Origin: Massilibacillus massiliensis
GTDB taxonomy: Bacteria > Bacillota > Negativicutes > FLKF01
NCBI RefSeq assembly: GCF_900086705.1
Contig: NZ_LT575483.1
Location: forward strand, 2,325,894-2,389,893
Reading direction: 5' to 3'
DNA length: 64,000 bases
Of this stretch, positions 1 to 64,000 are shown one piece after another. The notes under the pieces are model-generated. The model was not told the DNA's origin and did no database searches. It was given only the letters and a program-made list of their open reading frames with translations. Numbering within the stretch: the first letter of the stretch is position 1; each line of letters opens with the position of its first letter. Position numbers and translations under genes: made by a program.

Positions 1-72
1 TTTACTTAATTTCTTACGTGATAAAGCAAGTCTTACTTTAAATAAATTTAAAAATAGATAGGAGTGCTGAAA

Positions 73-588
73 ATGAAAATTTGTATTAATGCAGGGCATT
101 ACCCTGGTCTAGATAGCGGCGCAGTAGGAACCTTTTTGCAGGAGGCAGACGTAGTGAAAAATATAGGAGAAATCGTATGTAGGGACCTAGAAGCAGTTGG
201 TTATGAAGTTTTATTCGTACAAGAAAATGAGCTTGCAGATATCACGAGTGCCAGCAATTCATTTGGTGCTGATCTATTTGTATCGATTCATTGTAATGCA
301 GCAGCAAATTTATCAGCACAGGGGACAGAAACGTTTTGTTATAGACAAGACAGTGAAGGTGAATCCTTAGCTTCTTATATTCAAAATCAAATTGTAAATT
401 CATTTGGTACTGTCGATCGTGGAGTTAAATATTCTCAAGGTTTATACGTATTAAAACATACGGAATGTCCAGCTGTGTTAGTTGAAACTGCATTTATCAG
501 TAACTATAACGATGAACAATTGCTTGCAAATAGACAAGCTGATTTTGCGCATGCCATTGCAAGAGGCGTGACTGATTATTTTGCATAA
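73..588 (+). CDS. N-acetylmuramoyl-L-alanine amidase (Amidase_3)
   Basis: Zinc-dependent peptidoglycan amidase of about 171 residues, cutting the bond between muramic acid and L-alanine. It is a single catalytic domain without signal peptide or cell-wall-binding repeats. Visible family motifs are the N-terminal zinc His in INAGHYPG, the SIHCNA zinc His and the catalytic Glu in LVETAFISN. ATG 73 is preferred over GTG 64 because GGAG at 61-64 is then correctly spaced. The missing export signal and the following membrane/coiled-coil genes suggest a phage endolysin that needs a holin. A sporulation or cell-separation amidase is less likely. Family assignment is firm; the phage role is inferred. 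Confidence 0.88.
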   Translation: MKICINAGHYPGLDSGAVGTFLQEADVVKNIGEIVCRDLEAVGYEVLFVQENELADITSASNSFGADLFVSIHCNAAANLSAQGTETFCYRQDSEGESLASYIQNQIVNSFGTVDRGVKYSQGLYVLKHTECPAVLVETAFISNYNDEQLLANRQADFAHAIARGVTDYFA

Positions 589-630
589 AAAATCTAAGCA
601 AATCAAAATTTTTTAACGGAGGCTAAATTT

Positions 631-1017
631 ATGGAGGTGTTAAAAATTGATAAAAAAATTATTGCTATTGGTATTTGCAGTATTCTTATTATTAGCTTCG
701 GGATATGGTATCTGTTTGGCCCAAGAACCGATGTATCAGATGTCAGAAACGGAACTGACAGAATTGCAGGAGATCTTCAGTCAGCTAAAGAGCAACAACA
801 ACGAGCTGCAGAATCAATTGGAACAATCGAAAGAGGACTTGAAAGTGGCGCAAAGTCAGTTGATCATATCGAAGACGGAGTTGACAATGCTAAAAAATCA
901 GTTGATTCAGCTGCAGATCGAATCGACGAAAGCGAAAAGCTCACTGGATCAAGCAAACAACTCATTGAACGAGGCGAATCAATCCTTACAACAATTCGCC
1001 AAAGAGGAAAAAAGTAA
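631..1017 (+). CDS. Small membrane-anchored coiled-coil protein (lysis-cassette candidate)
   Basis: 128 residues with one N-terminal membrane segment (about residues 9-30, IIAIGICSILIISFGIWYLF) and then a hydrophilic helical tail with repeating units such as SVDHIEDG and SVDSAADRIDES. No family is recognised. ATG 631 has a strong ribosome site, GGAGG at 618-622. It lies 42 bases after the amidase and is overlapped almost entirely, in the +1 frame, by a second good reading frame at 647-1084. The topology resembles Rz-type inner-membrane spanins or phage accessory holins, but no homology is claimed. Confidence 0.5.
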   Translation: MEVLKIDKKIIAIGICSILIISFGIWYLFGPRTDVSDVRNGTDRIAGDLQSAKEQQQRAAESIGTIERGLESGAKSVDHIEDGVDNAKKSVDSAADRIDESEKLTGSSKQLIERGESILTTIRQRGKK

Positions 1018-1084
1018 AATTACAAAATTAACGTGGCAACGAAATTTATTTGCGATTGCTGCAATATATGGAATATTGAAATAA
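647..1084 (+). CDS. Exported coiled-coil protein, out-of-frame overlap with preceding gene
   Basis: 145 residues read in the +1 frame relative to the gene at 631. It has a signal-peptide-like start (positive MIKK, then LLLLVFAVFLLLASGYG), a long predicted coiled coil rich in Gln, Asn, Ser and Leu (about 30-115), and a short hydrophobic C-terminus (NLFAIAAIYGILK). The start is TTG 647, with GGAGGTG at 633-638 that overlaps the start codon region of the other gene. The cysteine in GYGIC lacks the small residue at -1 expected of a lipobox, so lipoprotein processing is doubtful. Function unknown. Nesting of two membrane/coiled-coil proteins recalls Rz/Rz1 spanin pairs. Confidence 0.55.
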   Translation: MIKKLLLLVFAVFLLLASGYGICLAQEPMYQMSETELTELQEIFSQLKSNNNELQNQLEQSKEDLKVAQSQLIISKTELTMLKNQLIQLQIESTKAKSSLDQANNSLNEANQSLQQFAKEEKSKITKLTWQRNLFAIAAIYGILK

Positions 1085-1124
1085 AAAAGCCCGGGCAGCG
1101 AGTTAATCGTTGTTCGGGCTTTTT
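1084..1124 (+). terminator. Bidirectional intrinsic terminator
   Basis: AAAAAGCCCGGGCAGCGA pairs with TCGTTGTTCGGGCTTTTT around a five-base loop, with some G-T pairs. A run of T follows on both strands. It closes the lysis-gene transcript and overlaps the 3' end of the convergent HTH gene. Confidence 0.85.
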
Positions 1125-1321
1125 GTTTTATTCCAAGTAATTTCGTAACCTAGTGCATTTAATAGTTTGTTAACTTCTGAGTATCTGAGTGTACCGGATT
1201 TTAATTTTTGACTAAAATTTTGCTGACTCATTCCAATCAATTTAGCTGCCTGAGTCTCAGATATATTTCCCTCAATTAATAATAATTTCCGTATTTCGAG
1301 AGCCAACTCTTCACCTGTCAT
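1103..1321 (-). CDS. Small XRE-type HTH regulator
   Basis: 72 residues, essentially one helix-turn-helix domain. The pattern SETQAAKLIGMSQQNFSQKLKSGTL is typical of Cro/CI-like DNA-binding folds. An AGGAGGGG site lies just upstream of ATG 1321 on the minus strand. It is transcribed away from a small plus-strand gene at 1459 whose promoter contains dyad sequences, the classic layout of a phage repressor switch. Repression of that promoter is inferred from position only. Confidence 0.75.
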   Translation of the reverse strand: MTGEELALEIRKLLLIEGNISETQAAKLIGMSQQNFSQKLKSGTLRYSEVNKLLNALGYEITWNKTKSPNND

Positions 1322-1380
1322 AATAACCCCTCCTGCTTAATTGTATATTACCATAATAAATTTATTTTTACAATAAAAAA

Positions 1381-1412
1381 TTGTTGACAACAAGATGTAA
1401 CAATGATAATAT
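1381..1412 (+). promoter_or_regulatory. Promoter with overlapping dyad operator
   Basis: TTGACA at 1384-1389 is followed after 17 bases by TAATAT (1407-1412; GATAAT at 1405-1410 is an alternative). The -35 box lies within TTGTTGACAACAA, a near-perfect dyad. Further GTTAAC/GTTAA repeats follow to about 1440. It likely drives the small gene at 1459 and is a plausible site for the divergent HTH protein. Confidence 0.55.
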
Positions 1413-1458
1413 GTAGTTAACAAGTTAATACGGTTAAAAACAAACGGAGGCGGTAAAG

Positions 1459-1629
1459 ATGAATTTACAAGACTTGAAGTTAAAAATCAAAGAGGTTCAG
1501 ATAGCAAGGGATTATGCAATAGAGGTTGAAAAGGATATCGATAAGTTTGATTTATTATCTGAAGAAATAGATAAACTGAATAGTCGTATATACAAAGCAG
1601 AATTAAGAGAATATATAGCATCAATTTAA
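1459..1629 (+). CDS. Small charged helical protein (56 aa)
   Basis: A 56-residue frame, MNLQDLKLKIKEVQIARDY followed by a Lys/Glu-rich helical stretch to IASI. GGAGG at 1446-1450 is eight bases before ATG, and a good promoter lies upstream. No family is recognised. By position it is the first gene of the transcript facing the HTH repressor, so it may be a phage early or accessory protein. Confidence 0.5.
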   Translation: MNLQDLKLKIKEVQIARDYAIEVEKDIDKFDLLSEEIDKLNSRIYKAELREYIASI

Positions 1630-1643
1630 TCAAATTGCGCAGA

Positions 1644-1696
1644 GTGACGGGGAGCAATCCCCGGTAATGCGGGAAGCCGGTCACAACCCCGGTAGC
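1644..1696 (+). promoter_or_regulatory. GC-rich structured leader candidate
   Basis: A short GC-rich island in AT-rich sequence. GTGAC (1644-1648) can pair with GTCAC (1680-1684), enclosing a GGGGA/TCCCC hairpin with a GCAA tetraloop (1649-1662) and a weaker GGT/GCC helix (1663-1678). CCCCGGTA occurs twice. It ends just before the ribosome site of the gene at 1720, so it may be a leader RNA element. No known riboswitch class is recognised. Confidence 0.35.
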
Positions 1697-1719
1697 ATAG
1701 AAAAGGAGAAGTGATTAAT

Positions 1720-1932
1720 ATGACACAAAAAGGAATTTACATTCAAAGATTAGCAGCCCAAATGAGAAGTGAGGGAACAGATAACTGGTCATATAGTAAC
1801 ATGGCTGATTTATGTGATTTGGCGGGGATTTGGGATGAGTGGATAAACTCCACGAAGCAAAATGAGGGGCAGGTTACTTTGAAGGCCGCTCAGATATTAG
1901 GTGTTGAAATTCGACACTATATACCCGCTTGA
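1720..1932 (+). CDS. Small hypothetical protein (70 aa)
   Basis: 70 residues starting MTQKGIYIQRLAAQMRSEG. ATG 1720 is chosen over GTG 1711 because AAGGAG at 1703-1708 is too close to the GTG. The sequence contains WSYSNMADLCDLAGIWDEWI and ends VEIRHYIPA. No family is recognised. It is followed by an intrinsic terminator and belongs to the phage-like segment by position. Confidence 0.5.
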   Translation: MTQKGIYIQRLAAQMRSEGTDNWSYSNMADLCDLAGIWDEWINSTKQNEGQVTLKAAQILGVEIRHYIPA

Positions 1933-1943
1933 AAGTCTAAAAT

Positions 1944-1991
1944 AAAAAATCCGGAATTGGTACAGTAAAATGTATCGATGCCGGATTTTTT
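1944..1991 (+). terminator. Intrinsic terminator
   Basis: AAAAAATCCGG (1944-1954) pairs with CCGGATTTTTT (1981-1991). An inner GGTACA/TGTATC helix and a T tract complete it. It ends the small phage-like transcript. Confidence 0.8.
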
Positions 1992-2155
1992 TTATTTTGT
2001 TGATTTACAATTCTTCATATCATTTGTAAGAATCTATAGGTTTTCATAATTAAAATATATTTGTTTTTATATTTTTTAACCGAATAAAATATTTGTATGT
2101 ATTTATACGTATTTATATGTTTGAAAGCAGCAAAATAGATAAAAATTTAGACTAT

Positions 2156-2178
2156 TGCATGCAAAAATGCATGCAAAA
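2156..2178. repeat. Tandem TGCATGCAAAA repeat
   Basis: TGCATGCAAAAA at 2156-2167 is followed at once by TGCATGCAAAA at 2168-2178. It lies between the phage-like remnant and the tRNA gene; no function is evident. Confidence 0.6.
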
Positions 2179-2182
2179 TCAA

Positions 2183-2214
2183 ATAAAAAAAGACTTCATA
2201 TGCCATGAAGTCTT
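2183..2214 (-). terminator. Terminator of tRNA-Thr
   Basis: On the minus strand, AAGACTTCAT pairs with ATGAAGTCTT around a five-base loop (arms 2190-2199 and 2205-2214) and is followed by a run of T. It lies just downstream of the tRNA. Confidence 0.8.
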
Positions 2215-2222
2215 GAATTTAC

Positions 2223-2298
2223 TGGAGCTGATAATAGGATTTGAACCTACGACCTACTCATTACGAATGAGTTGCTCTACCAGCTGAGCTATATCAGC
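2223..2298 (-). tRNA. tRNA-Thr (anticodon CGT)
   Basis: Read on the minus strand it begins GCTGATATAGCTCAGC and closes with TATCAGC, discriminator T and an encoded CCA. The anticodon stem ACTCA/TGAGT encloses TTCGTAA, so the anticodon is CGT, reading ACG (Thr). The T arm is GTAGGTTCAAATCCTAT. Length is 76 bases with CCA. It is followed by its own terminator. Phage-like genes end a few hundred bases downstream of its 3' end, a usual integration position. Confidence 0.95.
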
Positions 2299-2410
2299 GT
2301 AATTACATATTATATTTTATTCCTTTGCTGGTGTAATGTCAAGAATTTGGTTGATGAATAGAAAAATATATTGAGACGATGCAGTATCTCTTTTAAAAAT
2401 GAGGTGGGTC

Positions 2411-3244
2411 TTAAACGCTTTTTATTTTTCTTGCGATAATAGAGTTCACGGCGTGTTGGTGATAGATGTTCGATGAATTACAATCAATGATTTGTTCTTC
2501 GCAAGAAACAATTTCCCAATCGTGATAATAGTTTGCCAAGTCGCCAGACGTATAAAAGAATTCATTTCTTTCCCAGTCAGGTGCAGTCTTGATAAACGGT
2601 TTTTCGACGAAGACGAGATGTGCATTTAATCCGCCTGCTTTGGTATGCTTTTTATATTTTTCAAAATGTATACGTCTTTGTTCTAAAGGAATAAATTGCA
2701 GTGCGCCCATAGAGTAAATCACATCATAAGAATCAGAAAGTTCATAGCCAATCATATTTGCGTGAATTACGTTTAGGTTACATTTTTTTATATTGCTATA
2801 TTGCTTGATTTTTTCTACGCCGGGTTTAGAAATCTCCAAAGAATCAACACGAAACCCATAGTTAGCAAAATAGATAGAATCTCTGCCTTCACCGCTGCCA
2901 ATATCCAATAAACGTTTATTGGTTTTATCGTTGATTAGATTTACAACTTGCGCAGCGAGCTTGGAAGTTTGTAATCCCCAATAATATTCTTCTTTTATAT
3001 ATTCAGAATCATATGGGCTTAATTTTTCTGATACATCGTAGCCGGTGAGCAATTTATCTATAGATGTATTTAGTATTTCTGCCAATCGAGGCAGCAAGGC
3101 TGTATCTGGCAAAGCATTGTTATTTTCCCATTTGGATATCGCTTGTGGAGTGACATTTAAAAACGAACTTAGCTGTTCTTGTGTATAATCTTTTCCTTTT
3201 CGTAAAGACAGGATTCTTTGACCGATTTTAGCATCAATATTCAT
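2411..3244 (-). CDS. XRE HTH domain fused to TehB-like SAM methyltransferase
   Basis: 277 residues. Residues 1-70 are a Cro/CI-type helix-turn-helix (TQEQLSSFLNVTPQAISKWE). From about residue 105 a class I methyltransferase fold follows, with SAM motif LLDIGSGEGRDSIYFANYG and acidic motif II LEIS, resembling TehB/Methyltransf_25 proteins. The combination suggests a regulator with or controlling a methyltransferase activity, perhaps in toxic-compound resistance; the substrate cannot be read from sequence. It stands alone on the minus strand, followed by nothing co-directional. A ribosome site, AAGGAAG, lies at about 3256-3262. Confidence 0.75.
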   Translation of the reverse strand: MNIDAKIGQRILSLRKGKDYTQEQLSSFLNVTPQAISKWENNNALPDTALLPRLAEILNTSIDKLLTGYDVSEKLSPYDSEYIKEEYYWGLQTSKLAAQVVNLINDKTNKRLLDIGSGEGRDSIYFANYGFRVDSLEISKPGVEKIKQYSNIKKCNLNVIHANMIGYELSDSYDVIYSMGALQFIPLEQRRIHFEKYKKHTKAGGLNAHLVFVEKPFIKTAPDWERNEFFYTSGDLANYYHDWEIVSCEEQIIDCNSSNIYHQHAVNSIIARKIKSV

Positions 3245-3347
3245 GGTGAAAAATCTTCCTTTTTATAGTTCAACGTTGATACTATTATTGTAAGGATATA
3301 TATCCTAAAAGTCTATCGAAGCGTAGTTTCCTCATTGAATTTTGATT

Positions 3348-3431
3348 CAACCTATGGTTGTTCCTAGTTTATAAGTGGAACGAATTTAGTTATTTTCTAA
3401 GTTACCGACATAAATATATTATTTGTCTACA
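3348..3431. repeat. Right-end copy of dispersed intergenic repeat
   Basis: Shares with the full element at 29066-29294 the stretch from CAACCTAT through CTAGTTTATAAGTGGAACGA to the end TTTGTCTACA (3422-3431), with few mismatches. The left half is absent. The end of the element supplies the stop codon of the MarR gene on the minus strand. Confidence 0.8.
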
Positions 3432-3939
3432 GTCTGGCTGATACGAATGAAGTATCAGTTTTTTTGTCGCTAGAATCTTCAATTTGAACAAGATGTTCAT
3501 CTATGTGTGATTCAATACTTTGTAAAATATCAAACAGTGCTTTTACCTGATTGGCGTCAAGTGATTGAAAATGTGCTGCGATTTCTTTAGTTAAACATGC
3601 AAAGTGTGCTTCCTTTTTTTGAAAGATTTCACTTCCTACAGATGTAAGTGCGAGCAATACCTCCTTTTCATTGCTCGGCAGTCTATATTTTTGTACAAGA
3701 TTTTTGGATACGAGATTTTTGACCATTTTTGATATAGCACCTTTTGTAGCACCATATTTTTGAGCTAGTGTGGTAATGTTAATTTTTTCATGTTCACCGA
3801 TTAAACTGATCAGACTCAATTCTGCAAAGCTTACTCTGCCTGCGCTTGTTGTTTCTCCGGCGTATTTTTCGAGTTCACCGATTTTGTTGGTTAGACGTTT
3901 AAAGAGATCCATAAATAGTTTTATATCATAACTTTTCAT
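3427..3939 (-). CDS. MarR-family transcriptional regulator
   Basis: 170 residues with the winged-helix layout of MarR repressors. The recognition-helix region is INITTLAQKYGATKGAISKMVKNLVSKNLV, followed by wing YRLPSNEKEVLLALT and flanking dimerisation helices. It is divergent from the cyclase-family gene at 4043, and direct repeats lie between them, so it probably regulates that gene and itself. The stop codon and last one or two residues derive from a dispersed repeat, so the native C-terminus may have been altered. No good ribosome site precedes ATG 3939, so translation may start leaderless or further in. Confidence 0.85.
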   Translation of the reverse strand: MKSYDIKLFMDLFKRLTNKIGELEKYAGETTSAGRVSFAELSLISLIGEHEKINITTLAQKYGATKGAISKMVKNLVSKNLVQKYRLPSNEKEVLLALTSVGSEIFQKKEAHFACLTKEIAAHFQSLDANQVKALFDILQSIESHIDEHLVQIEDSSDKKTDTSFVSARL

Positions 3940-3942
3940 AGA

Positions 3943-4017
3943 TATTATTATTTACTAAGTTTGTTAAATTTGCAAGTTAGATCTTGTTATTTTTGTTTAC
4001 TTGTATTATTATTTACT
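3943..4017. promoter_or_regulatory. Divergent control region with 14-bp direct repeats
   Basis: TATTATTATTTACT occurs at 3943-3956 and again at 4004-4017, flanking the gap between the MarR gene and the cyclase gene. An extra TTTACTTG lies between them. Placement fits operator sites for the MarR protein; binding is inferred. Confidence 0.45.
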
Positions 4018-4042
4018 TATAAAACAAAAAGGAGAGGGTTAT

Positions 4043-4624
4043 ATGTTGATAGACTTAACATTTACAATTGATAAGGATGATCCCCATAATCCATTTTTCC
4101 ATACAGGAGAAGGAATAAAAGTAGCACAAATAGGTCATTTGGGGACACATATGGATATTATGTTACCAGAAATTCATATAGACCCTGAACGATTTATCTG
4201 TAATGGAACTTTAGTTCATGTGGAAAATATCTTTGATCGGCAAATTGAGCCTGAGGATTTTTCTAATGCAGAAATTCATAAAGGTGACTTTGTTATTTTT
4301 AAAACAGATTGGTTTACACAATATTATAAGACAGACTTTTATTTAAAAAATCACCCTAAAGATTGGCATCCTGAATTATCCGATGCTACATTACAATTTT
4401 TAGTAGAAAAAGAAGTGAATTTTATTGGCATAGATGCTGCTGGCGTTAAAAAAGTTTCCGAACATGCAGCCGCAGATCTATATTGTGCAAAGCATAATAT
4501 ATTTGTTATTGAGAATGTCGTAAATTTAAACAAACTTTCAGAAGATAAATTTAAAGCATATTGCTTTCCTCTTAAGTTGCAGAAATCCAGTGGATTGCCA
4601 ACTAGAATTTTGGCAGAAATCTAA
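4043..4624 (+). CDS. Cyclase-family (kynurenine formamidase-like) hydrolase
   Basis: 193 residues from ATG 4043, preceded by AGGAGAGGG. The HLGTHMD motif (about residues 32-38) matches the HxGTHxD metal-binding signature of the cyclase/kynurenine formamidase family, and IGIDAAGV matches the second conserved block. These enzymes hydrolyse amides or lactones with divalent metal. The usual PxH after HxGTHxD is altered here (IMLPEIH). Divergent MarR control suggests it handles a small aromatic or xenobiotic inducer. Substrate unknown; no tryptophan-pathway genes lie nearby. Confidence 0.75.
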   Translation: MLIDLTFTIDKDDPHNPFFHTGEGIKVAQIGHLGTHMDIMLPEIHIDPERFICNGTLVHVENIFDRQIEPEDFSNAEIHKGDFVIFKTDWFTQYYKTDFYLKNHPKDWHPELSDATLQFLVEKEVNFIGIDAAGVKKVSEHAAADLYCAKHNIFVIENVVNLNKLSEDKFKAYCFPLKLQKSSGLPTRILAEI

Positions 4625-4670
4625 GTAGTAACGTAATTTATTGAAAACGACAAATAAGTCTAAGATGTTC

Positions 4671-4736
4671 AACATATAAAAATAAGCTCGAAATATTTCT
4701 TTATAGAAAGATATTTCGAGCTTATTTTTATATGTT
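4671..4736 (+). terminator. Long palindromic terminator
   Basis: A 25-bp arm (4672-4696) pairs exactly with 4711-4735, the core being AATAAGCTCGAAATAT, and the loop can pair further (TTTCT/AGAAA). T and A tracts at both ends make it suitable for either strand. It closes the cyclase gene. The stretch 4737-4967 holds control sites of the next operon. Confidence 0.8.
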
Positions 4737-4790
4737 AGACCAATTTACCAATCTTTTTATATAATGCAGTGAAACTATGTGAGGTTAAAA

Positions 4791-4880
4791 ATATGTAAGA
4801 ATAAAAACAAAAAATGGGGCAAAAATAGTAAGAAGGTTTTTGGATATGTAAGTATGATCGTAAAAATATGTAAATGATTA
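4791..4880 (+). promoter_or_regulatory. Candidate upstream activator repeats
   Basis: ATATGTAA occurs at 4791-4798, 4844-4851 and 4866-4873, the last two embedded in related longer stretches (ATATGTAAGTATGAT and ATATGTAAATGATTA). They lie 60-150 bases upstream of the sigma-54 promoter, where an enhancer-binding protein normally sits. Function inferred. Confidence 0.4.
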
Positions 4881-4928
4881 TATTTAAAAAACATCGTAAT
4901 ATCTGCTTTTAGGCCAACTTACTTTTGT

Positions 4929-4945
4929 TTGGCATGCATCTTGCA
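4929..4945 (+). promoter_or_regulatory. Sigma-54 (-24/-12) promoter
   Basis: TTGGCATGCATCTTGCA matches the sigma-54 consensus TGGCAY-N5-TTGCW, with the invariant GG (4931-4932) and GC (4943-4944) separated by ten bases. Transcription would start near 4957, just before the ribosome site of the activator gene, so the whole polyol operon is predicted to be sigma-54 dependent and self-activated. Confidence 0.85.
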
Positions 4946-4970
4946 ATACATAGAGGCAGGAGGGTAAATG

Positions 4971-7910
4971 ATGAGAAAACAAATCCAAAAACTTATTGCA
5001 GAAGAAGATTACAATCATCCGTATACGGATACTGAACTTTGCAAAAAGCTTTCAGTCAGCAGAGAATATGTGACATTACTTCGCAAAGAATTAAAAATTT
5101 TGGATTCAAGAGAACGTAAACAAGTTTATATTTGTGAAGAAATTAAGCAGATGTTGTTGAGTAAAGCGAGTCTATCTAATCAGGAAATACGAGATCAATT
5201 ACAACAAAAAGGATATTCCATCTCAACGTATTTGCTCCAAAAATATATAACTGATATGGAATCTCAGCGTTTTTGTAATGATTTAGTTCCTGCATTGTCA
5301 GAAGAAGAGGTTGACAGAGAAGAAAAAGAAAAGTCTTATCACTCTTTTGAAAATTTAGTTGGCGCCAGAGGCAGCTTAGACACACAGATTCAACAGGCTA
5401 AGGCAACCATGTTATATCCACCGCATGGACTGCATTGTTTAATTGTTGGTGAGACGGGTGTCGGCAAGAGCGAGTTAGCAGAAGCAATGTATCACTTTGC
5501 ACTGGAAGCTGAATGCTTGCCAAAACAAGCACCTTTTAATGTATTTAATTGTGCTGATTATGCTGAAAATTCCCAACTTTTGATTACGCAGCTTTTTGGT
5601 TGTGTAAAAGGTGCTTATACGGGAGCTGTAACAGATCGTAAAGGATTGATTGAGCAAACAGACGGTGGAATTTTGTTTTTAGATGAGGTGCATAGGCTTT
5701 CTTCAGAAGGGCAGGAAATGCTGTTTCAATTAATTGATAAGGGCCATTTCCGCAGACTCGGTGAAACGGATGCCGTCAGACAGGCAAAGGTACAATTGAT
5801 TGCGGCAACCACAGAAAATATTGAAACCAGTCTTTTAACTACATTTAAACGGCGAATTCCAATGTTGATTAATATTCCTCCGTTAGAGGATCGGCCGCTG
5901 ACAGAGCGCTTGCAGCTTATACAACGATTTTTCAGCTATGAGTCAACGCGTATGAATGCAAAATTGCAGGTTTCGATCGATGTTATAAAGGCTTATCTAC
6001 TGTATGAGTGCAAGGGAAATATCGGCCAGCTTAAAAGTGATATTCAGGTGACTTGCGCCAAGAGTTTCTTATCCTATGTAACAAAGAAGGAAAAAGTCGT
6101 TAAAGTAGATCTGCAGAGTTTAAGCCTGTATGTAAAAAAAGGTTTGTTAAAAATACAGAGTAAAAGACATGAGTTAGAGGCAATTGTTTGGAAAGATTTC
6201 TATATTGAACCTAACCAATGGCAGGATCCTATCGCATTGGAAGATGATGCCTACAGTTTTCCTAAAGAATTTTATGGCTATATTGAAAGTGTGCATACGG
6301 AGTATATGCAGCAAGGGATGGATGAAAAGCAAATCAGACGACTGATCGGTGAAGAGATTGAGCAAAAGTTGCAGCATGTAATTTCCCATATTAAACGTCG
6401 GTTGGCACCACTGACCTTGGAAGAGGTATCTAAAGTAATTGGCAGTGAAGTCATTTATTTAGCACAAGATATTTTAAAAATCGCTGAAGCCGAGCTTGGT
6501 AAGTTAGACGAATCTTTAGTTTATTGTCTGGCTATTCATTTAAATGCAACATTTACTCGACTTAGCCAAGGCAAAAAGATCATCAATCCAAATTTAGAAG
6601 ATGTAAAAAGAAAGTTTCGTTTAGAGTATCAAGTCGCTGAAAAAATGGTTGATTTAATTAAAGTGCGTTACAAGATTGAACTGCCAGAAGATGAAATTAG
6701 TTATATTGCATTATATCTGCATGGCAATGAGCAAGAAGAGGAAGGCAATGTCGGTGTTGTCGTAGCTACGCATGGAAATGTTGGTAGCAATATGCTCGAG
6801 ATTGCAAATAAATTGCTCAATGTGACACACGGTAAATCCTTCAACATGAGTTTCGAAGAAAGTCCGCGTGATGCGCTTGATCGTCTAACCGAGGTGATCA
6901 AGAGTGCCGATGAGGGCAAAGGTGTTTTGATGTTGGTAGATCTAGGGTCTTTATTGACATTTGGCGAAATCATTCAGACGCGTACCAAGATTAAAGTTGA
7001 AACTGTGGATCGAGTGGATACGGTCATGGTGATTGAAGCCTTAAGACGTAGTATTCTACCCGGTTCAAATTTAACAGATATGGTCAGCGGGATTGAAAGT
7101 TTAAATTATCTTTTTCCTAAGACTCGCCCACAGGCACCAGTTGTTTTACGAAAGAAAGCAATTATTACAATATGTTTTACTGGTGAAGGGGTAGCACTTT
7201 ATTGTGCCGGACATATTAAGAAGATTTTTGGTGACCGTTTGCAAGGCATTACATTTTTGAATGTTGGCATAATTGGTCGTCACGATATCTATAAGCAGAT
7301 TCAACAGATCTTAATGCAATATGATGTGATTATGATTATTGGTAGTGTAGATCCGCAACTGCAGGGAATTCCTTATATTTCGGTGCATGAACTTTCAACA
7401 AAACAAGGGAATGAACGGTTGGCGTATTTATTAAATGAAGCTGCTGCGTCGCCGGCATTTTTGGAGAAGAAAACCACTTTGGTGCCGGAAGTTGTACAAA
7501 AGGCAAAAGTGATGATGTTGGGAAAAGAAAAATACACAAAATCTCAAATTTTAGAAAAAATGTGCAAAATCCTTGCGGATGAAAATTATGTAAGGAACGG
7601 CTATGGAAAAGCAGTATTGGAACGAGAAAAGATGGGCGTATATTTAATTAATCAAAAGGTTGCGTTGCCTCATGCGGACAGTTCCTATGTAAAAGAATCC
7701 GTAGTGTTCATTGCAAAGGCGGAGACGCCGATTGTTTGGGCGGGAAAAACAACCACGCGATTGATATGTTTGCTTGCTCTTGATATTCATGGTAAAGATG
7801 GGATTCGTTATCTATATGAGCGGTTTCAAAACGACGAAGTCATAGCTTTGATGGAAGCCGCAACAACAGAACAGGAACTAAGGGAGGCATTAGTTTACAA
7901 TGCAAATTAA
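4971..7910 (+). CDS. LevR-type sigma-54 activator with PTS regulatory domains
   Basis: About 979 residues from ATG 4971, preferred over 4968 for spacing to AGGAGGG. Domains in order: N-terminal HTH segments (1-110); AAA+ sigma-54 activator with Walker A GETGVGKS (about 159), GAYTGA loop (about 213) and Walker B GGILFLDE; PRD with candidate His about 521 and 582; mannose-type EIIA-like domain (ATHGNVGS, His about 601); EIIB-like segment (ICFTGEGVALY); and a fructose-type EIIA domain with ALPHAD (His about 901). Phosphorylation by HPr and the cognate EII would set its activity. Its last 11 bases overlap the IIA gene, and a perfect -24/-12 promoter lies upstream. Confidence 0.9.
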   Translation: MRKQIQKLIAEEDYNHPYTDTELCKKLSVSREYVTLLRKELKILDSRERKQVYICEEIKQMLLSKASLSNQEIRDQLQQKGYSISTYLLQKYITDMESQRFCNDLVPALSEEEVDREEKEKSYHSFENLVGARGSLDTQIQQAKATMLYPPHGLHCLIVGETGVGKSELAEAMYHFALEAECLPKQAPFNVFNCADYAENSQLLITQLFGCVKGAYTGAVTDRKGLIEQTDGGILFLDEVHRLSSEGQEMLFQLIDKGHFRRLGETDAVRQAKVQLIAATTENIETSLLTTFKRRIPMLINIPPLEDRPLTERLQLIQRFFSYESTRMNAKLQVSIDVIKAYLLYECKGNIGQLKSDIQVTCAKSFLSYVTKKEKVVKVDLQSLSLYVKKGLLKIQSKRHELEAIVWKDFYIEPNQWQDPIALEDDAYSFPKEFYGYIESVHTEYMQQGMDEKQIRRLIGEEIEQKLQHVISHIKRRLAPLTLEEVSKVIGSEVIYLAQDILKIAEAELGKLDESLVYCLAIHLNATFTRLSQGKKIINPNLEDVKRKFRLEYQVAEKMVDLIKVRYKIELPEDEISYIALYLHGNEQEEEGNVGVVVATHGNVGSNMLEIANKLLNVTHGKSFNMSFEESPRDALDRLTEVIKSADEGKGVLMLVDLGSLLTFGEIIQTRTKIKVETVDRVDTVMVIEALRRSILPGSNLTDMVSGIESLNYLFPKTRPQAPVVLRKKAIITICFTGEGVALYCAGHIKKIFGDRLQGITFLNVGIIGRHDIYKQIQQILMQYDVIMIIGSVDPQLQGIPYISVHELSTKQGNERLAYLLNEAAASPAFLEKKTTLVPEVVQKAKVMMLGKEKYTKSQILEKMCKILADENYVRNGYGKAVLEREKMGVYLINQKVALPHADSSYVKESVVFIAKAETPIVWAGKTTTRLICLLALDIHGKDGIRYLYERFQNDEVIALMEAATTEQELREALVYNAN

Positions 7911-8373
7911 AATTGAAGAAAATTTAATTATGCTTGATCTTGATGGTCAAGCGAATGTAGATGTTTTATCACAGATGGCGGATAATCTATGCCAGGCTGG
8001 ATATGTTAAAGAAAGCTATAAAGACGCGGTGATTGCCCGAGAAAAAGTTTTTGCTACAGGGCTGCCGACGGTCAGTTACGGTGTAGCGATTCCGCATACA
8101 GATATCGTGCATGTAAATAAGCCAACGATCTGTATTGCCAGACTCAAACATGATGTGGATTTTGTCATTATGGGTGAAGAGTCAGAAACAGTCGCTATAA
8201 AGTTGGTATTTATGTTGGCAATGAATGAACAGCATGCACAATTGAGTGTATTACAAAAATTGATGGGCCTTTTACAGGATAATGAAGCATTGACTTATCT
8301 TGCAACAGAAGATGACAAGCATAAGATCAAAGCGTTTATTATAGAAAAATTAAACGTAGAGGGGGGTGAATGA
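7900..8373 (+). CDS. PTS IIA component, fructose/galactitol type
   Basis: 157 residues of the EIIA type 2 fold. The phospho-accepting histidine is in YGVAIPHTDIVHV. It relays phosphate from HPr to the IIB protein encoded next. It overlaps the activator gene by 11 bases and is followed within one base by IIB, so translation is likely coupled. Family similarity is to GatA-like single-domain IIA proteins; substrate must be inferred from the IIC and dehydrogenase partners. Confidence 0.88.
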   Translation: MQIKIEENLIMLDLDGQANVDVLSQMADNLCQAGYVKESYKDAVIAREKVFATGLPTVSYGVAIPHTDIVHVNKPTICIARLKHDVDFVIMGEESETVAIKLVFMLAMNEQHAQLSVLQKLMGLLQDNEALTYLATEDDKHKIKAFIIEKLNVEGGE

Positions 8374-8374
8374 T

Positions 8375-8659
8375 ATGACAAAGAAAGTTGTCCTTGTCGC
8401 TTGTGGAACAGGAATTGCTACATCAACAGTTGTTTCCGATGCTGTAGATAAAATAGCCAAAGAAAACAAAATTGACGTAGAAATCATTCAATGTAAAATT
8501 ATGGAGGTTCCTGGATATCAGGAACGTGCAGACTTATTAGTGACTACGACGGTTGCAGGAAAAGATTATCCTTTTCCAGTCATTAATGCAAGATCATTTT
8601 TAACGGGAATTGGACTTGATAAAGTCAAAGCGGAAATTTTAGAAGAATTAAAAAAGTAA
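8375..8659 (+). CDS. PTS IIB component, galactitol type
   Basis: 94 residues from ATG 8375, with a G-rich ribosome site (AGGGGGG) eight bases upstream; GTG 8366 is possible but lies on that site. The N-terminal VVLVACGTGIATSTVV carries the phospho-cysteine typical of GatB-like IIB proteins. It passes phosphate from IIA to the sugar alcohol bound by IIC. Cytoplasmic. Confidence 0.9.
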   Translation: MTKKVVLVACGTGIATSTVVSDAVDKIAKENKIDVEIIQCKIMEVPGYQERADLLVTTTVAGKDYPFPVINARSFLTGIGLDKVKAEILEELKK

Positions 8660-8678
8660 AAATATCTAGAATCAAGAA

Positions 8679-8715
8679 GGTATGCTGAGTTTGCCTTTGT
8701 GTGATTCGGCATACC
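8679..8715 (+). other. Intercistronic hairpin between IIB and IIC
   Basis: GGTATGC (8679-8685) pairs with GCATACC (8709-8715), and five further pairs including G-T extend it. No T tract follows, so it is more likely an mRNA processing or stability element, or a partial barrier, than a terminator. Confidence 0.5.
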
Positions 8716-8747
8716 ATAAGAACGATATATGGGAGGTAGCGAACATA

Positions 8748-10013
8748 ATGACAGATTTAATTCCTATGTTTCAGGCATTCTTAGGTCTAGGAGCTACAGT
8801 AATTCTACCAGTTGCAATTTTTCTACTGGGTCTTGCTTTTGGTCAAAAACCAGGGAAGGCATTCCGTTCCGGTTTGACAATTGGGGTAGGTTTTACAGGG
8901 ATTTTCTTGGTAGTTGGTTTACTCGTTGATAATTTGGGTCCTGCTGCACAGGCCATGGTTAAAAACTTTGGTTTACAGCTGCACATTATCGATATTGGTT
9001 GGCCGGGAGCAGCAAGTATCGCTTGGGCGTCACCGGTAGCCGCATTGGTATTGCCAGTGGGTCTTTTAGTGAATGCGATTATGCTGATAACAAAAACAAC
9101 AAAGACAATGGACGTTGATATTTGGAATTATTGGCATTTTACATTCATGGGTGCATTCGTATATGCGCTTTCTGGCAGTCTTATGCAAGCAATGATTGCA
9201 GCAGTTCTTTTTGAGATTGTTGTGTTGAAAATTGCTGACTGGACCGCTCCGTATATGGAGAAGTATTTTGATCTTCCAGGGATTTCTGTTCCAACTGGTA
9301 GTACGGTTTCCTATGCACCAATCGGTATTCCGCTCATTTGGTTGATTCAAAAAATTCCAGTGATTAAAGATTTGAAAGCGGATCCAGAAAGTATTCAGAA
9401 AAAGTTTGGTATTTTCGGTGAGCCAATTTTCATGGGACTAATTTTAGGTTTAATTCTAGGAGCATTGGCTGGTTATGGTCCTGGTGAAATGGTAAAAGTC
9501 GGCATCGCAATGGCAGCGGTTATGATACTTATGCCAAGAATGGTAAGACTTTTAATGGAAGGTCTTATTCCTATCTCTGAATCGGCAAGAGAGTTTTTAA
9601 CAAAACGTTTTGGCGAAGATGCAAATATTTATATTGGTTTAGATGCAGCTGTTACCACAGGGCATCCAGCAGTTATTGCTACGGCACTAATTCTTGTGCC
9701 AATCACGATCTTATTAGCTGTTATTTTACCAGGAAATAATGTATTACCATTTGGTGATTTGGCGACGATTCCATTTATCGTGGCAATGATTGTAGCAGCG
9801 GCACGCGGTAATATTGTGCATTCCGTACTTGCTGGTGCAGTCGTAATTAGTATGTCGCTTCTAATGGCTACAGCAGTTGCGCAATTCCATACACAAATGG
9901 GTATCGCAGCAAACTTCAAAATGCCAGAAGGAACGGCGTTGATTTCTAGTATTGACCAAGGTGGTAATCTAATACACTTTGTAATTTATCAAATTTTCGT
10001 TTTATTTAATTAA
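8748..10013 (+). CDS. PTS IIC component, galactitol (GatC) family
   Basis: 421 residues from ATG 8748 with GGGAGG upstream. Strongly hydrophobic with about ten membrane segments. GatC-family features include an N-terminal ILPVAIFLLGLAFG, a polar loop around WNYWHFTFMGAF and a late VTTGHPAVIATALI segment. It is the membrane channel and substrate-binding unit that phosphorylates a polyol during uptake. Together with the pentose-phosphate enzymes downstream, a pentitol such as arabitol is favoured over galactitol, because no tagatose-phosphate kinase or aldolase is present. Confidence 0.88.
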   Translation: MTDLIPMFQAFLGLGATVILPVAIFLLGLAFGQKPGKAFRSGLTIGVGFTGIFLVVGLLVDNLGPAAQAMVKNFGLQLHIIDIGWPGAASIAWASPVAALVLPVGLLVNAIMLITKTTKTMDVDIWNYWHFTFMGAFVYALSGSLMQAMIAAVLFEIVVLKIADWTAPYMEKYFDLPGISVPTGSTVSYAPIGIPLIWLIQKIPVIKDLKADPESIQKKFGIFGEPIFMGLILGLILGALAGYGPGEMVKVGIAMAAVMILMPRMVRLLMEGLIPISESAREFLTKRFGEDANIYIGLDAAVTTGHPAVIATALILVPITILLAVILPGNNVLPFGDLATIPFIVAMIVAAARGNIVHSVLAGAVVISMSLLMATAVAQFHTQMGIAANFKMPEGTALISSIDQGGNLIHFVIYQIFVLFN

Positions 10014-10029
10014 GCAGGCGACGCAATCG

Positions 10030-10059
10030 GCGCCGTCAAGTTCAAATCCTTGATGGCGC
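10030..10059 (+). other. Intercistronic hairpin after IIC
   Basis: GCGCCGTCAAG (10030-10040) pairs with CTTGATGGCGC (10049-10059), one G-T pair, then TAATTTT. The T tract is weak, so partial termination or mRNA stabilisation is as likely as full termination. Confidence 0.5.
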
Positions 10060-10099
10060 TAATTTTGCTTACAAATCTTTTTAGGGGGAAGTGTAATTC

Positions 10100-11140
10100 A
10101 TGAAAGCAGCTGTAATTTATGGAACTGGTGATATTCGTTATGACGATATCGCAGATCCAAAGTGTGGAGCGGATGATGTCATTGTTCAGGTTAGTGCCTG
10201 TGGAATTTGTGGCTCAGACAGCCCGCGGATTTTAAAAGACTGGAAATATCCTGTCCCGGGTGTACCAGGTCATGAATTTGCCGGAAAAATTGTTGAAGTC
10301 GGTAAAAATGTTAAGAACTTTTCAGATGGAGATGCAGTTGTCGCACAACCGTTGATTCCATGTAAATCATGTCATAATTGTAAATCAGGATTTTATTCAG
10401 TATGCGATGATATTACGATGCTGGGTGCGGATGTTCCTGGTGGTTATGCAGAATATGTAAAAGTACCTGCGTCCAATACGCTGAAAATCGGTGATATCAA
10501 TTTACAGCACGCAGCTTTAATTGAACCTTGTGCTGTAGCACTTTATGGCGTACTTGGAATTGAACCAAAACTTGGTGATACAGTTGCGATACTGGGTATG
10601 GGAACAATTGGTCAGCTTGTTTTACAATGGTGCAAGATCTATGGTGTTCATCGTGTGATTGCGGTTGATATTTCTGAAAAAAAACTTGCTGAAGCAAAAG
10701 CATTAGGTGCTGATTATTGTATTAATGGCCTTAAATCTGATGTTGAAAAAGAAATATTGGAATTAACAGACGGTTTTGGCGTTGATATTGCAATGGAAAC
10801 CGCTGGATCTAAAATCACGCAGGAACAATGTCTTCTTGTTACCAAAAAACGCGGTAAAATTGGCTATTTAGGTATTGCTAGAACGGATATCTTATTAAAG
10901 GAAAAATCGTTTGAAAGTATTTTCCGTCATGAACTGACATTAAAAGGTTTTTGGAATTCTTATACTGCACCATTTCCAGGCGCTGCATGGGAGAAAAGCA
11001 TTGCCTATATCCAAGATGGCAGAATTGAACTTGAAAAGTTGATTTCACATCGTTTTCCATTAAAGGATGTACAAGATGTATTTAAAATGATTCAAAGCCG
11101 CAGTGAGGAATACAATAAAATCTTACTGGTTGTTAAATAA
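10100..11140 (+). CDS. Zinc-dependent polyol-phosphate dehydrogenase (GatD-like)
   Basis: 346 residues of the zinc medium-chain dehydrogenase family. The catalytic zinc Cys lies in CGICGSDSPRI, GHEFAG gives the next ligand, and the structural zinc cysteines are in CKSCHNCKSGFYSVC. The NAD(P) Rossmann motif is AILGMGTIGQLV with acidic DIS after the second strand, favouring NAD. GSDSPRI and the FWNSYTAPFPG stretch resemble galactitol-1-phosphate 5-dehydrogenase. It probably oxidises the phosphorylated polyol delivered by the PTS to a ketose phosphate. Confidence 0.85.
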   Translation: MKAAVIYGTGDIRYDDIADPKCGADDVIVQVSACGICGSDSPRILKDWKYPVPGVPGHEFAGKIVEVGKNVKNFSDGDAVVAQPLIPCKSCHNCKSGFYSVCDDITMLGADVPGGYAEYVKVPASNTLKIGDINLQHAALIEPCAVALYGVLGIEPKLGDTVAILGMGTIGQLVLQWCKIYGVHRVIAVDISEKKLAEAKALGADYCINGLKSDVEKEILELTDGFGVDIAMETAGSKITQEQCLLVTKKRGKIGYLGIARTDILLKEKSFESIFRHELTLKGFWNSYTAPFPGAAWEKSIAYIQDGRIELEKLISHRFPLKDVQDVFKMIQSRSEEYNKILLVVK

Positions 11141-11152
11141 CAGGAGGAAAAC

Positions 11153-11977
11153 ATGGATACAAAGCAATTAAAGAAAAACGCTTTAAATGCACGTGTAAGT
11201 ATTATGAAAATGCTTGCAGAATCAGGATCAGGGCATCCGGGCGGGTCGCTTTCGATGATCGACATTTTGACGGTGCTCTATTTTGATAAGATGAATGTAA
11301 AAGTATCCGATCCTAAATGGCAGGATCGCGATCGCTTTGTTTTGTCAAAAGGGCATGGGGCACCTGGGCTTTATGCAGTGCTTGCGGAAAAAGGTTTTTT
11401 CCCGAAAGAAGAGCTGCTCAAACTTCGTAAATGCGGTTCTATGCTGCAAGGGCATCCCGATATGAAGGGAACACCGGGCATTGATATGTCGACAGGATCT
11501 TTAGGGCAAGGATTATCGGCGGCAAATGGTATGGCAATTGCCGGGAAATTGGATCGAAAAGAGTATCGTGTATATACGATTGTAGGAGATGGCGAGATTC
11601 AAGAAGGTCAGATTTGGGAAGCTGCGATGAGTAGTTCTCACTATCAACTTGATAATCTCACACTTTTTGTTGATCATAATGGATTTCAAATTGATGGTTC
11701 TAATGATGAAGTTATGACAGTAAATCCAATTCCTGATAAGTTTAGAGCTTTCGGCTGGAATGTGATAGAGATTGACGGACACGATTTTAATCAAATCGGT
11801 GCAGCGATTGATATGGCAAAGACGGTAAAGGGAAAACCAACGGCTATTGTTGCTGAGACAGTAAAAGGCAAGGGCGTTTCTTTCATGGAGCATCAGGTTG
11901 GCTGGCATGGCAAAGCTCCAAGTTTGCAGCAGCGTGATCAAGCGGTGGAGGAATTGGAAAGAGGTGCTGAAAAATGA
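11153..11977 (+). CDS. Transketolase, N-terminal (TPP-binding) subunit
   Basis: 274 residues corresponding to the first third of transketolase. GSGHPGGSLSMID near the start and the thiamine diphosphate motif GDGEIQEGQIWEA through DHNGFQIDG are clear. It forms an active enzyme with the next gene, which overlaps it by four bases (ATGA). This split form is common in anaerobes. In this operon it would move two-carbon units from xylulose 5-phosphate. Confidence 0.93.
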   Translation: MDTKQLKKNALNARVSIMKMLAESGSGHPGGSLSMIDILTVLYFDKMNVKVSDPKWQDRDRFVLSKGHGAPGLYAVLAEKGFFPKEELLKLRKCGSMLQGHPDMKGTPGIDMSTGSLGQGLSAANGMAIAGKLDRKEYRVYTIVGDGEIQEGQIWEAAMSSSHYQLDNLTLFVDHNGFQIDGSNDEVMTVNPIPDKFRAFGWNVIEIDGHDFNQIGAAIDMAKTVKGKPTAIVAETVKGKGVSFMEHQVGWHGKAPSLQQRDQAVEELERGAEK

Positions 11978-12900
11978 GTGGTGTTGCGACAAGAGAGTCC
12001 TACGGAAAGCTGTTACAAGAAGATTTAAGTAAAAATCCGAAGATCGTTGTATTAGATGCAGATTTGGGAAATGCAACGAAATCCATAAACTTTAAAAAGG
12101 TTTGCCCTGAACGGTTTTTTGATATGGGAATTGCAGAGCAAGACATGATGGGAACGGCAGCTGGATTGGCCACATGCGGAAAGATTCCAATTGCGAGTAC
12201 TTTTGCGATGTTCGCTGCTGGACGTGCTTTTGAACAGGTTCGTAATTCAATTGCTTATCCAAATCTCAATGTGAAAATTGTAGCAACTCATGCTGGGGTA
12301 ACAGTAGGGGAAGATGGTGGCAGTCATCAGGCCATTGAAGATATTTCATTGATGCGCAGCATTCCAAATATGACGGTAATCAATCCATCTGATGGCAAGG
12401 AAGCAGAAGAAGCAATTAAAGCCGCGGTAGAATATTACGGTCCAGTTTATATTCGACTTGGCAGAGCAGCAACTCCGGATTTACACGGCCCAGGATATGA
12501 ATTTAATTGGGGTAAAGGTGAGGTTTTACAAGAAGGCAAAGATGTGGGGATCATTGCAACAGGAATTATGGTAGCTAAGGCATTAGAAGCTGCAAAACAA
12601 TTAAAAGAGCAAGGCATAGAGGCTAGAGTGATTAACATTCATACGATTAAGCCGCTGGATGAAGCGTTGATTATAGAAACCGCAAAGTTGACCGGTAAAA
12701 TTGTTACAGCAGAAGAACATAGTGTAATCGGAGGACTTGGTTCAGCAGTGAGTGAAGTTGTATCTAAAAACCATCCGGTAAAGATGGCTATGGTTGGCGT
12801 GCAAGATCAATTTGGATGTTCCGGATCACCAAAAGATTTGTTGGAAAAGTTCGGTTTGCTTGAGAGCGATATTGTAAAGGCAGTCGTATCCCTTAAATAG
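11974..12900 (+). CDS. Transketolase, C-terminal subunit
   Basis: 308 residues with the pyrimidine-binding and C-terminal transketolase domains: FDMGIAEQDMMGTAAGLA carries the conserved activating Glu, followed by STFAMFAAGRAFEQVRNSIAYPN and THAGVTVGEDGGSHQAIED. It pairs with the product of the overlapping upstream gene to make the complete enzyme. Confidence 0.93.
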   Translation: MSGVATRESYGKLLQEDLSKNPKIVVLDADLGNATKSINFKKVCPERFFDMGIAEQDMMGTAAGLATCGKIPIASTFAMFAAGRAFEQVRNSIAYPNLNVKIVATHAGVTVGEDGGSHQAIEDISLMRSIPNMTVINPSDGKEAEEAIKAAVEYYGPVYIRLGRAATPDLHGPGYEFNWGKGEVLQEGKDVGIIATGIMVAKALEAAKQLKEQGIEARVINIHTIKPLDEALIIETAKLTGKIVTAEEHSVIGGLGSAVSEVVSKNHPVKMAMVGVQDQFGCSGSPKDLLEKFGLLESDIVKAVVSLK

Positions 12901-12966
12901 TAACAACAAAAGAGCGTATGCGCGATTTGGAGAATTGAGTTAATTTGATTTAATGGAGGGAAAATA

Positions 12967-13998
12967 ATGAAAGCATTAGTAAAAACGGCTTTAGGTGAAG
13001 GAAACTTGGAAGTGCTTGATCGAGATGAACCACAAATAAATGATGATCAGGTAAAAATTAAAGTCAAGTATGCGGGCATCTGTGGCTCTGATTTGCATAC
13101 TTATGAAGGACATTATAAGGTTGCTGCTCCTGTAACTCTCGGACATGAATTTTCTGGTGAAGTTGTGGAAGTCGGTGCCAATGTGAAAAACTTTAAAGCT
13201 GGCGATCGGGTTACTTCTGAGACAACATTTGAAATTTGTGGTACGTGCAGATATTGTAAGGAAAAGAAATATAATCTTTGTTCAACGCGTAAGGGATTGG
13301 GAACACAGCAAAATGGTGCGTTTACAAACTATATTATTGCGCGCAAGGAAAGTGTTCATTTATTGCCGGAAAATGTGACTTATCTTGATGCATCCATTAC
13401 AGAAGCGGCAGCTTGTGCTTATCATGGTGTTGCTAAAGCAAAGATTGAGAAAGATGATATCGTGCTTGTATTAGGGCCTGGTCCAATCGGACTATTAGTG
13501 GCACAGGTTGTCAGAGCCAAGGGCGGAAAAGTTGTGATGACTGGTCTTACTAAGGATGCAAAACGTCTTGACGAAGCGAAGGCGTTGGGGGTTGCTTATA
13601 CGATTGATGTACAGACGGAAAGTCCAAGAGAAATCATTGATAAATTAACCGATGGCTATGGCGCAGACGTATGCTTTGATTGTACTGGTGCAGTACCTTC
13701 CATGCAAATGGGAATGGATTTGCTGAGAAAGCAAGGACAGTATGTTCAAGTTGGAATTTTTGCAAAAGATGAAGTTGTTGTTGATTTTTCAAAAATCATT
13801 CAAAAAGAACTTGTAGTTACAGGAAGCCGCAGTCAGAATACACATGATTGGGAGCCTACCCTTGCACTGATGAATAGTGGAGCGATCAAAGCGAGTGCAA
13901 TGGTTACGCATAAGATGAAAATTGATGAGTGGGATAAAGCCTATCAGCTTTTAAAAAGCGGAGAAGCGATTAAAATAGCCCTAGAACCATTAGATTAG
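12967..13998 (+). CDS. Zinc-dependent polyol dehydrogenase (sorbitol dehydrogenase-like)
   Basis: 343 residues, second zinc medium-chain dehydrogenase of the operon. Catalytic site CGSDLHTYEGH and GHEFSGEV, structural zinc cysteines CGTCRYCKEKKYNLC, and Rossmann motif LVLGPGPIGLLVAQ. It is clearly diverged from the first dehydrogenase, suggesting oxidation at another carbon, or on another pentitol or its phosphate. The preceding gap (12901-12966) shows no terminator. Confidence 0.85.
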   Translation: MKALVKTALGEGNLEVLDRDEPQINDDQVKIKVKYAGICGSDLHTYEGHYKVAAPVTLGHEFSGEVVEVGANVKNFKAGDRVTSETTFEICGTCRYCKEKKYNLCSTRKGLGTQQNGAFTNYIIARKESVHLLPENVTYLDASITEAAACAYHGVAKAKIEKDDIVLVLGPGPIGLLVAQVVRAKGGKVVMTGLTKDAKRLDEAKALGVAYTIDVQTESPREIIDKLTDGYGADVCFDCTGAVPSMQMGMDLLRKQGQYVQVGIFAKDEVVVDFSKIIQKELVVTGSRSQNTHDWEPTLALMNSGAIKASAMVTHKMKIDEWDKAYQLLKSGEAIKIALEPLD

Positions 13999-14252
13999 AA
14001 AAATGTGACTGTTGATTTCGGCCGGATGATACAGTAAAAGAGAATAGTTACCATATTGAGCTCAATAGATGGTTTATTTTAATAAAAGAGAATATGAACG
14101 GAGAAAGATGTTCCGGTTTAAATAGAATCAAAGAATACGTGTTTTGATCGTATTTAAAACAAACTTAGTGATGTGTCTTGATCTTGATACTGTTAGGTCA
14201 GAAAAACCTTGCAATCATGATTGAAGTGAAGTTTTAGATGGGGGTGAGAAGA

Positions 14253-14708
14253 TTGGTGAAGACGGTGGTAATTGGCAGTGATCATGCTGGATTTTTGGTG
14301 AAGCAGGACTTGATCAAGAGATTGACAGCAAATGGCTTTGTCGTTGAAGATAAGGGGACGCATAGTGAAGAATCAGCAGATTTTTCCCCGATTGCTAGAG
14401 AAGTTGCGGAAACTGTTGCGAAAGATGAGAATAAACAAGGAATTTTAGTTTGCGGTACGGGAATCGGAATGTCCATTATGGCAAATAAAGTTCCGGGAAT
14501 ACGTGCAGCATTGGTGCATGATCTTTTTTCTGCAAAAGCAACACGTGAACACAATAATACCAATGTGTTATGTATGGGAGCACGGATTATTTCTTCGGCT
14601 ATGGCTTGGGAAATTGTCTCTGTCTGGTTGCACACGGATTTCTTAGGCGGGAAACACGAGAAACGTATTCAATATATTGCTGATTATGAAAATCATCGAA
14701 ATGAATAG
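14253..14708 (+). CDS. rpiB: Ribose-5-phosphate isomerase B family protein
   Basis: 151 residues of the RpiB/LacAB family. The N-terminal VVIGSDHAGFLVK and the catalytic Cys region GILVCGTGIGMSIMANK are diagnostic. It interconverts ribose and ribulose 5-phosphate, or a related aldose/ketose phosphate. TTG 14253 is preferred because GGGGGTGA lies at the right distance; ATG 14238 lacks a ribosome site. It lies 254 bases after the second dehydrogenase, so it may have its own promoter, but it fits the pentitol operon. Confidence 0.88.
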   Translation: MVKTVVIGSDHAGFLVKQDLIKRLTANGFVVEDKGTHSEESADFSPIAREVAETVAKDENKQGILVCGTGIGMSIMANKVPGIRAALVHDLFSAKATREHNNTNVLCMGARIISSAMAWEIVSVWLHTDFLGGKHEKRIQYIADYENHRNE

Positions 14709-14739
14709 TAAATATCCAGTTTCATTTATTTTTAAAGTT

Positions 14740-14781
14740 AAAAACCAGAAATATTCTCTCTAGAAAATATTTCTGGTTTTT
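14740..14781 (+). terminator. Intrinsic terminator of the polyol operon
   Basis: AAAAACCAGAAATATT (14740-14755) pairs perfectly with AATATTTCTGGTTTTT (14766-14781), loop of ten bases. A and T tracts make it usable from both sides. Confidence 0.88.
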
Positions 14782-14807
14782 GATTTTAGAAAATTTGTTA
14801 CAGAAAT

Positions 14808-15056
14808 TCATCTTGCTTCGCATCTGTGAACAGGCATAACGCTGATGACTTGTTGTGAGCGGACAAACAGAATACCATATTTAGTTTGTAAAGCGAGATG
14901 ATCATGCTCTACTTCAAGTAATTTTCCGAACAATTCTTTCTGAGTTGTTTCAATAATAAGTTCCATGCCAATCATACTGTTAAGTTTTTTTAGCCAGTAA
15001 GGCTCGACTAGCATGAACATTTTAGGCTGAGATCCTTCATTTTCAAGACAATCCAA
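14808..15056 (-). CDS. DUF2642 (YuzF-like) small protein
   Basis: 82 residues from TTG 15056, with GGAG eight bases upstream on the minus strand; a longer in-frame form from an upstream start lacks this support. The core LVEPYWLKKLNSMIGMELII through GILFVRSQQVISVMPV is an Sm-like beta fold resembling DUF2642/YuzF proteins, which are small and often sporulation or envelope associated. Role unknown. Confidence 0.6.
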   Translation of the reverse strand: MDCLENEGSQPKMFMLVEPYWLKKLNSMIGMELIIETTQKELFGKLLEVEHDHLALQTKYGILFVRSQQVISVMPVHRCEAR

Positions 15057-15129
15057 TGATATGTCTCCTTTATTTTGTTTATTTATCATTGTATGCTTTG
15101 TTGCCTTGTCAAAGTACAATTTGCATATA

Positions 15130-15162
15130 AAAAAGACTTGGGGTGCTTCCCCAAGTCTTTTT
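15130..15162 (-). terminator. Terminator of the TPR gene
   Basis: AAAAAGACTTGGGG pairs with CCCCAAGTCTTTTT around TGCTT, with A/T tracts on both sides. It lies just beyond the 3' end of the minus-strand TPR gene. Confidence 0.85.
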
Positions 15163-15172
15163 ATACAATTGG

Positions 15173-15874
15173 TTATATCGTCCATGCAATGCTATTTAGC
15201 GCCGGTGTTGCTAGATCAATTTTTGATAAAATCATAAAAATATTTTTATGTTTTAAAGAAAAAGGTACTGCTAAATTGCGCTTGTCTTCAGCGCTTAAAT
15301 TGATATAAGACAAGGCTTTTTTTATAAATTTCAATGCATCGCTCACATTGCCTTGTGCGCCGGCAGCTTGTGCTTTAAAGCGATAAGCGTTATACAAATA
15401 ACTGTTGTTTTTGGCAAACCTGGAACCGTGTTCAATTATTTTTTGATCGGCTTCTACCAATGCCAAATCTGTTTGACGTAAAAGATTTAAAGTGATCCAT
15501 CGCTCAGCCCAAAGTTCACCGCGGTTGATGATATGAAATTTAAAGTGGCTGTTTTCTACTAGAGAAATTGCACTGTTTATATGTGTTAAAGCTTCATGGA
15601 AATTTCTTTTCTTTTTACGCAGTATAGAGCTTAAGTTACGTAAAGCCCAAGCTTTGTGCTCAATATCTTCCAGTGTGTGCACCTGTACGTCAAGAACAGA
15701 ATTCAATAACTGGATTGCATCGTCTATTTTATTGTACGATGGGTGACAGAGAAATTTTGCTAAGGATGCTCTTGTATGCCAATCTTCAAATTCGCCAAGG
15801 AATAAAGCGCGAGGCGGTTTAATACCAGTATTTACAACAAAATCAACTAACTTTTGAAAGTCGTCTTTAGTCAT
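15173..15874 (-). CDS. TPR-like helical repeat protein
   Basis: 233 residues from ATG 15874, with GGGAGG upstream on the minus strand. Helical repeats of about 34-40 residues are visible: DDAIQLLNSVLDVQ, HEALTHINSAISLVE, LALVEADQKIIEHG and SDALKFIKKALSYINL, typical of tetratricopeptide scaffolds. No signal peptide or catalytic domain. It probably mediates protein interactions; partners unknown. Confidence 0.65.
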   Translation of the reverse strand: MTKDDFQKLVDFVVNTGIKPPRALFLGEFEDWHTRASLAKFLCHPSYNKIDDAIQLLNSVLDVQVHTLEDIEHKAWALRNLSSILRKKKRNFHEALTHINSAISLVENSHFKFHIINRGELWAERWITLNLLRQTDLALVEADQKIIEHGSRFAKNNSYLYNAYRFKAQAAGAQGNVSDALKFIKKALSYINLSAEDKRNLAVPFSLKHKNIFMILSKIDLATPALNSIAWTI

Positions 15875-16028
15875 GCGAAATACCTCCCACTTGATTGGAT
15901 TGATAAATACAACGCTAAGCAAAAATATGGACTTTATATTCTTATTATACTGTTTTAAACAAATAATATAAATGATTTAGAATTTTAATTTTTATGAAAA
16001 TAAAAGGACTATAAATAGCCCTTTAGCA

Positions 16029-16170
16029 AGTAGAAAACTATGGACGGATAGGCCGCGGGTCGACGAGAAGCATTTCTCCCCAACCGGCAGCCTATCTTTG
16101 CGTGAGTTTATAAGTGGAACAGCGTTCGCTATGTTTTATTGCGCGGTATAAGATTTTTATTTTGTCTATA
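16029..16170. repeat. Short copy of dispersed intergenic repeat
   Basis: Begins GTAGAAAACTATGGACGGATAGG and ends TTTGTCTATA, with CCAACCGGCAGCCTATCTT and GTTTATAAGTGGAAC inside, all matching the 29066-29294 element. The central part is deleted relative to it. A terminator-like dyad (16002-16025) lies directly in front. Together these account for most of the 330-base gap 15875-16204. Confidence 0.8.
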
Positions 16171-16204
16171 AATTTGAAGGATGATAGATAGCGCTTCATT
16201 CATG

Positions 16205-17476
16205 TCATGAAGAAAGTATAGTTTCATTTTTTTCATCGGAAGTATTAAAGTGGTTGAAATAAACCGCAGGTGAGTTTGCAAAGGCAAAGTTATCTTTACC
16301 ATCTTTTTTTATTTTATATAAAGCTTTATCTGCTTGTTTCAAGAGCTCATGATAAGTTTGCCCGTCTTGCGGATAAATAGAAATGCCAATACTTCCAGAG
16401 ATTTTGTAATTTTTATCTTGTTTTGAAGCATGGGTGCGTAACACTTGTGTGATGGCATTTGCTTTCGTGCAAATTTCTTTGATGGAGTGAATATTGTAAA
16501 GAAATACAACAAATTCGTCACCACCGATACGTCCGACGATATCATGTTTACCAAAAAGCGATTTTAATTGTGTTGTAACATCGATTAAAACTTCATCACC
16601 AACTAAATGTCCCAGATTATCATTAATAGATTTGAAGTTATCGATATCAATCATCATGAAAGCATGTTGCCGATGCTTTTTTGTTTTTATAAAATCATTG
16701 ATCAGTGACTGGGTAATCATTTTGTTGTATAAACCTGTTAGTGGGTCACTGTGCGCTTTTGCTTGTAATTTTTCTATTTCTCTTTTTTGTGCATCGATAT
16801 TAACGATTTTACCAACAAATTTGATTGGTTGATGGTGATCATTATAAATGGTTTGTCCTTTGATATGCCACCAGTTATAATGATCTTTTTGTTTTCTATC
16901 TAAAATTTTGATTTCCGCGGAAAGTGTTGGTGTGCCCTCTTTTATTTTTTTATAGAGGTTAAGCAGCGCTTTTTTATCTTTTTTTTGAAATAAGGAAGAA
17001 AACGGTATGACTTTGGAAACATTATAAATGATCGGAGGCTTTCCGGTGTATTCTTGAAATTTAAGTGAGTTTGTTAAAATATCTGATGCGATATCATATT
17101 CGAAAATAATATCGTTCGTTAATTGATTGGTAATTCGATATCGTTCTTTTTCTAAGTCTAAAAGTTTTTTGGCATGTTCATAATTGCCAAAAGTATCTTT
17201 AAAGTTTGCTAATTCCTGCTCAGTATTTGTTAATTGAATGGACTTTTTCCTTAATAAATAAGAAAAGTAACTGAGCATAAGTGTTTCAACTAGCAGCGTA
17301 TCGTAAAAGAATAAATTTATGTTATTTGAAAAATTCCGAAAATTTATTAGAATGAATAAAGAAAGTAGTATGAATAGGATGATTGGCCTAACGTATTTCC
17401 GCTGCCAAAATGGCTTATTTGTAATGATAATCACGACCTTTTGACCAAATCTTTTTACTATGAAACAAGATTTCAC
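16205..17476 (-). CDS. Membrane PAS-GGDEF diguanylate cyclase
   Basis: About 423 residues. Two N-terminal membrane segments (roughly 27-48 and 56-75), a short coiled region, a PAS-type sensor (about 115-235, with a WWHIKGQTIY core) and a GGDEF domain with intact RIGGDEFVVFL. The RxxD inhibitory site is not preserved (GKHD precedes the motif). It should make cyclic di-GMP from GTP in response to a signal at the PAS domain. The assigned GTG start has no convincing ribosome site; a later start would leave domains intact. Confidence 0.85.
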   Translation of the reverse strand: MKSCFIVKRFGQKVVIIITNKPFWQRKYVRPIILFILLSLFILINFRNFSNNINLFFYDTLLVETLMLSYFSYLLRKKSIQLTNTEQELANFKDTFGNYEHAKKLLDLEKERYRITNQLTNDIIFEYDIASDILTNSLKFQEYTGKPPIIYNVSKVIPFSSLFQKKDKKALLNLYKKIKEGTPTLSAEIKILDRKQKDHYNWWHIKGQTIYNDHHQPIKFVGKIVNIDAQKREIEKLQAKAHSDPLTGLYNKMITQSLINDFIKTKKHRQHAFMMIDIDNFKSINDNLGHLVGDEVLIDVTTQLKSLFGKHDIVGRIGGDEFVVFLYNIHSIKEICTKANAITQVLRTHASKQDKNYKISGSIGISIYPQDGQTYHELLKQADKALYKIKKDGKDNFAFANSPAVYFNHFNTSDEKNETILSS

Positions 17477-17821
17477 CTTTTTTACATCGCTATCATGTAC
17501 GAATTATGGTTGTTTTTAGGAATTAATACCTGTAATAAATTAAAATAAACCAGATTTTCAATAAGGCGTTCAATTTTTTAGTCGTTATTTCGTAATTTTA
17601 TTTTACAGGACAATTATACTAAGTGAATTGGTAAAAATCAATAAAATATGTTAAATTATAGAAAAATATTTTATGGTGTAAAAGTTATGCTTAAAAATCA
17701 ACCGAAAATTTCCTGTAAATGATGAAGATTAAATTTAGATGCTGAGTGTCAATCTACGCATGTTTTTCATAGTATACATTAGCTAAAAGCTATCAGTGTT
17801 ATGAAAAGGGAGGCGTTATAA
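17477..17821. other. AT-rich intergenic region
   Basis: About 345 bases between the diguanylate cyclase and a small sporulation-type gene. I see only AT-rich sequence that must hold the two promoters; no gene, tRNA or clear RNA element is recognised. Confidence 0.5.
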
Positions 17822-17926
17822 ATGGGTTTTGGAAATGGTAATGGCAATGGCTGGTGGGTATGGTTTTTGATTATCATCATTATTTTATTAGCTTGCTGTA
17901 ATAACGGATTTAGTAACGACTGCTGA
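17822..17926 (+). CDS. YjcZ-like small Gly-rich membrane peptide
   Basis: 34 residues: a Gly/Asn-rich start (MGFGNGNGNGWW), one membrane helix (VWFLIIIIILLA) and CCNNGFSNDC. GGGAGG lies about nine bases upstream of ATG. The layout matches YjcZ/YhjZ-type sporulation peptides (Gly-rich N-terminus plus one hydrophobic helix). Assignment rests on architecture only. Confidence 0.6.
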   Translation: MGFGNGNGNGWWVWFLIIIIILLACCNNGFSNDC

Positions 17927-17973
17927 TTAAAAAATAAAAAATAAGAATTGGCTGGGCAAGTGGAATTTTAATT

Positions 17974-18139
17974 CCATCTAAGCTTTAGTCAGAATTATCC
18001 ATGGACTTAGCCGCTCTTTGCTTTCACTGTAAAAAGTTGAAAGTATGAGAGCGGATGAGTCATCGGATAAAGTAAAGTAGAGCTTTATATTTTGGAGATG
18101 GTCTGAGATAGATAGGAATATCTATCTTATTATTTTTTT
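17974..18139 (+). ncRNA. Candidate structured RNA with terminator
   Basis: A rod of stacked helices with internal bulges: TTATCC/GGATAA, GACTTA/TGAGTC, CCGCTCT/AGAGCGG and TGCTTTCA/TGAAAGTA (17995-18070), closed further out by CCATC/GATGG (17974-17978, 18097-18101). It is followed by AGATAGATA-GGAA-TATCTATCT and a T run (18106-18139). The shape recalls 6S-type rods, but no known class is recognised by sequence. It could be a free RNA or the leader of the endonuclease gene. Confidence 0.45.
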
Positions 18140-18294
18140 GTACAAGCTTTTTGGATACCAACGAGTATAAATTTGCAAATTTAGTTCAATTTAATAGAAG
18201 CGTGGTTTGCTTGTTTTTGTTAAAATAAGATAGGAGAGATTGATTTTGTGATCGAAAGAATGTTACTGCAGCAATAAATATGGAGGTTTTTTAT

Positions 18295-19134
18295 ATGCTT
18301 AACATAGGTTGTCATTTGTCGACGGTAAAAGGTTATACGCACATGGGAAAAGAAGCTTTGCAGATTGGTGCAAATACGTTTCAGTTTTTTACACGAAATC
18401 CACGTGGCGGTAAAGCGAAGCAGATTAATGAAAAAGATATAGAGGGATTATTAAAAATTATGCAGGAAAATCAGTTCGCAAAGATCTTGGCGCATGCACC
18501 CTATACGTTAAATGCGTGTTCTGCTGATGAGCGGACACGAGAGTTTGCATTGGAAATGATGCAGGATGATTTAGCACGGATGGAATATTTGCCGAATAAT
18601 TTATATAATTTTCACCCGGGGAGTCATGTGAAGCAGGGGGTAGAAATAGGGATAGAACTGATTGTCAAAATGTTGAATCAAATCTTAAAACCGGAGCAAA
18701 CTACGACTGTATTATTAGAAACTATGGCGGGAAAGGGTAGTGAAATTGGACGTAATTTTGAGGAAATACAGTCTGTTTTAAGTCAGATAGAATTGGCAGA
18801 TAAAATGGGTGTTTGCTTAGATACTTGCCATGTTTATGATGCTGGATATGATATTGTGCACGATTTAGATGCAGTTTTAGAAAAGTTTGATCAGGTGATT
18901 GGGCTGGAGAAATTGCGGGCAATTCATTTAAATGATAGTATGAATGCGTTTGGCAGCCATAAGGATCGGCATCAAAAAATAGGAAAAGGGTGTATTGGCT
19001 TAGAAGCAATTACAAATATGATCAACCATCCGAAGTTAAGTCATTTGCCATTTTTCTTAGAAACACCAAATGAATTGGATGGCTATGCTGAAGAAATAAA
19101 ACTTTTGCGAAGTGCATATCGAGGGAGTAAATGA
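18295..19134 (+). CDS. nfo: Endonuclease IV (AP endonuclease)
   Basis: 279 residues from ATG 18295, GGAGG eight bases upstream. TIM-barrel metal enzyme of base-excision repair that cuts DNA 5' of abasic sites. Visible metal-site blocks: [45 protein letters not shown] and [14 protein letters not shown], and the closing FFLETPN. Length is normal. It stands alone downstream of the candidate structured RNA. Confidence 0.95.
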
Positions 19135-19226
19135 GAATAAATTTCATTATCAAATAATATACCTTGAAGCACTATTATGATATAATGTAAATACAATGAT
19201 GAATTCATAAGAAAGTAGGTGGATCT

Positions 19227-19883
19227 ATGACAAATCAAATGTATCGTGCAAAATTAAATCTGGAAGAAATATTAAATGCGGTTACGCATGGGATAGGTAC
19301 AATATTATCTATTGTTGCGCTTTGCGTTATGATTGTACTATATAATGATGTAAGTACCTGGCATTTAATGAGTGGGGCTATTTATGGTGGATCTTTAGTT
19401 TTACTTTACTTAGCATCTACGTTATATCATAGTTTTACAAATGAAAAATTAAAAAGCTTATTTAAATTTTTTGATCATGCGGCAATTTATATTTTGATTG
19501 CGGGAAACTATACGCCATTTGCGTTGATTCCGTTGCATGGAGATTTTGGCTGGACAGTCTTTAGTGTCATCTGGGCATTGGCGGCAATCGGTATTTTATT
19601 TCAGGTGTTTTTTGTAAGGCGGTTTAAAATCTTTTCGACGATTTGTTATCTTTTAATGGGTTGGTTTGCTGTTGTAATGATCGAACCTTTGATTGCTTCT
19701 TTGCAGATAGAAGGGATCTATTGGCTGCTTGCAGGTGGTTTGTTTTATACGGTAGGATCTATTTTTTACTTAGTGAAACGAATTCCTTATAATCATGCAA
19801 TCTGGCATCTGTTTGTACTTGCAGGCAGTGCCGCACATTTCGTTGCTGTTGTGAATTATGTTCTGCCGCTAAGTGTACTATAG
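19227..19883 (+). CDS. Hemolysin III / PAQR-family membrane protein
   Basis: 218 residues, seven predicted membrane segments. Family marks are EEILNAVTHGIGTILS near the start, STLYHSF, KFFDHAAIYILIAGNYTPF and the C-terminal NHAIWHLFVLAGSAAHF. The histidines form the PAQR metal site. Bacterial members (YqfA-like) are linked to membrane homeostasis; the hemolysin name is historical. Confidence 0.88.
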   Translation: MTNQMYRAKLNLEEILNAVTHGIGTILSIVALCVMIVLYNDVSTWHLMSGAIYGGSLVLLYLASTLYHSFTNEKLKSLFKFFDHAAIYILIAGNYTPFALIPLHGDFGWTVFSVIWALAAIGILFQVFFVRRFKIFSTICYLLMGWFAVVMIEPLIASLQIEGIYWLLAGGLFYTVGSIFYLVKRIPYNHAIWHLFVLAGSAAHFVAVVNYVLPLSVL

Positions 19884-19937
19884 ATTTGCTATTGACTATG
19901 GCAGGGTAAAATGATAATATAAATTCAATTAAATAGG

Positions 19938-20045
19938 ACTCTTATCTAGAGAGGTTGAGGGACTGGCCCGATGACACCCAGCAACCGGCATCGTAAGATG
20001 CAAGGTGCTAATTCCAGCAGGAATATTTCCTGAAAGATGAGAGGG
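19938..20045 (+). promoter_or_regulatory. SAM-I (S-box) riboswitch
   Basis: The S-box core is clear: CTTATCTAGAGAGGTTGAGG, GACTGGCCCGATGA, CCCAGCAACC, the AAGGTGCTAATTCC stretch and closing GATGAGAGGG. It is followed by an intrinsic terminator and the methionine-pathway gene metA. High S-adenosylmethionine should favour the terminator and switch metA off. Confidence 0.96.
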
Positions 20046-20055
20046 AGCGGATTAG

Positions 20056-20086
20056 GAAAGCCCCTTTCTCTGGAAAGGGGCTTTTC
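20056..20086 (+). terminator. S-box expression-platform terminator
   Basis: GAAAGCCCCTTTC pairs with GAAAGGGGCTTTTC around TCTG, followed by T-rich sequence. It is the regulated terminator of the riboswitch. Confidence 0.92.
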
Positions 20087-20136
20087 TATTTTCTAATTTT
20101 GTAAAAATCAATTCATTTATTTAGGAGGAATGTATT

Positions 20137-21081
20137 GTGCCAATTAAGATTCCAAATAATTTACCGGCAACACATATTTTAGAAAGCGAAAATATTTTTG
20201 TTATGGATGCTGACAGAGCTTATAAACAAGATATTCGTCCGCTCAAAATTTTGATTTTAAATTTAATGCCGACTAAAATTATTACAGAAACGCAGTTACT
20301 TCGATTATTGGGGAATTCACCGTTGCAAGTGGAAGTGGATTTTATTTATACAGCCAGCTATGTACCACAGCATACCGCACAAGATCACTTAACGCAATTT
20401 TATGGTACTTTTGAAGATGTACGTCATAAGAACTACGATGGTTTCATCATTACAGGTGCACCTGTCGAACAGTTAGAGTTCGAGGATGTAACGTATTGGG
20501 GGGAAATCTGTGAGATTATGGAATGGAGTAAAACACACGCTTATTCAACATTTCATATTTGTTGGGGTTCGCAAGCAGGTCTTTATTACCATTATGGAAT
20601 AAAAAAATATCCGATTACACCGAAAATATTTGGTGTTTATAAACATACGATGAATGTTGCGCATGAGAAATTATTCCGTGGATTTGATGATGAATTTTAT
20701 GTACCGCATTCACGGCATACTGAAATAAAGAAATCTGATATCAAAAAAGTGAAGGAGTTGACAATTCTGGCTGAGGCTGAGGAAGCAGGTATTTATGCAG
20801 TAGCGAATTTAGAAAAACGGCAGTTTTTTATTACTGGGCATGCCGAATATGATCCATTGACGCTAAAGGCAGAATATGATCGCGATATCAATGCAGGAAT
20901 GAGGATGGATGTGCCGCAGAATTATTACCCGGGCGATGATCCTACGAAAGCACCGATTGTAAAATGGCGTAGTGTGGCAAATTTACTATTTGCGAATTGG
21001 CTGAATTATTATGTATATCAGGAAACACCATTTGATTTAAATGAATTAAATAATTTAAATGACTATATTTATAATATTTGA
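20137..21081 (+). CDS. metA: Homoserine O-acyltransferase (MetA)
   Basis: 314 residues from GTG 20137, AGGAGG eight bases upstream. It acylates L-homoserine at the start of methionine synthesis. The nucleophile is Cys142 in [10 protein letters not shown], and the later HSRHTE and GHAEYDP blocks are conserved. Residue 111 is Glu ([13 protein letters not shown]); in this family Glu111 goes with acetyl-CoA and Gly with succinyl-CoA, so it is probably a homoserine O-acetyltransferase. Controlled by the upstream S-box. Confidence 0.93.
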
Positions 21082-21159
21082 TGAAACAAGGTGCTTTAAA
21101 AGAAAATCGTAGCGAATGAGATAAAATATAGGTTATAATATAAGGAAGGGGGGATAACC

Positions 21160-22200
21160 TTGGATTATCATGAATGGATTGAAAAGGCAGAAAAAACGCA
21201 TCAGTTGGATAAAAGCGAAATTGTAGCCTTACTAAAGAATGAAGAGTGCCAAGCAGATTTAGCTGCTGCAGCAGATCGTGTGCGTGCAGCTTTCGTTGGT
21301 GATGATATACATTTACGTGGGTTGATTGAATTTTCTAATATATGCAAACAAAATTGTATGTATTGTGGGTTAAGACGTGATAATAAAAAGGTGGAGCGAT
21401 ATCGATTATCAAAAGATGAGATTGTAAGTTTTGCGCAAAAAGCGAAGGCTTATGGATATAAAACTGTAGTGATGCAGTCTGGCGAAGATATGCACTTTAC
21501 AACGAAGCATTTGACGGATATTTTACGTGAAGTGAAAGCACTTGGTTTAGCAATTACGTTGAGTATTGGTGAAAAAACACGCGAGGAATACAATGCTTAT
21601 AAAGAAGCGGGAGCAGACCGTTATCTGCTTCGCATCGAAACGACGGACAAAGCGCTTTATGAAGAATTAAATCCAGGAATGAGTTTTGAGAATCGTATGC
21701 GCTGTCTGCGAGATTTGAAAGAACTTGGTTATGAAGTGGGCACGGGTTGTCTGATTGGATTACCAAATCAAACCGTGGAATCATTGGCCGATGATATTCT
21801 CTTTTTTAAATCGATTGATGCCGATATGGTCGGAATCGGTCCATTTATCCCCAATGGAGATACGCCGCTAAAAGACAGTGCGGGCGGAACTTTTCCGATG
21901 AGTTTGCGATTTGTTGCGATCTTGCGCTTACTTTTACCAGATATTAATATTCCTGCAACGACAGCAATGGAAACTTTAGATCGAAATGCACGGGTGATTG
22001 CTTTGCAGGCTGGTGCAAATGTTGTTATGCCAAATGTAACTGAGGGGGATTATCGTCGTAAGTATGCGCTATACCCAGGGAAAATTTGTATTTATGATAC
22101 ACCTTCGAAATGCTGGGGCTGTATTGGTGGAAAAATTGCCGGTATTGGCAGGAAAATTTCGCAAAATCAAGGCTTTAGAAATAAAGTGCTTTGTAAATGA
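21160..22200 (+). CDS. hydE: [FeFe]-hydrogenase radical SAM maturase HydE
   Basis: 346 residues from TTG 21160 with AAGGAAGGGGGG upstream. Radical SAM cysteines CKQNCMYCGLRRDN, then GYKTVVMQSGED and MVGIGPFIPN blocks typical of HydE. It helps assemble the diiron subcluster of [FeFe]-hydrogenase with HydF and HydG, which are not in this window. Shows the host makes or uses hydrogen under anaerobic conditions. Confidence 0.9.
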   Translation: MDYHEWIEKAEKTHQLDKSEIVALLKNEECQADLAAAADRVRAAFVGDDIHLRGLIEFSNICKQNCMYCGLRRDNKKVERYRLSKDEIVSFAQKAKAYGYKTVVMQSGEDMHFTTKHLTDILREVKALGLAITLSIGEKTREEYNAYKEAGADRYLLRIETTDKALYEELNPGMSFENRMRCLRDLKELGYEVGTGCLIGLPNQTVESLADDILFFKSIDADMVGIGPFIPNGDTPLKDSAGGTFPMSLRFVAILRLLLPDINIPATTAMETLDRNARVIALQAGANVVMPNVTEGDYRRKYALYPGKICIYDTPSKCWGCIGGKIAGIGRKISQNQGFRNKVLCK

Positions 22201-22261
22201 TGTAGATATTCAACAAACGTTTGTTATTAAAATATTCCTTTTAATAGATAAAGAAAAGTAT

Positions 22262-22306
22262 TATAATAGAATCCAAGGTAACTTTTGTTAATTTGGATTT
22301 TTTTTT
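22262..22306 (+). terminator. Promoter -10 followed by terminator hairpin
   Basis: AATCCAA (22270-22276) pairs with TTGGATT (22293-22299) and a T run follows, closing the hydE transcript. TATAAT at 22262-22267 immediately precedes it, so if this is the promoter of the H-NOX gene the hairpin would lie in its short leader. The -35 match is weak. Confidence 0.7.
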
Positions 22307-22320
22307 AAAGAGGTGTAATC

Positions 22321-24111
22321 ATGAAAGGAACAATCGTTGGAACCTGGTTGAGTACTGCAAAAAAAATGTGGGGCGAAAACCTAGTGATAGAAGTAATGAA
22401 AGAAGTTGGTTGGAAGGGAGATAAGATCTTTTTACCAACAGAAGATGTGGAAGACAGTAAACCTAAAAAACTTGTAGAGTTGGTTGCTCGGAAAATAGGG
22501 AAACAACCAGGTGAAGCTTGGCGGGCAATTGGACAAGATAATATTACGACCTTTTTCAGTGTATATCCAGCGTTCTTTCAGAATAAAAATTTATTTTCTT
22601 TTTTAGCCTCTATGTACGATGTTCATGTCGAGGTGGTGAAACGTTTGCCGGGGGCAAACCCGCCTGAACTTATTTTAAAGACGATTTCAGAAGATGAAGC
22701 GATATTGTCCTACCGATCTAAGCGTGCAATGTTTGATTACTTTCAGGGACTGTTGCTTGGTGCGGCGCAACATTATAAAGAAACGATCGCAACTGATATT
22801 ATAGAAAAAACGCAAGATACAATTAAAATAAAAATTAAATTTTCGCAGCCAATTACGCGTACGAAGATTTATCGAGTTAATAAAATCCTTGGTTTCACGC
22901 ACAGTTTAGCGGCGAAGGCTGGAATATTGACAACTTTGGTAAGTCTAGTCGTTGCCCTTCTTTTAAATTTTACTGGCGTTTCCTTGCCATTATGGTCATC
23001 TGTTTTAGCGGGAATTATTGCTGCTGTAAGTGTTGGTCAATTGCTCAAACCGATGAAAGCGATTGAGGATGAAATTCAGAGTATAACCGATTATCATTAT
23101 TTTGAGAGTTTGCAGCTTCAATCCGGTGACGAATTTGAAGTGATGAATCAGCGCATAGAGGATTATAAAAGACGTGTACGCGCTGAATTTACTGGATTTA
23201 AAGGAAATAGTGATGAATTAAATCGCTTTGGAGAATCGTTCAATGTTTTAGCGGGGAAGATGAGTTCAACTTCGGATGAAATTACGAATGTTATCAGTGA
23301 TTTTGCTGTTGCAGCGACCGTGCAGGCAGAAAATACGTCTTCAGCAGTGGCTATTTTAAATGGAAATTTAAGTGCGCTTAAAACAGTCATCGAAGAGCAA
23401 GTGGAAAATAATAAAAAACTTGAAGGTGCCGTGGTTGAAATCGATCAAGGTTTCGATAACGTCCAGAAATCTAGTGATAAGTTGAATTCTAGTATGGAGA
23501 GATTCACAAAAGTAAAAGAAGCAGTGGAAACATTACAAGTGCAAACGCAAAAAATCACTGAAATTACAGGCATGGTTGCAGCCATTGCCGGACAAACGAA
23601 TTTACTTGCGCTCAATGCGGCGATTGAAGCGGCGCGTGCAGGGGAGCAAGGACGAGGCTTTGCGGTTGTTGCAGAAGAGGTTCGAAAACTTGCCGAACAA
23701 TCTCAGGAGTATTCGGAACTCATCAGTACGGATATTAAAGGGATTACCAATACCATTGGTACGGTAGTGGGGTCAGTGGATGAACAATATGAAGTGCTTG
23801 CCAATGAAAGCTGCCAATTGAATTCTGTAGTGCGTGACAATACGCAGCATGTTGGAAATATCCGTGGTGTTTCTGAGAATATTATCAATATGATCAGTAA
23901 ATTGCAGCATGAAATAAAAGATGTCAATGCTGTATATGAGAAAATTGAAACGATTGCCGCTACTTCAGAAGAAAATTCAGCAACAAGTGAAGAGATGAGT
24001 GCTGCCGTCGCAGACTATAATGCAAAATTGCAGGATATGCTTGAAAAAATCGGTGAATTTAAAAAGATGGCGCATCATTTTAGCGATGATATTAATCGTT
24101 ATAAAGTGTAA
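22321..24111 (+). CDS. H-NOX domain methyl-accepting chemotaxis protein
   Basis: 596 residues. Residues 1-185 are a heme H-NOX domain: MKGTIVGTW start, proximal heme ligand His102 (MYDVHVEVV), and heme-propionate motif YxSxR (Tyr131, Ser133, Arg135). Distal-pocket residues Trp9, Phe78 and Tyr140 match those that bind oxygen in the Caldanaerobacter (Thermoanaerobacter) protein. Two membrane segments (about 200-240), a linker, then the MCP signalling domain with hairpin tip [20 protein letters not shown]. It should steer swimming in response to O2 or NO. Confidence 0.93.
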
Positions 24112-24130
24112 GGAAAAGGGAAACATAAAT

Positions 24131-24167
24131 AAAAGCAAGTGCAGTAAAAAATTGCACTTGCTTTTTT
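24131..24167 (+). terminator. Intrinsic terminator
   Basis: AAAAGCAAGTGCA pairs with TGCACTTGCTTTT and is followed by T. It closes the H-NOX gene. Confidence 0.88.
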
Positions 24168-24304
24168 GTTGCATGATGTTGTTCTCTCAAGGAGAACGTT
24201 TCTCAAACAAAAGCCTACGGGTTAACTTTAAAATGATGAAATTGTGTATAATTTGTCTATTGAGTATGGAAAATATGTAATATTTGCTGTAAAATGTAAA
24301 CGGA

Positions 24305-24673
24305 TTATACTTGTAATGATTTTACAAGTATATGTGCACTTTTTCTATTGGTTGCAAGCGGTACATTATGAACATCGCAAATTCTCAGCAATGCTGTAAT
24401 ATCAGGTTCATGAGGCTGTGCTGTTAGTGGATCACGCAGAAAGATCACAAGATTTACTTTTTCAGTGGCGATTAAAGCACCGATTTGTTGATCTCCACCA
24501 AGTGGACCGGACATGAAAGTTTCAATATCAAGGCCGATTTTTTCTTTGATTAAACGGCCTGTTGTAGCTGTAGCTACAAGATGGTAATTCGATAATACAT
24601 CTTTATGATGTTCTACAAATTCCAGCATTTGTTCTTTCATACGATCATGAGCAATTAAAGCAATCGTTTGCAT
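24305..24673 (-). CDS. mgsA: Methylglyoxal synthase
   Basis: 122 residues. Converts dihydroxyacetone phosphate to methylglyoxal, relieving phosphate stress when sugar phosphates accumulate. Conserved [14 protein letters not shown], the phosphate-binding ATATTGRLI, the catalytic Asp region [13 protein letters not shown] and [15 protein letters not shown]. Length is normal. Single gene on the minus strand. Confidence 0.94.
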
Positions 24674-24877
24674 AATATTACCTACCTTATCATTTGAAAA
24701 ATTTATTTTTAGTATATACGAAAAAGAGATCTTACTTAAATTAAAGTATAAAACATTTTTAAAGAATGGTAAATAGTAAAGTATTATGAATTGCTATAGT
24801 TGACAACGATTGGTACAATATATACATGATAAAAAGAGACGCTTCTATGAAAAATAGCATTATTAGGAGGTTTAGCT

Positions 24878-26788
24878 ATGATTAGAGAAAAACGCAGCAG
24901 GATAAAGCTCGCATCGTATTATTCTAAATATATGGAAGAAGGGATTATCGATCCCAATGTACATCCTTGGGTAGCAGAATCTTGGCAGAAAAGTCGAAAT
25001 AGTCATGTTTCGGCTAAATTTATGTCGACGGAGAACCGACTTTCTGCGTCGCAGTTGGCATTATACCAACAAAAACATAGCAATGCAATTGAATATCTGG
25101 AAGAATTCAGTGAGCAGATTAGAGAGTTTTTACAAGACTATAACTTAAGTTTATTGTTAATTGATGCGGATCATTATGTTTTAAAAAGTTATTCCTTGCC
25201 ATTCTATCAAAAAACACCAGGCGAAATTGAAGGCGTGAGAGTCAGTGTCAACGATGTTGGTACTTCTAGTATCAGTATTGTGCATGAACATAAGACGCCA
25301 TTTTTATTGTTTGGTCCGGAAATGTGGGTTGAGGAATGTCAGCAGGGTGATGCATGCTCGGCGCCGATTATGATCAATGGAGAGCTTGCTTATATTATTA
25401 CGTTTGTATCGGTAGAACAAGAGACTTTGCCGCATAATTCTATTATTTCTATCATGCTTACAATCAAGTATGCATTGGAAAAGCATTTAATTGTATCGCT
25501 GCGATTAAAAGCACAAGAGGCCATCTTAGATGCTACACCATTTGCCGTATATCATGTTATGCCAGGTGGTGAAGTTGCATATGCGAATAAACTTGGATTG
25601 GATCGTTTGGCCGGTATTGGTGTGAAGAAAGAGAATGCAGAAATTTCTAATTTGAGCGATGTTGTTTTGAATTATCGGCATACGCCAATTTATAAAGGAT
25701 TCAGCGGAGTACCTTCCTATAATAAAGAAGTAACTTGGATTACCAAGGCGAAAACCTATGAGGATATTACAACGGTTGTTCCTCTTGAACGAGATACTGA
25801 TCAAGCAGTCAGCAGTGTTGTTACAGTTTCTATGCCAATTGAAGATTTGCGTACACTTGTTGCGCATGCAGCGGGATATACAGCGCGTTACAGCTTAAAC
25901 TCAATGGTTGGTGAAGGTATGACATTTGTTGCGACAAAGGATAAAGCGGCGCGTATTGCGCGCAATCAAAATCATATCTTATTGCAAGGGGAATCGGGTA
26001 CAGGTAAACAGCGTATGGCGCATGGTATTCATCAATCCAGTGGACGAGCTGCCGGCCCATTGATTTCTGTGAAATGTGGTGATATTACACCGGATCTTTT
26101 GGAGCAAGAATTATTTGGTGTTGCGACAAGTCCGGAAATGAGTCACCCTGGCAAATTGGAACTTGCAAATGGCGGGACTTTGTTTATGGATGAAATTGAA
26201 AAATTGCCGATTGGTATTGCCAGTATGTTGGCAAAAGCATTAAAAACGCAGACAACCAAACGACTTGGTGAAGATGTTGAACGCCATATTGATGTTCGAA
26301 TTATATCTGCTTGCGACAGTGATTTAAAACGGTTGACTGAACGTGGTGCTTTCAATCATGCGTTATATGAAATTGTCTCTAAAAGTGTAATTCGCGTTCC
26401 TTCACTTAGAAGCCGTCGCGAAGATATTCCTGCATTAGCAAGGCATATTGTGGATGAATTGGCTGCGCAGCATCAAATTGAAGCAAAAGAAATTTTACCA
26501 GAGACAGCAGAAGTATTAAAAAATTACGATTGGCCAGGTAATATCAAACAATTACAGGGCGTGATCGAATATGCATTTTTTAATACAGCTGAGAAAGAAA
26601 TTCGTCCGGAGAATATAAATCTGATGGGGGATATCAAACCGGATAATAGCTGGAAAGAAGATCGTGATGTCTTTGTAAAAGCGTGGCAGGCTGCTGGAGG
26701 CAATGTAAGTAGGCTGGCAAATCTTTTAAATGTTAGCCGTGTAACGTTATATCGTTATTTGAAAAAATATGGTTTGGAAAAATCTTAA
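24878..26788 (+). CDS. AcoR/DhaR-like AAA+ regulator lacking the GAFTGA loop
   Basis: 636 residues. N-terminal WVAESWQKSR segment and GAF domain (about 60-210), PAS (about 215-330), AAA+ domain with Walker A GESGTGKQ (about 370) and GGTLFMDEIEKLP, then a C-terminal Fis HTH (GGNVSRLANLLNVSRVTLYRYLKK). Where sigma-54 activators carry GAFTGA the sequence reads FGVATSPEMSHPGKLEL, so it probably does not open sigma-54 promoters, as with DhaR-type regulators. No target operon is adjacent. Confidence 0.88.
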   Translation: MIREKRSRIKLASYYSKYMEEGIIDPNVHPWVAESWQKSRNSHVSAKFMSTENRLSASQLALYQQKHSNAIEYLEEFSEQIREFLQDYNLSLLLIDADHYVLKSYSLPFYQKTPGEIEGVRVSVNDVGTSSISIVHEHKTPFLLFGPEMWVEECQQGDACSAPIMINGELAYIITFVSVEQETLPHNSIISIMLTIKYALEKHLIVSLRLKAQEAILDATPFAVYHVMPGGEVAYANKLGLDRLAGIGVKKENAEISNLSDVVLNYRHTPIYKGFSGVPSYNKEVTWITKAKTYEDITTVVPLERDTDQAVSSVVTVSMPIEDLRTLVAHAAGYTARYSLNSMVGEGMTFVATKDKAARIARNQNHILLQGESGTGKQRMAHGIHQSSGRAAGPLISVKCGDITPDLLEQELFGVATSPEMSHPGKLELANGGTLFMDEIEKLPIGIASMLAKALKTQTTKRLGEDVERHIDVRIISACDSDLKRLTERGAFNHALYEIVSKSVIRVPSLRSRREDIPALARHIVDELAAQHQIEAKEILPETAEVLKNYDWPGNIKQLQGVIEYAFFNTAEKEIRPENINLMGDIKPDNSWKEDRDVFVKAWQAAGGNVSRLANLLNVSRVTLYRYLKKYGLEKS

Positions 26789-26813
26789 GATAGATTAACA
26801 GGGGGAGCAAGTC

Positions 26814-27470
26814 TTGCGATTAAGAAAAAAGCCTTGGATTGATGAGGCTATAGTAGAATTTAATGCGTTTGTCTATAAAGAACCGGAATGTATTGAAACG
26901 ATTGCCCAAAACGGGTGGGAAAAGATGTTTGGGCGTAAAGCACCGCTTTATGTTGAACTTGGAACCGGAAAAGGACGTTTTATTACCCAAATGGCTTTAC
27001 GTCATCCTGAAATTAACTTTATTGGCATAGAAGCACAGCAGGATGTGCTTTACTATGCTGCGCTCAAGGTCAAGGAATTGGGACTTACCAACGTACGATT
27101 GCTGGTGTTTGATGTAAATCATATTGCCTCGTTATTTACTGCAGGTGAAGTAAATCGTTTCTTTATTAATTTTTGTGATCCGTGGCCGAAGGTACGGCAT
27201 GCGAAGCGACGTTTGACACATGTAAATTTTTTAGAGAAATACAGAAATTTACTCGCCGAATCGGGAGAATTATTTTTTAAGACGGATAATCGTCCGCTTT
27301 TTGATTTTTCTTTAGAACAGTTTAAAGCGGCAAAGTTGCCTGTGAGAAATGTTACCTTTGACCTTCATCAAAGTGGAATGGAAGACAATATCATGACGGA
27401 GTATGAAGCGAAATTTAGTGGTTTAGGTGAAAAAATCAACCGCTGTGAAGTTGTATTTGGCGATGCGTGA
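26814..27470 (+). CDS. trmB: tRNA (guanine-N7-)-methyltransferase
   Basis: 218 residues from TTG 26814. Makes m7G46 in tRNA using SAM. SAM motif VELGTGKGRFI, then NFIGIEAQ, catalytic-region NFCDPWPKVRHAKRRLT and the C-terminal MTEYEAKFSGLGEKINRCE, all typical of TrmB. Short gap (25 bases) after the regulator gene; co-transcription is possible. Confidence 0.95.
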   Translation: MRLRKKPWIDEAIVEFNAFVYKEPECIETIAQNGWEKMFGRKAPLYVELGTGKGRFITQMALRHPEINFIGIEAQQDVLYYAALKVKELGLTNVRLLVFDVNHIASLFTAGEVNRFFINFCDPWPKVRHAKRRLTHVNFLEKYRNLLAESGELFFKTDNRPLFDFSLEQFKAAKLPVRNVTFDLHQSGMEDNIMTEYEAKFSGLGEKINRCEVVFGDA

Positions 27471-27597
27471 GTGAAGTCAAACTGTATTTCATGGTGTGGG
27501 ATTTTAGTGGTATCATTGTATAAAAACTTGTAGATATTTATGCAGCCCTTGCATATGATGTAATAGTTGAAAAAACACTGAAATGGAGTGTGAGACT

Positions 27598-29037
27598 ATG
27601 CGTCATGCAAGGGCTGTTTTGCCGAATGAGGCTTTGAATATGGAAGAAATAAAGTTTTGGCTGAAAATTATGCAAGAGCATACAACTTTTATTAAAGTTG
27701 GTTTACCAAGTGAAGCGAATGATTATATCGAGGCGGTAAAGGAGTTCCATAAAGCTTTTTCTAGTCTATTACAAAAAACAGAGCGATTTAAAAATAATAA
27801 GAAATTGCATCCTTTACTTACGGAAATTTCTAGTGTGTTAGTGGAGTTTTGTCATTTTCAACGGAAATTGCTGAGTGATAAAATGAATGCGAAATTAGGT
27901 GGTGCACATTATCCATTTTTTTTCGATCATATCATTCGGGAAACAGAATATTTTTTAGTTGTGATTCAGCAGATTGAGACTTCAGATGTCGTCTATAAAA
28001 ATGTCTCACAGACGAAGGAAATCGTAGTATGGTTGAGATTAATGTCCGATCATGTCAAACTTATATGTCACTACTTAGACCCATCGGAACGTCGGCTGCT
28101 AAAAATGTCAATGGAGTACGCGGAATTATTTGATAACTTGGTTTTAGAGGCAAGAGATGTGGCAAGTATGTTATATTGCTATAAAGGTGAAATCGCTGCA
28201 TTTCGGAGATTTTTGCTAGATGTTCGCTTGGATGTACAGCGTGTTCGTGATTTTAAGCAAATGGCAGCAGAATTGATCTCGGATTGTCGTTTGCTTAGTA
28301 TTATGAGTGTAGATTTAGTTGATCATATGAAACGAGAATCAGAGCATTTCTTAATGGTATTAACGATGATTGAAAAAGGAATGGTCAAACATTGCCCAGA
28401 AGTTTTTCAAGATGATGCAGAGGGCATGAATCTCAATACCCAGGAACGTTTGGATGAAGAAGTTATCATAAAGGATTTTGAAGATGACGCGGAGGAAACA
28501 GACGATCATGCAGAAGAACTTAGCTTTGCAGGAGAAGAACGGATAAAAAAAGATATGGCAGAACAGTATACAGATACACCCAAAGCAGTGGAATTGGGTG
28601 AAATAGGACTGATACCGGAACAAGAAAATATAGCAGAGCATTGGGAAGAAGAGCCGCTTGTCGCGATTATGCCGATGGAAAGCGAAGAAAATACAAGAAT
28701 TCGTGAATCCGTTGAGGCATCTGCGGAGGAGAATGTCAAAGACGTTTTAAAGGAAGAAAAAGAAATCGCACCTGAACCAGAAAAACCAGCAGAAAAAAAA
28801 GCATCACCAAAAGAACCAGAGCCAATAAAAGAACCGGTTGTTTCGGTACAGGATATAGATTCTCAGGCAGTGGAACCGGTTGGAGAAACCCCTTTAGTAA
28901 TCCGGGAAAAAGTGTATGCTAAAGCAAGCGATTATAAATATATGCCAAGTAAATATGCGGGAAAAACGCCGGCAGAAAGAATAAAGGAAAAATATCAAAA
29001 GACACAAAATAAAATTCGTCCTCTAGGGAAAAAATAA
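27598..29037 (+). CDS. DUF2935 double-domain protein with acidic tail
   Basis: 479 residues from ATG 27598 (GGAGTG upstream; ATG 27583 lacks a ribosome site). Two DUF2935-like helical domains: EEIKFWLKIMQEHTTFI (about 15-145) and KEIVVWLRLMSDHVKLI (about 150-280), each with His/Glu-rich helices suggestive of a ferritin-like metal site. Residues 290-440 are acidic and low-complexity, then a basic C-terminus (KYAGKTPAERIKEKYQ). Function unknown; the stop codon lies inside the terminator hairpin. Confidence 0.7.
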   Translation: MRHARAVLPNEALNMEEIKFWLKIMQEHTTFIKVGLPSEANDYIEAVKEFHKAFSSLLQKTERFKNNKKLHPLLTEISSVLVEFCHFQRKLLSDKMNAKLGGAHYPFFFDHIIRETEYFLVVIQQIETSDVVYKNVSQTKEIVVWLRLMSDHVKLICHYLDPSERRLLKMSMEYAELFDNLVLEARDVASMLYCYKGEIAAFRRFLLDVRLDVQRVRDFKQMAAELISDCRLLSIMSVDLVDHMKRESEHFLMVLTMIEKGMVKHCPEVFQDDAEGMNLNTQERLDEEVIIKDFEDDAEETDDHAEELSFAGEERIKKDMAEQYTDTPKAVELGEIGLIPEQENIAEHWEEEPLVAIMPMESEENTRIRESVEASAEENVKDVLKEEKEIAPEPEKPAEKKASPKEPEPIKEPVVSVQDIDSQAVEPVGETPLVIREKVYAKASDYKYMPSKYAGKTPAERIKEKYQKTQNKIRPLGKK

Positions 29038-29061
29038 GTCGCACATTGTGCGACTTATTTT
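29031..29061 (+). terminator. Intrinsic terminator overlapping the stop codon
   Basis: AAAATAAGTCGCAC pairs with GTGCGACTTATTTT around ATT. The TAA stop of the DUF2935 gene is in the 5' arm. A second copy of this hairpin occurs at 29300-29330 on the other side of a repeat element. Confidence 0.85.
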
Positions 29062-29065
29062 AGTG

Positions 29066-29294
29066 TGTAGACAAACTATGGACAGATAGGTTGCGGGTCG
29101 GCGATAAGCACTCATCTGCGTTGTTACAGCAAGGTGCTGCTCGTCGACAGAAGTACGACTCCTTCACAACCCCTTGCTGCGCCTAGCATCTGAGTACTTC
29201 TCACCAACCGGCAACCTATCTTCGTACTAGTTTATAAGTGGAACGAATTTCGGTTTTTTCTAAGTTATCAACATAAATATATGATTTGTCTACA
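29066..29294. repeat. Full MITE-like intergenic element (229 bp)
   Basis: Ends in perfect inverted repeats TGTAGACAAA (29066-29075) and TTTGTCTACA (29285-29294). Inner segments are also complementary: GATAGGTTGCGGGTCGG against CCAACCGGCAACCTATC, and GATAAGCACTCA against TGAGTACTTCTC, so the unit can fold into one long imperfect hairpin. No open frame encodes a transposase. Partial relatives lie at 3348, 16029 and 29329. Confidence 0.8.
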
Positions 29295-29299
29295 GTCTG

Positions 29300-29330
29300 A
29301 AATAAGTCGCACATTGTGCGACTTATTTCA
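29300..29330. repeat. Duplicated terminator hairpin
   Basis: GAAATAAGTCGCAC-ATT-GTGCGACTTATTTC repeats the hairpin at 29031-29061. Here it is flanked by AGTCTG and CAGACT, ends of the dispersed repeat, so the palindrome extends to 19-bp arms (29294-29334). Confidence 0.85.
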
Positions 29331-29372
29331 GACTGTGGATAAACTATGAAGAGATAGGCCTTGGGCCGATCG
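29329..29372. repeat. Left-end fragment of the intergenic element
   Basis: CAGACTGTGGATAAACTATG then GAGATAGGCCTTGGGCCGA matches the left end of the full element. It breaks off after about 44 bases. The gap 29373-29503 shows nothing further apart from the ribosome site of the next gene. Confidence 0.7.
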
Positions 29373-29503
29373 TTTTATTTTTATGGCTAAATCCATATAG
29401 AAGTCTTTCCTGCAAAGGTATTTTTTATTGTATGGCGAATGACTTGTAGATACAAGAATTTTTGTTCATTTTTGTAAGCGTTGCATTGTTATGGAGGTAG
29501 GAT

Positions 29504-31237
29504 ATGGGAAAGCGATTGATTGAAATTTGCAAGGTTTTAGCAAATAAATTTATTTCTAGCAGCAAACGGTTTCCGGAAACAATTTTATTGTCAGCCGGTA
29601 TCGTTCTTCTTTTATGTATTGAAAACCATATGGCCGGTTCATTAACTGAGGAACAAAGGGAACTCATATATCGGACTTCTCTGATTTTCGGTTTAGGTAT
29701 TCCAATCACACTTAGTATAAAAGTTTTTCTTGAAAGAAAGCCAATGTTAGGAAAGCTGCAAAAAGTGTTGTTATATCTTTTGGCGATTGTCGGACTGGTT
29801 CTATATCATAAATTTTTATTGAAAGATATGGAAATCATACCGATGATTAGATATCTGGCTTTGAATATTACGTTTTATTGTACGTTTCTTTTTATCCCTT
29901 ATTTTTATAAGCGAGAAAATTACTCGTTGTATATTGTTGATATTGTAACAAAGTTTTTCAGTGTTTACTTATATTCATTGATTTTGTTTACAGGCTTGGC
30001 GGCGATGCTGGGAATGATTCATGCGTTATTTTCTCTGGATATTTCGGATAAGGTCTATATAGATATCGGTTTTATCGTCGCAGGGATTTTTGCACCGATT
30101 TTTTTCTTAGGTGATTTGCCGAAACGTGATGAAGAACTCACATCGTCTTGTTATCCTAAGGTGCTTAAAGTTTTATTATTATATGTTGTGACGCCGCTGA
30201 TGATTGCGTATTCGATCACATTATATGTATATTTTGCAAAAATCTTAGTCACAATGCAATGGCCGGAAGGCATTGTTGCGAATTTGGTCATGTGGTATGC
30301 TTTGCTGGGGATTGTGGTTACGTTTCTTATATATCCGCTTCGCGAAGACAATCGTTTGGCAAAAGTTTTTATACGATGGTTTCCGATTTTTGTGATTCCT
30401 TTGATCGGGATGATGTTTGCCGCATTAGGAATGCGTATTCAAGCCTACGGGATGACGGAAAATCGCTATTTTCCTTTCGTGACAGGATGTTGGATTACAG
30501 CCTGTATGCTGTATTTTAGCGTGGTAAAAAAGCCGAGAATGATTGTTTTGACAATTTCAATCGCGGTACTATCTGTATTGTCTGTCCTAGGCCCATGGAG
30601 TTGCTTCTCTGTAGCATCATCCAGTCAAAATGCAAGGCTGGAACGTATTTTGGAGAAATATGATGTTGTGCTGGATGGTAAAATTCATAGAATATCAACA
30701 GATTTTTCTAAGGAAGATAAAAAAGAGATTGTCAATATCATTGACTATTTTGATCGCTATAAAAAATTGCAGGAAGTTGAGGTACTCCCAGATGGTTTTA
30801 CAATAAAGCAGATGCAAGCGGTATTTGGTTTTGTGCCTACGAGACGACATGACATATATTTTGTTCATAAGATTGATAGAGTAAATTACGCACTGGACAT
30901 AAAAGATTTTGAGTATTATATTGAATTTATATTGCCTAAGGTGGAGTTGCCAAACGAGGATAGTAGCGTGTCAATTACTTATACAAAAAGTAGTGGTGAT
31001 ATTCAGATTTTAAGAGACCAGCAAGTTATTTATGAGGGTAATGTGAAAGAAGTAGCAATGCGAATTCACCAAAACCATCAGGATGGTTCAACGCTGAAAA
31101 GGAAAGAGTTGATAATTATGGATGAAAATGATAATATTCGAGTTGGTTATGTATTAAAAAATATTTCGGGAACTGATGATGACGGCGATATCGAAATTTA
31201 TGACATAAGTTTTTCAATGTTAATTAAGTTAAAATAG
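29504..31237 (+). CDS. DUF4153 multi-membrane protein
   Basis: 577 residues. About eleven membrane segments in residues 20-370 are followed by a soluble C-terminal domain (about 380-577). The layout and stretches such as LNITFYCTFLFIPYFYKREN match DUF4153 proteins. ATG 29504 has GGAGG upstream. Function unknown; membrane location is clear. Confidence 0.75.
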   Translation: MGKRLIEICKVLANKFISSSKRFPETILLSAGIVLLLCIENHMAGSLTEEQRELIYRTSLIFGLGIPITLSIKVFLERKPMLGKLQKVLLYLLAIVGLVLYHKFLLKDMEIIPMIRYLALNITFYCTFLFIPYFYKRENYSLYIVDIVTKFFSVYLYSLILFTGLAAMLGMIHALFSLDISDKVYIDIGFIVAGIFAPIFFLGDLPKRDEELTSSCYPKVLKVLLLYVVTPLMIAYSITLYVYFAKILVTMQWPEGIVANLVMWYALLGIVVTFLIYPLREDNRLAKVFIRWFPIFVIPLIGMMFAALGMRIQAYGMTENRYFPFVTGCWITACMLYFSVVKKPRMIVLTISIAVLSVLSVLGPWSCFSVASSSQNARLERILEKYDVVLDGKIHRISTDFSKEDKKEIVNIIDYFDRYKKLQEVEVLPDGFTIKQMQAVFGFVPTRRHDIYFVHKIDRVNYALDIKDFEYYIEFILPKVELPNEDSSVSITYTKSSGDIQILRDQQVIYEGNVKEVAMRIHQNHQDGSTLKRKELIIMDENDNIRVGYVLKNISGTDDDGDIEIYDISFSMLIKLK

Positions 31238-31311
31238 GCAAATTATTTACGGGAAATAATCTAAAATGATGAATAACAGGGTTTTTATTTTCGCATGCTT
31301 GGAGGGCACAA

Positions 31312-32589
31312 ATGAAAAATAAACAAATTGTTGAGGCAATGAAAAAGGGTTTGGTTGTAGCTACAGGGTGTACGGAGCCAGTTGCAATTGCTTATGCCGG
31401 AGCTGTAGCAAGAAGTTTTGCAAAAGGAGAAATTGAACGAATTGAGTTATTGGCTAGTCCAAATATGATAAAGAATGCATTTGTTGTCGGCATTCCAGGA
31501 ACTGAGTTGACTGGATTAAAATATGCGGTAGCAATTGGTTCGATGTGTACAGCCCCAGAAAGAAAACTTGCCGTACTGGAAGGCGTGTCGAGAGTGCAAG
31601 TAGAGATGGCAAAGCAATTGGTAGATGAAAATAAGGTAGTATTGGGGAAGGCTGATTTACCATATAAGCTTTATTTAGAAGTTACATTGAAAACGACGAT
31701 GGATATTGTAAAAGTGAAAATTATTGGTACACATACGAATGTAACGCAAATCGTTAAAAATGGGAAAATTGTTTACAATGGTGGTTGTAATGATGGCTTA
31801 GAAGAAAATGATACGACGAAATATTCCTTTGATCTGAAAGACATATATACTTTTTGTTTACAGGTGGATGTACAAGAGCTAGATTTAATTAAGCAGGCGA
31901 TTGTGTTAAACTCCAGTATTTCTAAGGAAGGATTAGAAGCGCAGTATGGGTTGGCCGTTGGCAAGATGATACAGACCAATATAGGCAAAAAAATTCTTGC
32001 TGATGATATGATCAATTATGCCATGATGATTACTGCTGCAGCAAGTGATGCTCGCATGGCAGGGCTTAGCTTGCCGGTCATGAGTAATTCTGGCAGCGGT
32101 AACCAAGGGATTGCGGCTACAATGCCAGTTGTTGGTGTGTGGGAGAAAATGGAGAGCAAAGATGAAGAAGCATTAATACGTGCTTGTGCACTTAGTAATT
32201 TGGCTACGATTTATATTAAACAGAAATTTGGCGTATTGTCAGCGTTATGCGGTGCTGTAGTAGCCGCTTCCGGCGCGGCTTGCGGCATAACATATCTGCT
32301 TGGTGGTGATTTTGAGCAAATTGAAAATGCCATCCATAATACACTAGGAAATGTCGCAGGTATTGTTTGTGATGGTGCAAAATCCAGCTGTGCACTGAAA
32401 ATCTCTACTTGTACCAATGCTGCGATGCAGGCATCACTTTTAGCATTGAATCATTTGCGCATAAAATCAAACGAGGGAATTGTTGAACAATTAAGTGAAA
32501 AAACAATTGATAATTTTGCTGTACTTGGTAATGAAGGCAGTGAAACAATTGATAAACTTATTTTAGATATGATCATTCATAAAGAATAA
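31312..32589 (+). CDS. L-cysteine desulfidase family (UPF0597, CyuA-like)
   Basis: 425 residues. N-terminal VATGCTEPVAIAYAGA is the family signature, followed by SLPVMSNSGSGNQGIAATMPV and cysteine-rich GVLSALCGAVVAASGAACGITYLL and GIVCDGAKSSCALK, the likely iron-sulfur ligands. The family degrades cysteine to pyruvate, ammonia and sulfide using a [4Fe-4S] cluster. No transporter or regulator gene lies next to it, so substrate is assigned from family only. Confidence 0.85.
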   Translation: MKNKQIVEAMKKGLVVATGCTEPVAIAYAGAVARSFAKGEIERIELLASPNMIKNAFVVGIPGTELTGLKYAVAIGSMCTAPERKLAVLEGVSRVQVEMAKQLVDENKVVLGKADLPYKLYLEVTLKTTMDIVKVKIIGTHTNVTQIVKNGKIVYNGGCNDGLEENDTTKYSFDLKDIYTFCLQVDVQELDLIKQAIVLNSSISKEGLEAQYGLAVGKMIQTNIGKKILADDMINYAMMITAAASDARMAGLSLPVMSNSGSGNQGIAATMPVVGVWEKMESKDEEALIRACALSNLATIYIKQKFGVLSALCGAVVAASGAACGITYLLGGDFEQIENAIHNTLGNVAGIVCDGAKSSCALKISTCTNAAMQASLLALNHLRIKSNEGIVEQLSEKTIDNFAVLGNEGSETIDKLILDMIIHKE

Positions 32590-32624
32590 AATAAGAACAG
32601 GTTGTAAACCGAGGACAAGCATGA

Positions 32625-32667
32625 GGCGGTAAGCACGTATCTGCAAAATCTTGTTGAACTTGCCGCC
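32625..32667. terminator. Hairpin between convergent genes
   Basis: GGCGGTAAG (32625-32633) pairs with CTTGCCGCC (32659-32667) with one G-T pair. No T tract is visible, so termination is only suggested by its position between convergent genes. GGCGGTAAGCACGTATCTGC resembles part of the 29066 repeat. Confidence 0.4.
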
Positions 32668-32689
32668 GGATGATAGCCGTGGCCTTTAT

Positions 32690-33622
32690 CTAGGCTAAGA
32701 CGCTTAACATATTTGCAAATTCACAATTGCTATTACTAATGGACAACAGGCGTTGATTGATTAAATCAATCACAGATAAATCGGCAAACATATTGCTTGT
32801 AGCGATTGCGAATTTTGGATTCGGCAGAAGATAAAGATTTGTAATGGAACGTCCGAGGGGGAATGCACCGATAATTTGATCCATATTTAAGTCAATCACC
32901 GTTATGGAACAACTGTCTTCATTGATTATATAAGCATGATTTGATGCGGAATCGATGGCAATATTACAAGGATAGGCATGCAAAGCTTTTGCCGTTTCTG
33001 CGGACTGAAAACTAAGATAAATCGGCAATGCGTTTTCTTTAAATATAGCTAAGCCTTCACCGTGGAGTCTACTTTCTGTATATGTAACGAGAAGCTTTTC
33101 ATGATGAATCGAAAGATTGGTTGGAATTGCTTCCAACTGGTACTCTAAGATAAACTCTCCATCGGGTTTAAAAACTGCGACACTGCCGCTTTCTTTTGCT
33201 TCCCAAGCCGTGTAAATTTTATGATTTGCACAAACGATACCAACGCAAGTGGCATTGTCTGGCTGTGCAATGGGGGCAATTGTCAATGTAGTCATATCCA
33301 GTCTTTGTAAAACAGCTGTTTGATCAATGAAATAAATGGTTTGAAAGTCCGGTGCGACTGTACATTGAAGCGGAGCGGGAAAATCAACTGGCAGACGATA
33401 AAGTTTATAATTTGTTAAATTTATGATAAAGACGGAGCCATTATTTTCGTGTTTGGTGATGAGACATGCTTTTTGCTGTTCTCGGTTGTATTCCAGTAGG
33501 ATTGGGGTATGATTTTCTGGAATTTTTATTTGCGTTAGAATTCCAGATGTTTTTTGATCAATCAACAAAACCATGTTTTTTAAAAGATCGATCACAAGTA
33601 TTTTATAAATGCACCACTCCAT
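32690..33622 (-). CDS. Beta-propeller (YncE-like) protein
   Basis: 310 residues from ATG 33622, six bases after GAGGTG on the minus strand. Repeating beta-blade units with the YVTN-type pattern: FIINLTNYKLYRLPVD, AYIINEDSCSITVIDLNMDQIIGAFPLG and FADLSVIDLINQRLLSI. No signal peptide. Likely a scaffold or ligand-binding propeller; no partner evident. Confidence 0.7.
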   Translation of the reverse strand: MEWCIYKILVIDLLKNMVLLIDQKTSGILTQIKIPENHTPILLEYNREQQKACLITKHENNGSVFIINLTNYKLYRLPVDFPAPLQCTVAPDFQTIYFIDQTAVLQRLDMTTLTIAPIAQPDNATCVGIVCANHKIYTAWEAKESGSVAVFKPDGEFILEYQLEAIPTNLSIHHEKLLVTYTESRLHGEGLAIFKENALPIYLSFQSAETAKALHAYPCNIAIDSASNHAYIINEDSCSITVIDLNMDQIIGAFPLGRSITNLYLLPNPKFAIATSNMFADLSVIDLINQRLLSISNSNCEFANMLSVLA

Positions 33623-33741
33623 AGATTTCACCTCTTTTTTACATTCGCAATCCTATTATATGCAAGAAATGTTCATTTTGCTTATTAGAAAAAGATTTTT
33701 TCTGTTATAATGAAAAAAAGAAATCATTTGGAGGCTTGATA

Positions 33742-34914
33742 ATGCCAAAGTCTAGGTTATGGGTCAGTCACACCGAAGCGGTGTTATGTATTATGTTTAT
33801 GTTGATTTTAATAGGGACAGTGAATATTTTTAGTGCAAGTTTTGTAAAAGCTGGTATGGAGTATCATGATACCTATTATTTTTTGAATCGTCATTTAATG
33901 AGTTTGACCATTGGATTTACTTGCATGCTTGTAACGATCAAATTTGATTATAAAAGATGGCGTAAAATGGTTCCATTAATTTTAGCTTTAACGATTGCAG
34001 CGTTGGTGGCTGTAGATCTTGTTGGGATAGAAGTAAATGGATCACGACGCTGGCTTAATATTGGCATGCAGTTTCAACCCTCTGAACTTGCCAAACTTGC
34101 GACGATATTATTTATGGCTGCTTATCTGGGACCGAAAATTGATAGACAAAATAATATTTCTATGTTTACGCGACAAATGGGAATTATAACAATCATGGGA
34201 TTCTTAGTTTACAAACAGCCGGATTTAGGGACTGCGGCAATTATTGTTGGGATCGCATTTTTTATGCATATTCTTGCTGGTATGCATAAGGAAGAGGCAG
34301 TTTTATTATCTGTCTTGGCTGTTATGGTCGCGGTTATTTTGACCTTTTCAGCCTCGTATCGAGCCGAGCGTGTCTGGGCTTGGTTTGATCCATGGGCGTA
34401 TCAAGGAGATAAAGGATATCAAACCGTACAATCAATTATTGCGATTGGTTCGGGTGGTTTTTTAGGTGAAGGTCTTGGGATGGGGACGAGCAAATTTTAC
34501 TATTTACCGGAAGCCCATACGGATTTTGCTTTTGCAATCTTGTGTCAAGAGATGGGCTTTATTGGTGCACTTTGTGTATTCTTTTTATTAGCAGCAATGG
34601 CCTGTTACAGCGGGAAAATTGCAAGGCAAGCACAAGATGGTTTTGGAAAGATGCTTGTCATTGGAATTACGATTTTAGTCGTTGGACAAGGTATTGCCAA
34701 TATTGCAATGGTTTCCGGTGTTCTACCGGTTATAGGGGTGCCGTTACCATTCATTAGCTATGGCGGTACATCACTCATTATCAATATGACTGCGATGGGA
34801 ATCGTTGTAAATGTCGGTAGGCAGGCAGCAAAAAAACAAGCACCGGGACCAAATGGCGGGGAAAAATCTGCACTGCCAAAACGAAGCTTTAGATTATTGC
34901 GTAAGGGCGCATAA
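33742..34914 (+). CDS. FtsW/RodA/SpoVE-family SEDS glycosyltransferase
   Basis: 390 residues from ATG 33742, GGAGG upstream. About ten membrane segments. SEDS motifs: NGSRRWLNIGMQFQPSELAK, KQPDLGTAAI, the loop GSGGFLGEGLGMGTSKFYYL with PEAHTDFAFAILCQEMGF, and PLPFISYGGTSL. It polymerises peptidoglycan from lipid II with a partner PBP. The loop sequence favours the FtsW/SpoVE branch over RodA. It stands alone, so division and spore-cortex roles cannot be told apart here. Confidence 0.85.
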   Translation: MPKSRLWVSHTEAVLCIMFMLILIGTVNIFSASFVKAGMEYHDTYYFLNRHLMSLTIGFTCMLVTIKFDYKRWRKMVPLILALTIAALVAVDLVGIEVNGSRRWLNIGMQFQPSELAKLATILFMAAYLGPKIDRQNNISMFTRQMGIITIMGFLVYKQPDLGTAAIIVGIAFFMHILAGMHKEEAVLLSVLAVMVAVILTFSASYRAERVWAWFDPWAYQGDKGYQTVQSIIAIGSGGFLGEGLGMGTSKFYYLPEAHTDFAFAILCQEMGFIGALCVFFLLAAMACYSGKIARQAQDGFGKMLVIGITILVVGQGIANIAMVSGVLPVIGVPLPFISYGGTSLIINMTAMGIVVNVGRQAAKKQAPGPNGGEKSALPKRSFRLLRKGA

Positions 34915-34951
34915 AAATAGAGTCCGTCAATTTATGATGGACTCTATTTTT
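34913..34951 (+). terminator. Intrinsic terminator
   Basis: A 17-base arm AAAAATAGAGTCCGTCA pairs with TGATGGACTCTATTTTT around ATTTA, starting at the stop codon of the SEDS gene. Confidence 0.88.
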
Positions 34952-34966
34952 ATGCCTTTTTGAGAA

Positions 34967-34997
34967 GTCACAAAGTCTGTTAACTTCACATAATATA
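34967..34997 (+). promoter_or_regulatory. Possible mother-cell sigma promoter of cotJ
   Basis: GTCACAAA and CATAATAT separated by 15 bases loosely resemble sigma-E/sigma-K promoters. They lie 30 bases before cotJA, a gene of known mother-cell expression in Bacillus. Weak match. Confidence 0.35.
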
Positions 34998-35026
34998 TAG
35001 TAATTTAATGAGAGGAGGAACTCTTT

Positions 35027-35236
35027 ATGGAGGAAGAATTGCGACCTTGTATCGATGATTGTAATTGTAAAGAAGATTTGCATGTGATAAAAAAACACAA
35101 AATGTGTTCGAATAGAATGCTAGCTCATTCTTATATGAAATGGCAAAGTTATGAAAAAGCGTTTTGCCCACGCGAGGCTTTAATGAAAGGAACTTTATTT
35201 CCTGAATTATGGGGTGTATATAGAATTCCTAAATAA
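35027..35236 (+). CDS. cotJA: Spore coat-associated protein CotJA
   Basis: 69 residues. LAHSYMKWQSYEKAFCPREALMKGTLFPELWGVY matches the CotJA core. It is the first gene of a three-gene coat operon with CotJB and CotJC at the normal order and spacing. Expected in the inner coat layers of spores. Cys-rich N-terminus (CIDDCNCKED) is extra. Confidence 0.88.
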   Translation: MEEELRPCIDDCNCKEDLHVIKKHKMCSNRMLAHSYMKWQSYEKAFCPREALMKGTLFPELWGVYRIPK

Positions 35237-35254
35237 GAGATGGGGTGATTTATA

Positions 35255-35512
35255 ATGATGTGTGAAAAGCAGGCGACAATGCTTGCTAAAATTCAAGAGA
35301 TGGAGTTCATTGCGATTGAACTTAATTTATATTTAGATACACATCCATGCGATGATGAGGCATTGTGTGATTATAATCGCGCGGTAGAGGATTCACGATG
35401 CTTGGTAAGAAAATATGAAGCTGAATTTGGACCACTTTATAATTTTGGGTTAAGTGCAAATTGTGAAGATGTATGGCAATGGATTAAAAGCCCATGGCCC
35501 TGGGAAATATAG
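35255..35512 (+). CDS. cotJB: Spore coat protein CotJB
   Basis: 84-85 residues (ATG 35255 or 35258). LAKIQEMEFIAIELNLYLDTHPCDDEAL and the C-terminal WQWIKSPWPWEI are characteristic of CotJB. It lies between cotJA and cotJC, with a TGGGGTGA ribosome site. Confidence 0.9.
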   Translation: MMCEKQATMLAKIQEMEFIAIELNLYLDTHPCDDEALCDYNRAVEDSRCLVRKYEAEFGPLYNFGLSANCEDVWQWIKSPWPWEI

Positions 35513-35523
35513 GGGGGAATCAA

Positions 35524-36132
35524 ATGTGGATTTATGAGAAAAAATTAGAAAGACCAGTTTGTGTTAGCTGTCCGGATGTCGCTTTTGCAAAACTTGTTGT
35601 TACGCAATATGGAGGGCCGAATGGCGAGTTGTCAGCGTCGCTGCAATACATCAATCAACGTTATTCTATGCCAACAAATAAAGCACGCGCGCTTTTAACA
35701 GATATTGGAACGGAGGAGCTTGCGCACCAAGAGATGATTGCCACTTTAGTCTATAAATTAACAGAGGGTGCCAATCCAAAGGATTTCGAAGCAGCAGGCT
35801 GGGGCGCGAATTGGGTACAGCATGGCTGCGGTTTGTTCTGGACTGATGCGGCTGGCGTACCATGGAGTGCAAAATATGTGTCTTGTCTAGGCGATCCAAT
35901 TGCCGATCTTACGGCAAATCTGGCGGCGGAGCAAAATGCACGTGCCACTTATGAACATTTAATTGCAATGACTTGTGATCCAAAAGTAAAAGATATGCTT
36001 CGCTTCCTGTGGCAACGTGAAGTTGTACATCTGCAGCGTTTTGGCGAAGCGCTTAATGATATGGAAGAGTGGATGTGTAAATGTAAACGCGTTTGGACGG
36101 GAACCGATGCTAAAGAAGATGAAAAAGTGTAA
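35524..36132 (+). CDS. cotJC: CotJC, manganese-catalase-family coat protein
   Basis: 202 residues from ATG 35524 with AGGGGGG upstream. Ferritin-like four-helix fold with metal ligands in GTEELAHQEMI and REVVHLQRFGEAL, plus NLAAEQNARATYEHL, as in manganese catalases. Part of the spore coat; peroxide removal is the proposed role. Last gene of the cotJ operon. Confidence 0.92.
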   Translation: MWIYEKKLERPVCVSCPDVAFAKLVVTQYGGPNGELSASLQYINQRYSMPTNKARALLTDIGTEELAHQEMIATLVYKLTEGANPKDFEAAGWGANWVQHGCGLFWTDAAGVPWSAKYVSCLGDPIADLTANLAAEQNARATYEHLIAMTCDPKVKDMLRFLWQREVVHLQRFGEALNDMEEWMCKCKRVWTGTDAKEDEKV

Positions 36133-36202
36133 ACTTGCATATCTGTATCTTCGGTATCAAAGAAAAGTTAGAATTTAGTTTATGATATAAATTTTATATT
36201 CA

Positions 36203-36249
36203 GTGATTTAAAATTAATATTTTAAATATAATGCAAAGGGTGTTATAAT
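36203..36249 (+). promoter_or_regulatory. Promoter/operator of nicotinate operon A
   Basis: TATAAT at 36244-36249 is preceded by a perfect dyad, ATTTAAAAT-TAAT-ATTTTAAAT (36206-36227), which covers the -35 position (TTTAAA, 17-base spacer). GTGATTTAA begins exactly 41 bases before TATAAT, as in the operon B promoter at 42469. The poor -35 and the dyad fit LysR-type activation. Confidence 0.65.
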
Positions 36250-36293
36250 TGCATCAAGAAAAAGATATTGCGTTTGCTGTTTACAAAATGCAC

Positions 36294-36340
36294 ACAAGGC
36301 CGTGTGAAGTCAAAGACTTCACACGGCCTTGTTATTTTTT
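36294..36340 (+). promoter_or_regulatory. Leader terminator hairpin of operon A
   Basis: An 18-bp perfect stem, core AAGGCCGTGTGAAGTC pairing with GACTTCACACGGCCTT around AAA, is followed by GTTATTTTTT. It lies downstream of the promoter and 60 bases before the first gene, so it could be a transcription attenuator. The same core, GCCGTGTGAAGTC, recurs in the operon B leader. It might alternatively just end the cotJ transcript. Confidence 0.6.
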
Positions 36341-36401
36341 ATCGCAAGAGATTGGATGATAAGTAAGACATTCGGAAAGATAGTTTGGAGGGAACTCGCA
36401 T

Positions 36402-36863
36402 ATGAAAATTCATTTTACGTTAAATAATGCGCCCGTTTTGGTGGAAGTAGAACCACATCGTCGAGCCATTGATATACTCAGAGAAGATCTGGATCTCACG
36501 GGAACAAAAATAGGTTGCGGTGAAGGCGACTGTGGTGCATGTACCATCATTTTGGATGGTAAAACTGCAAATTCCTGCTTGGTTTTAGCGCCGCAACTTG
36601 ATGGAAAGACCGTTTTAACAATTGAAGGGATGGGAAGTTACGATAAACTGGATGCGCTGCAGCAAGCGTTTATTGATGAAGGAGCTGTACAGTGTGGATT
36701 TTGTACGCCGGGGATGCTGCTGTCAGCAAAGGTGTTGCTTGATCACAACCCAACACCGAATCGGCAGGAGATCATGGAATCAATATCCGGGAATTTATGT
36801 CGTTGTACAGGTTATGCAAAAATTGCGAATGCGATTGAAAAGGTTTGCGGAGAAGGGGAATAA
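36402..36863 (+). CDS. Molybdenum hydroxylase, [2Fe-2S] subunit (nicotinate dehydrogenase NdhS-like)
   Basis: 153 residues with two [2Fe-2S] clusters: plant-type CGEGDCGACTIILDGKTANSC and the C-terminal QCGFCTPGMLL with LCRCTGY. It carries electrons between molybdopterin and FAD subunits of a xanthine-dehydrogenase-family hydroxylase. Twelve bases separate it from the large subunit. The locus context points to hydroxylation of nicotinate at C6; the sequence alone does not fix the substrate. Confidence 0.9.
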   Translation: MKIHFTLNNAPVLVEVEPHRRAIDILREDLDLTGTKIGCGEGDCGACTIILDGKTANSCLVLAPQLDGKTVLTIEGMGSYDKLDALQQAFIDEGAVQCGFCTPGMLLSAKVLLDHNPTPNRQEIMESISGNLCRCTGYAKIANAIEKVCGEGE

Positions 36864-36875
36864 GGAGGAAGTAAC

Positions 36876-39134
36876 ATGTCAGAACTATTCGTAGTAGGAA
36901 AATCCGTAATTCGCAAAGATGCATTAGATAAAGTCTTAGGGAAAACACGCTATAGCGCAGATTTGAAAATGCCGGGGATGTTGTATGCGAAAGTGCTAAG
37001 GAGTACAGTTGCACATGCGTTTGTTAAAAAAATCGATGTTGCACAAGCGAAACTTTTGCCTGGTGTGCACGCTGTGCTTACGGCGAAAGACGTCCCGGGG
37101 CTGAATGGACATGGGATTATTTTTAAAGATGAGCCGGTGCTTGTAGATCATAAAATTCGTAAGATTGGTGATGCCTTGGCAGTCGTTGCGGCTGAAACGG
37201 AAGAAATCGCGCAAAAGGCATTGCAGCTTATTGCGGTTGAACTCGAAGAGCTTCCCGTAGTTGCAGATGCCGTAAAGGCAATGCAGGTAGATGCGCCAAA
37301 AGTTCATGGCGACAGCAATATTTTGGCCTTGCGTAAGATCGTGCAAGGCGATGTTGATGCAGTATTTAAAACAGCTGAGATTCTTGTGGAAAACGAATAT
37401 ACAACGCAGATACAAGAACACGCGTATATTGAGCCAGAGGCGGGAATCGCCTATATGGAAGATGAGGTTGTTGTCGTCAAGGCATCTACACAAAATACAC
37501 ATTTCGATTGTCGTGAAATTGCGCGTAATTTGGCATTGCCGCAAAGCCGTATACGAATGATACAAGCGCCGACAGGTGGCGGCTTTGGTGGAAAACTCGA
37601 CATCTCGGTGCAAATTTATGTAGCATTGCTGGCCTTTAAAACTCACCGTCCAGTCAAACTTGTATATTCACGGGAAGAATCTATTATTACTTCTTCTAAG
37701 CGACATCCATGTGTCATCAGGTATAAAACTGCTGCCGATAAAACGGGAAAACTATTGGCTGTAGATGTACATGTTGTTGCCGATACAGGTGCCTATTCCT
37801 CCTATGGGCCGGCACCGATTACCCGTTTGGCGGTACATGCCGCAGGCCCCTATGAAGTTCCAGCGGTTAGAGTATATGCTTATACCGTTTATACCAATAA
37901 CCCTACTGCGGGTGCTATGCGTGGTTTTGGTGTACCGCAGATTGCATTTGCCTACGAGCAGCAGATGGATATGATTGCAGAAAAAGCAGGCATTTCTCCA
38001 CTGGAAATACGACTCCGCAATACATTGAAGAAAGGCAGTATGACATCAACTGGCCAAGTTATGGATATACAAGGGACAATTGCTGATACCTTAGTGCCAG
38101 CCTACGAAAAAGTGAAAGCAAGCAAGAAACGGCAATTGCCGTCACATAAAAAACGGGGCGTTGGAATGGGCTGCTTATATTTTGGGATCGGCAATACAGG
38201 ACAGCCAAATCCCGCAGGCGCATTTTTAGACGTGATGGAGGATGGAAGCGCGCATTTAATGGTAGGCGCTGCTGATATTGGGCAAGGGTCTAATACTATT
38301 TTGGCACAGATTGTGGCGGAAGAACTGGGCATCGATTTTAAAGATGTAAAAGTTACGTCGGCTGATACGGGAGTTACACCGGACGGCGGTGCATCTTCAG
38401 CCAGCCGTCAAACTTATATCTCGGGCAATGCGGCACTAAAATCTGCTCAAGTTGTAAAGAAAATGCTGTTAAATGAGCTCGTAGCATGGCAAAAAATCTC
38501 GCTGGAGGAAGTCGAATTTAAAGAGAAGTCTGTTTTTATTCAGCAGAAGCAGACGAAGATTACAGTTGCACAATTGATTACTCGTTGCCGGTCTAAAGGT
38601 TTGATGACGATTGGTCATGGCTGGTATAATCCAACGACAACAGCATTGGATGAGGAAACCGGACAAGGTAATCCATATGAAGTATATTCGTTTGCCAGTC
38701 ATGTTGCGGAAGTAGAAGTCGATACGCAGACAGGGCAAGTGGAGGTAACGCGCATTGCGGCAGCACATGATGTTGGGCAGGCCGTTAATCCATTGCATGT
38801 AGAGGGACAGATTGAAGGTGGTACGATTATGGGCGTCGGTTATGGTGTATATGAAGAAATAAAAACGGCCGAGGCCAGTATAAAGACGCCATCGTTTGCT
38901 ACGTATATTATCCCATCCTCTATGGATGTTCCGGTTGTAGATACAATTATTGTTGAAGAAAACGCCAATACGGGTCCTTTTGGAGCCAAGGGGTTGGGTG
39001 AGCCGCCATTGGTTGCACCGGCAGCTGCAATTGCCAATGCGGTATCGCAAGCCATTGGTGTCAGAATCAGCGCTTTGCCGATTACACCAGAAAAAGTTCT
39101 GAAAGCGTTGCAAAAGAAAAACGGATTACAATAA
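36876..39134 (+). CDS. Molybdenum hydroxylase, large molybdopterin subunit
   Basis: 752 residues, the full-length CoxL/XDH large subunit. Visible: N-terminal SVIRKDALDKVLGKTRYSAD, molybdopterin loop PTGGGFGGKLD, MRGFGVPQ, GQGSNTILAQIVAEELG, and the catalytic Glu in GAKGLGEPPLVAP (about 709). In Eubacterium barkeri nicotinate dehydrogenase this part is split into two proteins; here it is one chain. Clustering with enamidase and 6-hydroxynicotinate reductase makes nicotinate the likely substrate, forming 6-hydroxynicotinate. Confidence 0.9.
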   Translation: MSELFVVGKSVIRKDALDKVLGKTRYSADLKMPGMLYAKVLRSTVAHAFVKKIDVAQAKLLPGVHAVLTAKDVPGLNGHGIIFKDEPVLVDHKIRKIGDALAVVAAETEEIAQKALQLIAVELEELPVVADAVKAMQVDAPKVHGDSNILALRKIVQGDVDAVFKTAEILVENEYTTQIQEHAYIEPEAGIAYMEDEVVVVKASTQNTHFDCREIARNLALPQSRIRMIQAPTGGGFGGKLDISVQIYVALLAFKTHRPVKLVYSREESIITSSKRHPCVIRYKTAADKTGKLLAVDVHVVADTGAYSSYGPAPITRLAVHAAGPYEVPAVRVYAYTVYTNNPTAGAMRGFGVPQIAFAYEQQMDMIAEKAGISPLEIRLRNTLKKGSMTSTGQVMDIQGTIADTLVPAYEKVKASKKRQLPSHKKRGVGMGCLYFGIGNTGQPNPAGAFLDVMEDGSAHLMVGAADIGQGSNTILAQIVAEELGIDFKDVKVTSADTGVTPDGGASSASRQTYISGNAALKSAQVVKKMLLNELVAWQKISLEEVEFKEKSVFIQQKQTKITVAQLITRCRSKGLMTIGHGWYNPTTTALDEETGQGNPYEVYSFASHVAEVEVDTQTGQVEVTRIAAAHDVGQAVNPLHVEGQIEGGTIMGVGYGVYEEIKTAEASIKTPSFATYIIPSSMDVPVVDTIIVEENANTGPFGAKGLGEPPLVAPAAAIANAVSQAIGVRISALPITPEKVLKALQKKNGLQ

Positions 39135-39215
39135 ATAGAAGATGCATGCAAGCGATTTTATATGATTGGCTTTTGACACAGTAAAATATGTTGGCAAAAA
39201 TGAGGTGAGATTAAA

Positions 39216-39866
39216 ATGTCACAGCATACGATGCAACCGTATGTATTGCAAACGATCGATAAAGCACAGCAGGAGAGCATAGAAAGAATCAGACCTTTGT
39301 TATCGGACTCTGAGAGCAAATCTGTGTTACCCACGCTGGATGAAATTTTGGGGATTTTTGCTCAAAAGCAATTGCCGCAGGCAATAATCGCTCATAGCAT
39401 AACAGTTGCCTATGTTGCAGTTTGCATTGCCGGCTGGCTGAAGGCAAGCTGTAAATGTATAAAGATTGACCTGCCCAAATTGGCGGCTGGTGCTTTGCTG
39501 CATGATATCGAAAGGCTTCAGCCTAACCATGCAAGCAGAGGCGCGGATTTTGTTGTGGGCATGGGATATCCTTCTTTAGAACCGATGATCGCAGTGCATA
39601 TGGAACTTATATTTTTACCCGGTCAGGCACTTGGAGAAGAGGCAGTCTTATATTTGGCAGATAAGATTTGTCAAGGTTCGGAAATTATTTGCTTGGAGTC
39701 CCGTTTGGTGCAATGTATACAAAGGTATGGCGACTTGCCTAATATACGGAGAAAGTTTAAGACGGCATGCATGATTCGTGACCGTATCGTGGAAACGATA
39801 GAGACAACCAATATTTTAGCAACTGAAAAAATACTGTGGGAAACGATGATGGCAAAAAAAATGTAG
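39216..39866 (+). CDS. HD-domain protein of a molybdenum hydroxylase operon
   Basis: 216 residues with HD phosphohydrolase marks: AHSITVAYVA, LLHDIERL and AVHMEL. Such HD proteins occur in molybdenum hydroxylase clusters, but their substrate is not established. Its position between the large and FAD subunits suggests a role in cofactor maturation or nucleotide clean-up; this is inferred. About 80 bases separate it from the large subunit gene without a clear terminator. Confidence 0.7.
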   Translation: MSQHTMQPYVLQTIDKAQQESIERIRPLLSDSESKSVLPTLDEILGIFAQKQLPQAIIAHSITVAYVAVCIAGWLKASCKCIKIDLPKLAAGALLHDIERLQPNHASRGADFVVGMGYPSLEPMIAVHMELIFLPGQALGEEAVLYLADKICQGSEIICLESRLVQCIQRYGDLPNIRRKFKTACMIRDRIVETIETTNILATEKILWETMMAKKM

Positions 39867-39884
39867 GACTAGGAGTGTGATCCT

Positions 39885-40745
39885 ATGGGATATCAATATA
39901 TAAAATCGCAAACGATTGCGCAGGCTGTTGATGCTATGATGCAATCCCCTGTTCATCATCTGTTAGCGGGTGGTACGGATTTGCTGGTGAAAATGAAGTT
40001 AGGCCGCATTACAGCAGGTACATTCATCGACGTAAGCGATGTAAAGGAATTACAGCAGATTACCTTGGATAACGGTATCATAACGATTGGGGCGGCCGTT
40101 ACCCATACACAAATCGCCGGCTCACAAGTTATGCTGAAGTCTGCACCTGCGCTTGCCGCGGCATCGGCATCCGTGGGTTCACCGCAAATTCGAAATCGGG
40201 GTACGATTGGTGGAAATTCCGGCAATGCTTCACCGGCGGGTGATACGATACCAGCATTACTGGCTTATCGTGCGGAAGTCTGCATTGCTGGCGCGCGAGG
40301 CATCAGAAAAGTTCCGCTGCATCAATTTTTTATCAGACCGGGGAAAACCGTGCTGGAAGCGGATGAATTGATCGTAAGCTTTTCATTTTCTGCCCAGCAT
40401 AGGGGGCAAGGCAGTGCCTTCGGAAAAATTGGACAGCGAAAAGCACTTGCGATTTCGATTGTAAATGCAGCCTCTTTTGTTGCTGTGGATGCAGATCAAA
40501 TTGTAACACAAGCCAGAATTGCATTTGGCTCTGTTGCGGCTACCCCGATTCGGAGTTTGGCGGCGGAACGAGTATTGGTTGGTAAAAAACTTACGGATGA
40601 TAACATTCGAGAAGCTGCAAAAGCAGCCGGCGCAGAGATCAATCCGATTGACGACTTGCGTTCAACCGCCGAATATAGAAAAGAAGTAGCAGCCGTGCTG
40701 GCACAAAGAACTCTGGAACGTAGTAGGAATTGCTTGTACGCGTAG
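39885..40745 (+). CDS. Molybdenum hydroxylase, FAD subunit (NdhF-like)
   Basis: 286 residues of the CoxM/XDH FAD-binding family. FAD motifs LLAGGTDLLVKMK and GSPQIRNRGTIGGNSGNASPAGDT are clear, and the C-terminal CO-dehydrogenase flavoprotein domain follows. It passes electrons from the iron-sulfur subunit to NAD(P) or another carrier. Completes the three-part hydroxylase with the genes at 36402 and 36876. Confidence 0.9.
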   Translation: MGYQYIKSQTIAQAVDAMMQSPVHHLLAGGTDLLVKMKLGRITAGTFIDVSDVKELQQITLDNGIITIGAAVTHTQIAGSQVMLKSAPALAAASASVGSPQIRNRGTIGGNSGNASPAGDTIPALLAYRAEVCIAGARGIRKVPLHQFFIRPGKTVLEADELIVSFSFSAQHRGQGSAFGKIGQRKALAISIVNAASFVAVDADQIVTQARIAFGSVAATPIRSLAAERVLVGKKLTDDNIREAAKAAGAEINPIDDLRSTAEYRKEVAAVLAQRTLERSRNCLYA

Positions 40746-40809
40746 TGCGGCATTTGGTGCAAAGAAACGTTGCATAGGCAAAGGCATGATGAAAGAAAGG
40801 GGAATTTGC

Positions 40810-41463
40810 ATGTTGACGAAACGTAAGGAGTTAAGACGGATAGCCGGAATTGTTGTAGCTGCAGGCCTATCTAAACGGATGGGGCTATTTAAACCATTGA
40901 TGCCATATACACATGGCAGTATGATCGAAACTACCGTAACGAAGCTCCAACAGGCCGGCACAGATAAAATCATCCTGGTCACCGGGTATCGGTCAGCGGA
41001 AATTGCAGAGCGGTTTTTACACGCAGAAAATGTTTTACTGGTGAAAAATGAGCAGTATCTATATGGTGATATGCTGGAATCTGTACAGCTGGGATTAAAA
41101 GAAGCTGTAGATTGTGATGCAGCCTATGTTATGCCTGGTGATATGCCGGCTATAGCAGTAGAGACGTTTTTAAAAGTACGTCATAGTATGGAACAAACAG
41201 GGGCAAAAGTTGTATTTCCGACTGTTGCAGGCAAAAAAAAGCATCCGCCATTCATCCGTAATGCCTGTTTTTCGACAATCTGCAAGTTTCGTGGAGAAGG
41301 CGGACTCAGAGTTATTTTAGACAAATTTTCAGCGGAAACTGCACGCGTGCCGGTTGAGGATATTGGATGTACGCTGGATGCCGACACATGGAAAGATTAT
41401 ATGCGGCTTTTGGAATATCAAAAGCAAAGAACCATCCTTGCTATGCACGAGCAGGTTACCTAG
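40810..41463 (+). CDS. MocA-like molybdopterin cytidylyltransferase
   Basis: 217 residues from ATG 40810 (AAGGGGAA upstream; ATG 40786 lacks a site). NTP-transferase fold with IVVAAGLSKRMGLFKPL, the nucleotide loop, and VMPGDMPAIAVETF with the metal-binding Asp. Homologues attach CMP to molybdopterin to make the cytosine dinucleotide form used by this hydroxylase family. Last gene of operon A, 23 bases from the convergent LysR gene. Confidence 0.85.
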   Translation: MLTKRKELRRIAGIVVAAGLSKRMGLFKPLMPYTHGSMIETTVTKLQQAGTDKIILVTGYRSAEIAERFLHAENVLLVKNEQYLYGDMLESVQLGLKEAVDCDAAYVMPGDMPAIAVETFLKVRHSMEQTGAKVVFPTVAGKKKHPPFIRNACFSTICKFRGEGGLRVILDKFSAETARVPVEDIGCTLDADTWKDYMRLLEYQKQRTILAMHEQVT

Positions 41464-41486
41464 TGATGTCAGCATTGACAAGTTTT

Positions 41487-42383
41487 TTATTCACTGGTGA
41501 TTTGTTCAATGAATTTCCGTGGCAGTGATGAAAGTGTTATATTTTTTTTCGTAATCAGATAAATCTGTGAGTCAATAGAAGGATGTTCAATTTTTTTGAT
41601 GCGTAAAGATTTTTTATTCTCAAATAACATGGCGGAGGTATAAGGCATAATTGCGATGCCAATATCCGCATCTGCAAGGTAAAAGGAAGAACCGATATAA
41701 TCGTTTTCGCAGACGACTTGTAAAGAGATATTCTTTTCTTCGCATAAGTTATCAAGGATTTTTTTGTAACGACGATGTACAATCAGCGGTTTTCCGATCA
41801 GATCTTCTAAGTTGATGCTGTCGTCTTTCGTATCTGCCAAAAACTTTGTTGAACCGAGTGCAACAAAAAAATCTTTTTCATTCTTTTCGAGAAATGGATT
41901 CTTTACAGCTATGATCTGATAGCGTTTTTGGTTGAAAGGGGCGCGGACGAAGGCGAAGTCGACAAGGCCGTTATCAAGTAATTCAATAGCCCGAAAGGTA
42001 TTGCATTCATGAATCTTATAGTTGACATCGGGATATTTTAGTTGGAAATCATGAATGCTTTTAGGTAAAATAGAGCCGCAAACAGATGGAATTGTGGCGA
42101 TGTTGATCGTGCCGAACATTTCTTTGCCAATATTTTGCATAAGCGAAATGGATTGATTGGTGAGTGCTAAGATTTGCATGGCCTTATCTTGAAAAATTAG
42201 GCCTTCGCTCGTGATATGCAGTGTATGACCTTCGCGGCTAAAGAGCTTTACTTGTAATTCCTCTTCTAATAATTTGAGCTGATAGCTTAAAGGTGGCTGG
42301 GACATATTGAGTTTTGTGGCTGCCATTGTCATGTTGCCGGTTTCGGCGATTGCCAGAAAATATTCCAATTGCTTATACGTCAT
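41487..42383 (-). CDS. LysR-family regulator of the nicotinate locus
   Basis: 298 residues from ATG 42383, GGAGG seven bases upstream. N-terminal HTH MTYKQLEYFLAIAETGNMTM with MSQPPLSYQLKLLEEEL, then a periplasmic-binding-like effector domain (about 90-298). It is divergent from operon B and lies beside the end of operon A. The shared dyad-containing promoters of both operons are its probable targets, with a pathway intermediate as inducer; this is inference from position. Confidence 0.88.
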   Translation of the reverse strand: MTYKQLEYFLAIAETGNMTMAATKLNMSQPPLSYQLKLLEEELQVKLFSREGHTLHITSEGLIFQDKAMQILALTNQSISLMQNIGKEMFGTINIATIPSVCGSILPKSIHDFQLKYPDVNYKIHECNTFRAIELLDNGLVDFAFVRAPFNQKRYQIIAVKNPFLEKNEKDFFVALGSTKFLADTKDDSINLEDLIGKPLIVHRRYKKILDNLCEEKNISLQVVCENDYIGSSFYLADADIGIAIMPYTSAMLFENKKSLRIKKIEHPSIDSQIYLITKKNITLSSLPRKFIEQITSE

Positions 42384-42468
42384 AAAGTTTCCTCCATAAG
42401 TTAGATTGGTAATGCAATATGGATCGATCATGAATTGGAGACAAATGTTAATATAATTTTTATATAAT

Positions 42469-42515
42469 GTGATTTAATTTTAATATTTTTCATATCAAAT
42501 GTATAGTGTTATAAT
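42469..42515 (+). promoter_or_regulatory. Promoter/operator of nicotinate operon B
   Basis: GTGATTTAATTTTAATATTTT (from 42469) lies exactly 41 bases before TATAAT (42510-42515), the same as in operon A; GTGTTATAATT is identical in both. The -35 is poor (TTTTCA). Likely joint LysR-controlled promoter, and the adjacent divergent LysR gene may be autoregulated from here. Confidence 0.65.
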
Positions 42516-42570
42516 TAAGACATAGTTTAAAACAAAAAAGCATATTTTATTAATTTTGCAGTGCACACAA

Positions 42571-42610
42571 TGCCGTGTGAAGTCAAGGACTTCATGCGGC
42601 TTTTATTTTT
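42571..42610 (+). promoter_or_regulatory. Leader hairpin of operon B
   Basis: GCCGTGTGAAGTC pairs with GACTTCATGCGGC around AAG, using two G-U pairs where operon A has Watson-Crick pairs, then TTTTATTTTT. TGCACACAA precedes it here and in operon A. Base changes that keep pairing support an RNA role. It lies 50 bases before the enamidase start. Confidence 0.6.
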
Positions 42611-42660
42611 GCCTTGTGCGAAGTGAATTTTGTATATTGAAATTTTGGAGGGACTTTACA

Positions 42661-43827
42661 ATGGGAAAAGTGCTGATTAAAAACATTGGAACGATTGTGA
42701 GCGGTAATATCGATCAACCGATTCTTACTGGGGATTCCATTCTGATTGAAGATCACAAAATTGTTTCGATTGGAAAAAACCTGACGGCAGGTGCTGCTGT
42801 ACAGGTGATTGATGCGAATGGGACAACGGTAATTCCTGGACTGTTTGATTCTCATGTTCATACGACTTTGGGTGATTATGCGCCAAGGCAAAAAACGTTG
42901 GATTATATCGCCAGTGCCTTGCATGGTGGAGTCACTACGATGATTTCGGCGGGCGAATGTCATACACCCGGACGGCCAAATGATCCGATTGGGACAAAAG
43001 CACTGGCGATTGTCGCAAGCAAATCTTTTTATAAAGCACCGCCAGCAGGTGTTAAAGTACATGGCGGCGCATTGATTTTGGAAAAAGGGCTGACGGAGCA
43101 AGATTTTGCTGATCTTAAGGAAGCTGGCGTATGGTTGGTTGGAGAAATTGGGCTTGGCAGTGTAAAAAAGCCAGAGGAAGCTGCGGTGATGGTGGAATGG
43201 GCGCATAAATATGGATTTAAGGTGCAAATGCATACGGGGGGAACTTCTATTCCGGGTAGTTCTACGGTAAGCGCATCTGACGTTATGGCGACAAAGCCTG
43301 ATGTGGTATCGCACATTAATGGCGGGCCTACCGCAATCTCACCGCTGGAGATTGATAAGATTCTTGAGGATACTACACTGGCTGTGGAAATTGTACAATG
43401 CGGTAATCCTAAAGCAGCACAGCATGTGTTCAAAAGAGTAAAAGAGTTAAACGCATTTGATCGTGTGATCTTTGGTAATGATGCACCTTCCGGCACGGGG
43501 TTGATTCCTTTAGGTATTCTGAGAAATATCTGCTTTGCAGCATCCATTTCTGATGTAGCACCAGAACAGGCGGTCTGTATGGCAACCGGCAATACCGCGA
43601 AAGTATATGGGTTAAATACTGGAGAGATCGCGCCAGGGAAAGAAGCAGATCTTGTATTGATGGATGCGCCGATGGGGTCGATTGCCGAAGATGCGCTGCA
43701 TGCTTTCGCCACTGGCGATATTCCCGGTATCAGCATCGTCATGATCAATGGCAAGGTTTTGGTAAACAAGAGTAAAAATACGCCGCCTGCCAAAAAAGCA
43801 GCCATAGTAATACTCGACATAGCGTAA
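42661..43827 (+). CDS. ena: Enamidase (1,4,5,6-tetrahydro-6-oxonicotinate hydrolase)
   Basis: 388 residues from ATG 42661, GGAGGG eight bases upstream. Amidohydrolase superfamily with binuclear metal residues visible: His65 and His67 (DSHVH), Glu162 (VGEIGLG), His191 (QMHTGG), His218 (SHINGG) and Asp274 (GNDAPSG). HGGVTTMISAG, the TGGTSIPGSSTV stretch and the NTPPAKKAA tail closely resemble, from memory, the Fe-Zn enamidase of Eubacterium barkeri. It opens the reduced pyridine ring, giving ammonia and 2-formylglutarate. First gene of operon B. Confidence 0.9.
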   Translation: MGKVLIKNIGTIVSGNIDQPILTGDSILIEDHKIVSIGKNLTAGAAVQVIDANGTTVIPGLFDSHVHTTLGDYAPRQKTLDYIASALHGGVTTMISAGECHTPGRPNDPIGTKALAIVASKSFYKAPPAGVKVHGGALILEKGLTEQDFADLKEAGVWLVGEIGLGSVKKPEEAAVMVEWAHKYGFKVQMHTGGTSIPGSSTVSASDVMATKPDVVSHINGGPTAISPLEIDKILEDTTLAVEIVQCGNPKAAQHVFKRVKELNAFDRVIFGNDAPSGTGLIPLGILRNICFAASISDVAPEQAVCMATGNTAKVYGLNTGEIAPGKEADLVLMDAPMGSIAEDALHAFATGDIPGISIVMINGKVLVNKSKNTPPAKKAAIVILDIA

Positions 43828-43844
43828 TTGAGAGGATGATAGAG

Positions 43845-44426
43845 ATGAAAGAACCAGAAATTAGAAAAGTTGTTACCAATGTAGAAGACATTTATATTGA
43901 AGGTTTTAAAAAATTAGACAAACCCTTACGTCGTTGCGTTGTTGCAGCAGTGATTAAGAATCCTTATGCTGGCAGTTACGCAGAAGAACTTGGCGAATTG
44001 ACGGAAATCGGCGAATACCTCGGTGCGTATCTGACGAAAATTGCCGCAGAACGTTTAGGCGCAGAGGCAATTGAAAGCTATGGAAAAGGTGCAATCATTG
44101 GCGTAAATGGCGAGCTTGAACATGGCGCTGCGATTTTGCATCCCAAATTTGGCAAACCGATGCGCGATGTACTTGGTGGTGGTAAAGCCATCATTCCTTC
44201 GGCGAAAAAATCCGGAGGTCCTGGGACCAGTCTTGATGTTCCGCTTCATTATAAGGATGCGGCTTTTGTTAGAACACATTATGATGCAATGGAGATTCGT
44301 ATTGCAGATGCACCGAAGGGTGATGAAATTATCGTTGCGGCTGCTTTTACGGATGGCGGTCGTCCGCATCCGAGAATTGGCGGTTTGCAGGTGTGTGAAA
44401 TTAAAGGTGAAGACGGTTTGAGATAA
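43845..44426 (+). CDS. AA_synth (DUF1185) family protein
   Basis: 193 residues from ATG 43845, with GAGAGG upstream. PEIRKVVTNVEDIYIEGFKK start and conserved EHGAAILHPKFGKPMR, PSAKKSGGPGTSLDVPLHYK and GGRPHPRIGG blocks match the so-called amino acid synthesis family, whose biochemical role is unsettled. Members are often found with amidohydrolases. Directly after enamidase, it may act on or protect the unstable ring-opened product, or channel ammonia chemistry; this is speculation. Confidence 0.75.
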   Translation: MKEPEIRKVVTNVEDIYIEGFKKLDKPLRRCVVAAVIKNPYAGSYAEELGELTEIGEYLGAYLTKIAAERLGAEAIESYGKGAIIGVNGELEHGAAILHPKFGKPMRDVLGGGKAIIPSAKKSGGPGTSLDVPLHYKDAAFVRTHYDAMEIRIADAPKGDEIIVAAAFTDGGRPHPRIGGLQVCEIKGEDGLR

Positions 44427-44562
44427 GCACGATTTCTGTACACTGGCGTCACAGAAACTGTCCTGGGTTTGGACACTTTTGCGACGCTTGTTTTGTAAAG
44501 AGAGCTTGCAGGAAAAGAACGAGCTATGTGATCCGAGCAAGAAATAAAGGAGGATGCTGACA

Positions 44563-45921
44563 ATGGAAGTTACAGTAGATAGCATGTACGAATCGAAAAA
44601 AATAATTGCCAGGTTGGATAAATTACCCTTATCGCGTTTTCATTATAAGATGCTGGGGATCAATGGGCTGGCTTGGGCCTTTGATGCTTTTGATGTCGGT
44701 ATCGTGACGTTTATTGTGACAGCGCTCGTAAAAGATTGGGGGCTTAGTACTGGACAGGTTGGCGTTCTTTTAAGTTCCGGTATGGTGGGAATGATTGTCG
44801 GAGCCTTTTTATCAGGGCCATTGGCGGATCGATATGGGCGTAAAGCTGTATTTAAGTGGACCCTATTGATTTTTTCGATATTTTCACTGCTTTGTGCGTT
44901 TGCCTGGGATTTTACTTCTTTGGTCGTTTTTCGTTTTCTGGTTGGGGTAGGCCTTGGCGGAGAAACGCCGGTTGTTACCTCGTTATTGGGTGAATTTATT
45001 CCGGCAAAAAGCAGAGGGAAGGTACAGGGGCTTTTAAACTGTTTTTGGGCCGTTGGCTGGATTGCTGCTACTGCGGTCAGCTATTATGTGATACCAGCCG
45101 TCGGCTGGCGGTGGGCGTTTGTCGCCGGTGCACTTCCTGCACTCTATATCTGGGTGATTCGCCTGCATTTACCGGAGTCGCCGCGTTGGTTGGCTTCTGT
45201 AGGCAGGGCAAAAGAAGCAGCAGACATTATGCAGGGGATTGAGGCGGTCGTTGGTAAAACGAAACCGATTGCGGTAATCACGGAGATGGATGTGGAAAAG
45301 GTCATGGATCTTAGCCCTAGACCCATCGGCGATTTGTTTAAGAAAAAATATCTTAAAACGACAGTGATGCTTTGGCTTCTTTGGTTCATGGGGATGTTTG
45401 GCTATTATGGGTTATTTTCTTGGATGCCGACACTGTTGGTCAAGGCAGGTCATAGTATGATCCAATCCTTTCAATATGTACTGTTTTTGCAGCTGGCATA
45501 TATACCAAACCAGATACTTTCTGCTTATTTGATGGATAAAGTCGGCAGGAAGAAACTTCTCGTAGGAAATCTTTTCTTCTCAGCAGTGGCTGCTGTTATA
45601 TTTGGTATTGCGATGGGAAGTCAATTGGCTACGGTAGAAGTTATTTTGCTTGGCTTGGTGACCTCGTTCTTTGTTTCGGGGATTTGGGGTATCACCTACA
45701 CCTATACGCCGGAACTTTATCCTACAGGAATTCGTGGTACTGGTACAAGTTGGGCATCGACCTGTTCCAGATTTGGCTCTATGTCGGCACCTTTGGTTAT
45801 TGGTTATAGCTTAAATGCAATCGGATTCGCCGGCGTATATGGAATTGTAGCGGTAGCCTTTGGCATTGCATGCATCGCAGTTTTAACATTAGGGGTAGAA
45901 ACAAAAGGAAAAACTTTATAA
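44563..45921 (+). CDS. MFS carrier, aromatic acid/niacin family (first copy)
   Basis: 452 residues from ATG 44563; ATG 44554 lies directly on the AAAGGAGG site. Twelve membrane segments, MFS loop GPLADRYGRKAVFKW, and AFDAFDVGIVTFIV in helix 1 as in aromatic acid:H+ symporters. Operon context predicts uptake of nicotinate or hydroxynicotinate. A clear paralogue is encoded at 52005. The preceding gap contains a TTTCTGT/ACAGAAA hairpin. Confidence 0.88.
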   Translation: MEVTVDSMYESKKIIARLDKLPLSRFHYKMLGINGLAWAFDAFDVGIVTFIVTALVKDWGLSTGQVGVLLSSGMVGMIVGAFLSGPLADRYGRKAVFKWTLLIFSIFSLLCAFAWDFTSLVVFRFLVGVGLGGETPVVTSLLGEFIPAKSRGKVQGLLNCFWAVGWIAATAVSYYVIPAVGWRWAFVAGALPALYIWVIRLHLPESPRWLASVGRAKEAADIMQGIEAVVGKTKPIAVITEMDVEKVMDLSPRPIGDLFKKKYLKTTVMLWLLWFMGMFGYYGLFSWMPTLLVKAGHSMIQSFQYVLFLQLAYIPNQILSAYLMDKVGRKKLLVGNLFFSAVAAVIFGIAMGSQLATVEVILLGLVTSFFVSGIWGITYTYTPELYPTGIRGTGTSWASTCSRFGSMSAPLVIGYSLNAIGFAGVYGIVAVAFGIACIAVLTLGVETKGKTL

Positions 45922-46044
45922 CAATTGCGTTGTAAACAAAATTGCAGGCAGAGGATCGGTTGATGTTGTATGCAGAAAAGACACGGCAGCGAAGGAGCGT
46001 AGCGTATTTTAATTTTATACAGGGATAATAGGTTGAGATAATTT

Positions 46045-47451
46045 ATGAAAAAGAGAATCTTTGGAATTATATTGGCAATGATGGTTGCCGTTAGTATTTT
46101 AGCGATACCGGAAATTGAAAATCTGTCCAGCGTAGGGCAACGTTGTCTGGCGGTCTTTTCAGCGGTGTTCATCTTATATTTATTTGAATCGATTCATGTA
46201 GCGATTATCAGTTTGTTGATTGTACCGATCTTGGTGATTTTTCAAATTACGGATATTCATATGGCGCTGAAAGGGTTTTCCTCAACTTCTACCTATTTGA
46301 TCATTGGTTCTTTTGTTATGGCGGCTGCCATGCTGAAATCGAATTTAGGTGATCGAATAACCTATTGGGTGCTGGTGAGGGTGGGGAGCAGTGCGAAACG
46401 AATATCGTTTGGCATTATGTGTGTCAATATTGTGATGGCTTTTTTAATTCCGTCTTCAACAGCACGGACGGCGATGTTGCTGCCGATTTGCATAAAGATG
46501 ATCCATTTATTTCGAGATAAAGAACAACGTGGCGGGCGTTTTGGTGCCAACCTTTTGATGACGCTTTGCTGTACCAACTCAACGATTAGTGCAGGGATAT
46601 TAACTTCAACGGTAACGAACCCGATGGCAGTACAGTACATTGCATCGGTTACAGGGCAGACCGTATCTTTTGTCAAATGGTTGGAGTGGGGATTTCCGCC
46701 GGCATTGCTTATGACGATCGTTTCTTGGGTGCTCATTCAGCTTATTTTTTCTTCAAAAATCAATGCAGATGGACATGGACGGGAATATTTTCAGCAGAAG
46801 TTAAACGAGCTGGGTACAATTCGTAAGAGTGAAAAAAATGTTTTTATCATATTTTTGGGAACGATTCTGCTCTGGATATTTGGAGAAAACTTTGGCCTAG
46901 ACAGTACGACTGTATGTCTTCTGAGTGCCTGTATTTTATGTTTGCCGAAGGTTGGCTGTCTGGATTGGAAGGAATGTCAGGCAAGTATTTCATTGAATGT
47001 AGTATTTGTCTGTAGCGGCGGCATCAGCCTTGGCGCGGCGATGAGTGATACAGGGGCTGCAAACTGGCTGGCAGATAGCATTTTTTCGCTGCTGCATCTC
47101 AGTCAATATTCCGCGGCAGCAACGATTAGTATTTTACTGGTGATCGTGCAGTTTATGCATGTTGTATTTGTTGGCACAGCGACAATGGCGAATGTGTTTT
47201 TCCCAATTCTCGTAGGAATTGCCGAAGTATCGAATATCAATCCAATGCTTACGGTATTGCCGGCAGCTTTTATGATCGGCGGTTATCCGATTTTGATGTT
47301 TTTTAATACGACGCCAAATATTTTATGCTGTGATACCGGAGAACTAAAAAATCGAGACTTCCCGTTGTTCGGCTGCTGTGTATCGATATTGGCTTGTATC
47401 GTTTATATTGTTTGTGTTTACTGGTATTGGCCGTTGATTCATGCAATGTAA
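46045..47451 (+). CDS. SLC13/DASS-family anion transporter
   Basis: 468 residues, about twelve membrane segments. DASS-type repeats with IPSSTARTAMLLPI and CTNSTISAGILTSTVTNPMAV in the first half and VFVGTATMANVFFPIL in the second. The family moves di- and tricarboxylates or sulfate. Its place between ring-cleavage and dehydrogenase genes suggests handling of a C5-C6 dicarboxylate such as 2-(hydroxymethyl)glutarate; direction is unknown. Confidence 0.82.
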   Translation: MKKRIFGIILAMMVAVSILAIPEIENLSSVGQRCLAVFSAVFILYLFESIHVAIISLLIVPILVIFQITDIHMALKGFSSTSTYLIIGSFVMAAAMLKSNLGDRITYWVLVRVGSSAKRISFGIMCVNIVMAFLIPSSTARTAMLLPICIKMIHLFRDKEQRGGRFGANLLMTLCCTNSTISAGILTSTVTNPMAVQYIASVTGQTVSFVKWLEWGFPPALLMTIVSWVLIQLIFSSKINADGHGREYFQQKLNELGTIRKSEKNVFIIFLGTILLWIFGENFGLDSTTVCLLSACILCLPKVGCLDWKECQASISLNVVFVCSGGISLGAAMSDTGAANWLADSIFSLLHLSQYSAAATISILLVIVQFMHVVFVGTATMANVFFPILVGIAEVSNINPMLTVLPAAFMIGGYPILMFFNTTPNILCCDTGELKNRDFPLFGCCVSILACIVYIVCVYWYWPLIHAM

Positions 47452-47528
47452 AGACACAGAGGGGAATGCGCTAAGCTGAGGTGTCTTGCGTTATAAAAAC
47501 GTAATTTAAAAGTAAAGTGGGGATAACA

Positions 47529-48416
47529 ATGAAAATTGGATTTATCGGTCTGGGAAATATGGGCAAACCTATGGCGTTGAATCTTTTAAAGGCACAATAT
47601 GATGTTACCATTTGCGATGTGAATCAAGCGGTAGTGGAGGAGTTTAAAGCTGTAGGTGCAAAGGCAGCTGCTACGCCGGCAGAGCTTGCCAAATATGTGG
47701 ATGTTGTCATCACGATGCTGCCGAATGGAAAAATTGTCGAACAAGTTGTTAATGGCGAGCAAGGAATTCTGCGCGCTGCTGACCCGGGGCTTTGTATTTT
47801 AGATATGTCGAGTGTAGCGCCCGGGTTCACGCAGCAGCTGGCTGCTTTAGCCGCTGCGCAGCAGGTGGATTATATGGATGCACCGGTCAGCGGAGGAGTA
47901 AAAGGTGCTACGGATGGTACGCTGACGATTATGGCCGGAGGCGCTCCTGCGATTGTAAGCAAATGTCGTCCGATCTTAGAAACTTTAGGGAAGAAAATCT
48001 ACGAAGTCGGTTCTGTAGGTGCAGGGGATGCGATAAAAATGGTCAATAACCTTCTTCTGGCAGTCAATATGGCAGCCGCAGCAGAAGCGTTTACGCTGGG
48101 AACAAAAATTGGCTTAGATCCACAAATTATGTTAGACGTTATCGGTACAAGTTCTGGAAACAGTTATGCGTTGCAGGCTAAAATGCCAAACTTTGTGTTT
48201 CAAGGAAAATTTGAACCTGGTTTTATGATTGATCTACAATATAAAGATCTCGAACTGGCTGTGCAGACAGCGAAGGAAACGCAGGTGCCGCTGATGCTCG
48301 GCAATGTCGTACAGCAACTCTATGGACAGTCACAAGCAGCAGGTCTTGGCAAAGAAGATATTTCTGCGATTATAAAGCCGCTCGAACAGCTTACGGGAAT
48401 TCAGGTGCGTAAATAA
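47529..48416 (+). CDS. hgd: 2-(Hydroxymethyl)glutarate dehydrogenase
   Basis: 295 residues from ATG 47529. Beta-hydroxyacid dehydrogenase family: [13 protein letters not shown] Rossmann motif with acidic CDVNQ (NADH preference), substrate loop [11 protein letters not shown] and catalytic Lys in GDAIKMVNN. The C-terminal [19 protein letters not shown] resembles the Eubacterium barkeri enzyme. It reduces 2-formylglutarate to 2-(hydroxymethyl)glutarate. Tartronate semialdehyde or hydroxyisobutyrate activity is excluded mainly by context. Its stop overlaps the next start (TAATG). Confidence 0.87.
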
Positions 48417-49174
48417 TGTTCGAAAAAATACGGTGGATGCAAGAGCGCAAGTGTACAGCTGATGTTTTTACGTTACTGGACATTGAACCCCAAAATGAAC
48501 ATTTGGTTGGCGCTATGTTGCTGTTAGATGCGGAAGGGTTGCTGGAAGGCACTTGTGATGAATTTGTCTTACAAAAAATATTGGAAAAGCGCCGTCAAAC
48601 CATATGGGAGAAACCCAGTACTTTTTGGATTGAAGACCAAGCCGGCAAACGTTATCGATTCTATTGGGATAAAGTTATGCCGCCACCCCGCATCATCGTT
48701 ATGGGAGGCGGACATATCAGCCAGTCCTTGGTACAAATTCTAGGCATGCTAAATTTTGATATCACGGTCATTGACGATCGACCGGAATTTGTGAATGCAG
48801 CTAGATTTCCTGCCGCACAAACCTGTATTTGTGATAGTTTTAAAAAGGCTTTGGGGCAGTTGACAATGGATGCTTCAACTGCGTTGATTATTGTTACACG
48901 CGGACACCGTTATGACATGGATTGTTTACGTTTTGTTATTGATAAGAGTTTCTGTTATCTTGGGATGATCGGCAGTCGAAAAAGAGTGAAAGAAATTATT
49001 GAGATGTTGCAGCAAGAAGGATTTTCGAAAGAGCAGCTACAGCGCTTATATGCACCGATTGGTTTGGATATCGGTGCACAGACGCCGGCAGAGATTTCAG
49101 TCAGTATTGCTGCAGAAGTTATCATGGCCTTTCGTGGTGGCTTGGGAGGAGCACTCAGTAAGATAAGGAGATGA
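48416..49174 (+). CDS. XdhC-type Rossmann protein (molybdenum cofactor insertion)
   Basis: 252 residues. A non-conserved N-terminus (1-85) followed by the XdhC C-terminal Rossmann domain: [56 protein letters not shown] and [24 protein letters not shown]. XdhC proteins bind the cofactor, promote its sulfuration and hand it to the hydroxylase. The usual CoxI-like domain is instead encoded separately by the next gene. Confidence 0.85.
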
Positions 49175-49178
49175 TGAA

Positions 49179-49529
49179 ATGGATCGTGAGGTACTGCATT
49201 TCATATGCGAAAATCACGCTGCAGAGCAAATGTCTGCTGCCTTGGTCACAATTGTTGATGCACGCGGATCTGTTCCGCGTAAAGCAGGCGCACAGATGCT
49301 GGTTTATCCGGATGGGCGCACGCATGGAACGATTGGTGGTGGCTGCGGAGAAGCCGAAGTAAAGCGGCAGGCATTCCTTGCGTTGGATGAAAAGAAATCT
49401 CAGTTATACACCGTATCTTTGCTGCATGATGTAGCAGCCGATGAAGGGATGGTTTGCGGCGGTGTTATGGAAGTTTTTATCCAGATTCTTTTTCACAGGG
49501 AATGCATCGATGGAGGACGAGAAAAATAG
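49179..49529 (+). CDS. CoxI-like N-terminal XdhC domain, stand-alone
   Basis: 116 residues matching only the N-terminal XdhC/CoxI domain: ALVTIVDARGSVPRKAGAQM and GTIGGGCGEAEVKRQAF, ending with MVCGGVMEVFIQ. Together with the preceding gene it would rebuild a full XdhC, but in swapped order. Expected to assist loading of sulfurated (or selenated) cofactor into the hydroxylase. Confidence 0.82.
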   Translation: MDREVLHFICENHAAEQMSAALVTIVDARGSVPRKAGAQMLVYPDGRTHGTIGGGCGEAEVKRQAFLALDEKKSQLYTVSLLHDVAADEGMVCGGVMEVFIQILFHRECIDGGREK

Positions 49530-49561
49530 AATATAAATTTTCAACAAAAAGGTTGGCAATG

Positions 49562-49603
49562 AAGCCAGTGAAGGTGAATAACGTATCTTCACTGGCTTTT
49601 TAT
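49562..49603 (+). terminator. Hairpin/T-tract just before hnr
   Basis: AAGCCAGTGAAG (49562-49573) pairs with CTTCACTGGCTT (49587-49598), followed by TTTATTTTAT. It looks like a good terminator yet lies only 25 bases before the hnr start, inside the operon. It may adjust hnr expression. Its GTGAAG/CTTCAC core recalls the two leader hairpins. Confidence 0.7.
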
Positions 49604-49627
49604 TTTATATAGTTTGGAGGCACTTCT

Positions 49628-51121
49628 ATGATTCAGGTAAAAAAAGAGCTTTGTAAAGGCTGTGGAATCTGCAAAAAAAATTGCCCAAAAGCGGCAATTG
49701 AAATAAAAGAAAAAGTTGCTGAAATCAGTGCATTATGTGTAAGCTGCAGTGTCTGTCTTAGGGTGTGCCCCTTTGGTGCATTGGCGAAAGCAAATGGTTC
49801 ATCTGCAGCACTTCATTGTCGGTGTTGTCCGGTAGAGTGTGAAATTTTACCCGGATTTGAAGGTGCTTGCAAGCGCTATACCAATATTAGCGGTCAGCTT
49901 GTTCGCAACCGTGATTTGGTCGTCGATGCATTGACAGAGGCGGCGCATAAGGCGATATTACCGGAAAAACCGCTCATTACGGCAGTAGGGGCTGGCACAT
50001 CGTATCCTTGCTGTAAGCCGGCTCCTTATATTGTGGAATGTGATGTCCACGGGGTCGACGTTGTTACGGTTGTAACGGAAGCACCGCTAAGTTACAGCGG
50101 CATTAAAGTGAAAATTGATGCCAATACGCATATTGGAGAACAAGGTACACCTGTGCTATGTGCAGGGGCAATTGTTGGTATGGTGGATACAGAGGAATAT
50201 GGTGCAAAAATGCTTTCACTTGGTGGAGCGGGCATTTTAAGCGGTAAAAATGGTTTTATTGCGGCAAAAACGGTTGTCGCGCTAGCCAATGGTGAGGAAG
50301 TCGATCTGCAGGTACAAAAGGGCAGCCGATTAAAACTTCAAGTTGGAAAAGCACCAATTATTGATGGCAAGGTGGAGAAAAAGATGCGGGTGGGCTGTGG
50401 TAGTGCAACCATTGGAATGTTTGCAAAAATGCTCAGCGAGGTTGTAGATGAGGCTATTATACTTGATTTTCATGTCATCGGGCTGCTGAGTGAGCACAGA
50501 GCTGGTGAAGAAGTTGGTTTAGTGTATCGCGGCGTCGTACCAAATGGACGAAAAAGTACCAGAGGACGCTATTTCGGTGAAGCCGGTCGTGGTTGGGGCG
50601 GCACCTCGATCATGGCGGCAACAGATGCTGTAAAAGAAATAGATATGACGATTGCGTATCCGGGGCTACGCATTTTGGTCACAGAGACAACTGCGCAGCA
50701 GGCCGGACTATTAGAGGTACAGGCGGATGGAACGGTCAGAGAAATTCCGTTGACGAAGCAGATTGAAGAAGTTGTTAAATTTATTGCCGATAATTGTGAG
50801 GATGCCCGTGTCTCCGCTATGTATGTGGGGGGAACAGGTGGCAGTGCCAGAGCCGGCGTTACAAAGCATCCGATTAAGTTGTCACAGGCAGTTCACGCAG
50901 GAGATGTCAAAGTGACGATTGGCGGCGGCAATACGTATATTCTGCCGGGCGGCGGGATTAATTTTATGGTGGATGTAGAAAAAGTTGTGCCGAAAGCGTT
51001 TACGTGGGTTGCGACACCGGCTACCGTAGTGCCGGTTGAATATACCATGTCAAAAGAAACGTTTGCCGGTTTGGGCGGGCACATGCAAGCCATTCGCCCG
51101 GTCGGTGAAGTGAAATCGTGA
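49628..51121 (+). CDS. hnr: 6-Hydroxynicotinate reductase
   Basis: 497 residues. Two [4Fe-4S] ferredoxin motifs (Cys9, 12, 15, 19 and Cys37, 40, 43, 47), then an extra cysteine group (64, 66, 67, 71, 81) that could hold the [2Fe-2S] cluster known for this enzyme. The long C-terminal domain has Gly-rich blocks (GGTGGSARAG, GGGNTYILPGGG). The Eubacterium barkeri enzyme reduces 6-hydroxynicotinate to tetrahydro-6-oxonicotinate and carries covalent flavin. Assignment rests on the architecture and the ena/hgd context. Confidence 0.87.
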   Translation: MIQVKKELCKGCGICKKNCPKAAIEIKEKVAEISALCVSCSVCLRVCPFGALAKANGSSAALHCRCCPVECEILPGFEGACKRYTNISGQLVRNRDLVVDALTEAAHKAILPEKPLITAVGAGTSYPCCKPAPYIVECDVHGVDVVTVVTEAPLSYSGIKVKIDANTHIGEQGTPVLCAGAIVGMVDTEEYGAKMLSLGGAGILSGKNGFIAAKTVVALANGEEVDLQVQKGSRLKLQVGKAPIIDGKVEKKMRVGCGSATIGMFAKMLSEVVDEAIILDFHVIGLLSEHRAGEEVGLVYRGVVPNGRKSTRGRYFGEAGRGWGGTSIMAATDAVKEIDMTIAYPGLRILVTETTAQQAGLLEVQADGTVREIPLTKQIEEVVKFIADNCEDARVSAMYVGGTGGSARAGVTKHPIKLSQAVHAGDVKVTIGGGNTYILPGGGINFMVDVEKVVPKAFTWVATPATVVPVEYTMSKETFAGLGGHMQAIRPVGEVKS

Positions 51122-51972
51122 TGGCTACGACGCAAAGTGGTATGTTTGTGAACTACGGACCAATGCAGATCTCGATACAAGCTGTTTTTGCCGACAAACA
51201 GAGTAGCAGTGATGTGCAGGTACAAGCTGCAGGTCAATATGCAAAGCAGCTTTTGCATGAGATTGCACAGCATAAAGAAGTTGCGAAATTGGCGCAGCAA
51301 AAGCTACCCTCGAAGCTACCTAATGCAGCGGTTTTACGTCGTATGGTTGATGCTGTAAGACAGGCGGCGGATCCGACGCTTACACCAATGGCAGCGGTTG
51401 CGGGGACGATTGCGGACATGATTGCAGACGACTTGGCTGCGCGTGGCGCGTTGAAAGTTATCGTAAATAATGGTGGCGATATTGCCATACGTCTGCAAGA
51501 AGGGCAAACCGCCAAAGTAGGCGTTGCTGTCAGCTCGCATTTGCCCGTTATGACGACCGTGTGTATTACAAAAGAAAGCGGGATTGGCGGAATCGCTACA
51601 AGTGGAATTGGCGGCCGCAGCCTTACAAAAGGAATAGCGACAGCTGCAGTTGTTGCGGCGAGAACCGCCGGGCTTGCCGACGCTTGTGCAACAAGTGTAG
51701 GAAATGCAGTTTATACTGCACATCCACATATTCGCTTGATGCCTGCTGAAGCGTTGGATCCCAATACGGATATTCGAGGGCATTTTGTGGTGAAAGAAGT
51801 AGGAATATTACCGCTTACTGTGATCCAGAAAGCAATTTACAACGGCAAAGTATATGCGCAAAAGCTTTTAGAAGATGAGATTATACTGAAAGCGGCCATA
51901 TACATCGAAGATTGGAGCGCGATGATTCCGGAGGTTTGGCTAAATTCGGAGGAGCAGCTTTTATATAAATAA
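51121..51972 (+). CDS. UPF0280 (ApbE-superfamily) protein, possible Hnr flavin transferase
   Basis: 283 residues; its ATG overlaps the TGA stop of hnr, so the two are translationally coupled. Blocks MAAVAGTIADMIADDL, IVNNGGDIAIRL, SGIGGIATSGIGGRSL and ADACATSVGNAVY match UPF0280, a family with the ApbE-like fold. ApbE enzymes attach FMN covalently to proteins. Since Hnr of Eubacterium barkeri has covalent flavin, this protein may be its flavin transferase; this is an inference. Confidence 0.75.
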   Translation: MATTQSGMFVNYGPMQISIQAVFADKQSSSDVQVQAAGQYAKQLLHEIAQHKEVAKLAQQKLPSKLPNAAVLRRMVDAVRQAADPTLTPMAAVAGTIADMIADDLAARGALKVIVNNGGDIAIRLQEGQTAKVGVAVSSHLPVMTTVCITKESGIGGIATSGIGGRSLTKGIATAAVVAARTAGLADACATSVGNAVYTAHPHIRLMPAEALDPNTDIRGHFVVKEVGILPLTVIQKAIYNGKVYAQKLLEDEIILKAAIYIEDWSAMIPEVWLNSEEQLLYK

Positions 51973-52004
51973 TTTATGCGAATAAAGCGGATGGGGGAAA
52001 TCGT

Positions 52005-53351
52005 ATGGGAATTACAAAACGTTTGGGCGAAATGCCGCTAAGCAGCTGGCATTGGCGTCTTCTGGCAATTATTTCAGTGGGCTGGGCCTTTGATGCAATG
52101 GACACAGGTATTGTTTCTTTTGTATTACCTAAATTAATGGGATTGTGGAATCTCAGCGGTGCACAAGTTGGCTTTATTGGCAGTGTTGGCCTTATCGGTA
52201 TGGCAGTCGGGGCTGCATTAGCTGGTTCTTTGGCCGATTCTATGGGGAGAAAGAAGCTGTTAGCGGTTACGATGCTAATCTATGGATTAGGAACAGGTGG
52301 CTGTGGATTGGCATGGAATTATGAATCGCTATTGTTCTTTCGCTTTGTGGTAGGATTTGGCCTTGGCGGTCAGGTACCTGTCGCTGTGACGCTCATGAGT
52401 GAATACTCACCGGATAAATATCGGGGACGTATGATCGTGCTTTTAGAAAGTTCATGGGCAATTGGCTGGCTTGTGGCAGCAGTTATTTCCTATTTGGTGA
52501 TTCCGAAATATGGCTGGCAGTTGGCTTTCTTTATCGGTGCTTTCCCGGCAGTATGGGTAATCTACGTTTGGAAAGTCATCCCTGAATCCGCACTTTATTT
52601 GGTGAAGAAGGGCAGATTGCAGGAAGCGCATGAAATTGTGTGTGAGATCGAACGTTCAGCAGGCATTCCTTGCGGTGCAATGCCGACGACGGTAGACAAT
52701 ACCGCGCAGAAGAAGACCTCGTTCGCGTTTACGCAATTATTTTCCGGTATTTATTTAAAAAAGACGATTTGTTTATGGATTCTTTGGTTTGGTCTGGTCT
52801 TCTCCTATTATGGAATTTTCATGTGGCTGCCGACTTTATTGGTTAAAGCGGGACATAGCATGGTGCAATCTTTTTCTTTTGTTATGTGGATGACCCTTGC
52901 ACAAATTCCGGGTTATTTTACTGCGGCAATGTTGGTGGATAAAATTGGGCGCAAACCGACGTTATCCTCGTTTTTGATCTTATGTGCGGTTACAGCCTAC
53001 TTTTTTGGACATGCGACAACTTGGAATGAAATCTTATTTTGGGGTTGCTTGATGTCATTTTTCAATCTTGGGGCTTGGGGATTAATGTATACGTATACAC
53101 CGGAAATGTATCCGACAGAGGCACGTGCTTCAGGTACTGGATGGGCTGGTGCCTGCGGACGAATTGGTGGTATGCTGGCGCCAATGGTAGTTGGCATGAT
53201 GTTTACCGGACCGGATAAGTTTTCGTTGGTATTTGCGATGTTTACGGGAGTGTTAGTCATCATTGGGCTCAATGTTTTGATATTAGGTGAAGAAACGATG
53301 CATAAATCGTTGGAAGAACCGGTTGAGGCGAAGAAGGCTGAGGTTATTTAA
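52005..53351 (+). CDS. MFS carrier, aromatic acid/niacin family (second copy)
   Basis: 448 residues, twelve membrane segments. WAFDAMDTGIVSFVLPKL, GSLADSMGRKKLLAV and MWLPTLLVKAGHSMVQSF closely parallel the carrier at 44563, so these are paralogues. One may import nicotinate and the other a related pyridine or an intermediate. It is 32 bases after the UPF0280 gene and directly before the chemoreceptor-like gene. Confidence 0.88.
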   Translation: MGITKRLGEMPLSSWHWRLLAIISVGWAFDAMDTGIVSFVLPKLMGLWNLSGAQVGFIGSVGLIGMAVGAALAGSLADSMGRKKLLAVTMLIYGLGTGGCGLAWNYESLLFFRFVVGFGLGGQVPVAVTLMSEYSPDKYRGRMIVLLESSWAIGWLVAAVISYLVIPKYGWQLAFFIGAFPAVWVIYVWKVIPESALYLVKKGRLQEAHEIVCEIERSAGIPCGAMPTTVDNTAQKKTSFAFTQLFSGIYLKKTICLWILWFGLVFSYYGIFMWLPTLLVKAGHSMVQSFSFVMWMTLAQIPGYFTAAMLVDKIGRKPTLSSFLILCAVTAYFFGHATTWNEILFWGCLMSFFNLGAWGLMYTYTPEMYPTEARASGTGWAGACGRIGGMLAPMVVGMMFTGPDKFSLVFAMFTGVLVIIGLNVLILGEETMHKSLEEPVEAKKAEVI

Positions 53352-53369
53352 GTGGAAGAGGAAAATCGT

Positions 53370-54191
53370 ATGTATCAAGCTTATCAGGTTATACTTCCAA
53401 CCTTGCATGCGCTGCATAATGAACGATGTGGTCTGACGCTGACAGATTTAGATAAAATCATGTTGTATCTCCCCTCAAAAACACTGGATTTAAAGTGTAA
53501 GGCAGGAGATCTGCTGGCAACTGGGAGCGGGATATATCGGGCAGTTCATGAGAAAAAACGAATTACAGCACATGTGGATAAGGCCTTGTATGGTGTCCCG
53601 TACATTTCGATGGCGATGCCAATCAGAGGCTTAGATGGCAAGGTAATTGGCTCTATTGCGATTACGCAGTCTGTTGAGCTTGAGGATATGCTTAGACAAA
53701 TGGCCGAGTCTTTGACGGAAAGTATGGATGGATTGGTGAAAACGACCGAGAAAATTTCTGCGCAGACAATGCAAATGTCAGAGGTCAGTTTTGGGTTGAC
53801 TAAAGCTGCCCAAAATGCGGAGATGCGGATTGGTCAAACGGATCAGGTTGTAGATTTTATTCGTGGAATTGCCAGTCAGACCAATCTACTTGGGCTAAAT
53901 GCTTCAATTGAAGCGGCGCGGGTCGGTGAACATGGAAGAGGCTTTAGTGTGGTAGCAGAAGAAATAAGAAAACTGGCATTAGATAGCGGTAATTCTATAA
54001 AAGATATCGCGGCGGCTTTAACGCATATTAAAGGCGAAAGCAGTGGAGTATCGGCTAAATCAACGGAACTTCAGGAGAAGATAAAAGAAATTGGTGAAGC
54101 TGCTAAAGGTGTTGCCAGCATTGCACAGCAGGTTAGTAGTGCAGTACAGCAAATGAATGCTGCGGCAGATCATTTATTTAAAGATGTATAA
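53370..54191 (+). CDS. Soluble chemoreceptor-like protein at the end of the nicotinate operon
   Basis: 273 residues from ATG 53370 (AAGAGG eight bases upstream; GTG 53352 is possible). No membrane segments. Residues 1-115 form a small ligand-binding-like domain ending [17 protein letters not shown], then an MCP signalling domain with tip [21 protein letters not shown]. Found at the end of the operon, it may couple pyridine or metabolite level to chemotaxis. Confidence 0.8.
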
Positions 54192-54234
54192 AACAAGAGA
54201 CATTTCACATTGCTATTGTGAAATGTCTCTTGTT
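54192..54234 (+). terminator. Hairpin after operon B
   Basis: AACAAGAGACATTTCACA pairs exactly with TGTGAAATGTCTCTTGTT (54217-54234). The following T tract is weak (TGATGTATATAAAATT), but position fits the end of operon B. Confidence 0.65.
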
Positions 54235-54333
54235 GATGTATATAAAATTGGTGCTATTTATTCACTGTTTCGTTGTCTTTTTTGATGTATAATGAAATAA
54301 GTAATGATTGTTGCAATATAGGAGGTAACGATG

Positions 54334-55014
54334 ATGACAAATATATTACTTGTAGGTGGCGGTAGTACTTGTGCCGGTTTTTTGGAATTGATACAAAATG
54401 TTACGGATATAAAAATCATCGGTGTAGTTGATCTGAAAACAGATGCATTGGGTATTAAAATAGCGAATAAATTGGGGATTAGAACGTTTCAAGATATAAA
54501 AGATGCAGTGAATGTGAAGGGAATTGATGTTGTAATTAACATTACGGGCAATCCTAATGTTAACAAATTCATTGAGGAACATAAACCTGAACAAGTGAAA
54601 TTAGTAGATTCTTTTATCACCTCCATGTTATATCATCTAATAAAATCTCAGATGATATTGGCAAGTGAATTAAAGGATAAAGTGGGCGTCCTATCAGAGG
54701 CAGTAACAGAAGCAAAAATGCATATTAACAAAACACATGAAGTGATTGGCTTTATCAATAAGGTTTCGCAGCAGACAAATCTTTTGGGATTAAATGCGGC
54801 AATTGAAGCGGCTCGTGCTGGTGAACAGGGAAAAGGATTTTCTGTCGTAGCCAATGAAGTCCGTAAACTAGCCGACGATAGTGTTGAAGCAACAGAGAGA
54901 ATAAGTGCTATTTTAAATAGCATAGAAACTTCTATGCAAGCAATTGTTTCAGGAATAGCAGAAACGGCCACTGTTGCTGAGCGCAATATTAGCGGTGAAG
55001 CGCTAAAAAGCTAG
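54334..55014 (+). CDS. Rossmann-domain/MCP signalling fusion
   Basis: 226 residues from ATG 54334, AGGAGG eight bases upstream. Residues 1-100 are a nucleotide-binding Rossmann domain ([46 protein letters not shown]). Residues 125-226 are the MCP hairpin tip with [23 protein letters not shown]. No membrane segment or adaptation helices of normal length. It may report NAD(H) or another dinucleotide state to the chemotaxis array. Confidence 0.8.
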
Positions 55015-55040
55015 ATGCATCGAAGTCTACATAAAAAATA

Positions 55041-55084
55041 AAAGAGCCTTGCAATCTTCATTAAAGAGATGTGCAGGGCTTTTG
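55041..55084. terminator. Bidirectional terminator
   Basis: AAAAGAGCCTTGCA pairs imperfectly with TGCAGGGCTTTT, A and T tracts outside. It lies between the fusion gene and the convergent Lrp gene. Confidence 0.7.
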
Positions 55085-55088
55085 TTCA

Positions 55089-55535
55089 TCATTCTGGAAT
55101 TACGGAAGGATTATCTGTAATTGTTGATAAGATAACAATGGTTTGCGTTTTCACGATGCCGGGCTGATTTTTAATTCGGGTTAGTAATGCTTCTAAAGTA
55201 TGTGTGTTTTCCGTTAATATTTTCAATGAATAGTCAAAATCGCCGGTAATATAGAAACATTCTTTGATTTCAGTTTCGTTCTTGACAAAGTGCGCAAAGG
55301 CATCGCTGTGACTTGGGTTTTCAAATCGAACAAACATGAGCGCCATGAGATGTTTATTTAACATTGTAGGATCCAAGATAACCGTATATTGCTTGATTAC
55401 GCCAGATGCTTCAAGCTTTTTTAACCGCTCACTAATCGCTGGCATTGACAGCGATATTTCTGAACTTAAATCAGAGATTGTCATGCGAGCATTTTTTTGT
55501 AGATTTTGTAGTATTTTTTTATCAATATCATCCAT
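55089..55535 (-). CDS. Lrp/AsnC-family regulator
   Basis: 148 residues. N-terminal HTH KKILQNLQKNARMTISDLSSEISLSMPAISERLKKLEASGVI and a C-terminal RAM effector domain (FVRFENPSHSDAF, CFYITGDFDYSLKI). It binds an amino acid or other small effector. Divergent from spoVD by 226 bases; target not evident. Confidence 0.92.
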   Translation of the reverse strand: MDDIDKKILQNLQKNARMTISDLSSEISLSMPAISERLKKLEASGVIKQYTVILDPTMLNKHLMALMFVRFENPSHSDAFAHFVKNETEIKECFYITGDFDYSLKILTENTHTLEALLTRIKNQPGIVKTQTIVILSTITDNPSVIPE

Positions 55536-55761
55536 CTAATCACCACCAATCTGACTACAGAATTTTCTATATGTTCTTATTATAACAGGCAAATGAATTT
55601 CTGTAAGTGTTTTCATGCGGAATATTTAAAAATATATGTTAAAAAATGTTTGGAATGTCATTTTCAAAGAGGATTTGTTTTAGCAGTTAAAGGAGAAATG
55701 TACAATCTTACAGAATATATTTAGCTGGATTAATTTTAAATGTTTTTAGGAGTGGTTTATA

Positions 55762-57729
55762 ATGGCTGCAAAGATGCGGGTAAATGTGCAGCGACGAATT
55801 GCTATCTTTATATCATGTATGCTGATTTTTATTATTGGATTATGTGGCAGAATTGCCTGGGTACAGCTGGTGCAGGGTGCTGAATTGCAGGCAAGAGCAG
55901 ATCATCAAGTCGAAGAGAGTAAAATATTGCAGTCGCCGCGCGGAACAATCTATGATCGGCAGGGCAAAGAACTTGCTGTGAGTATTTTGACAAAATCTTT
56001 ATATGTAGATCCCAGCCAAGTGAAAGATGCCGACGAATTAGCCAATGATCTTGCGCCTATACTTGGTATGTCAGTTGAGGCGATAAAAGAACGCATTGAT
56101 GTTGGCGGTGGGTTCGTCTGGTTGAAGCGAAAATTAGAACCAGATGTAGTTGCGAAAGTAAGGCAGCTGATCAACGATAAAAATCTAAATTGCTTAAATT
56201 TTGAAGAAGAGAGTAAACGATATTATCCCAATGATGTATTAGCAGCACAAGTGTTGGGCTTTGTTGGTACCGATGATATCGGCCTCGATGGGATTGAGCT
56301 GTTTGAAGATAAGCTGATTAAAGGCAAATCCGAAAAATATTATGTTATGACAGATAAAAATAATAAACCGATCTTTCATTCTGTTTTTTCCAATAAGTCT
56401 TTTGAAAAATGTAAAAATGTATATTTAACGATTGATAGTACGATTCAATTTATTGTGGAGCAAAATTTGGATAAAGCAATGCTTGAAACAAAGGCACGGG
56501 CGATTACGGCAATTGTGATGAATCCAAAGACCGGAGAAATTTTGGCCATGGCAAACAGGCCAACATTTAATCCAAATGAATTTCAAAAATATACACCGCA
56601 AGAATGGAAAAATCGGGCTGTTTCTTTTGTGTATGAACCCGGATCAACGTTTAAGGCGATTGTTGCGGCTGCCGCTTTACAGGAAGGCACAGTGCGGCCA
56701 CAGCAGATGTTTCATGTGCCTAATTATGTTATGGTATCAGGCCGTCGTATCCAGAATTGGAGCAATGAAAATTATGGAACGATTACTTTTACAGATATTA
56801 TTAAGAATTCTGTCAATACGGGTTTTGTACAAGTGGGTATGCAGTTAGGGGCAAAAAAACTAGACGAATATGTACATTCCTTTGGGTTTGGCAAAGTGAC
56901 CGATGTTGGCTTACCTGGTGAAGAAGTAGGGATTCTTTTCAATCCAAATGACATGCGAGATTCTGATTTAGCAACAATGTCTATCGGTCAAAGTATTGCA
57001 GTTACACCGATTCAGCTTGTCACTGCGATGTCGGCAATTGCCAATAAAGGAATGCTTCTAAAACCCTATATTTTAAAAGAGGTTCGTAATGCCGATACCT
57101 CTATTTTTGATGAAACTAGAGTTACGGAAGTCAGACAAGCAATTCCTGAAAAGACTGCGCTTGAATTAACCGGTATGCTCGAACAGGTTGTTTCTAGCGG
57201 TGGTGGCAGTAAAGCGTCGGTCAAAGGATATCGTATTGCCGGAAAAACAGGTACGGCAGAGAAAATACGTGATGATGGAAGTGGGTATCTGGCTGGGCAC
57301 TATATTGCATCTTTTTGCGGTTTTGCGCCAGTAGAAGATCCGCAGATTACAATTCTTATTATTATTGATGATCCGGTTGGGGTTTATTATGGCGGACAGA
57401 TTGCTGCACCGATTGCTGGACAAATTTTTGAACAAGTACTTCGGTATATGAATATTAAACCTTCATCAAATAATTTAGATTTGCAGGGGATGAAACAAAA
57501 TCAAAAAGCTGGAGAAATAGAGTTGGGGACTCCAATCGTTGTGCCACAAGATAAGGTACTAGTTCCTGATTTACAAGGGAAGAGTTTGCGCCAAGCCGCA
57601 GATGAACTTAAAGGAAGCGGCCTTGGTCTGGTACCGGAGGGAACGGGAATTGCGACTGAACAAAGTGTAGCGCCCAATAGTATTGTGGATCCAGGTACAG
57701 AAATTACGGTGTATTTTAAATCAAATTAA
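55762..57729 (+). CDS. spoVD: Class B penicillin-binding protein, SpoVD/FtsI type
   Basis: 655 residues. One N-terminal membrane anchor (about 12-32), PBP dimerisation domain (SPRGTIYDRQGKELAVS), transpeptidase with SxxK in PGSTFKAI (Ser about 295), SVN and GKTGTAEK, and one C-terminal PASTA domain (VLVPDLQGKSLRQAADEL). The single PASTA favours SpoVD, the spore-cortex transpeptidase, over FtsI, though division use cannot be excluded without the mra cluster nearby. Confidence 0.85.
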   Translation: MAAKMRVNVQRRIAIFISCMLIFIIGLCGRIAWVQLVQGAELQARADHQVEESKILQSPRGTIYDRQGKELAVSILTKSLYVDPSQVKDADELANDLAPILGMSVEAIKERIDVGGGFVWLKRKLEPDVVAKVRQLINDKNLNCLNFEEESKRYYPNDVLAAQVLGFVGTDDIGLDGIELFEDKLIKGKSEKYYVMTDKNNKPIFHSVFSNKSFEKCKNVYLTIDSTIQFIVEQNLDKAMLETKARAITAIVMNPKTGEILAMANRPTFNPNEFQKYTPQEWKNRAVSFVYEPGSTFKAIVAAAALQEGTVRPQQMFHVPNYVMVSGRRIQNWSNENYGTITFTDIIKNSVNTGFVQVGMQLGAKKLDEYVHSFGFGKVTDVGLPGEEVGILFNPNDMRDSDLATMSIGQSIAVTPIQLVTAMSAIANKGMLLKPYILKEVRNADTSIFDETRVTEVRQAIPEKTALELTGMLEQVVSSGGGSKASVKGYRIAGKTGTAEKIRDDGSGYLAGHYIASFCGFAPVEDPQITILIIIDDPVGVYYGGQIAAPIAGQIFEQVLRYMNIKPSSNNLDLQGMKQNQKAGEIELGTPIVVPQDKVLVPDLQGKSLRQAADELKGSGLGLVPEGTGIATEQSVAPNSIVDPGTEITVYFKSN

Positions 57730-57749
57730 GATCGCTATACATATATAGA

Positions 57750-57774
57750 GGGGGCGGCTAAATTAGCCGCCCCC
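57750..57774. terminator. GC-rich bidirectional hairpin
   Basis: GGGGGCGGCTA pairs with TAGCCGCCCCC around AAT. It separates spoVD from the convergent SASP gene. The T tract is short, so termination relies on the stable stem. Confidence 0.75.
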
Positions 57775-57793
57775 TTGTTGTAATACAGGTGAA

Positions 57794-58006
57794 CTATTGT
57801 TGGTTGTTACTCATGGATGATTCATACTGTTCGATCATTTTACGAACCATATGACCACCTACGCGACCGCAATCGGCAGACGTCATGGTGGACCAACCGT
57901 TTTGACGAACGGTGTCGGCAATACCTAATTCACTAGCAATTTCATACTTCATTTTATCAAGAGAGTTTTTCGCAGCAGGGTTTACAGGTTTGCTTGATCT
58001 CGACAT
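57794..58006 (-). CDS. Alpha/beta-type small acid-soluble spore protein
   Basis: 70 residues. KYEIASELG includes the site cut by the germination protease, and GWSTMTSADCGRVGGHMVRKMIEQYE is the DNA-binding half. It coats spore DNA and protects it from UV. A sigma-G-like promoter lies upstream. Direct evidence of spore formation. Confidence 0.95.
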   Translation of the reverse strand: MSRSSKPVNPAAKNSLDKMKYEIASELGIADTVRQNGWSTMTSADCGRVGGHMVRKMIEQYESSMSNNQQ

Positions 58007-58037
58007 GTTGTGTCACCTCCTTCTCGCGTTCTAAACC

Positions 58038-58067
58038 TATTATCTACAAAAAGTAACAAGATTATAC
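58038..58067 (-). promoter_or_regulatory. Sigma-G-like promoter of the SASP gene
   Basis: On the minus strand GTATA and GATAATA are separated by 18 bases, close to the forespore sigma-G pattern (GnATR, CATnnTA), about 30 bases before the SASP coding start. Confidence 0.5.
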
Positions 58068-58110
58068 TTGGCATATAATATGTAAATAGTGGGATTTTAG
58101 GAGGCTTGTA

Positions 58111-58131
58111 ATGAGAAAATTTTTCCATTGA
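58111..58131 (+). other. Six-codon minicistron MRKFFH
   Basis: ATG at 58111 has an excellent AGGAGG site yet stops after six codons. It lies 110 bases before the Spo0E-like gene. It may be a leader peptide or the relic of a truncated gene. Confidence 0.35.
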
Positions 58132-58240
58132 GCAGGGAAAAATAGTTTCATATCGAACTTAAAAAATACTATTATAAGATATTTAAACTTAAAAAATATT
58201 GTTATTTAGTGTAATGCAAGCGAAAATGTGAGGTGTAGAG

Positions 58241-58408
58241 ATGTCTGAATTAAAAAAGATTAGTCAAGATATTGAACGATTGCGTGAACAGTTGCATACG
58301 CTTGTATTAGAGAAAAAGGGGAAGTTTGTTGATGAGGAAGTAACCCGGTTAAGTCAACAACTCGACAAATTGATTGTTGCGTATGAAAAAATGAAGTTAA
58401 CAAAATAA
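58241..58408 (+). CDS. Spo0E-like aspartyl-phosphate phosphatase
   Basis: 55 residues: ISQDIERLREQLHTLVLEK and the signature LSQQLDKLIVAYEK, matching the S-x-x-L-D core of Spo0E/YisI/YnzD proteins. These remove phosphate from Spo0A~P and delay sporulation. Its ribosome site (GAGGTG) is good. Located between sporulation genes and alr. Confidence 0.85.
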   Translation: MSELKKISQDIERLREQLHTLVLEKKGKFVDEEVTRLSQQLDKLIVAYEKMKLTK

Positions 58409-58454
58409 AGGTTGAGAAAGTTTTTTAATTTATAAAAATGGGAGATGGAGTCAT

Positions 58455-59564
58455 ATGCCAAATCGTGCAGTTTGGGCACAAGTCGATTTAGCGGCAATTG
58501 CACATAATATGAAAGAGATTAAAAGCAAAGTGCAGGGGAATGCGAAAATTTGTGCCGTTGTCAAAGCGAATGCTTATGGACATGGTGTAGTCGCGGTTGC
58601 GAAAACTGCGATAGAAACTGGTGCTGATTATTTAGCGGTAGCGATTTTAAATGAAGCTTTAGAGCTTCGGCATGCAGGCTTTTTAGAGCCAATCTTGATT
58701 TTGGGTTTTACTCCGGCGGAACATGCAGATCAATTGGTGAGACATGATATCGAGCAGGCTGTGTTTACATTGGAGATGGCTGAGGCTTTATCAAAAGCAG
58801 CCGCTAATCAGCAGAAGACAGCAAAAGTGCATTTGAAAATTGATACAGGTATGCGGCGCATCGGAATTCGTCCCGATCAAGCTGGAGCATTTGCCGAAAA
58901 AATTCAATCCATGCCGAATCTTGAGATTGTAGGAATGTTTTCGCATTTTGCTACTGCTGATAGTGAAGACAAAGCATTTGCGCAAACGCAATTGGCTCGA
59001 TTTAAAACGGCAATTGCGCAGGTAGAAAGTAAAAAAATTCATATTCCAATCAAACATATTGCCAATAGTGCTGCGATACTAGAGATGCCGGAGGCTCATT
59101 TTGATATGGTTCGGGCCGGAATCATTTTATACGGTTTATGGCCGTCGGATGAAGTGAAACATAGTATTGATTTAAAACCTGCAATGCAGCTGAAAGCAAA
59201 AGTAGCTTATGTGAAAACGATGCCGTCTGATTGCGGCATCAGCTATGGACAGATTTTTAGAACACAGCGGGAAAGTAAAATTGCAACCTTGCCGATTGGG
59301 TATGCGGATGGATGGACACGGCTTTTAACGGGTAAAGTACGTGTAGAAATTCATAACAAATTGGTGCCGATTGTTGGGAAAATATGCATGGATCAATGTA
59401 TGGCTGATGTTACAGAGATTGCTGATGTACAAATAGGAGATGAAGTTATCTTATTTGGCAGTGAGCAAGTCTCAATCGATGATATTGCGAATCTGCTTGG
59501 CACGATTCATTATGAGATTGTCTGTATGGTAGGAAAGCGCGTACCGCGTGTGTATAAAAAATAA
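58455..59564 (+). CDS. alr: Alanine racemase
   Basis: 369 residues, usual length. PLP enzyme making D-alanine for peptidoglycan. Lysine motif AVVKANAYGHG, IDTGMRRIGI, the second catalytic residue Tyr in GISYGQ, and VGKICMDQCMADVT. Found near the SpoVD and Spo0E genes; could serve vegetative wall or spore. Confidence 0.95.
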   Translation: MPNRAVWAQVDLAAIAHNMKEIKSKVQGNAKICAVVKANAYGHGVVAVAKTAIETGADYLAVAILNEALELRHAGFLEPILILGFTPAEHADQLVRHDIEQAVFTLEMAEALSKAAANQQKTAKVHLKIDTGMRRIGIRPDQAGAFAEKIQSMPNLEIVGMFSHFATADSEDKAFAQTQLARFKTAIAQVESKKIHIPIKHIANSAAILEMPEAHFDMVRAGIILYGLWPSDEVKHSIDLKPAMQLKAKVAYVKTMPSDCGISYGQIFRTQRESKIATLPIGYADGWTRLLTGKVRVEIHNKLVPIVGKICMDQCMADVTEIADVQIGDEVILFGSEQVSIDDIANLLGTIHYEIVCMVGKRVPRVYKK

Positions 59565-59576
59565 TATTCTTTGAGT

Positions 59577-59610
59577 GAGCTGCCCTGTGCAATGTGGCAG
59601 CTCAAATTTT
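59577..59610. terminator. Terminator between convergent genes
   Basis: GAGCTGCC pairs with GGCAGCTC (59577-59584, 59596-59603), then AAATTTTTTATT. It closes alr and abuts the end of the minus-strand membrane gene. Confidence 0.82.
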
Positions 59611-60630
59611 TTATTTACTGAAAATTATTTTAAATAGAATCCAAAGTGTAGTATACCCGAAAATCGGGAAAGCGATTGCAATTAAATCTTTGAAGCCGAT
59701 TTGTATAAAAATCAAACTTGCTGTAATACTCACTAGTAAACAAATAGGATAAGAGAGCTTGAAAATACTTTTTAATTTTGTAGCGCATCCATATAAACAG
59801 CTTAATGAAGTAGTAAAGATACTGATCAAAAAAATGATGGTATAGAATAAAGAATGCATTTTTGTTTGAGTGCAAGCAATGGTTAGCATCGGGATTTCTG
59901 TGGTTAGGATGTCAGGATAGTGAATTAAAATTGTACATACAATTAAAAAAGCCAAAAAAGTAAGTAGAATACCGCCAATCAATGTGCCGAGTTTGCGCGC
60001 AGTTTCACTTGGCGTAGATTGACCAAGTGGAATGAGAATTGTCATGGCTAGTACGATGTTATAAGAAACATATAGAATGCAGGAAAGCAGCCAATGGGGG
60101 GCAGGTTGCAAAGAAAATTCTGCGGCAGTAGAAAAGATTGTAAAAAAATTTCCATGATAAGCAAGTGAGCTAAAGCTGACACTAAGAATGGCGAACGTTA
60201 AAAAGGGCGTAGCCAGTAAATTAATGATCGTGATGCCTTTAATCCCTTTTAAGGAAAGTACAGTAATTAGGACTGCTAGGATATAAGAGCCGTATGCATG
60301 TAAAGTGCTGGCGGCGGCAAGCATTATAACCAAAACAGTAAAGATAAAAAAAGAAATTGCCCCATCAAAAAATAGACCAAGCTTTTTTCCACATAATTTA
60401 TAAATAAGTTCTGGATAAGATGATAATTGATAGCGATAGCTGATCGATAATAAACGATAGCCAAGCCAAGCGAATAGGATCCCCGCAAATAAAATTCCAT
60501 ACAATCCAAAACTGCCATAGGTGATGAAAAATTGTAAAAGTTCCTGTCCGGAGGCAAAACCGGCACCAATAATTGTACCGGAGAAAGTCAACGCAATTTT
60601 TAATGTTTCTTTCACTGAGGTTCTTTGCAT
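59611..60630 (-). CDS. YkvI-family membrane protein
   Basis: 339 residues with ten or eleven membrane segments. The start FSGTIIGAGFASGQELLQFF is typical of YkvI-like proteins, distantly related to LeuT-type transporters (unwound Gly-rich first helix). Substrate unknown. A ribosome site (AGGAGG) precedes the start on the minus strand. Confidence 0.75.
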   Translation of the reverse strand: MQRTSVKETLKIALTFSGTIIGAGFASGQELLQFFITYGSFGLYGILFAGILFAWLGYRLLSISYRYQLSSYPELIYKLCGKKLGLFFDGAISFFIFTVLVIMLAAASTLHAYGSYILAVLITVLSLKGIKGITIINLLATPFLTFAILSVSFSSLAYHGNFFTIFSTAAEFSLQPAPHWLLSCILYVSYNIVLAMTILIPLGQSTPSETARKLGTLIGGILLTFLAFLIVCTILIHYPDILTTEIPMLTIACTQTKMHSLFYTIIFLISIFTTSLSCLYGCATKLKSIFKLSYPICLLVSITASLIFIQIGFKDLIAIAFPIFGYTTLWILFKIIFSK

Positions 60631-60823
60631 ACAATCCTCCTAACATCAATAAAAAAATTTAGGTTGATGAATTAGTTTTTATATGAAATAAAAAACTGGT
60701 TATATTAAAATTAGCAATGTATTAAAATGTATGTTTTTATAGTATGAGTGTAGACCATAAAATATATGTTAGAAGAAAGTTTTATAGGTATGATTATTTT
60801 TTGAAAATATTGATTGGCTTAGT

Positions 60824-60852
60824 TTGACAGGTTTTTGGTTAAAATATATAAT
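60824..60852 (+). promoter_or_regulatory. Consensus sigma-A promoter of serS
   Basis: TTGACA (60824-60829), 17-base spacer, TATAAT (60847-60852): a perfect vegetative promoter, about 80 bases before serS. The remainder of the 300-base gap, 60631-60823, shows only AT-rich sequence. Confidence 0.9.
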
Positions 60853-60933
60853 AAATTAGATAATGGATCAGTGAAAGATAAGATTTCAGAGCGTGGTGGA
60901 AGCCGTGTTTTTAATATGGAGGTTTGTAGAAAA

Positions 60934-62205
60934 ATGCTTGATATCAAATTTGTCAGAGATAATCCAGAAAAAGTACAAGAAGCCCTTAAAAATCGTGGCA
61001 GTTCCATGACTTTGGACGGTTTTTTGGATTTAGAAAAAGAACGTCGTCAAATCCTCGGTGAAGTAGAAGCTTTAAAAAGTAAACGCAACACTGTTTCACA
61101 ACAAATCAGTGTGATGAAAAAAAATAAAGAAAATGCAGATGATCTCGTGCTTCAAATGCGTCAAGTTGGTGAAGAGATCAGTAAACTTGATACTCGGTTA
61201 AAGGAAGTAGAGACATCTTTGAAAGATATCCTGCTTAGCATTCCAAATGTACCAAATGAAGTAGTTCCTGTTGGTAAAGATGAAAATGATAATCCAGAAA
61301 TTCGTCGTTGGGGCGAGTATCCTAAATTTGATTTTGAACCTAAAGCGCATTGGGATATTGGAGAAGGTTTGGGGATCTTGGATCCGGAACGTGCGGCAAA
61401 AGTAACGGGGGCACGTTTTACCTTTTACAAAGGCTTGGGCGCACGACTCGAACGTGCTGTCATAAACTTTATGCTAGATTTACATACTGGTGAGCATGGT
61501 TATACAGAAATGCTTACACCATTTATGGCCAATAAAGAAAGTATGACTGGGACTGGTCAATTACCTAAGTTTGCAGAAGATATGTTTAAGCTGGAAGGTC
61601 TTGACTATTATTTGATTCCAACGGCAGAGGTGCCGGTAACCAATTATTATCGTAGTGAAATTCTTGATGGCAAAGATTTACCGAAATATTATAGCGCTTA
61701 TAGTGCTTGCTTTAGAGCAGAAGCTGGTTCAGCAGGACGTGACACGCGTGGTCTCATCCGCCAGCATCAGTTTAATAAAGTAGAACTCGTAAAATTTGTA
61801 AAACCGGAAGATTCCTATGATGAATTAGAAAAATTAACAAATAATGCTGAACGAGTGTTGCAATTATTAAATATACCTTATCGTGTAATTCTTCTTTGTA
61901 CAGGCGATATGGGCTTTAGTTCAGCGAAAACATATGATATTGAAGTATGGCTTCCAAGCTTTAACATGTATCGTGAAATTTCTTCTTGTTCAAATTTTGA
62001 GGACTATCAAGCGCGTCGCGCTGATATTAAGTTCCGCCGCGAAGCAAAGGCGAAACCAGAGTATGTACACACATTAAATGGTTCAGGACTTGCAATCGGT
62101 CGTACGGTTGCGGCTATTTTAGAAAATTATCAGCAAGAAGATGGATCTGTTGTGATTCCAGAGGTTTTACGTCCGTATATGGGAACGGATAGAATAAAAG
62201 CGTAA
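60934..62205 (+). CDS. serS: Seryl-tRNA synthetase
   Basis: 423 residues from ATG 60934, GGAGG upstream; a longer in-frame form would begin on the promoter and is rejected. N-terminal coiled-coil arm (about 28-105), then the class II core with motif 2 [21 protein letters not shown] and motif 3 [18 protein letters not shown]. Charges tRNA-Ser. Normal length. Confidence 0.96.
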
Positions 62206-62251
62206 AGGTTCTTTTTGCTTGAATTTTGGTGGTGTAGAGGAGTTAGCGTGT

Positions 62252-62512
62252 ATGTCTTATATTTACAAAACACAAGGCACTTGTGCAAAACAAATTACTG
62301 TGGAACTGGACGGGAATATCATAAAAAAAGTGGAATTCGTTGGTGGTTGTAACGGTAATTTAAATGGTATTTCTAGTTTGGTTGTGGGTATGCCTATAGA
62401 GCAAGTCATTGAGAGGTTTTCTGGAACAACTTGCGGTCCGCGAAATACTTCTTGTCCGGATCAATTATCTGTGGCATTGAAAGAAGCTTTTGCATCAAGT
62501 AAAACGAAATAA
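62252..62512 (+). CDS. TSCPD-domain protein
   Basis: 86 residues from ATG 62252. VEFVGGCNGNLNGISSLVVGM and the ending TTCGPRNTSCPDQLSVAL match the small TSCPD (TIGR03905) family, related to a C-terminal domain of adenosylcobalamin-dependent ribonucleotide reductases. The cysteines may bind metal. Role as a stand-alone protein is unknown. Confidence 0.8.
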   Translation: MSYIYKTQGTCAKQITVELDGNIIKKVEFVGGCNGNLNGISSLVVGMPIEQVIERFSGTTCGPRNTSCPDQLSVALKEAFASSKTK

Positions 62513-62526
62513 CGGCAAGGTAGTAG

Positions 62527-62565
62527 AAACAGGATTGTGCATGTTATGCCAATCCTGTTTTTTAT
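62527..62565 (+). terminator. Intrinsic terminator
   Basis: AAACAGGATTG pairs with CAATCCTGTTT, an inner GCAT/ATGC helix extends it, and a T tract follows. Ends the serS-TSCPD transcript. Confidence 0.85.
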
Positions 62566-62696
62566 TGCGAAAAATTGTGCTGATATCTATATCCTCTATT
62601 CTCAAATAAAATAAAGACTACATCTGTAAATTATAAAATAAGATGAATATAACAGAGGCTTTTATCGTATAGATGGATGGATAAGTAGGTGAGAAA

Positions 62697-62915
62697 ATGA
62701 CTTTAGATCAAATTCTGCGTGGACAATATGCGAATATTATGGCGATTCCTAATGAACAAATAAGAGCACAAGCTATACGTTTTGGGATCTCGTATGGATG
62801 TAAAGTCCGGTGTATAGAAAAAATTACAGGTGGACCAATCGTGCTTACGAGAGGAAAGCAGGAAATTGCTATAGGTAGAGAATTGGCGCAACGCATTCAG
62901 ATTGAACTTGTGTAA
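62697..62915 (+). CDS. feoA: FeoA-family ferrous iron transport protein
   Basis: 72 residues with the SH3-like FeoA core: AQAIRFGISYGCKVRCIEKITGGPIVLTRGKQEIAIGRELAQRI. Small cytoplasmic partner of FeoB, encoded 28 bases downstream. Confidence 0.85.
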   Translation: MTLDQILRGQYANIMAIPNEQIRAQAIRFGISYGCKVRCIEKITGGPIVLTRGKQEIAIGRELAQRIQIELV

Positions 62916-62943
62916 TTTTACTAAGTGACGAAGAGGTGAGTAA

Positions 62944-64000
62944 ATGAACTGCAGTGCACTTGGTAATGTAAAATTATCTAAAAATGATAAAAAAATCGTT
63001 TTAACCGGTAATCCGAATGTTGGCAAATCTGTACTTTTTAATTTATTGACGGGAATTTATGCTGAAGTATCCAATTTTCCGGGAACGACGGTTGATCTTT
63101 CGTATGGTAGATTTGGAGATGCTCTTATTGTTGATACACCTGGTGTTTATGGAATTTCATCTTTTAATGACGAAGAAAGAGTTGCACGAGATGTGATTTT
63201 ATCGGCTGACGTTATTATAAATGTTGTGGATGCAGTGCATTTAGAACGGGATTTATTCTTAACGATGCAGGTAATTCAAACAGGAATTCCAACATTGGTC
63301 GTTCTTAATATGATGGATGATGTAAAAGCGCAAGGCATTAAAATTCATGTTACAGCACTTGAAGAAAAGTTGGGTGTACCTATCATACCTGCTGTTGCGA
63401 TAAAAGGTGAGGGGATTTCACAGATAAAAGCAAGCTTATATCAAGCGAGAATCGGGAATGAAATTCCGGAAATTCAGGCAGAAGTGGAACCTTTTATTAC
63501 GCATAAGTGTACAAAAGCTGAGGCGCTTTTAATTGCGGAGGGAGATCTTCATATTGCGCGGAATCATCGGGTGAAGCCTGGTGAAAAACGTGAATCTATT
63601 TATCAGGCACGGCGTCAAGCGGTAGACCAATTGGTACAAGAGGTGGTTCGTTATGCTAAACATGAAATGCGGTTTTCTGTAAAAGTAGGCAGAGCTATGT
63701 TACGGCCTTTGAGTGGCAGTCTGATTTTAATCTTTGTATTGGTTATCATGTACTATATGATTGGTGTCTTTGTTGCGCAAGATGTTGCTGAGATTACGGA
63801 AGAACGTATGATGCGAGGTGTATATGAGCCTTTTATTCGCAATGTTGTTTGCGATTTTATTTCGGAAGAATCCGTTGTGGGGAAATATTTGATTGGTGAA
63901 TTTGGCATTTTGACGATGACGGTTAGCTATGTATTTGGGCTGCTTTTGCCGCTCGTTTTAGGATTTTACTTCGTTTTATCCGTTATGGAAGACTCAGGAT
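62944..64000 (+). CDS. feoB: FeoB ferrous iron transporter (cut by window edge)
   Basis: 352 residues present, open at the right edge. G-protein domain with G1 GNPNVGKS, G2 region NFPGTT, G3 DTPGVYGI and G4 NMMD, a helical linker, and two membrane segments so far (about 258-280 and 318-345). FeoB imports Fe(II), the main iron form under anaerobic conditions. Follows feoA in the usual operon. Confidence 0.93.
   Translation, partial: MNCSALGNVKLSKNDKKIVLTGNPNVGKSVLFNLLTGIYAEVSNFPGTTVDLSYGRFGDALIVDTPGVYGISSFNDEERVARDVILSADVIINVVDAVHLERDLFLTMQVIQTGIPTLVVLNMMDDVKAQGIKIHVTALEEKLGVPIIPAVAIKGEGISQIKASLYQARIGNEIPEIQAEVEPFITHKCTKAEALLIAEGDLHIARNHRVKPGEKRESIYQARRQAVDQLVQEVVRYAKHEMRFSVKVGRAMLRPLSGSLILIFVLVIMYYMIGVFVAQDVAEITEERMMRGVYEPFIRNVVCDFISEESVVGKYLIGEFGILTMTVSYVFGLLLPLVLGFYFVLSVMEDSG

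Follow-up and report, generated by a model that had tools for sequence, protein, structure and literature searches.

In catabolic promoters of the LysR type, the lysR gene is divergent or nearby, and two sites are shared by the target promoters, a T-N11-A dyad near -65 and another near -35. Attenuators controlled by ANTAR proteins are defined by a P2 element, a hexaloop with A1 and G4 that overlaps a terminator; the eut consensus is AGCAANGRRGCUY, a second such hairpin, P1, is required upstream, EutV antitermination needed P1, and most of the targets stand before nitrogen genes (Ramesh et al. 2012, PMC3369931). In the 2022 structure of EutV the minimal binding motif was a single hexaloop, with G4 stacked on Tyr164, although antitermination still used two (PMC8934654).

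Here we compare with these systems two nicotinate operons, A and B, of Massilibacillus massiliensis and their leaders, which the original prediction described as a duplicated module made of a LysR operator and an attenuator responding to nicotinate. In the open-access literature we found no report joining ANTAR proteins with nicotinate or with Negativicutes. All coordinates without a locus name refer to the window, that is, the whole stretch of 64,000 nucleotides analysed.

Results

Two homologous leaders precede the nicotinate operons

The features of the two operons are as follows.

36185-36199, unstranded: operon A upstream AT dyad ATATAAATTTTATAT, T-N11-A, near -64; candidate LysR recognition site, read from the sequence and aligned with all the other leaders
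36203-36223, plus strand: operon A conserved box GTGATTTAAAATTAATATTTT, near -43; candidate LysR activation site
36241-36249, plus strand: operon A extended -10 TGTTATAAT, with no good -35
36291-36306, plus strand: operon A mini-hairpin CACAC-AAGGCC-GTGTG, hexaloop with A1 and G4; candidate antiterminator, pairing in 7/7 leaders
36298-36340, plus strand: operon A intrinsic terminator GGCCGTGTGAAGTC-AAA-GACTTCACACGGCC and T tract
36402-41463, plus strand: operon A genes, for the 2Fe-2S, Mo and FAD subunits of a molybdenum hydroxylase, an HD-domain protein and a MocA-like transferase
41487-42383, minus strand: gene of a regulator of the LysR type, transcribed away from operon B, with its start placed as in the Pelosinus propionicus orthologue
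42451-42465, unstranded: operon B upstream dyad ATATAATTTTTATAT
42469-42489, plus strand: operon B conserved box GTGATTTAATTTTAATATTTT
42507-42515, plus strand: operon B extended -10 TGTTATAAT
42564-42579, plus strand: operon B mini-hairpin CACAC-AATGCC-GTGTG, hexaloop with A1 and G4
42572-42610, plus strand: operon B intrinsic terminator GCCGTGTGAAGTC-AAG-GACTTCATGCGGC, with two G-U pairs, and T tract
42661-53351, plus strand: operon B genes, for an amidohydrolase (likely enamidase), an AA_synth protein, an MFS and a DASS transporter, then a likely 2-(hydroxymethyl)glutarate dehydrogenase, a split XdhC, a likely 6-hydroxynicotinate reductase, an ApbE-like and an MFS protein
49552-49612, plus strand: third attenuator, inside operon B, GTTGGC-AATGAA-GCCAGT overlapping a terminator, upstream of the likely 6-hydroxynicotinate reductase gene

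The molybdenum hydroxylase of operon A is likely nicotinate dehydrogenase, and the enzyme names in operon B were inferred from the E. barkeri pathway. XdhC is represented in operon B by two genes in reversed order (XdhC_C, then XdhC_CoxI; 48416-49529). At the end of this operon (53352-55014) lie genes for two MCP-type signalling proteins without evident membrane segments, the second with a Rossmann-like N-terminal part; they are possible soluble chemoreceptors for pathway compounds, and the first has a homologue in the cluster of another class member, G037. The window also holds a Type-P5 twister ribozyme (1638-1692, 65 bits) and an ordinary SAM (S-box) riboswitch (19939-20043).

Leaders A (36185-36340) and B (42451-42610) resemble each other far above chance: a BLAST comparison of A with B gives E=3e-16 over 168 nt, and leader A as a query against the whole 4.0-Mb genome finds leader B at E=3.5e-13 and no third copy. 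The box GTGATTTAA..TTAATATTTT is present at 36203 and 42469, 41 nt upstream of TATAAT (36244, 42510), as had been described, and both -10 elements lie inside GTGTTATAATT. In each leader there follow TGCACACAA and then GCCGTGTGAAGTC-AA[A/G]-GACTTC... with a T tract, and the G-U pairs said to be retained in the operon B stem are there. Beyond that description, the homology takes in an upstream dyad, ATATAA..TTATAT (36185-36199, 42451-42465). Identity is 57% overall; the spacers between the boxes have diverged, while the boxes, the -10 and the hairpin are conserved.

Distribution and origin of the module

The clusters of other genomes were fetched by enamidase homologues. Similar leaders do stand upstream of homologous operons, the point on which the original prediction had staked its case: seven were found in four genomes, every one in a nicotinate cluster. 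Apart from our two, P. propionicus DSM 13327 has one upstream of the dehydrogenase operon and one upstream of the enamidase gene, the metagenome-assembled genome CTSoil_079 has one upstream of the enamidase gene, and G037 has one upstream of an MFS gene divergent from lysR and one upstream of an enamidase gene whose product is 80% identical. A covariance model built from the seven leaders scores them at 65-78 bits. The best other sequence in 380 genomes of the class reaches at most 39 bits, which we take as the level of ordinary terminators. No further true copy was found among these 380 genomes or in viral contigs, and the covariance search of 80 enamidase loci matched only those of CTSoil_079 (L020) and P. 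propionicus (L021). Since leader matches are restricted to nicotinate clusters, the module is limited to this pathway and a few related genomes.

The origin of the duplication, which had been claimed for the module as a whole, is visible in P. propionicus. There the homology between the A and B regions spans 368 nt and takes in, to one side, the 5' end of lysR and, to the other, the first enamidase codons, which a stop interrupts. Relics of the lysR and enamidase 5' ends thus surround its leader A (L021:3387-3733), a visible case of promoter capture by duplication. These relics indicate that leader A is a copied lysR-enamidase intergenic segment placed upstream of the dehydrogenase operon, and it is by duplication of this intergenic region that the module spread, with promoter and attenuator travelling together as one unit. 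In G037 the segment was duplicated differently, to a position upstream of the MFS gene besides that upstream of the enamidase gene. P. propionicus leader A is 75% identical to leader B of the same genome and 59% to leader A of the window, which fits a later duplication or gene conversion.

A plausible LysR-type promoter

The box GATT..A..TTAATATTTT, the -10 and the hairpin form the blocks conserved over the seven leaders. All seven have TGYTATAAT, an extended -10, and no good -35 was found in them. A lysR gene lies next to operon B, as it does next to the equivalent operons of P. propionicus, CTSoil_079 and G037. The positions of the dyad (about -64) and of the second box (about -43) fit the LysR type and their blocks are conserved; it should be noted, however, that the sequence is very AT-rich, so that T-N11-A is easily matched. 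The divergent lysR gene, the two conserved boxes and the poor -35 make the proposed LysR operator plausible, and the promoter plausibly one activated by a LysR-type protein; binding to the boxes is what we infer from this arrangement.

A terminator and an alternative fold

Upstream of the first gene, every one of the seven leaders has a strong intrinsic terminator with a T tract. Its helix has 16 pairs, 95% of the cells are paired over the seven leaders and two pairs are changed on both sides. The claim of selection on the RNA structure is supported by these figures, though 55 of 500 shuffles reach the same covariation score and the variable columns are few, so covariation lends it weak support. 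The 5' arm of the terminator, GCCGTGTGAAG, is invariant and the 3' arm is variable, the pattern that a second partner for the 5' arm would produce. Such a partner can be named: in 7/7 leaders an upstream CACAC can pair with GTGTG of the 5' arm, leaving the hexaloop AA[T/G]GCC. All 35 cells of this stem are paired, with changes in its 5' arm that are only G-U-compatible and with no double compensatory change. In a partial transcript that ends before the 3' arm of the terminator, the mini-hairpin is predicted for six of the seven leaders. Given the terminator, random upstream sequence makes an equally good mini-hairpin in about 1% of cases, so that the leaders alone are insufficient and the case is carried by the pattern across the clusters and the class; moreover, the seven leaders are related and hence represent few independent events. 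The hairpin is, very probably, an attenuator.

As to other kinds of leader, a riboswitch, T-box or other curated RNA was rejected, as no curated covariance model reached its gathering score: the Rfam search of the leaders gave no match above threshold, and a permissive scan of leader A gave only sub-threshold ones. A leader peptide was also rejected, since the short frames at the hairpins, on inspection, have no ribosome site.

ANTAR-type signature in the nicotinate clusters and in the class

All seven leaders carry an A1/G4 hexaloop, on a 5-bp stem where P2 asks for at least 3 bp, and the site at 49552 carries one as well; in the leaders this hairpin overlaps the 5' arm of the intrinsic terminator, as P2 does. 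P1, searched for as a second A1/G4 hexaloop hairpin 5-12 nt upstream, was not found in any of the seven, and we therefore do not claim that leaders A and B are ANTAR targets by the published definition. Hexaloop scans revealed no convincing P1 in the eut, amtB or glnQ leaders of the class either, or in the nicotinate leaders. Leaders A and B look like ANTAR targets and probably work like them.

We counted C-G-closed hexaloops overlapping terminators under 64 loop signatures (C-xyNzNN-G, positions 1, 2 and 4) in 80 enamidase loci, the window and G037. AA.G is the commonest signature, with 18 sites, whereas the other signatures average 2.3 and reach 7 at most; 7 of the 18 are the leaders themselves, two of them from the window. 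Among the others are near-canonical sites upstream of the dehydrogenase operon in two Desulfosporosinus species, of an enamidase gene (Hespellia) and of an AA_synth gene (CTSoil_081), and the one at 49552 of the window. This last site is more canonical than those of leaders A and B and is kept in P. propionicus and CTSoil_079 despite an altered terminator body.

In the class, GGCAANGNNGCC followed by a terminator is common, and it is rare in the reversed control. Those sites that were read in context stand upstream of amtB (also in our genome), glnQ, pxpB and the eut genes for ethanolamine kinase and permease. The amtB leader of our genome (L200, C6:910000-914000, minus strand, near 1029) has GGCAATGAAGCC in overlap with a terminator, an arrangement shared by many class members. 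In families close to the window, with 26 genomes, site matches outnumber those in reversed controls by 57 to 6, and in genus g11 they do so by 32 to 4, all of these having ANTAR genes. The counts are 10 versus 11 in g59, 3 versus 0 in g56 and 4 versus 2 in g32, where no ANTAR protein above the curated cut-off is among the matches listed. Summed by hand, this gives about 89 versus 10 in ANTAR-positive groups and 17 versus 13 in ANTAR-negative ones (Fisher test, p=1.3e-4, with matches treated as independent, which is generous). Enrichment of the sites follows the presence of ANTAR genes.

Several other nicotinate clusters are arranged in ways of their own. Those of Desulfosporosinus (L070:4305-4544, L077:5724-5963, L082:664-903) have a sigma-54-like promoter followed by a conserved attenuator, AAGGC-AATGGT-GCCTT, which in L082 stands upstream of a BCCT transporter gene. 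CTSoil_079 has two different nicotinate clusters (L020 and L061), and only one of them has the LysR-type leader; the second has a terminator with the hexaloop AGCGAA upstream of a gene for 542 aa with homology to that of a probable sigma-54 activator. Upstream of the enamidase gene of several Clostridia (L025, L026, L027 and L078), CATTTCAnnnnTGAAATG-type inverted repeats and sigma-54-like promoters appear to constitute another regulatory scheme for the pathway.

A candidate regulator

Our genome encodes two ANTAR proteins: the gene of the first lies near groEL, next to that of a histidine kinase, and the second belongs to the eut operon. The kinase-adjacent, or core, gene occurs in every relative examined and in most class genomes searched, and every genome with a leader has at least one ANTAR protein. 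G037 has two leaders and a single ANTAR gene, of the core kind by its score. A protein of the EutV type as the sole regulator was rejected, as G037 lacks it. Aligned with EutV, with residues mapped by eye, the core protein keeps most RNA contacts (Arg142, Lys143, Lys149, Glu160, Tyr164 and Met172), while Lys147 is replaced by Arg and Arg168 by Gln. The core ANTAR protein is a better candidate for the regulator than that of the eut operon; to our knowledge, it has no known targets in this class.

Discussion

The hairpin of the leaders resembles those released by nitrogen-linked ANTAR proteins, and the genes for breakdown of nicotinate (vitamin B3) may therefore need two signals. While the attenuator of the original prediction very probably stands, nicotinate as its signal is not supported: the alternative fold with its ANTAR-type hexaloop, together with class-wide sites at nitrogen genes, makes nitrogen status the likelier signal, a reading based on which genes carry the sites. 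We lean, with modest confidence, towards a two-stage switch, in which initiation would be controlled by substrate and attenuation would be of the ANTAR type and linked to nitrogen, over an attenuator sensing nicotinate. Given a pathway compound, the LysR-type activator encoded between operons A and B would bind the two conserved boxes and start transcription from the extended -10. The transcript would at once form the intrinsic terminator and, unless this were prevented, transcription would stop before the first gene. Instead, the 5' arm of the terminator may pair with the upstream CACAC to form the small hairpin with the hexaloop AA[T/G]GCC. An ANTAR protein, probably the phosphorylated core response regulator, would bind this hexaloop and hold the antiterminator, letting RNA polymerase through when nitrogen is wanted. 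The further site at 49552 might gate 6-hydroxynicotinate reductase inside operon B, and operon A would have come under the same control via the duplicated lysR-enamidase intergenic segment.

An attenuator with CACAC-GTGTG as antiterminator might also obey a non-ANTAR factor, either a small molecule or a nicotinate-specific RNA-binding protein. A signal specific to the pathway would suit the restriction of the CACAC stem to nicotinate clusters; the stem is unlike the GGC/GCC of the sites at nitrogen genes, and P1 was not found in the seven leaders. However, the stretch from the start to the hairpin, about 30-60 nt and poorly conserved, is too little for a known riboswitch, the Rfam search gave nothing above threshold, and the loop AATGCC recurs in a Pelosinus leader directly behind eutV; we consider control of this kind unlikely. 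Less probable again is a constitutive terminator that merely damps expression or stabilises the 5' end and leaves all regulation to the LysR-type activator. While the lysR gene adjoins the leaders and the terminator is strong in every copy, the 5' arm and CACACAA are conserved beyond the need of a plain terminator, and the internal terminator of operon B keeps its hexaloop though the stem body changed between species. That the shared leaders are duplicates which, apart from lending a promoter, do nothing themselves, as the lysR and enamidase relics flanking P. propionicus leader A might suggest, is very improbable in view of the conserved boxes, -10 and hairpin among diverged spacers, G037 included.

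The two-stage switch with ANTAR-type attenuation can be extended, tentatively and on balance doubtfully. An ANTAR antiterminator with a single hexaloop and no P1, joined to a LysR promoter, might form a portable substrate-AND-nitrogen cassette copied between nicotinate operons; nicotinate catabolism in several Firmicutes lineages might then form an ANTAR regulon, governed by the orphan core ANTAR protein of Negativicutes, in which initiation is controlled in different ways, by a LysR type here and from sigma-54-like promoters in Desulfosporosinus. If so, ANTAR antitermination would act on vitamin B3 breakdown as well as on ethanolamine, nitrate and ammonium uptake, and the core ANTAR protein would gain a candidate regulon (nicotinate, amtB, glnQ and eut). 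The leaders would also be a test of whether antitermination can do with one hexaloop, which the 2022 structure of EutV suggests to be enough for binding.

Comparison with known systems

The gene content resembles the nicotinate fermentation cluster of Eubacterium barkeri, with molybdenum hydroxylase, 6-hydroxynicotinate reductase, enamidase and dehydrogenase, while a covariance search of the fetched locus (L035) found no such leader there. With divergent catabolic promoters of the LysR type our locus shares the divergent lysR gene and the poor -35, and its candidate T-N11-A dyad near -64 and box near -43 fit them by position; it differs in the extended -10 and in that a second, remote operon has the same candidate operator together with the terminator. 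Like the ANTAR-target attenuators of EutV/eut, NasR/nasF and AmiR/amiE (PMC3369931), the leaders have a C-G-closed A1/G4 hexaloop overlapping the terminator 5' arm, with several sites per pathway, some inside operons, with nitrogen-linked genes and with ANTAR genes in the genome. In contrast to those, leaders A and B have no recognisable P1, and their stem is CACAC/GTGTG in place of the usual GGC/GCC (CAC/GTG here). The attenuator is here joined to an activator-type promoter, and the two are duplicated as a unit.
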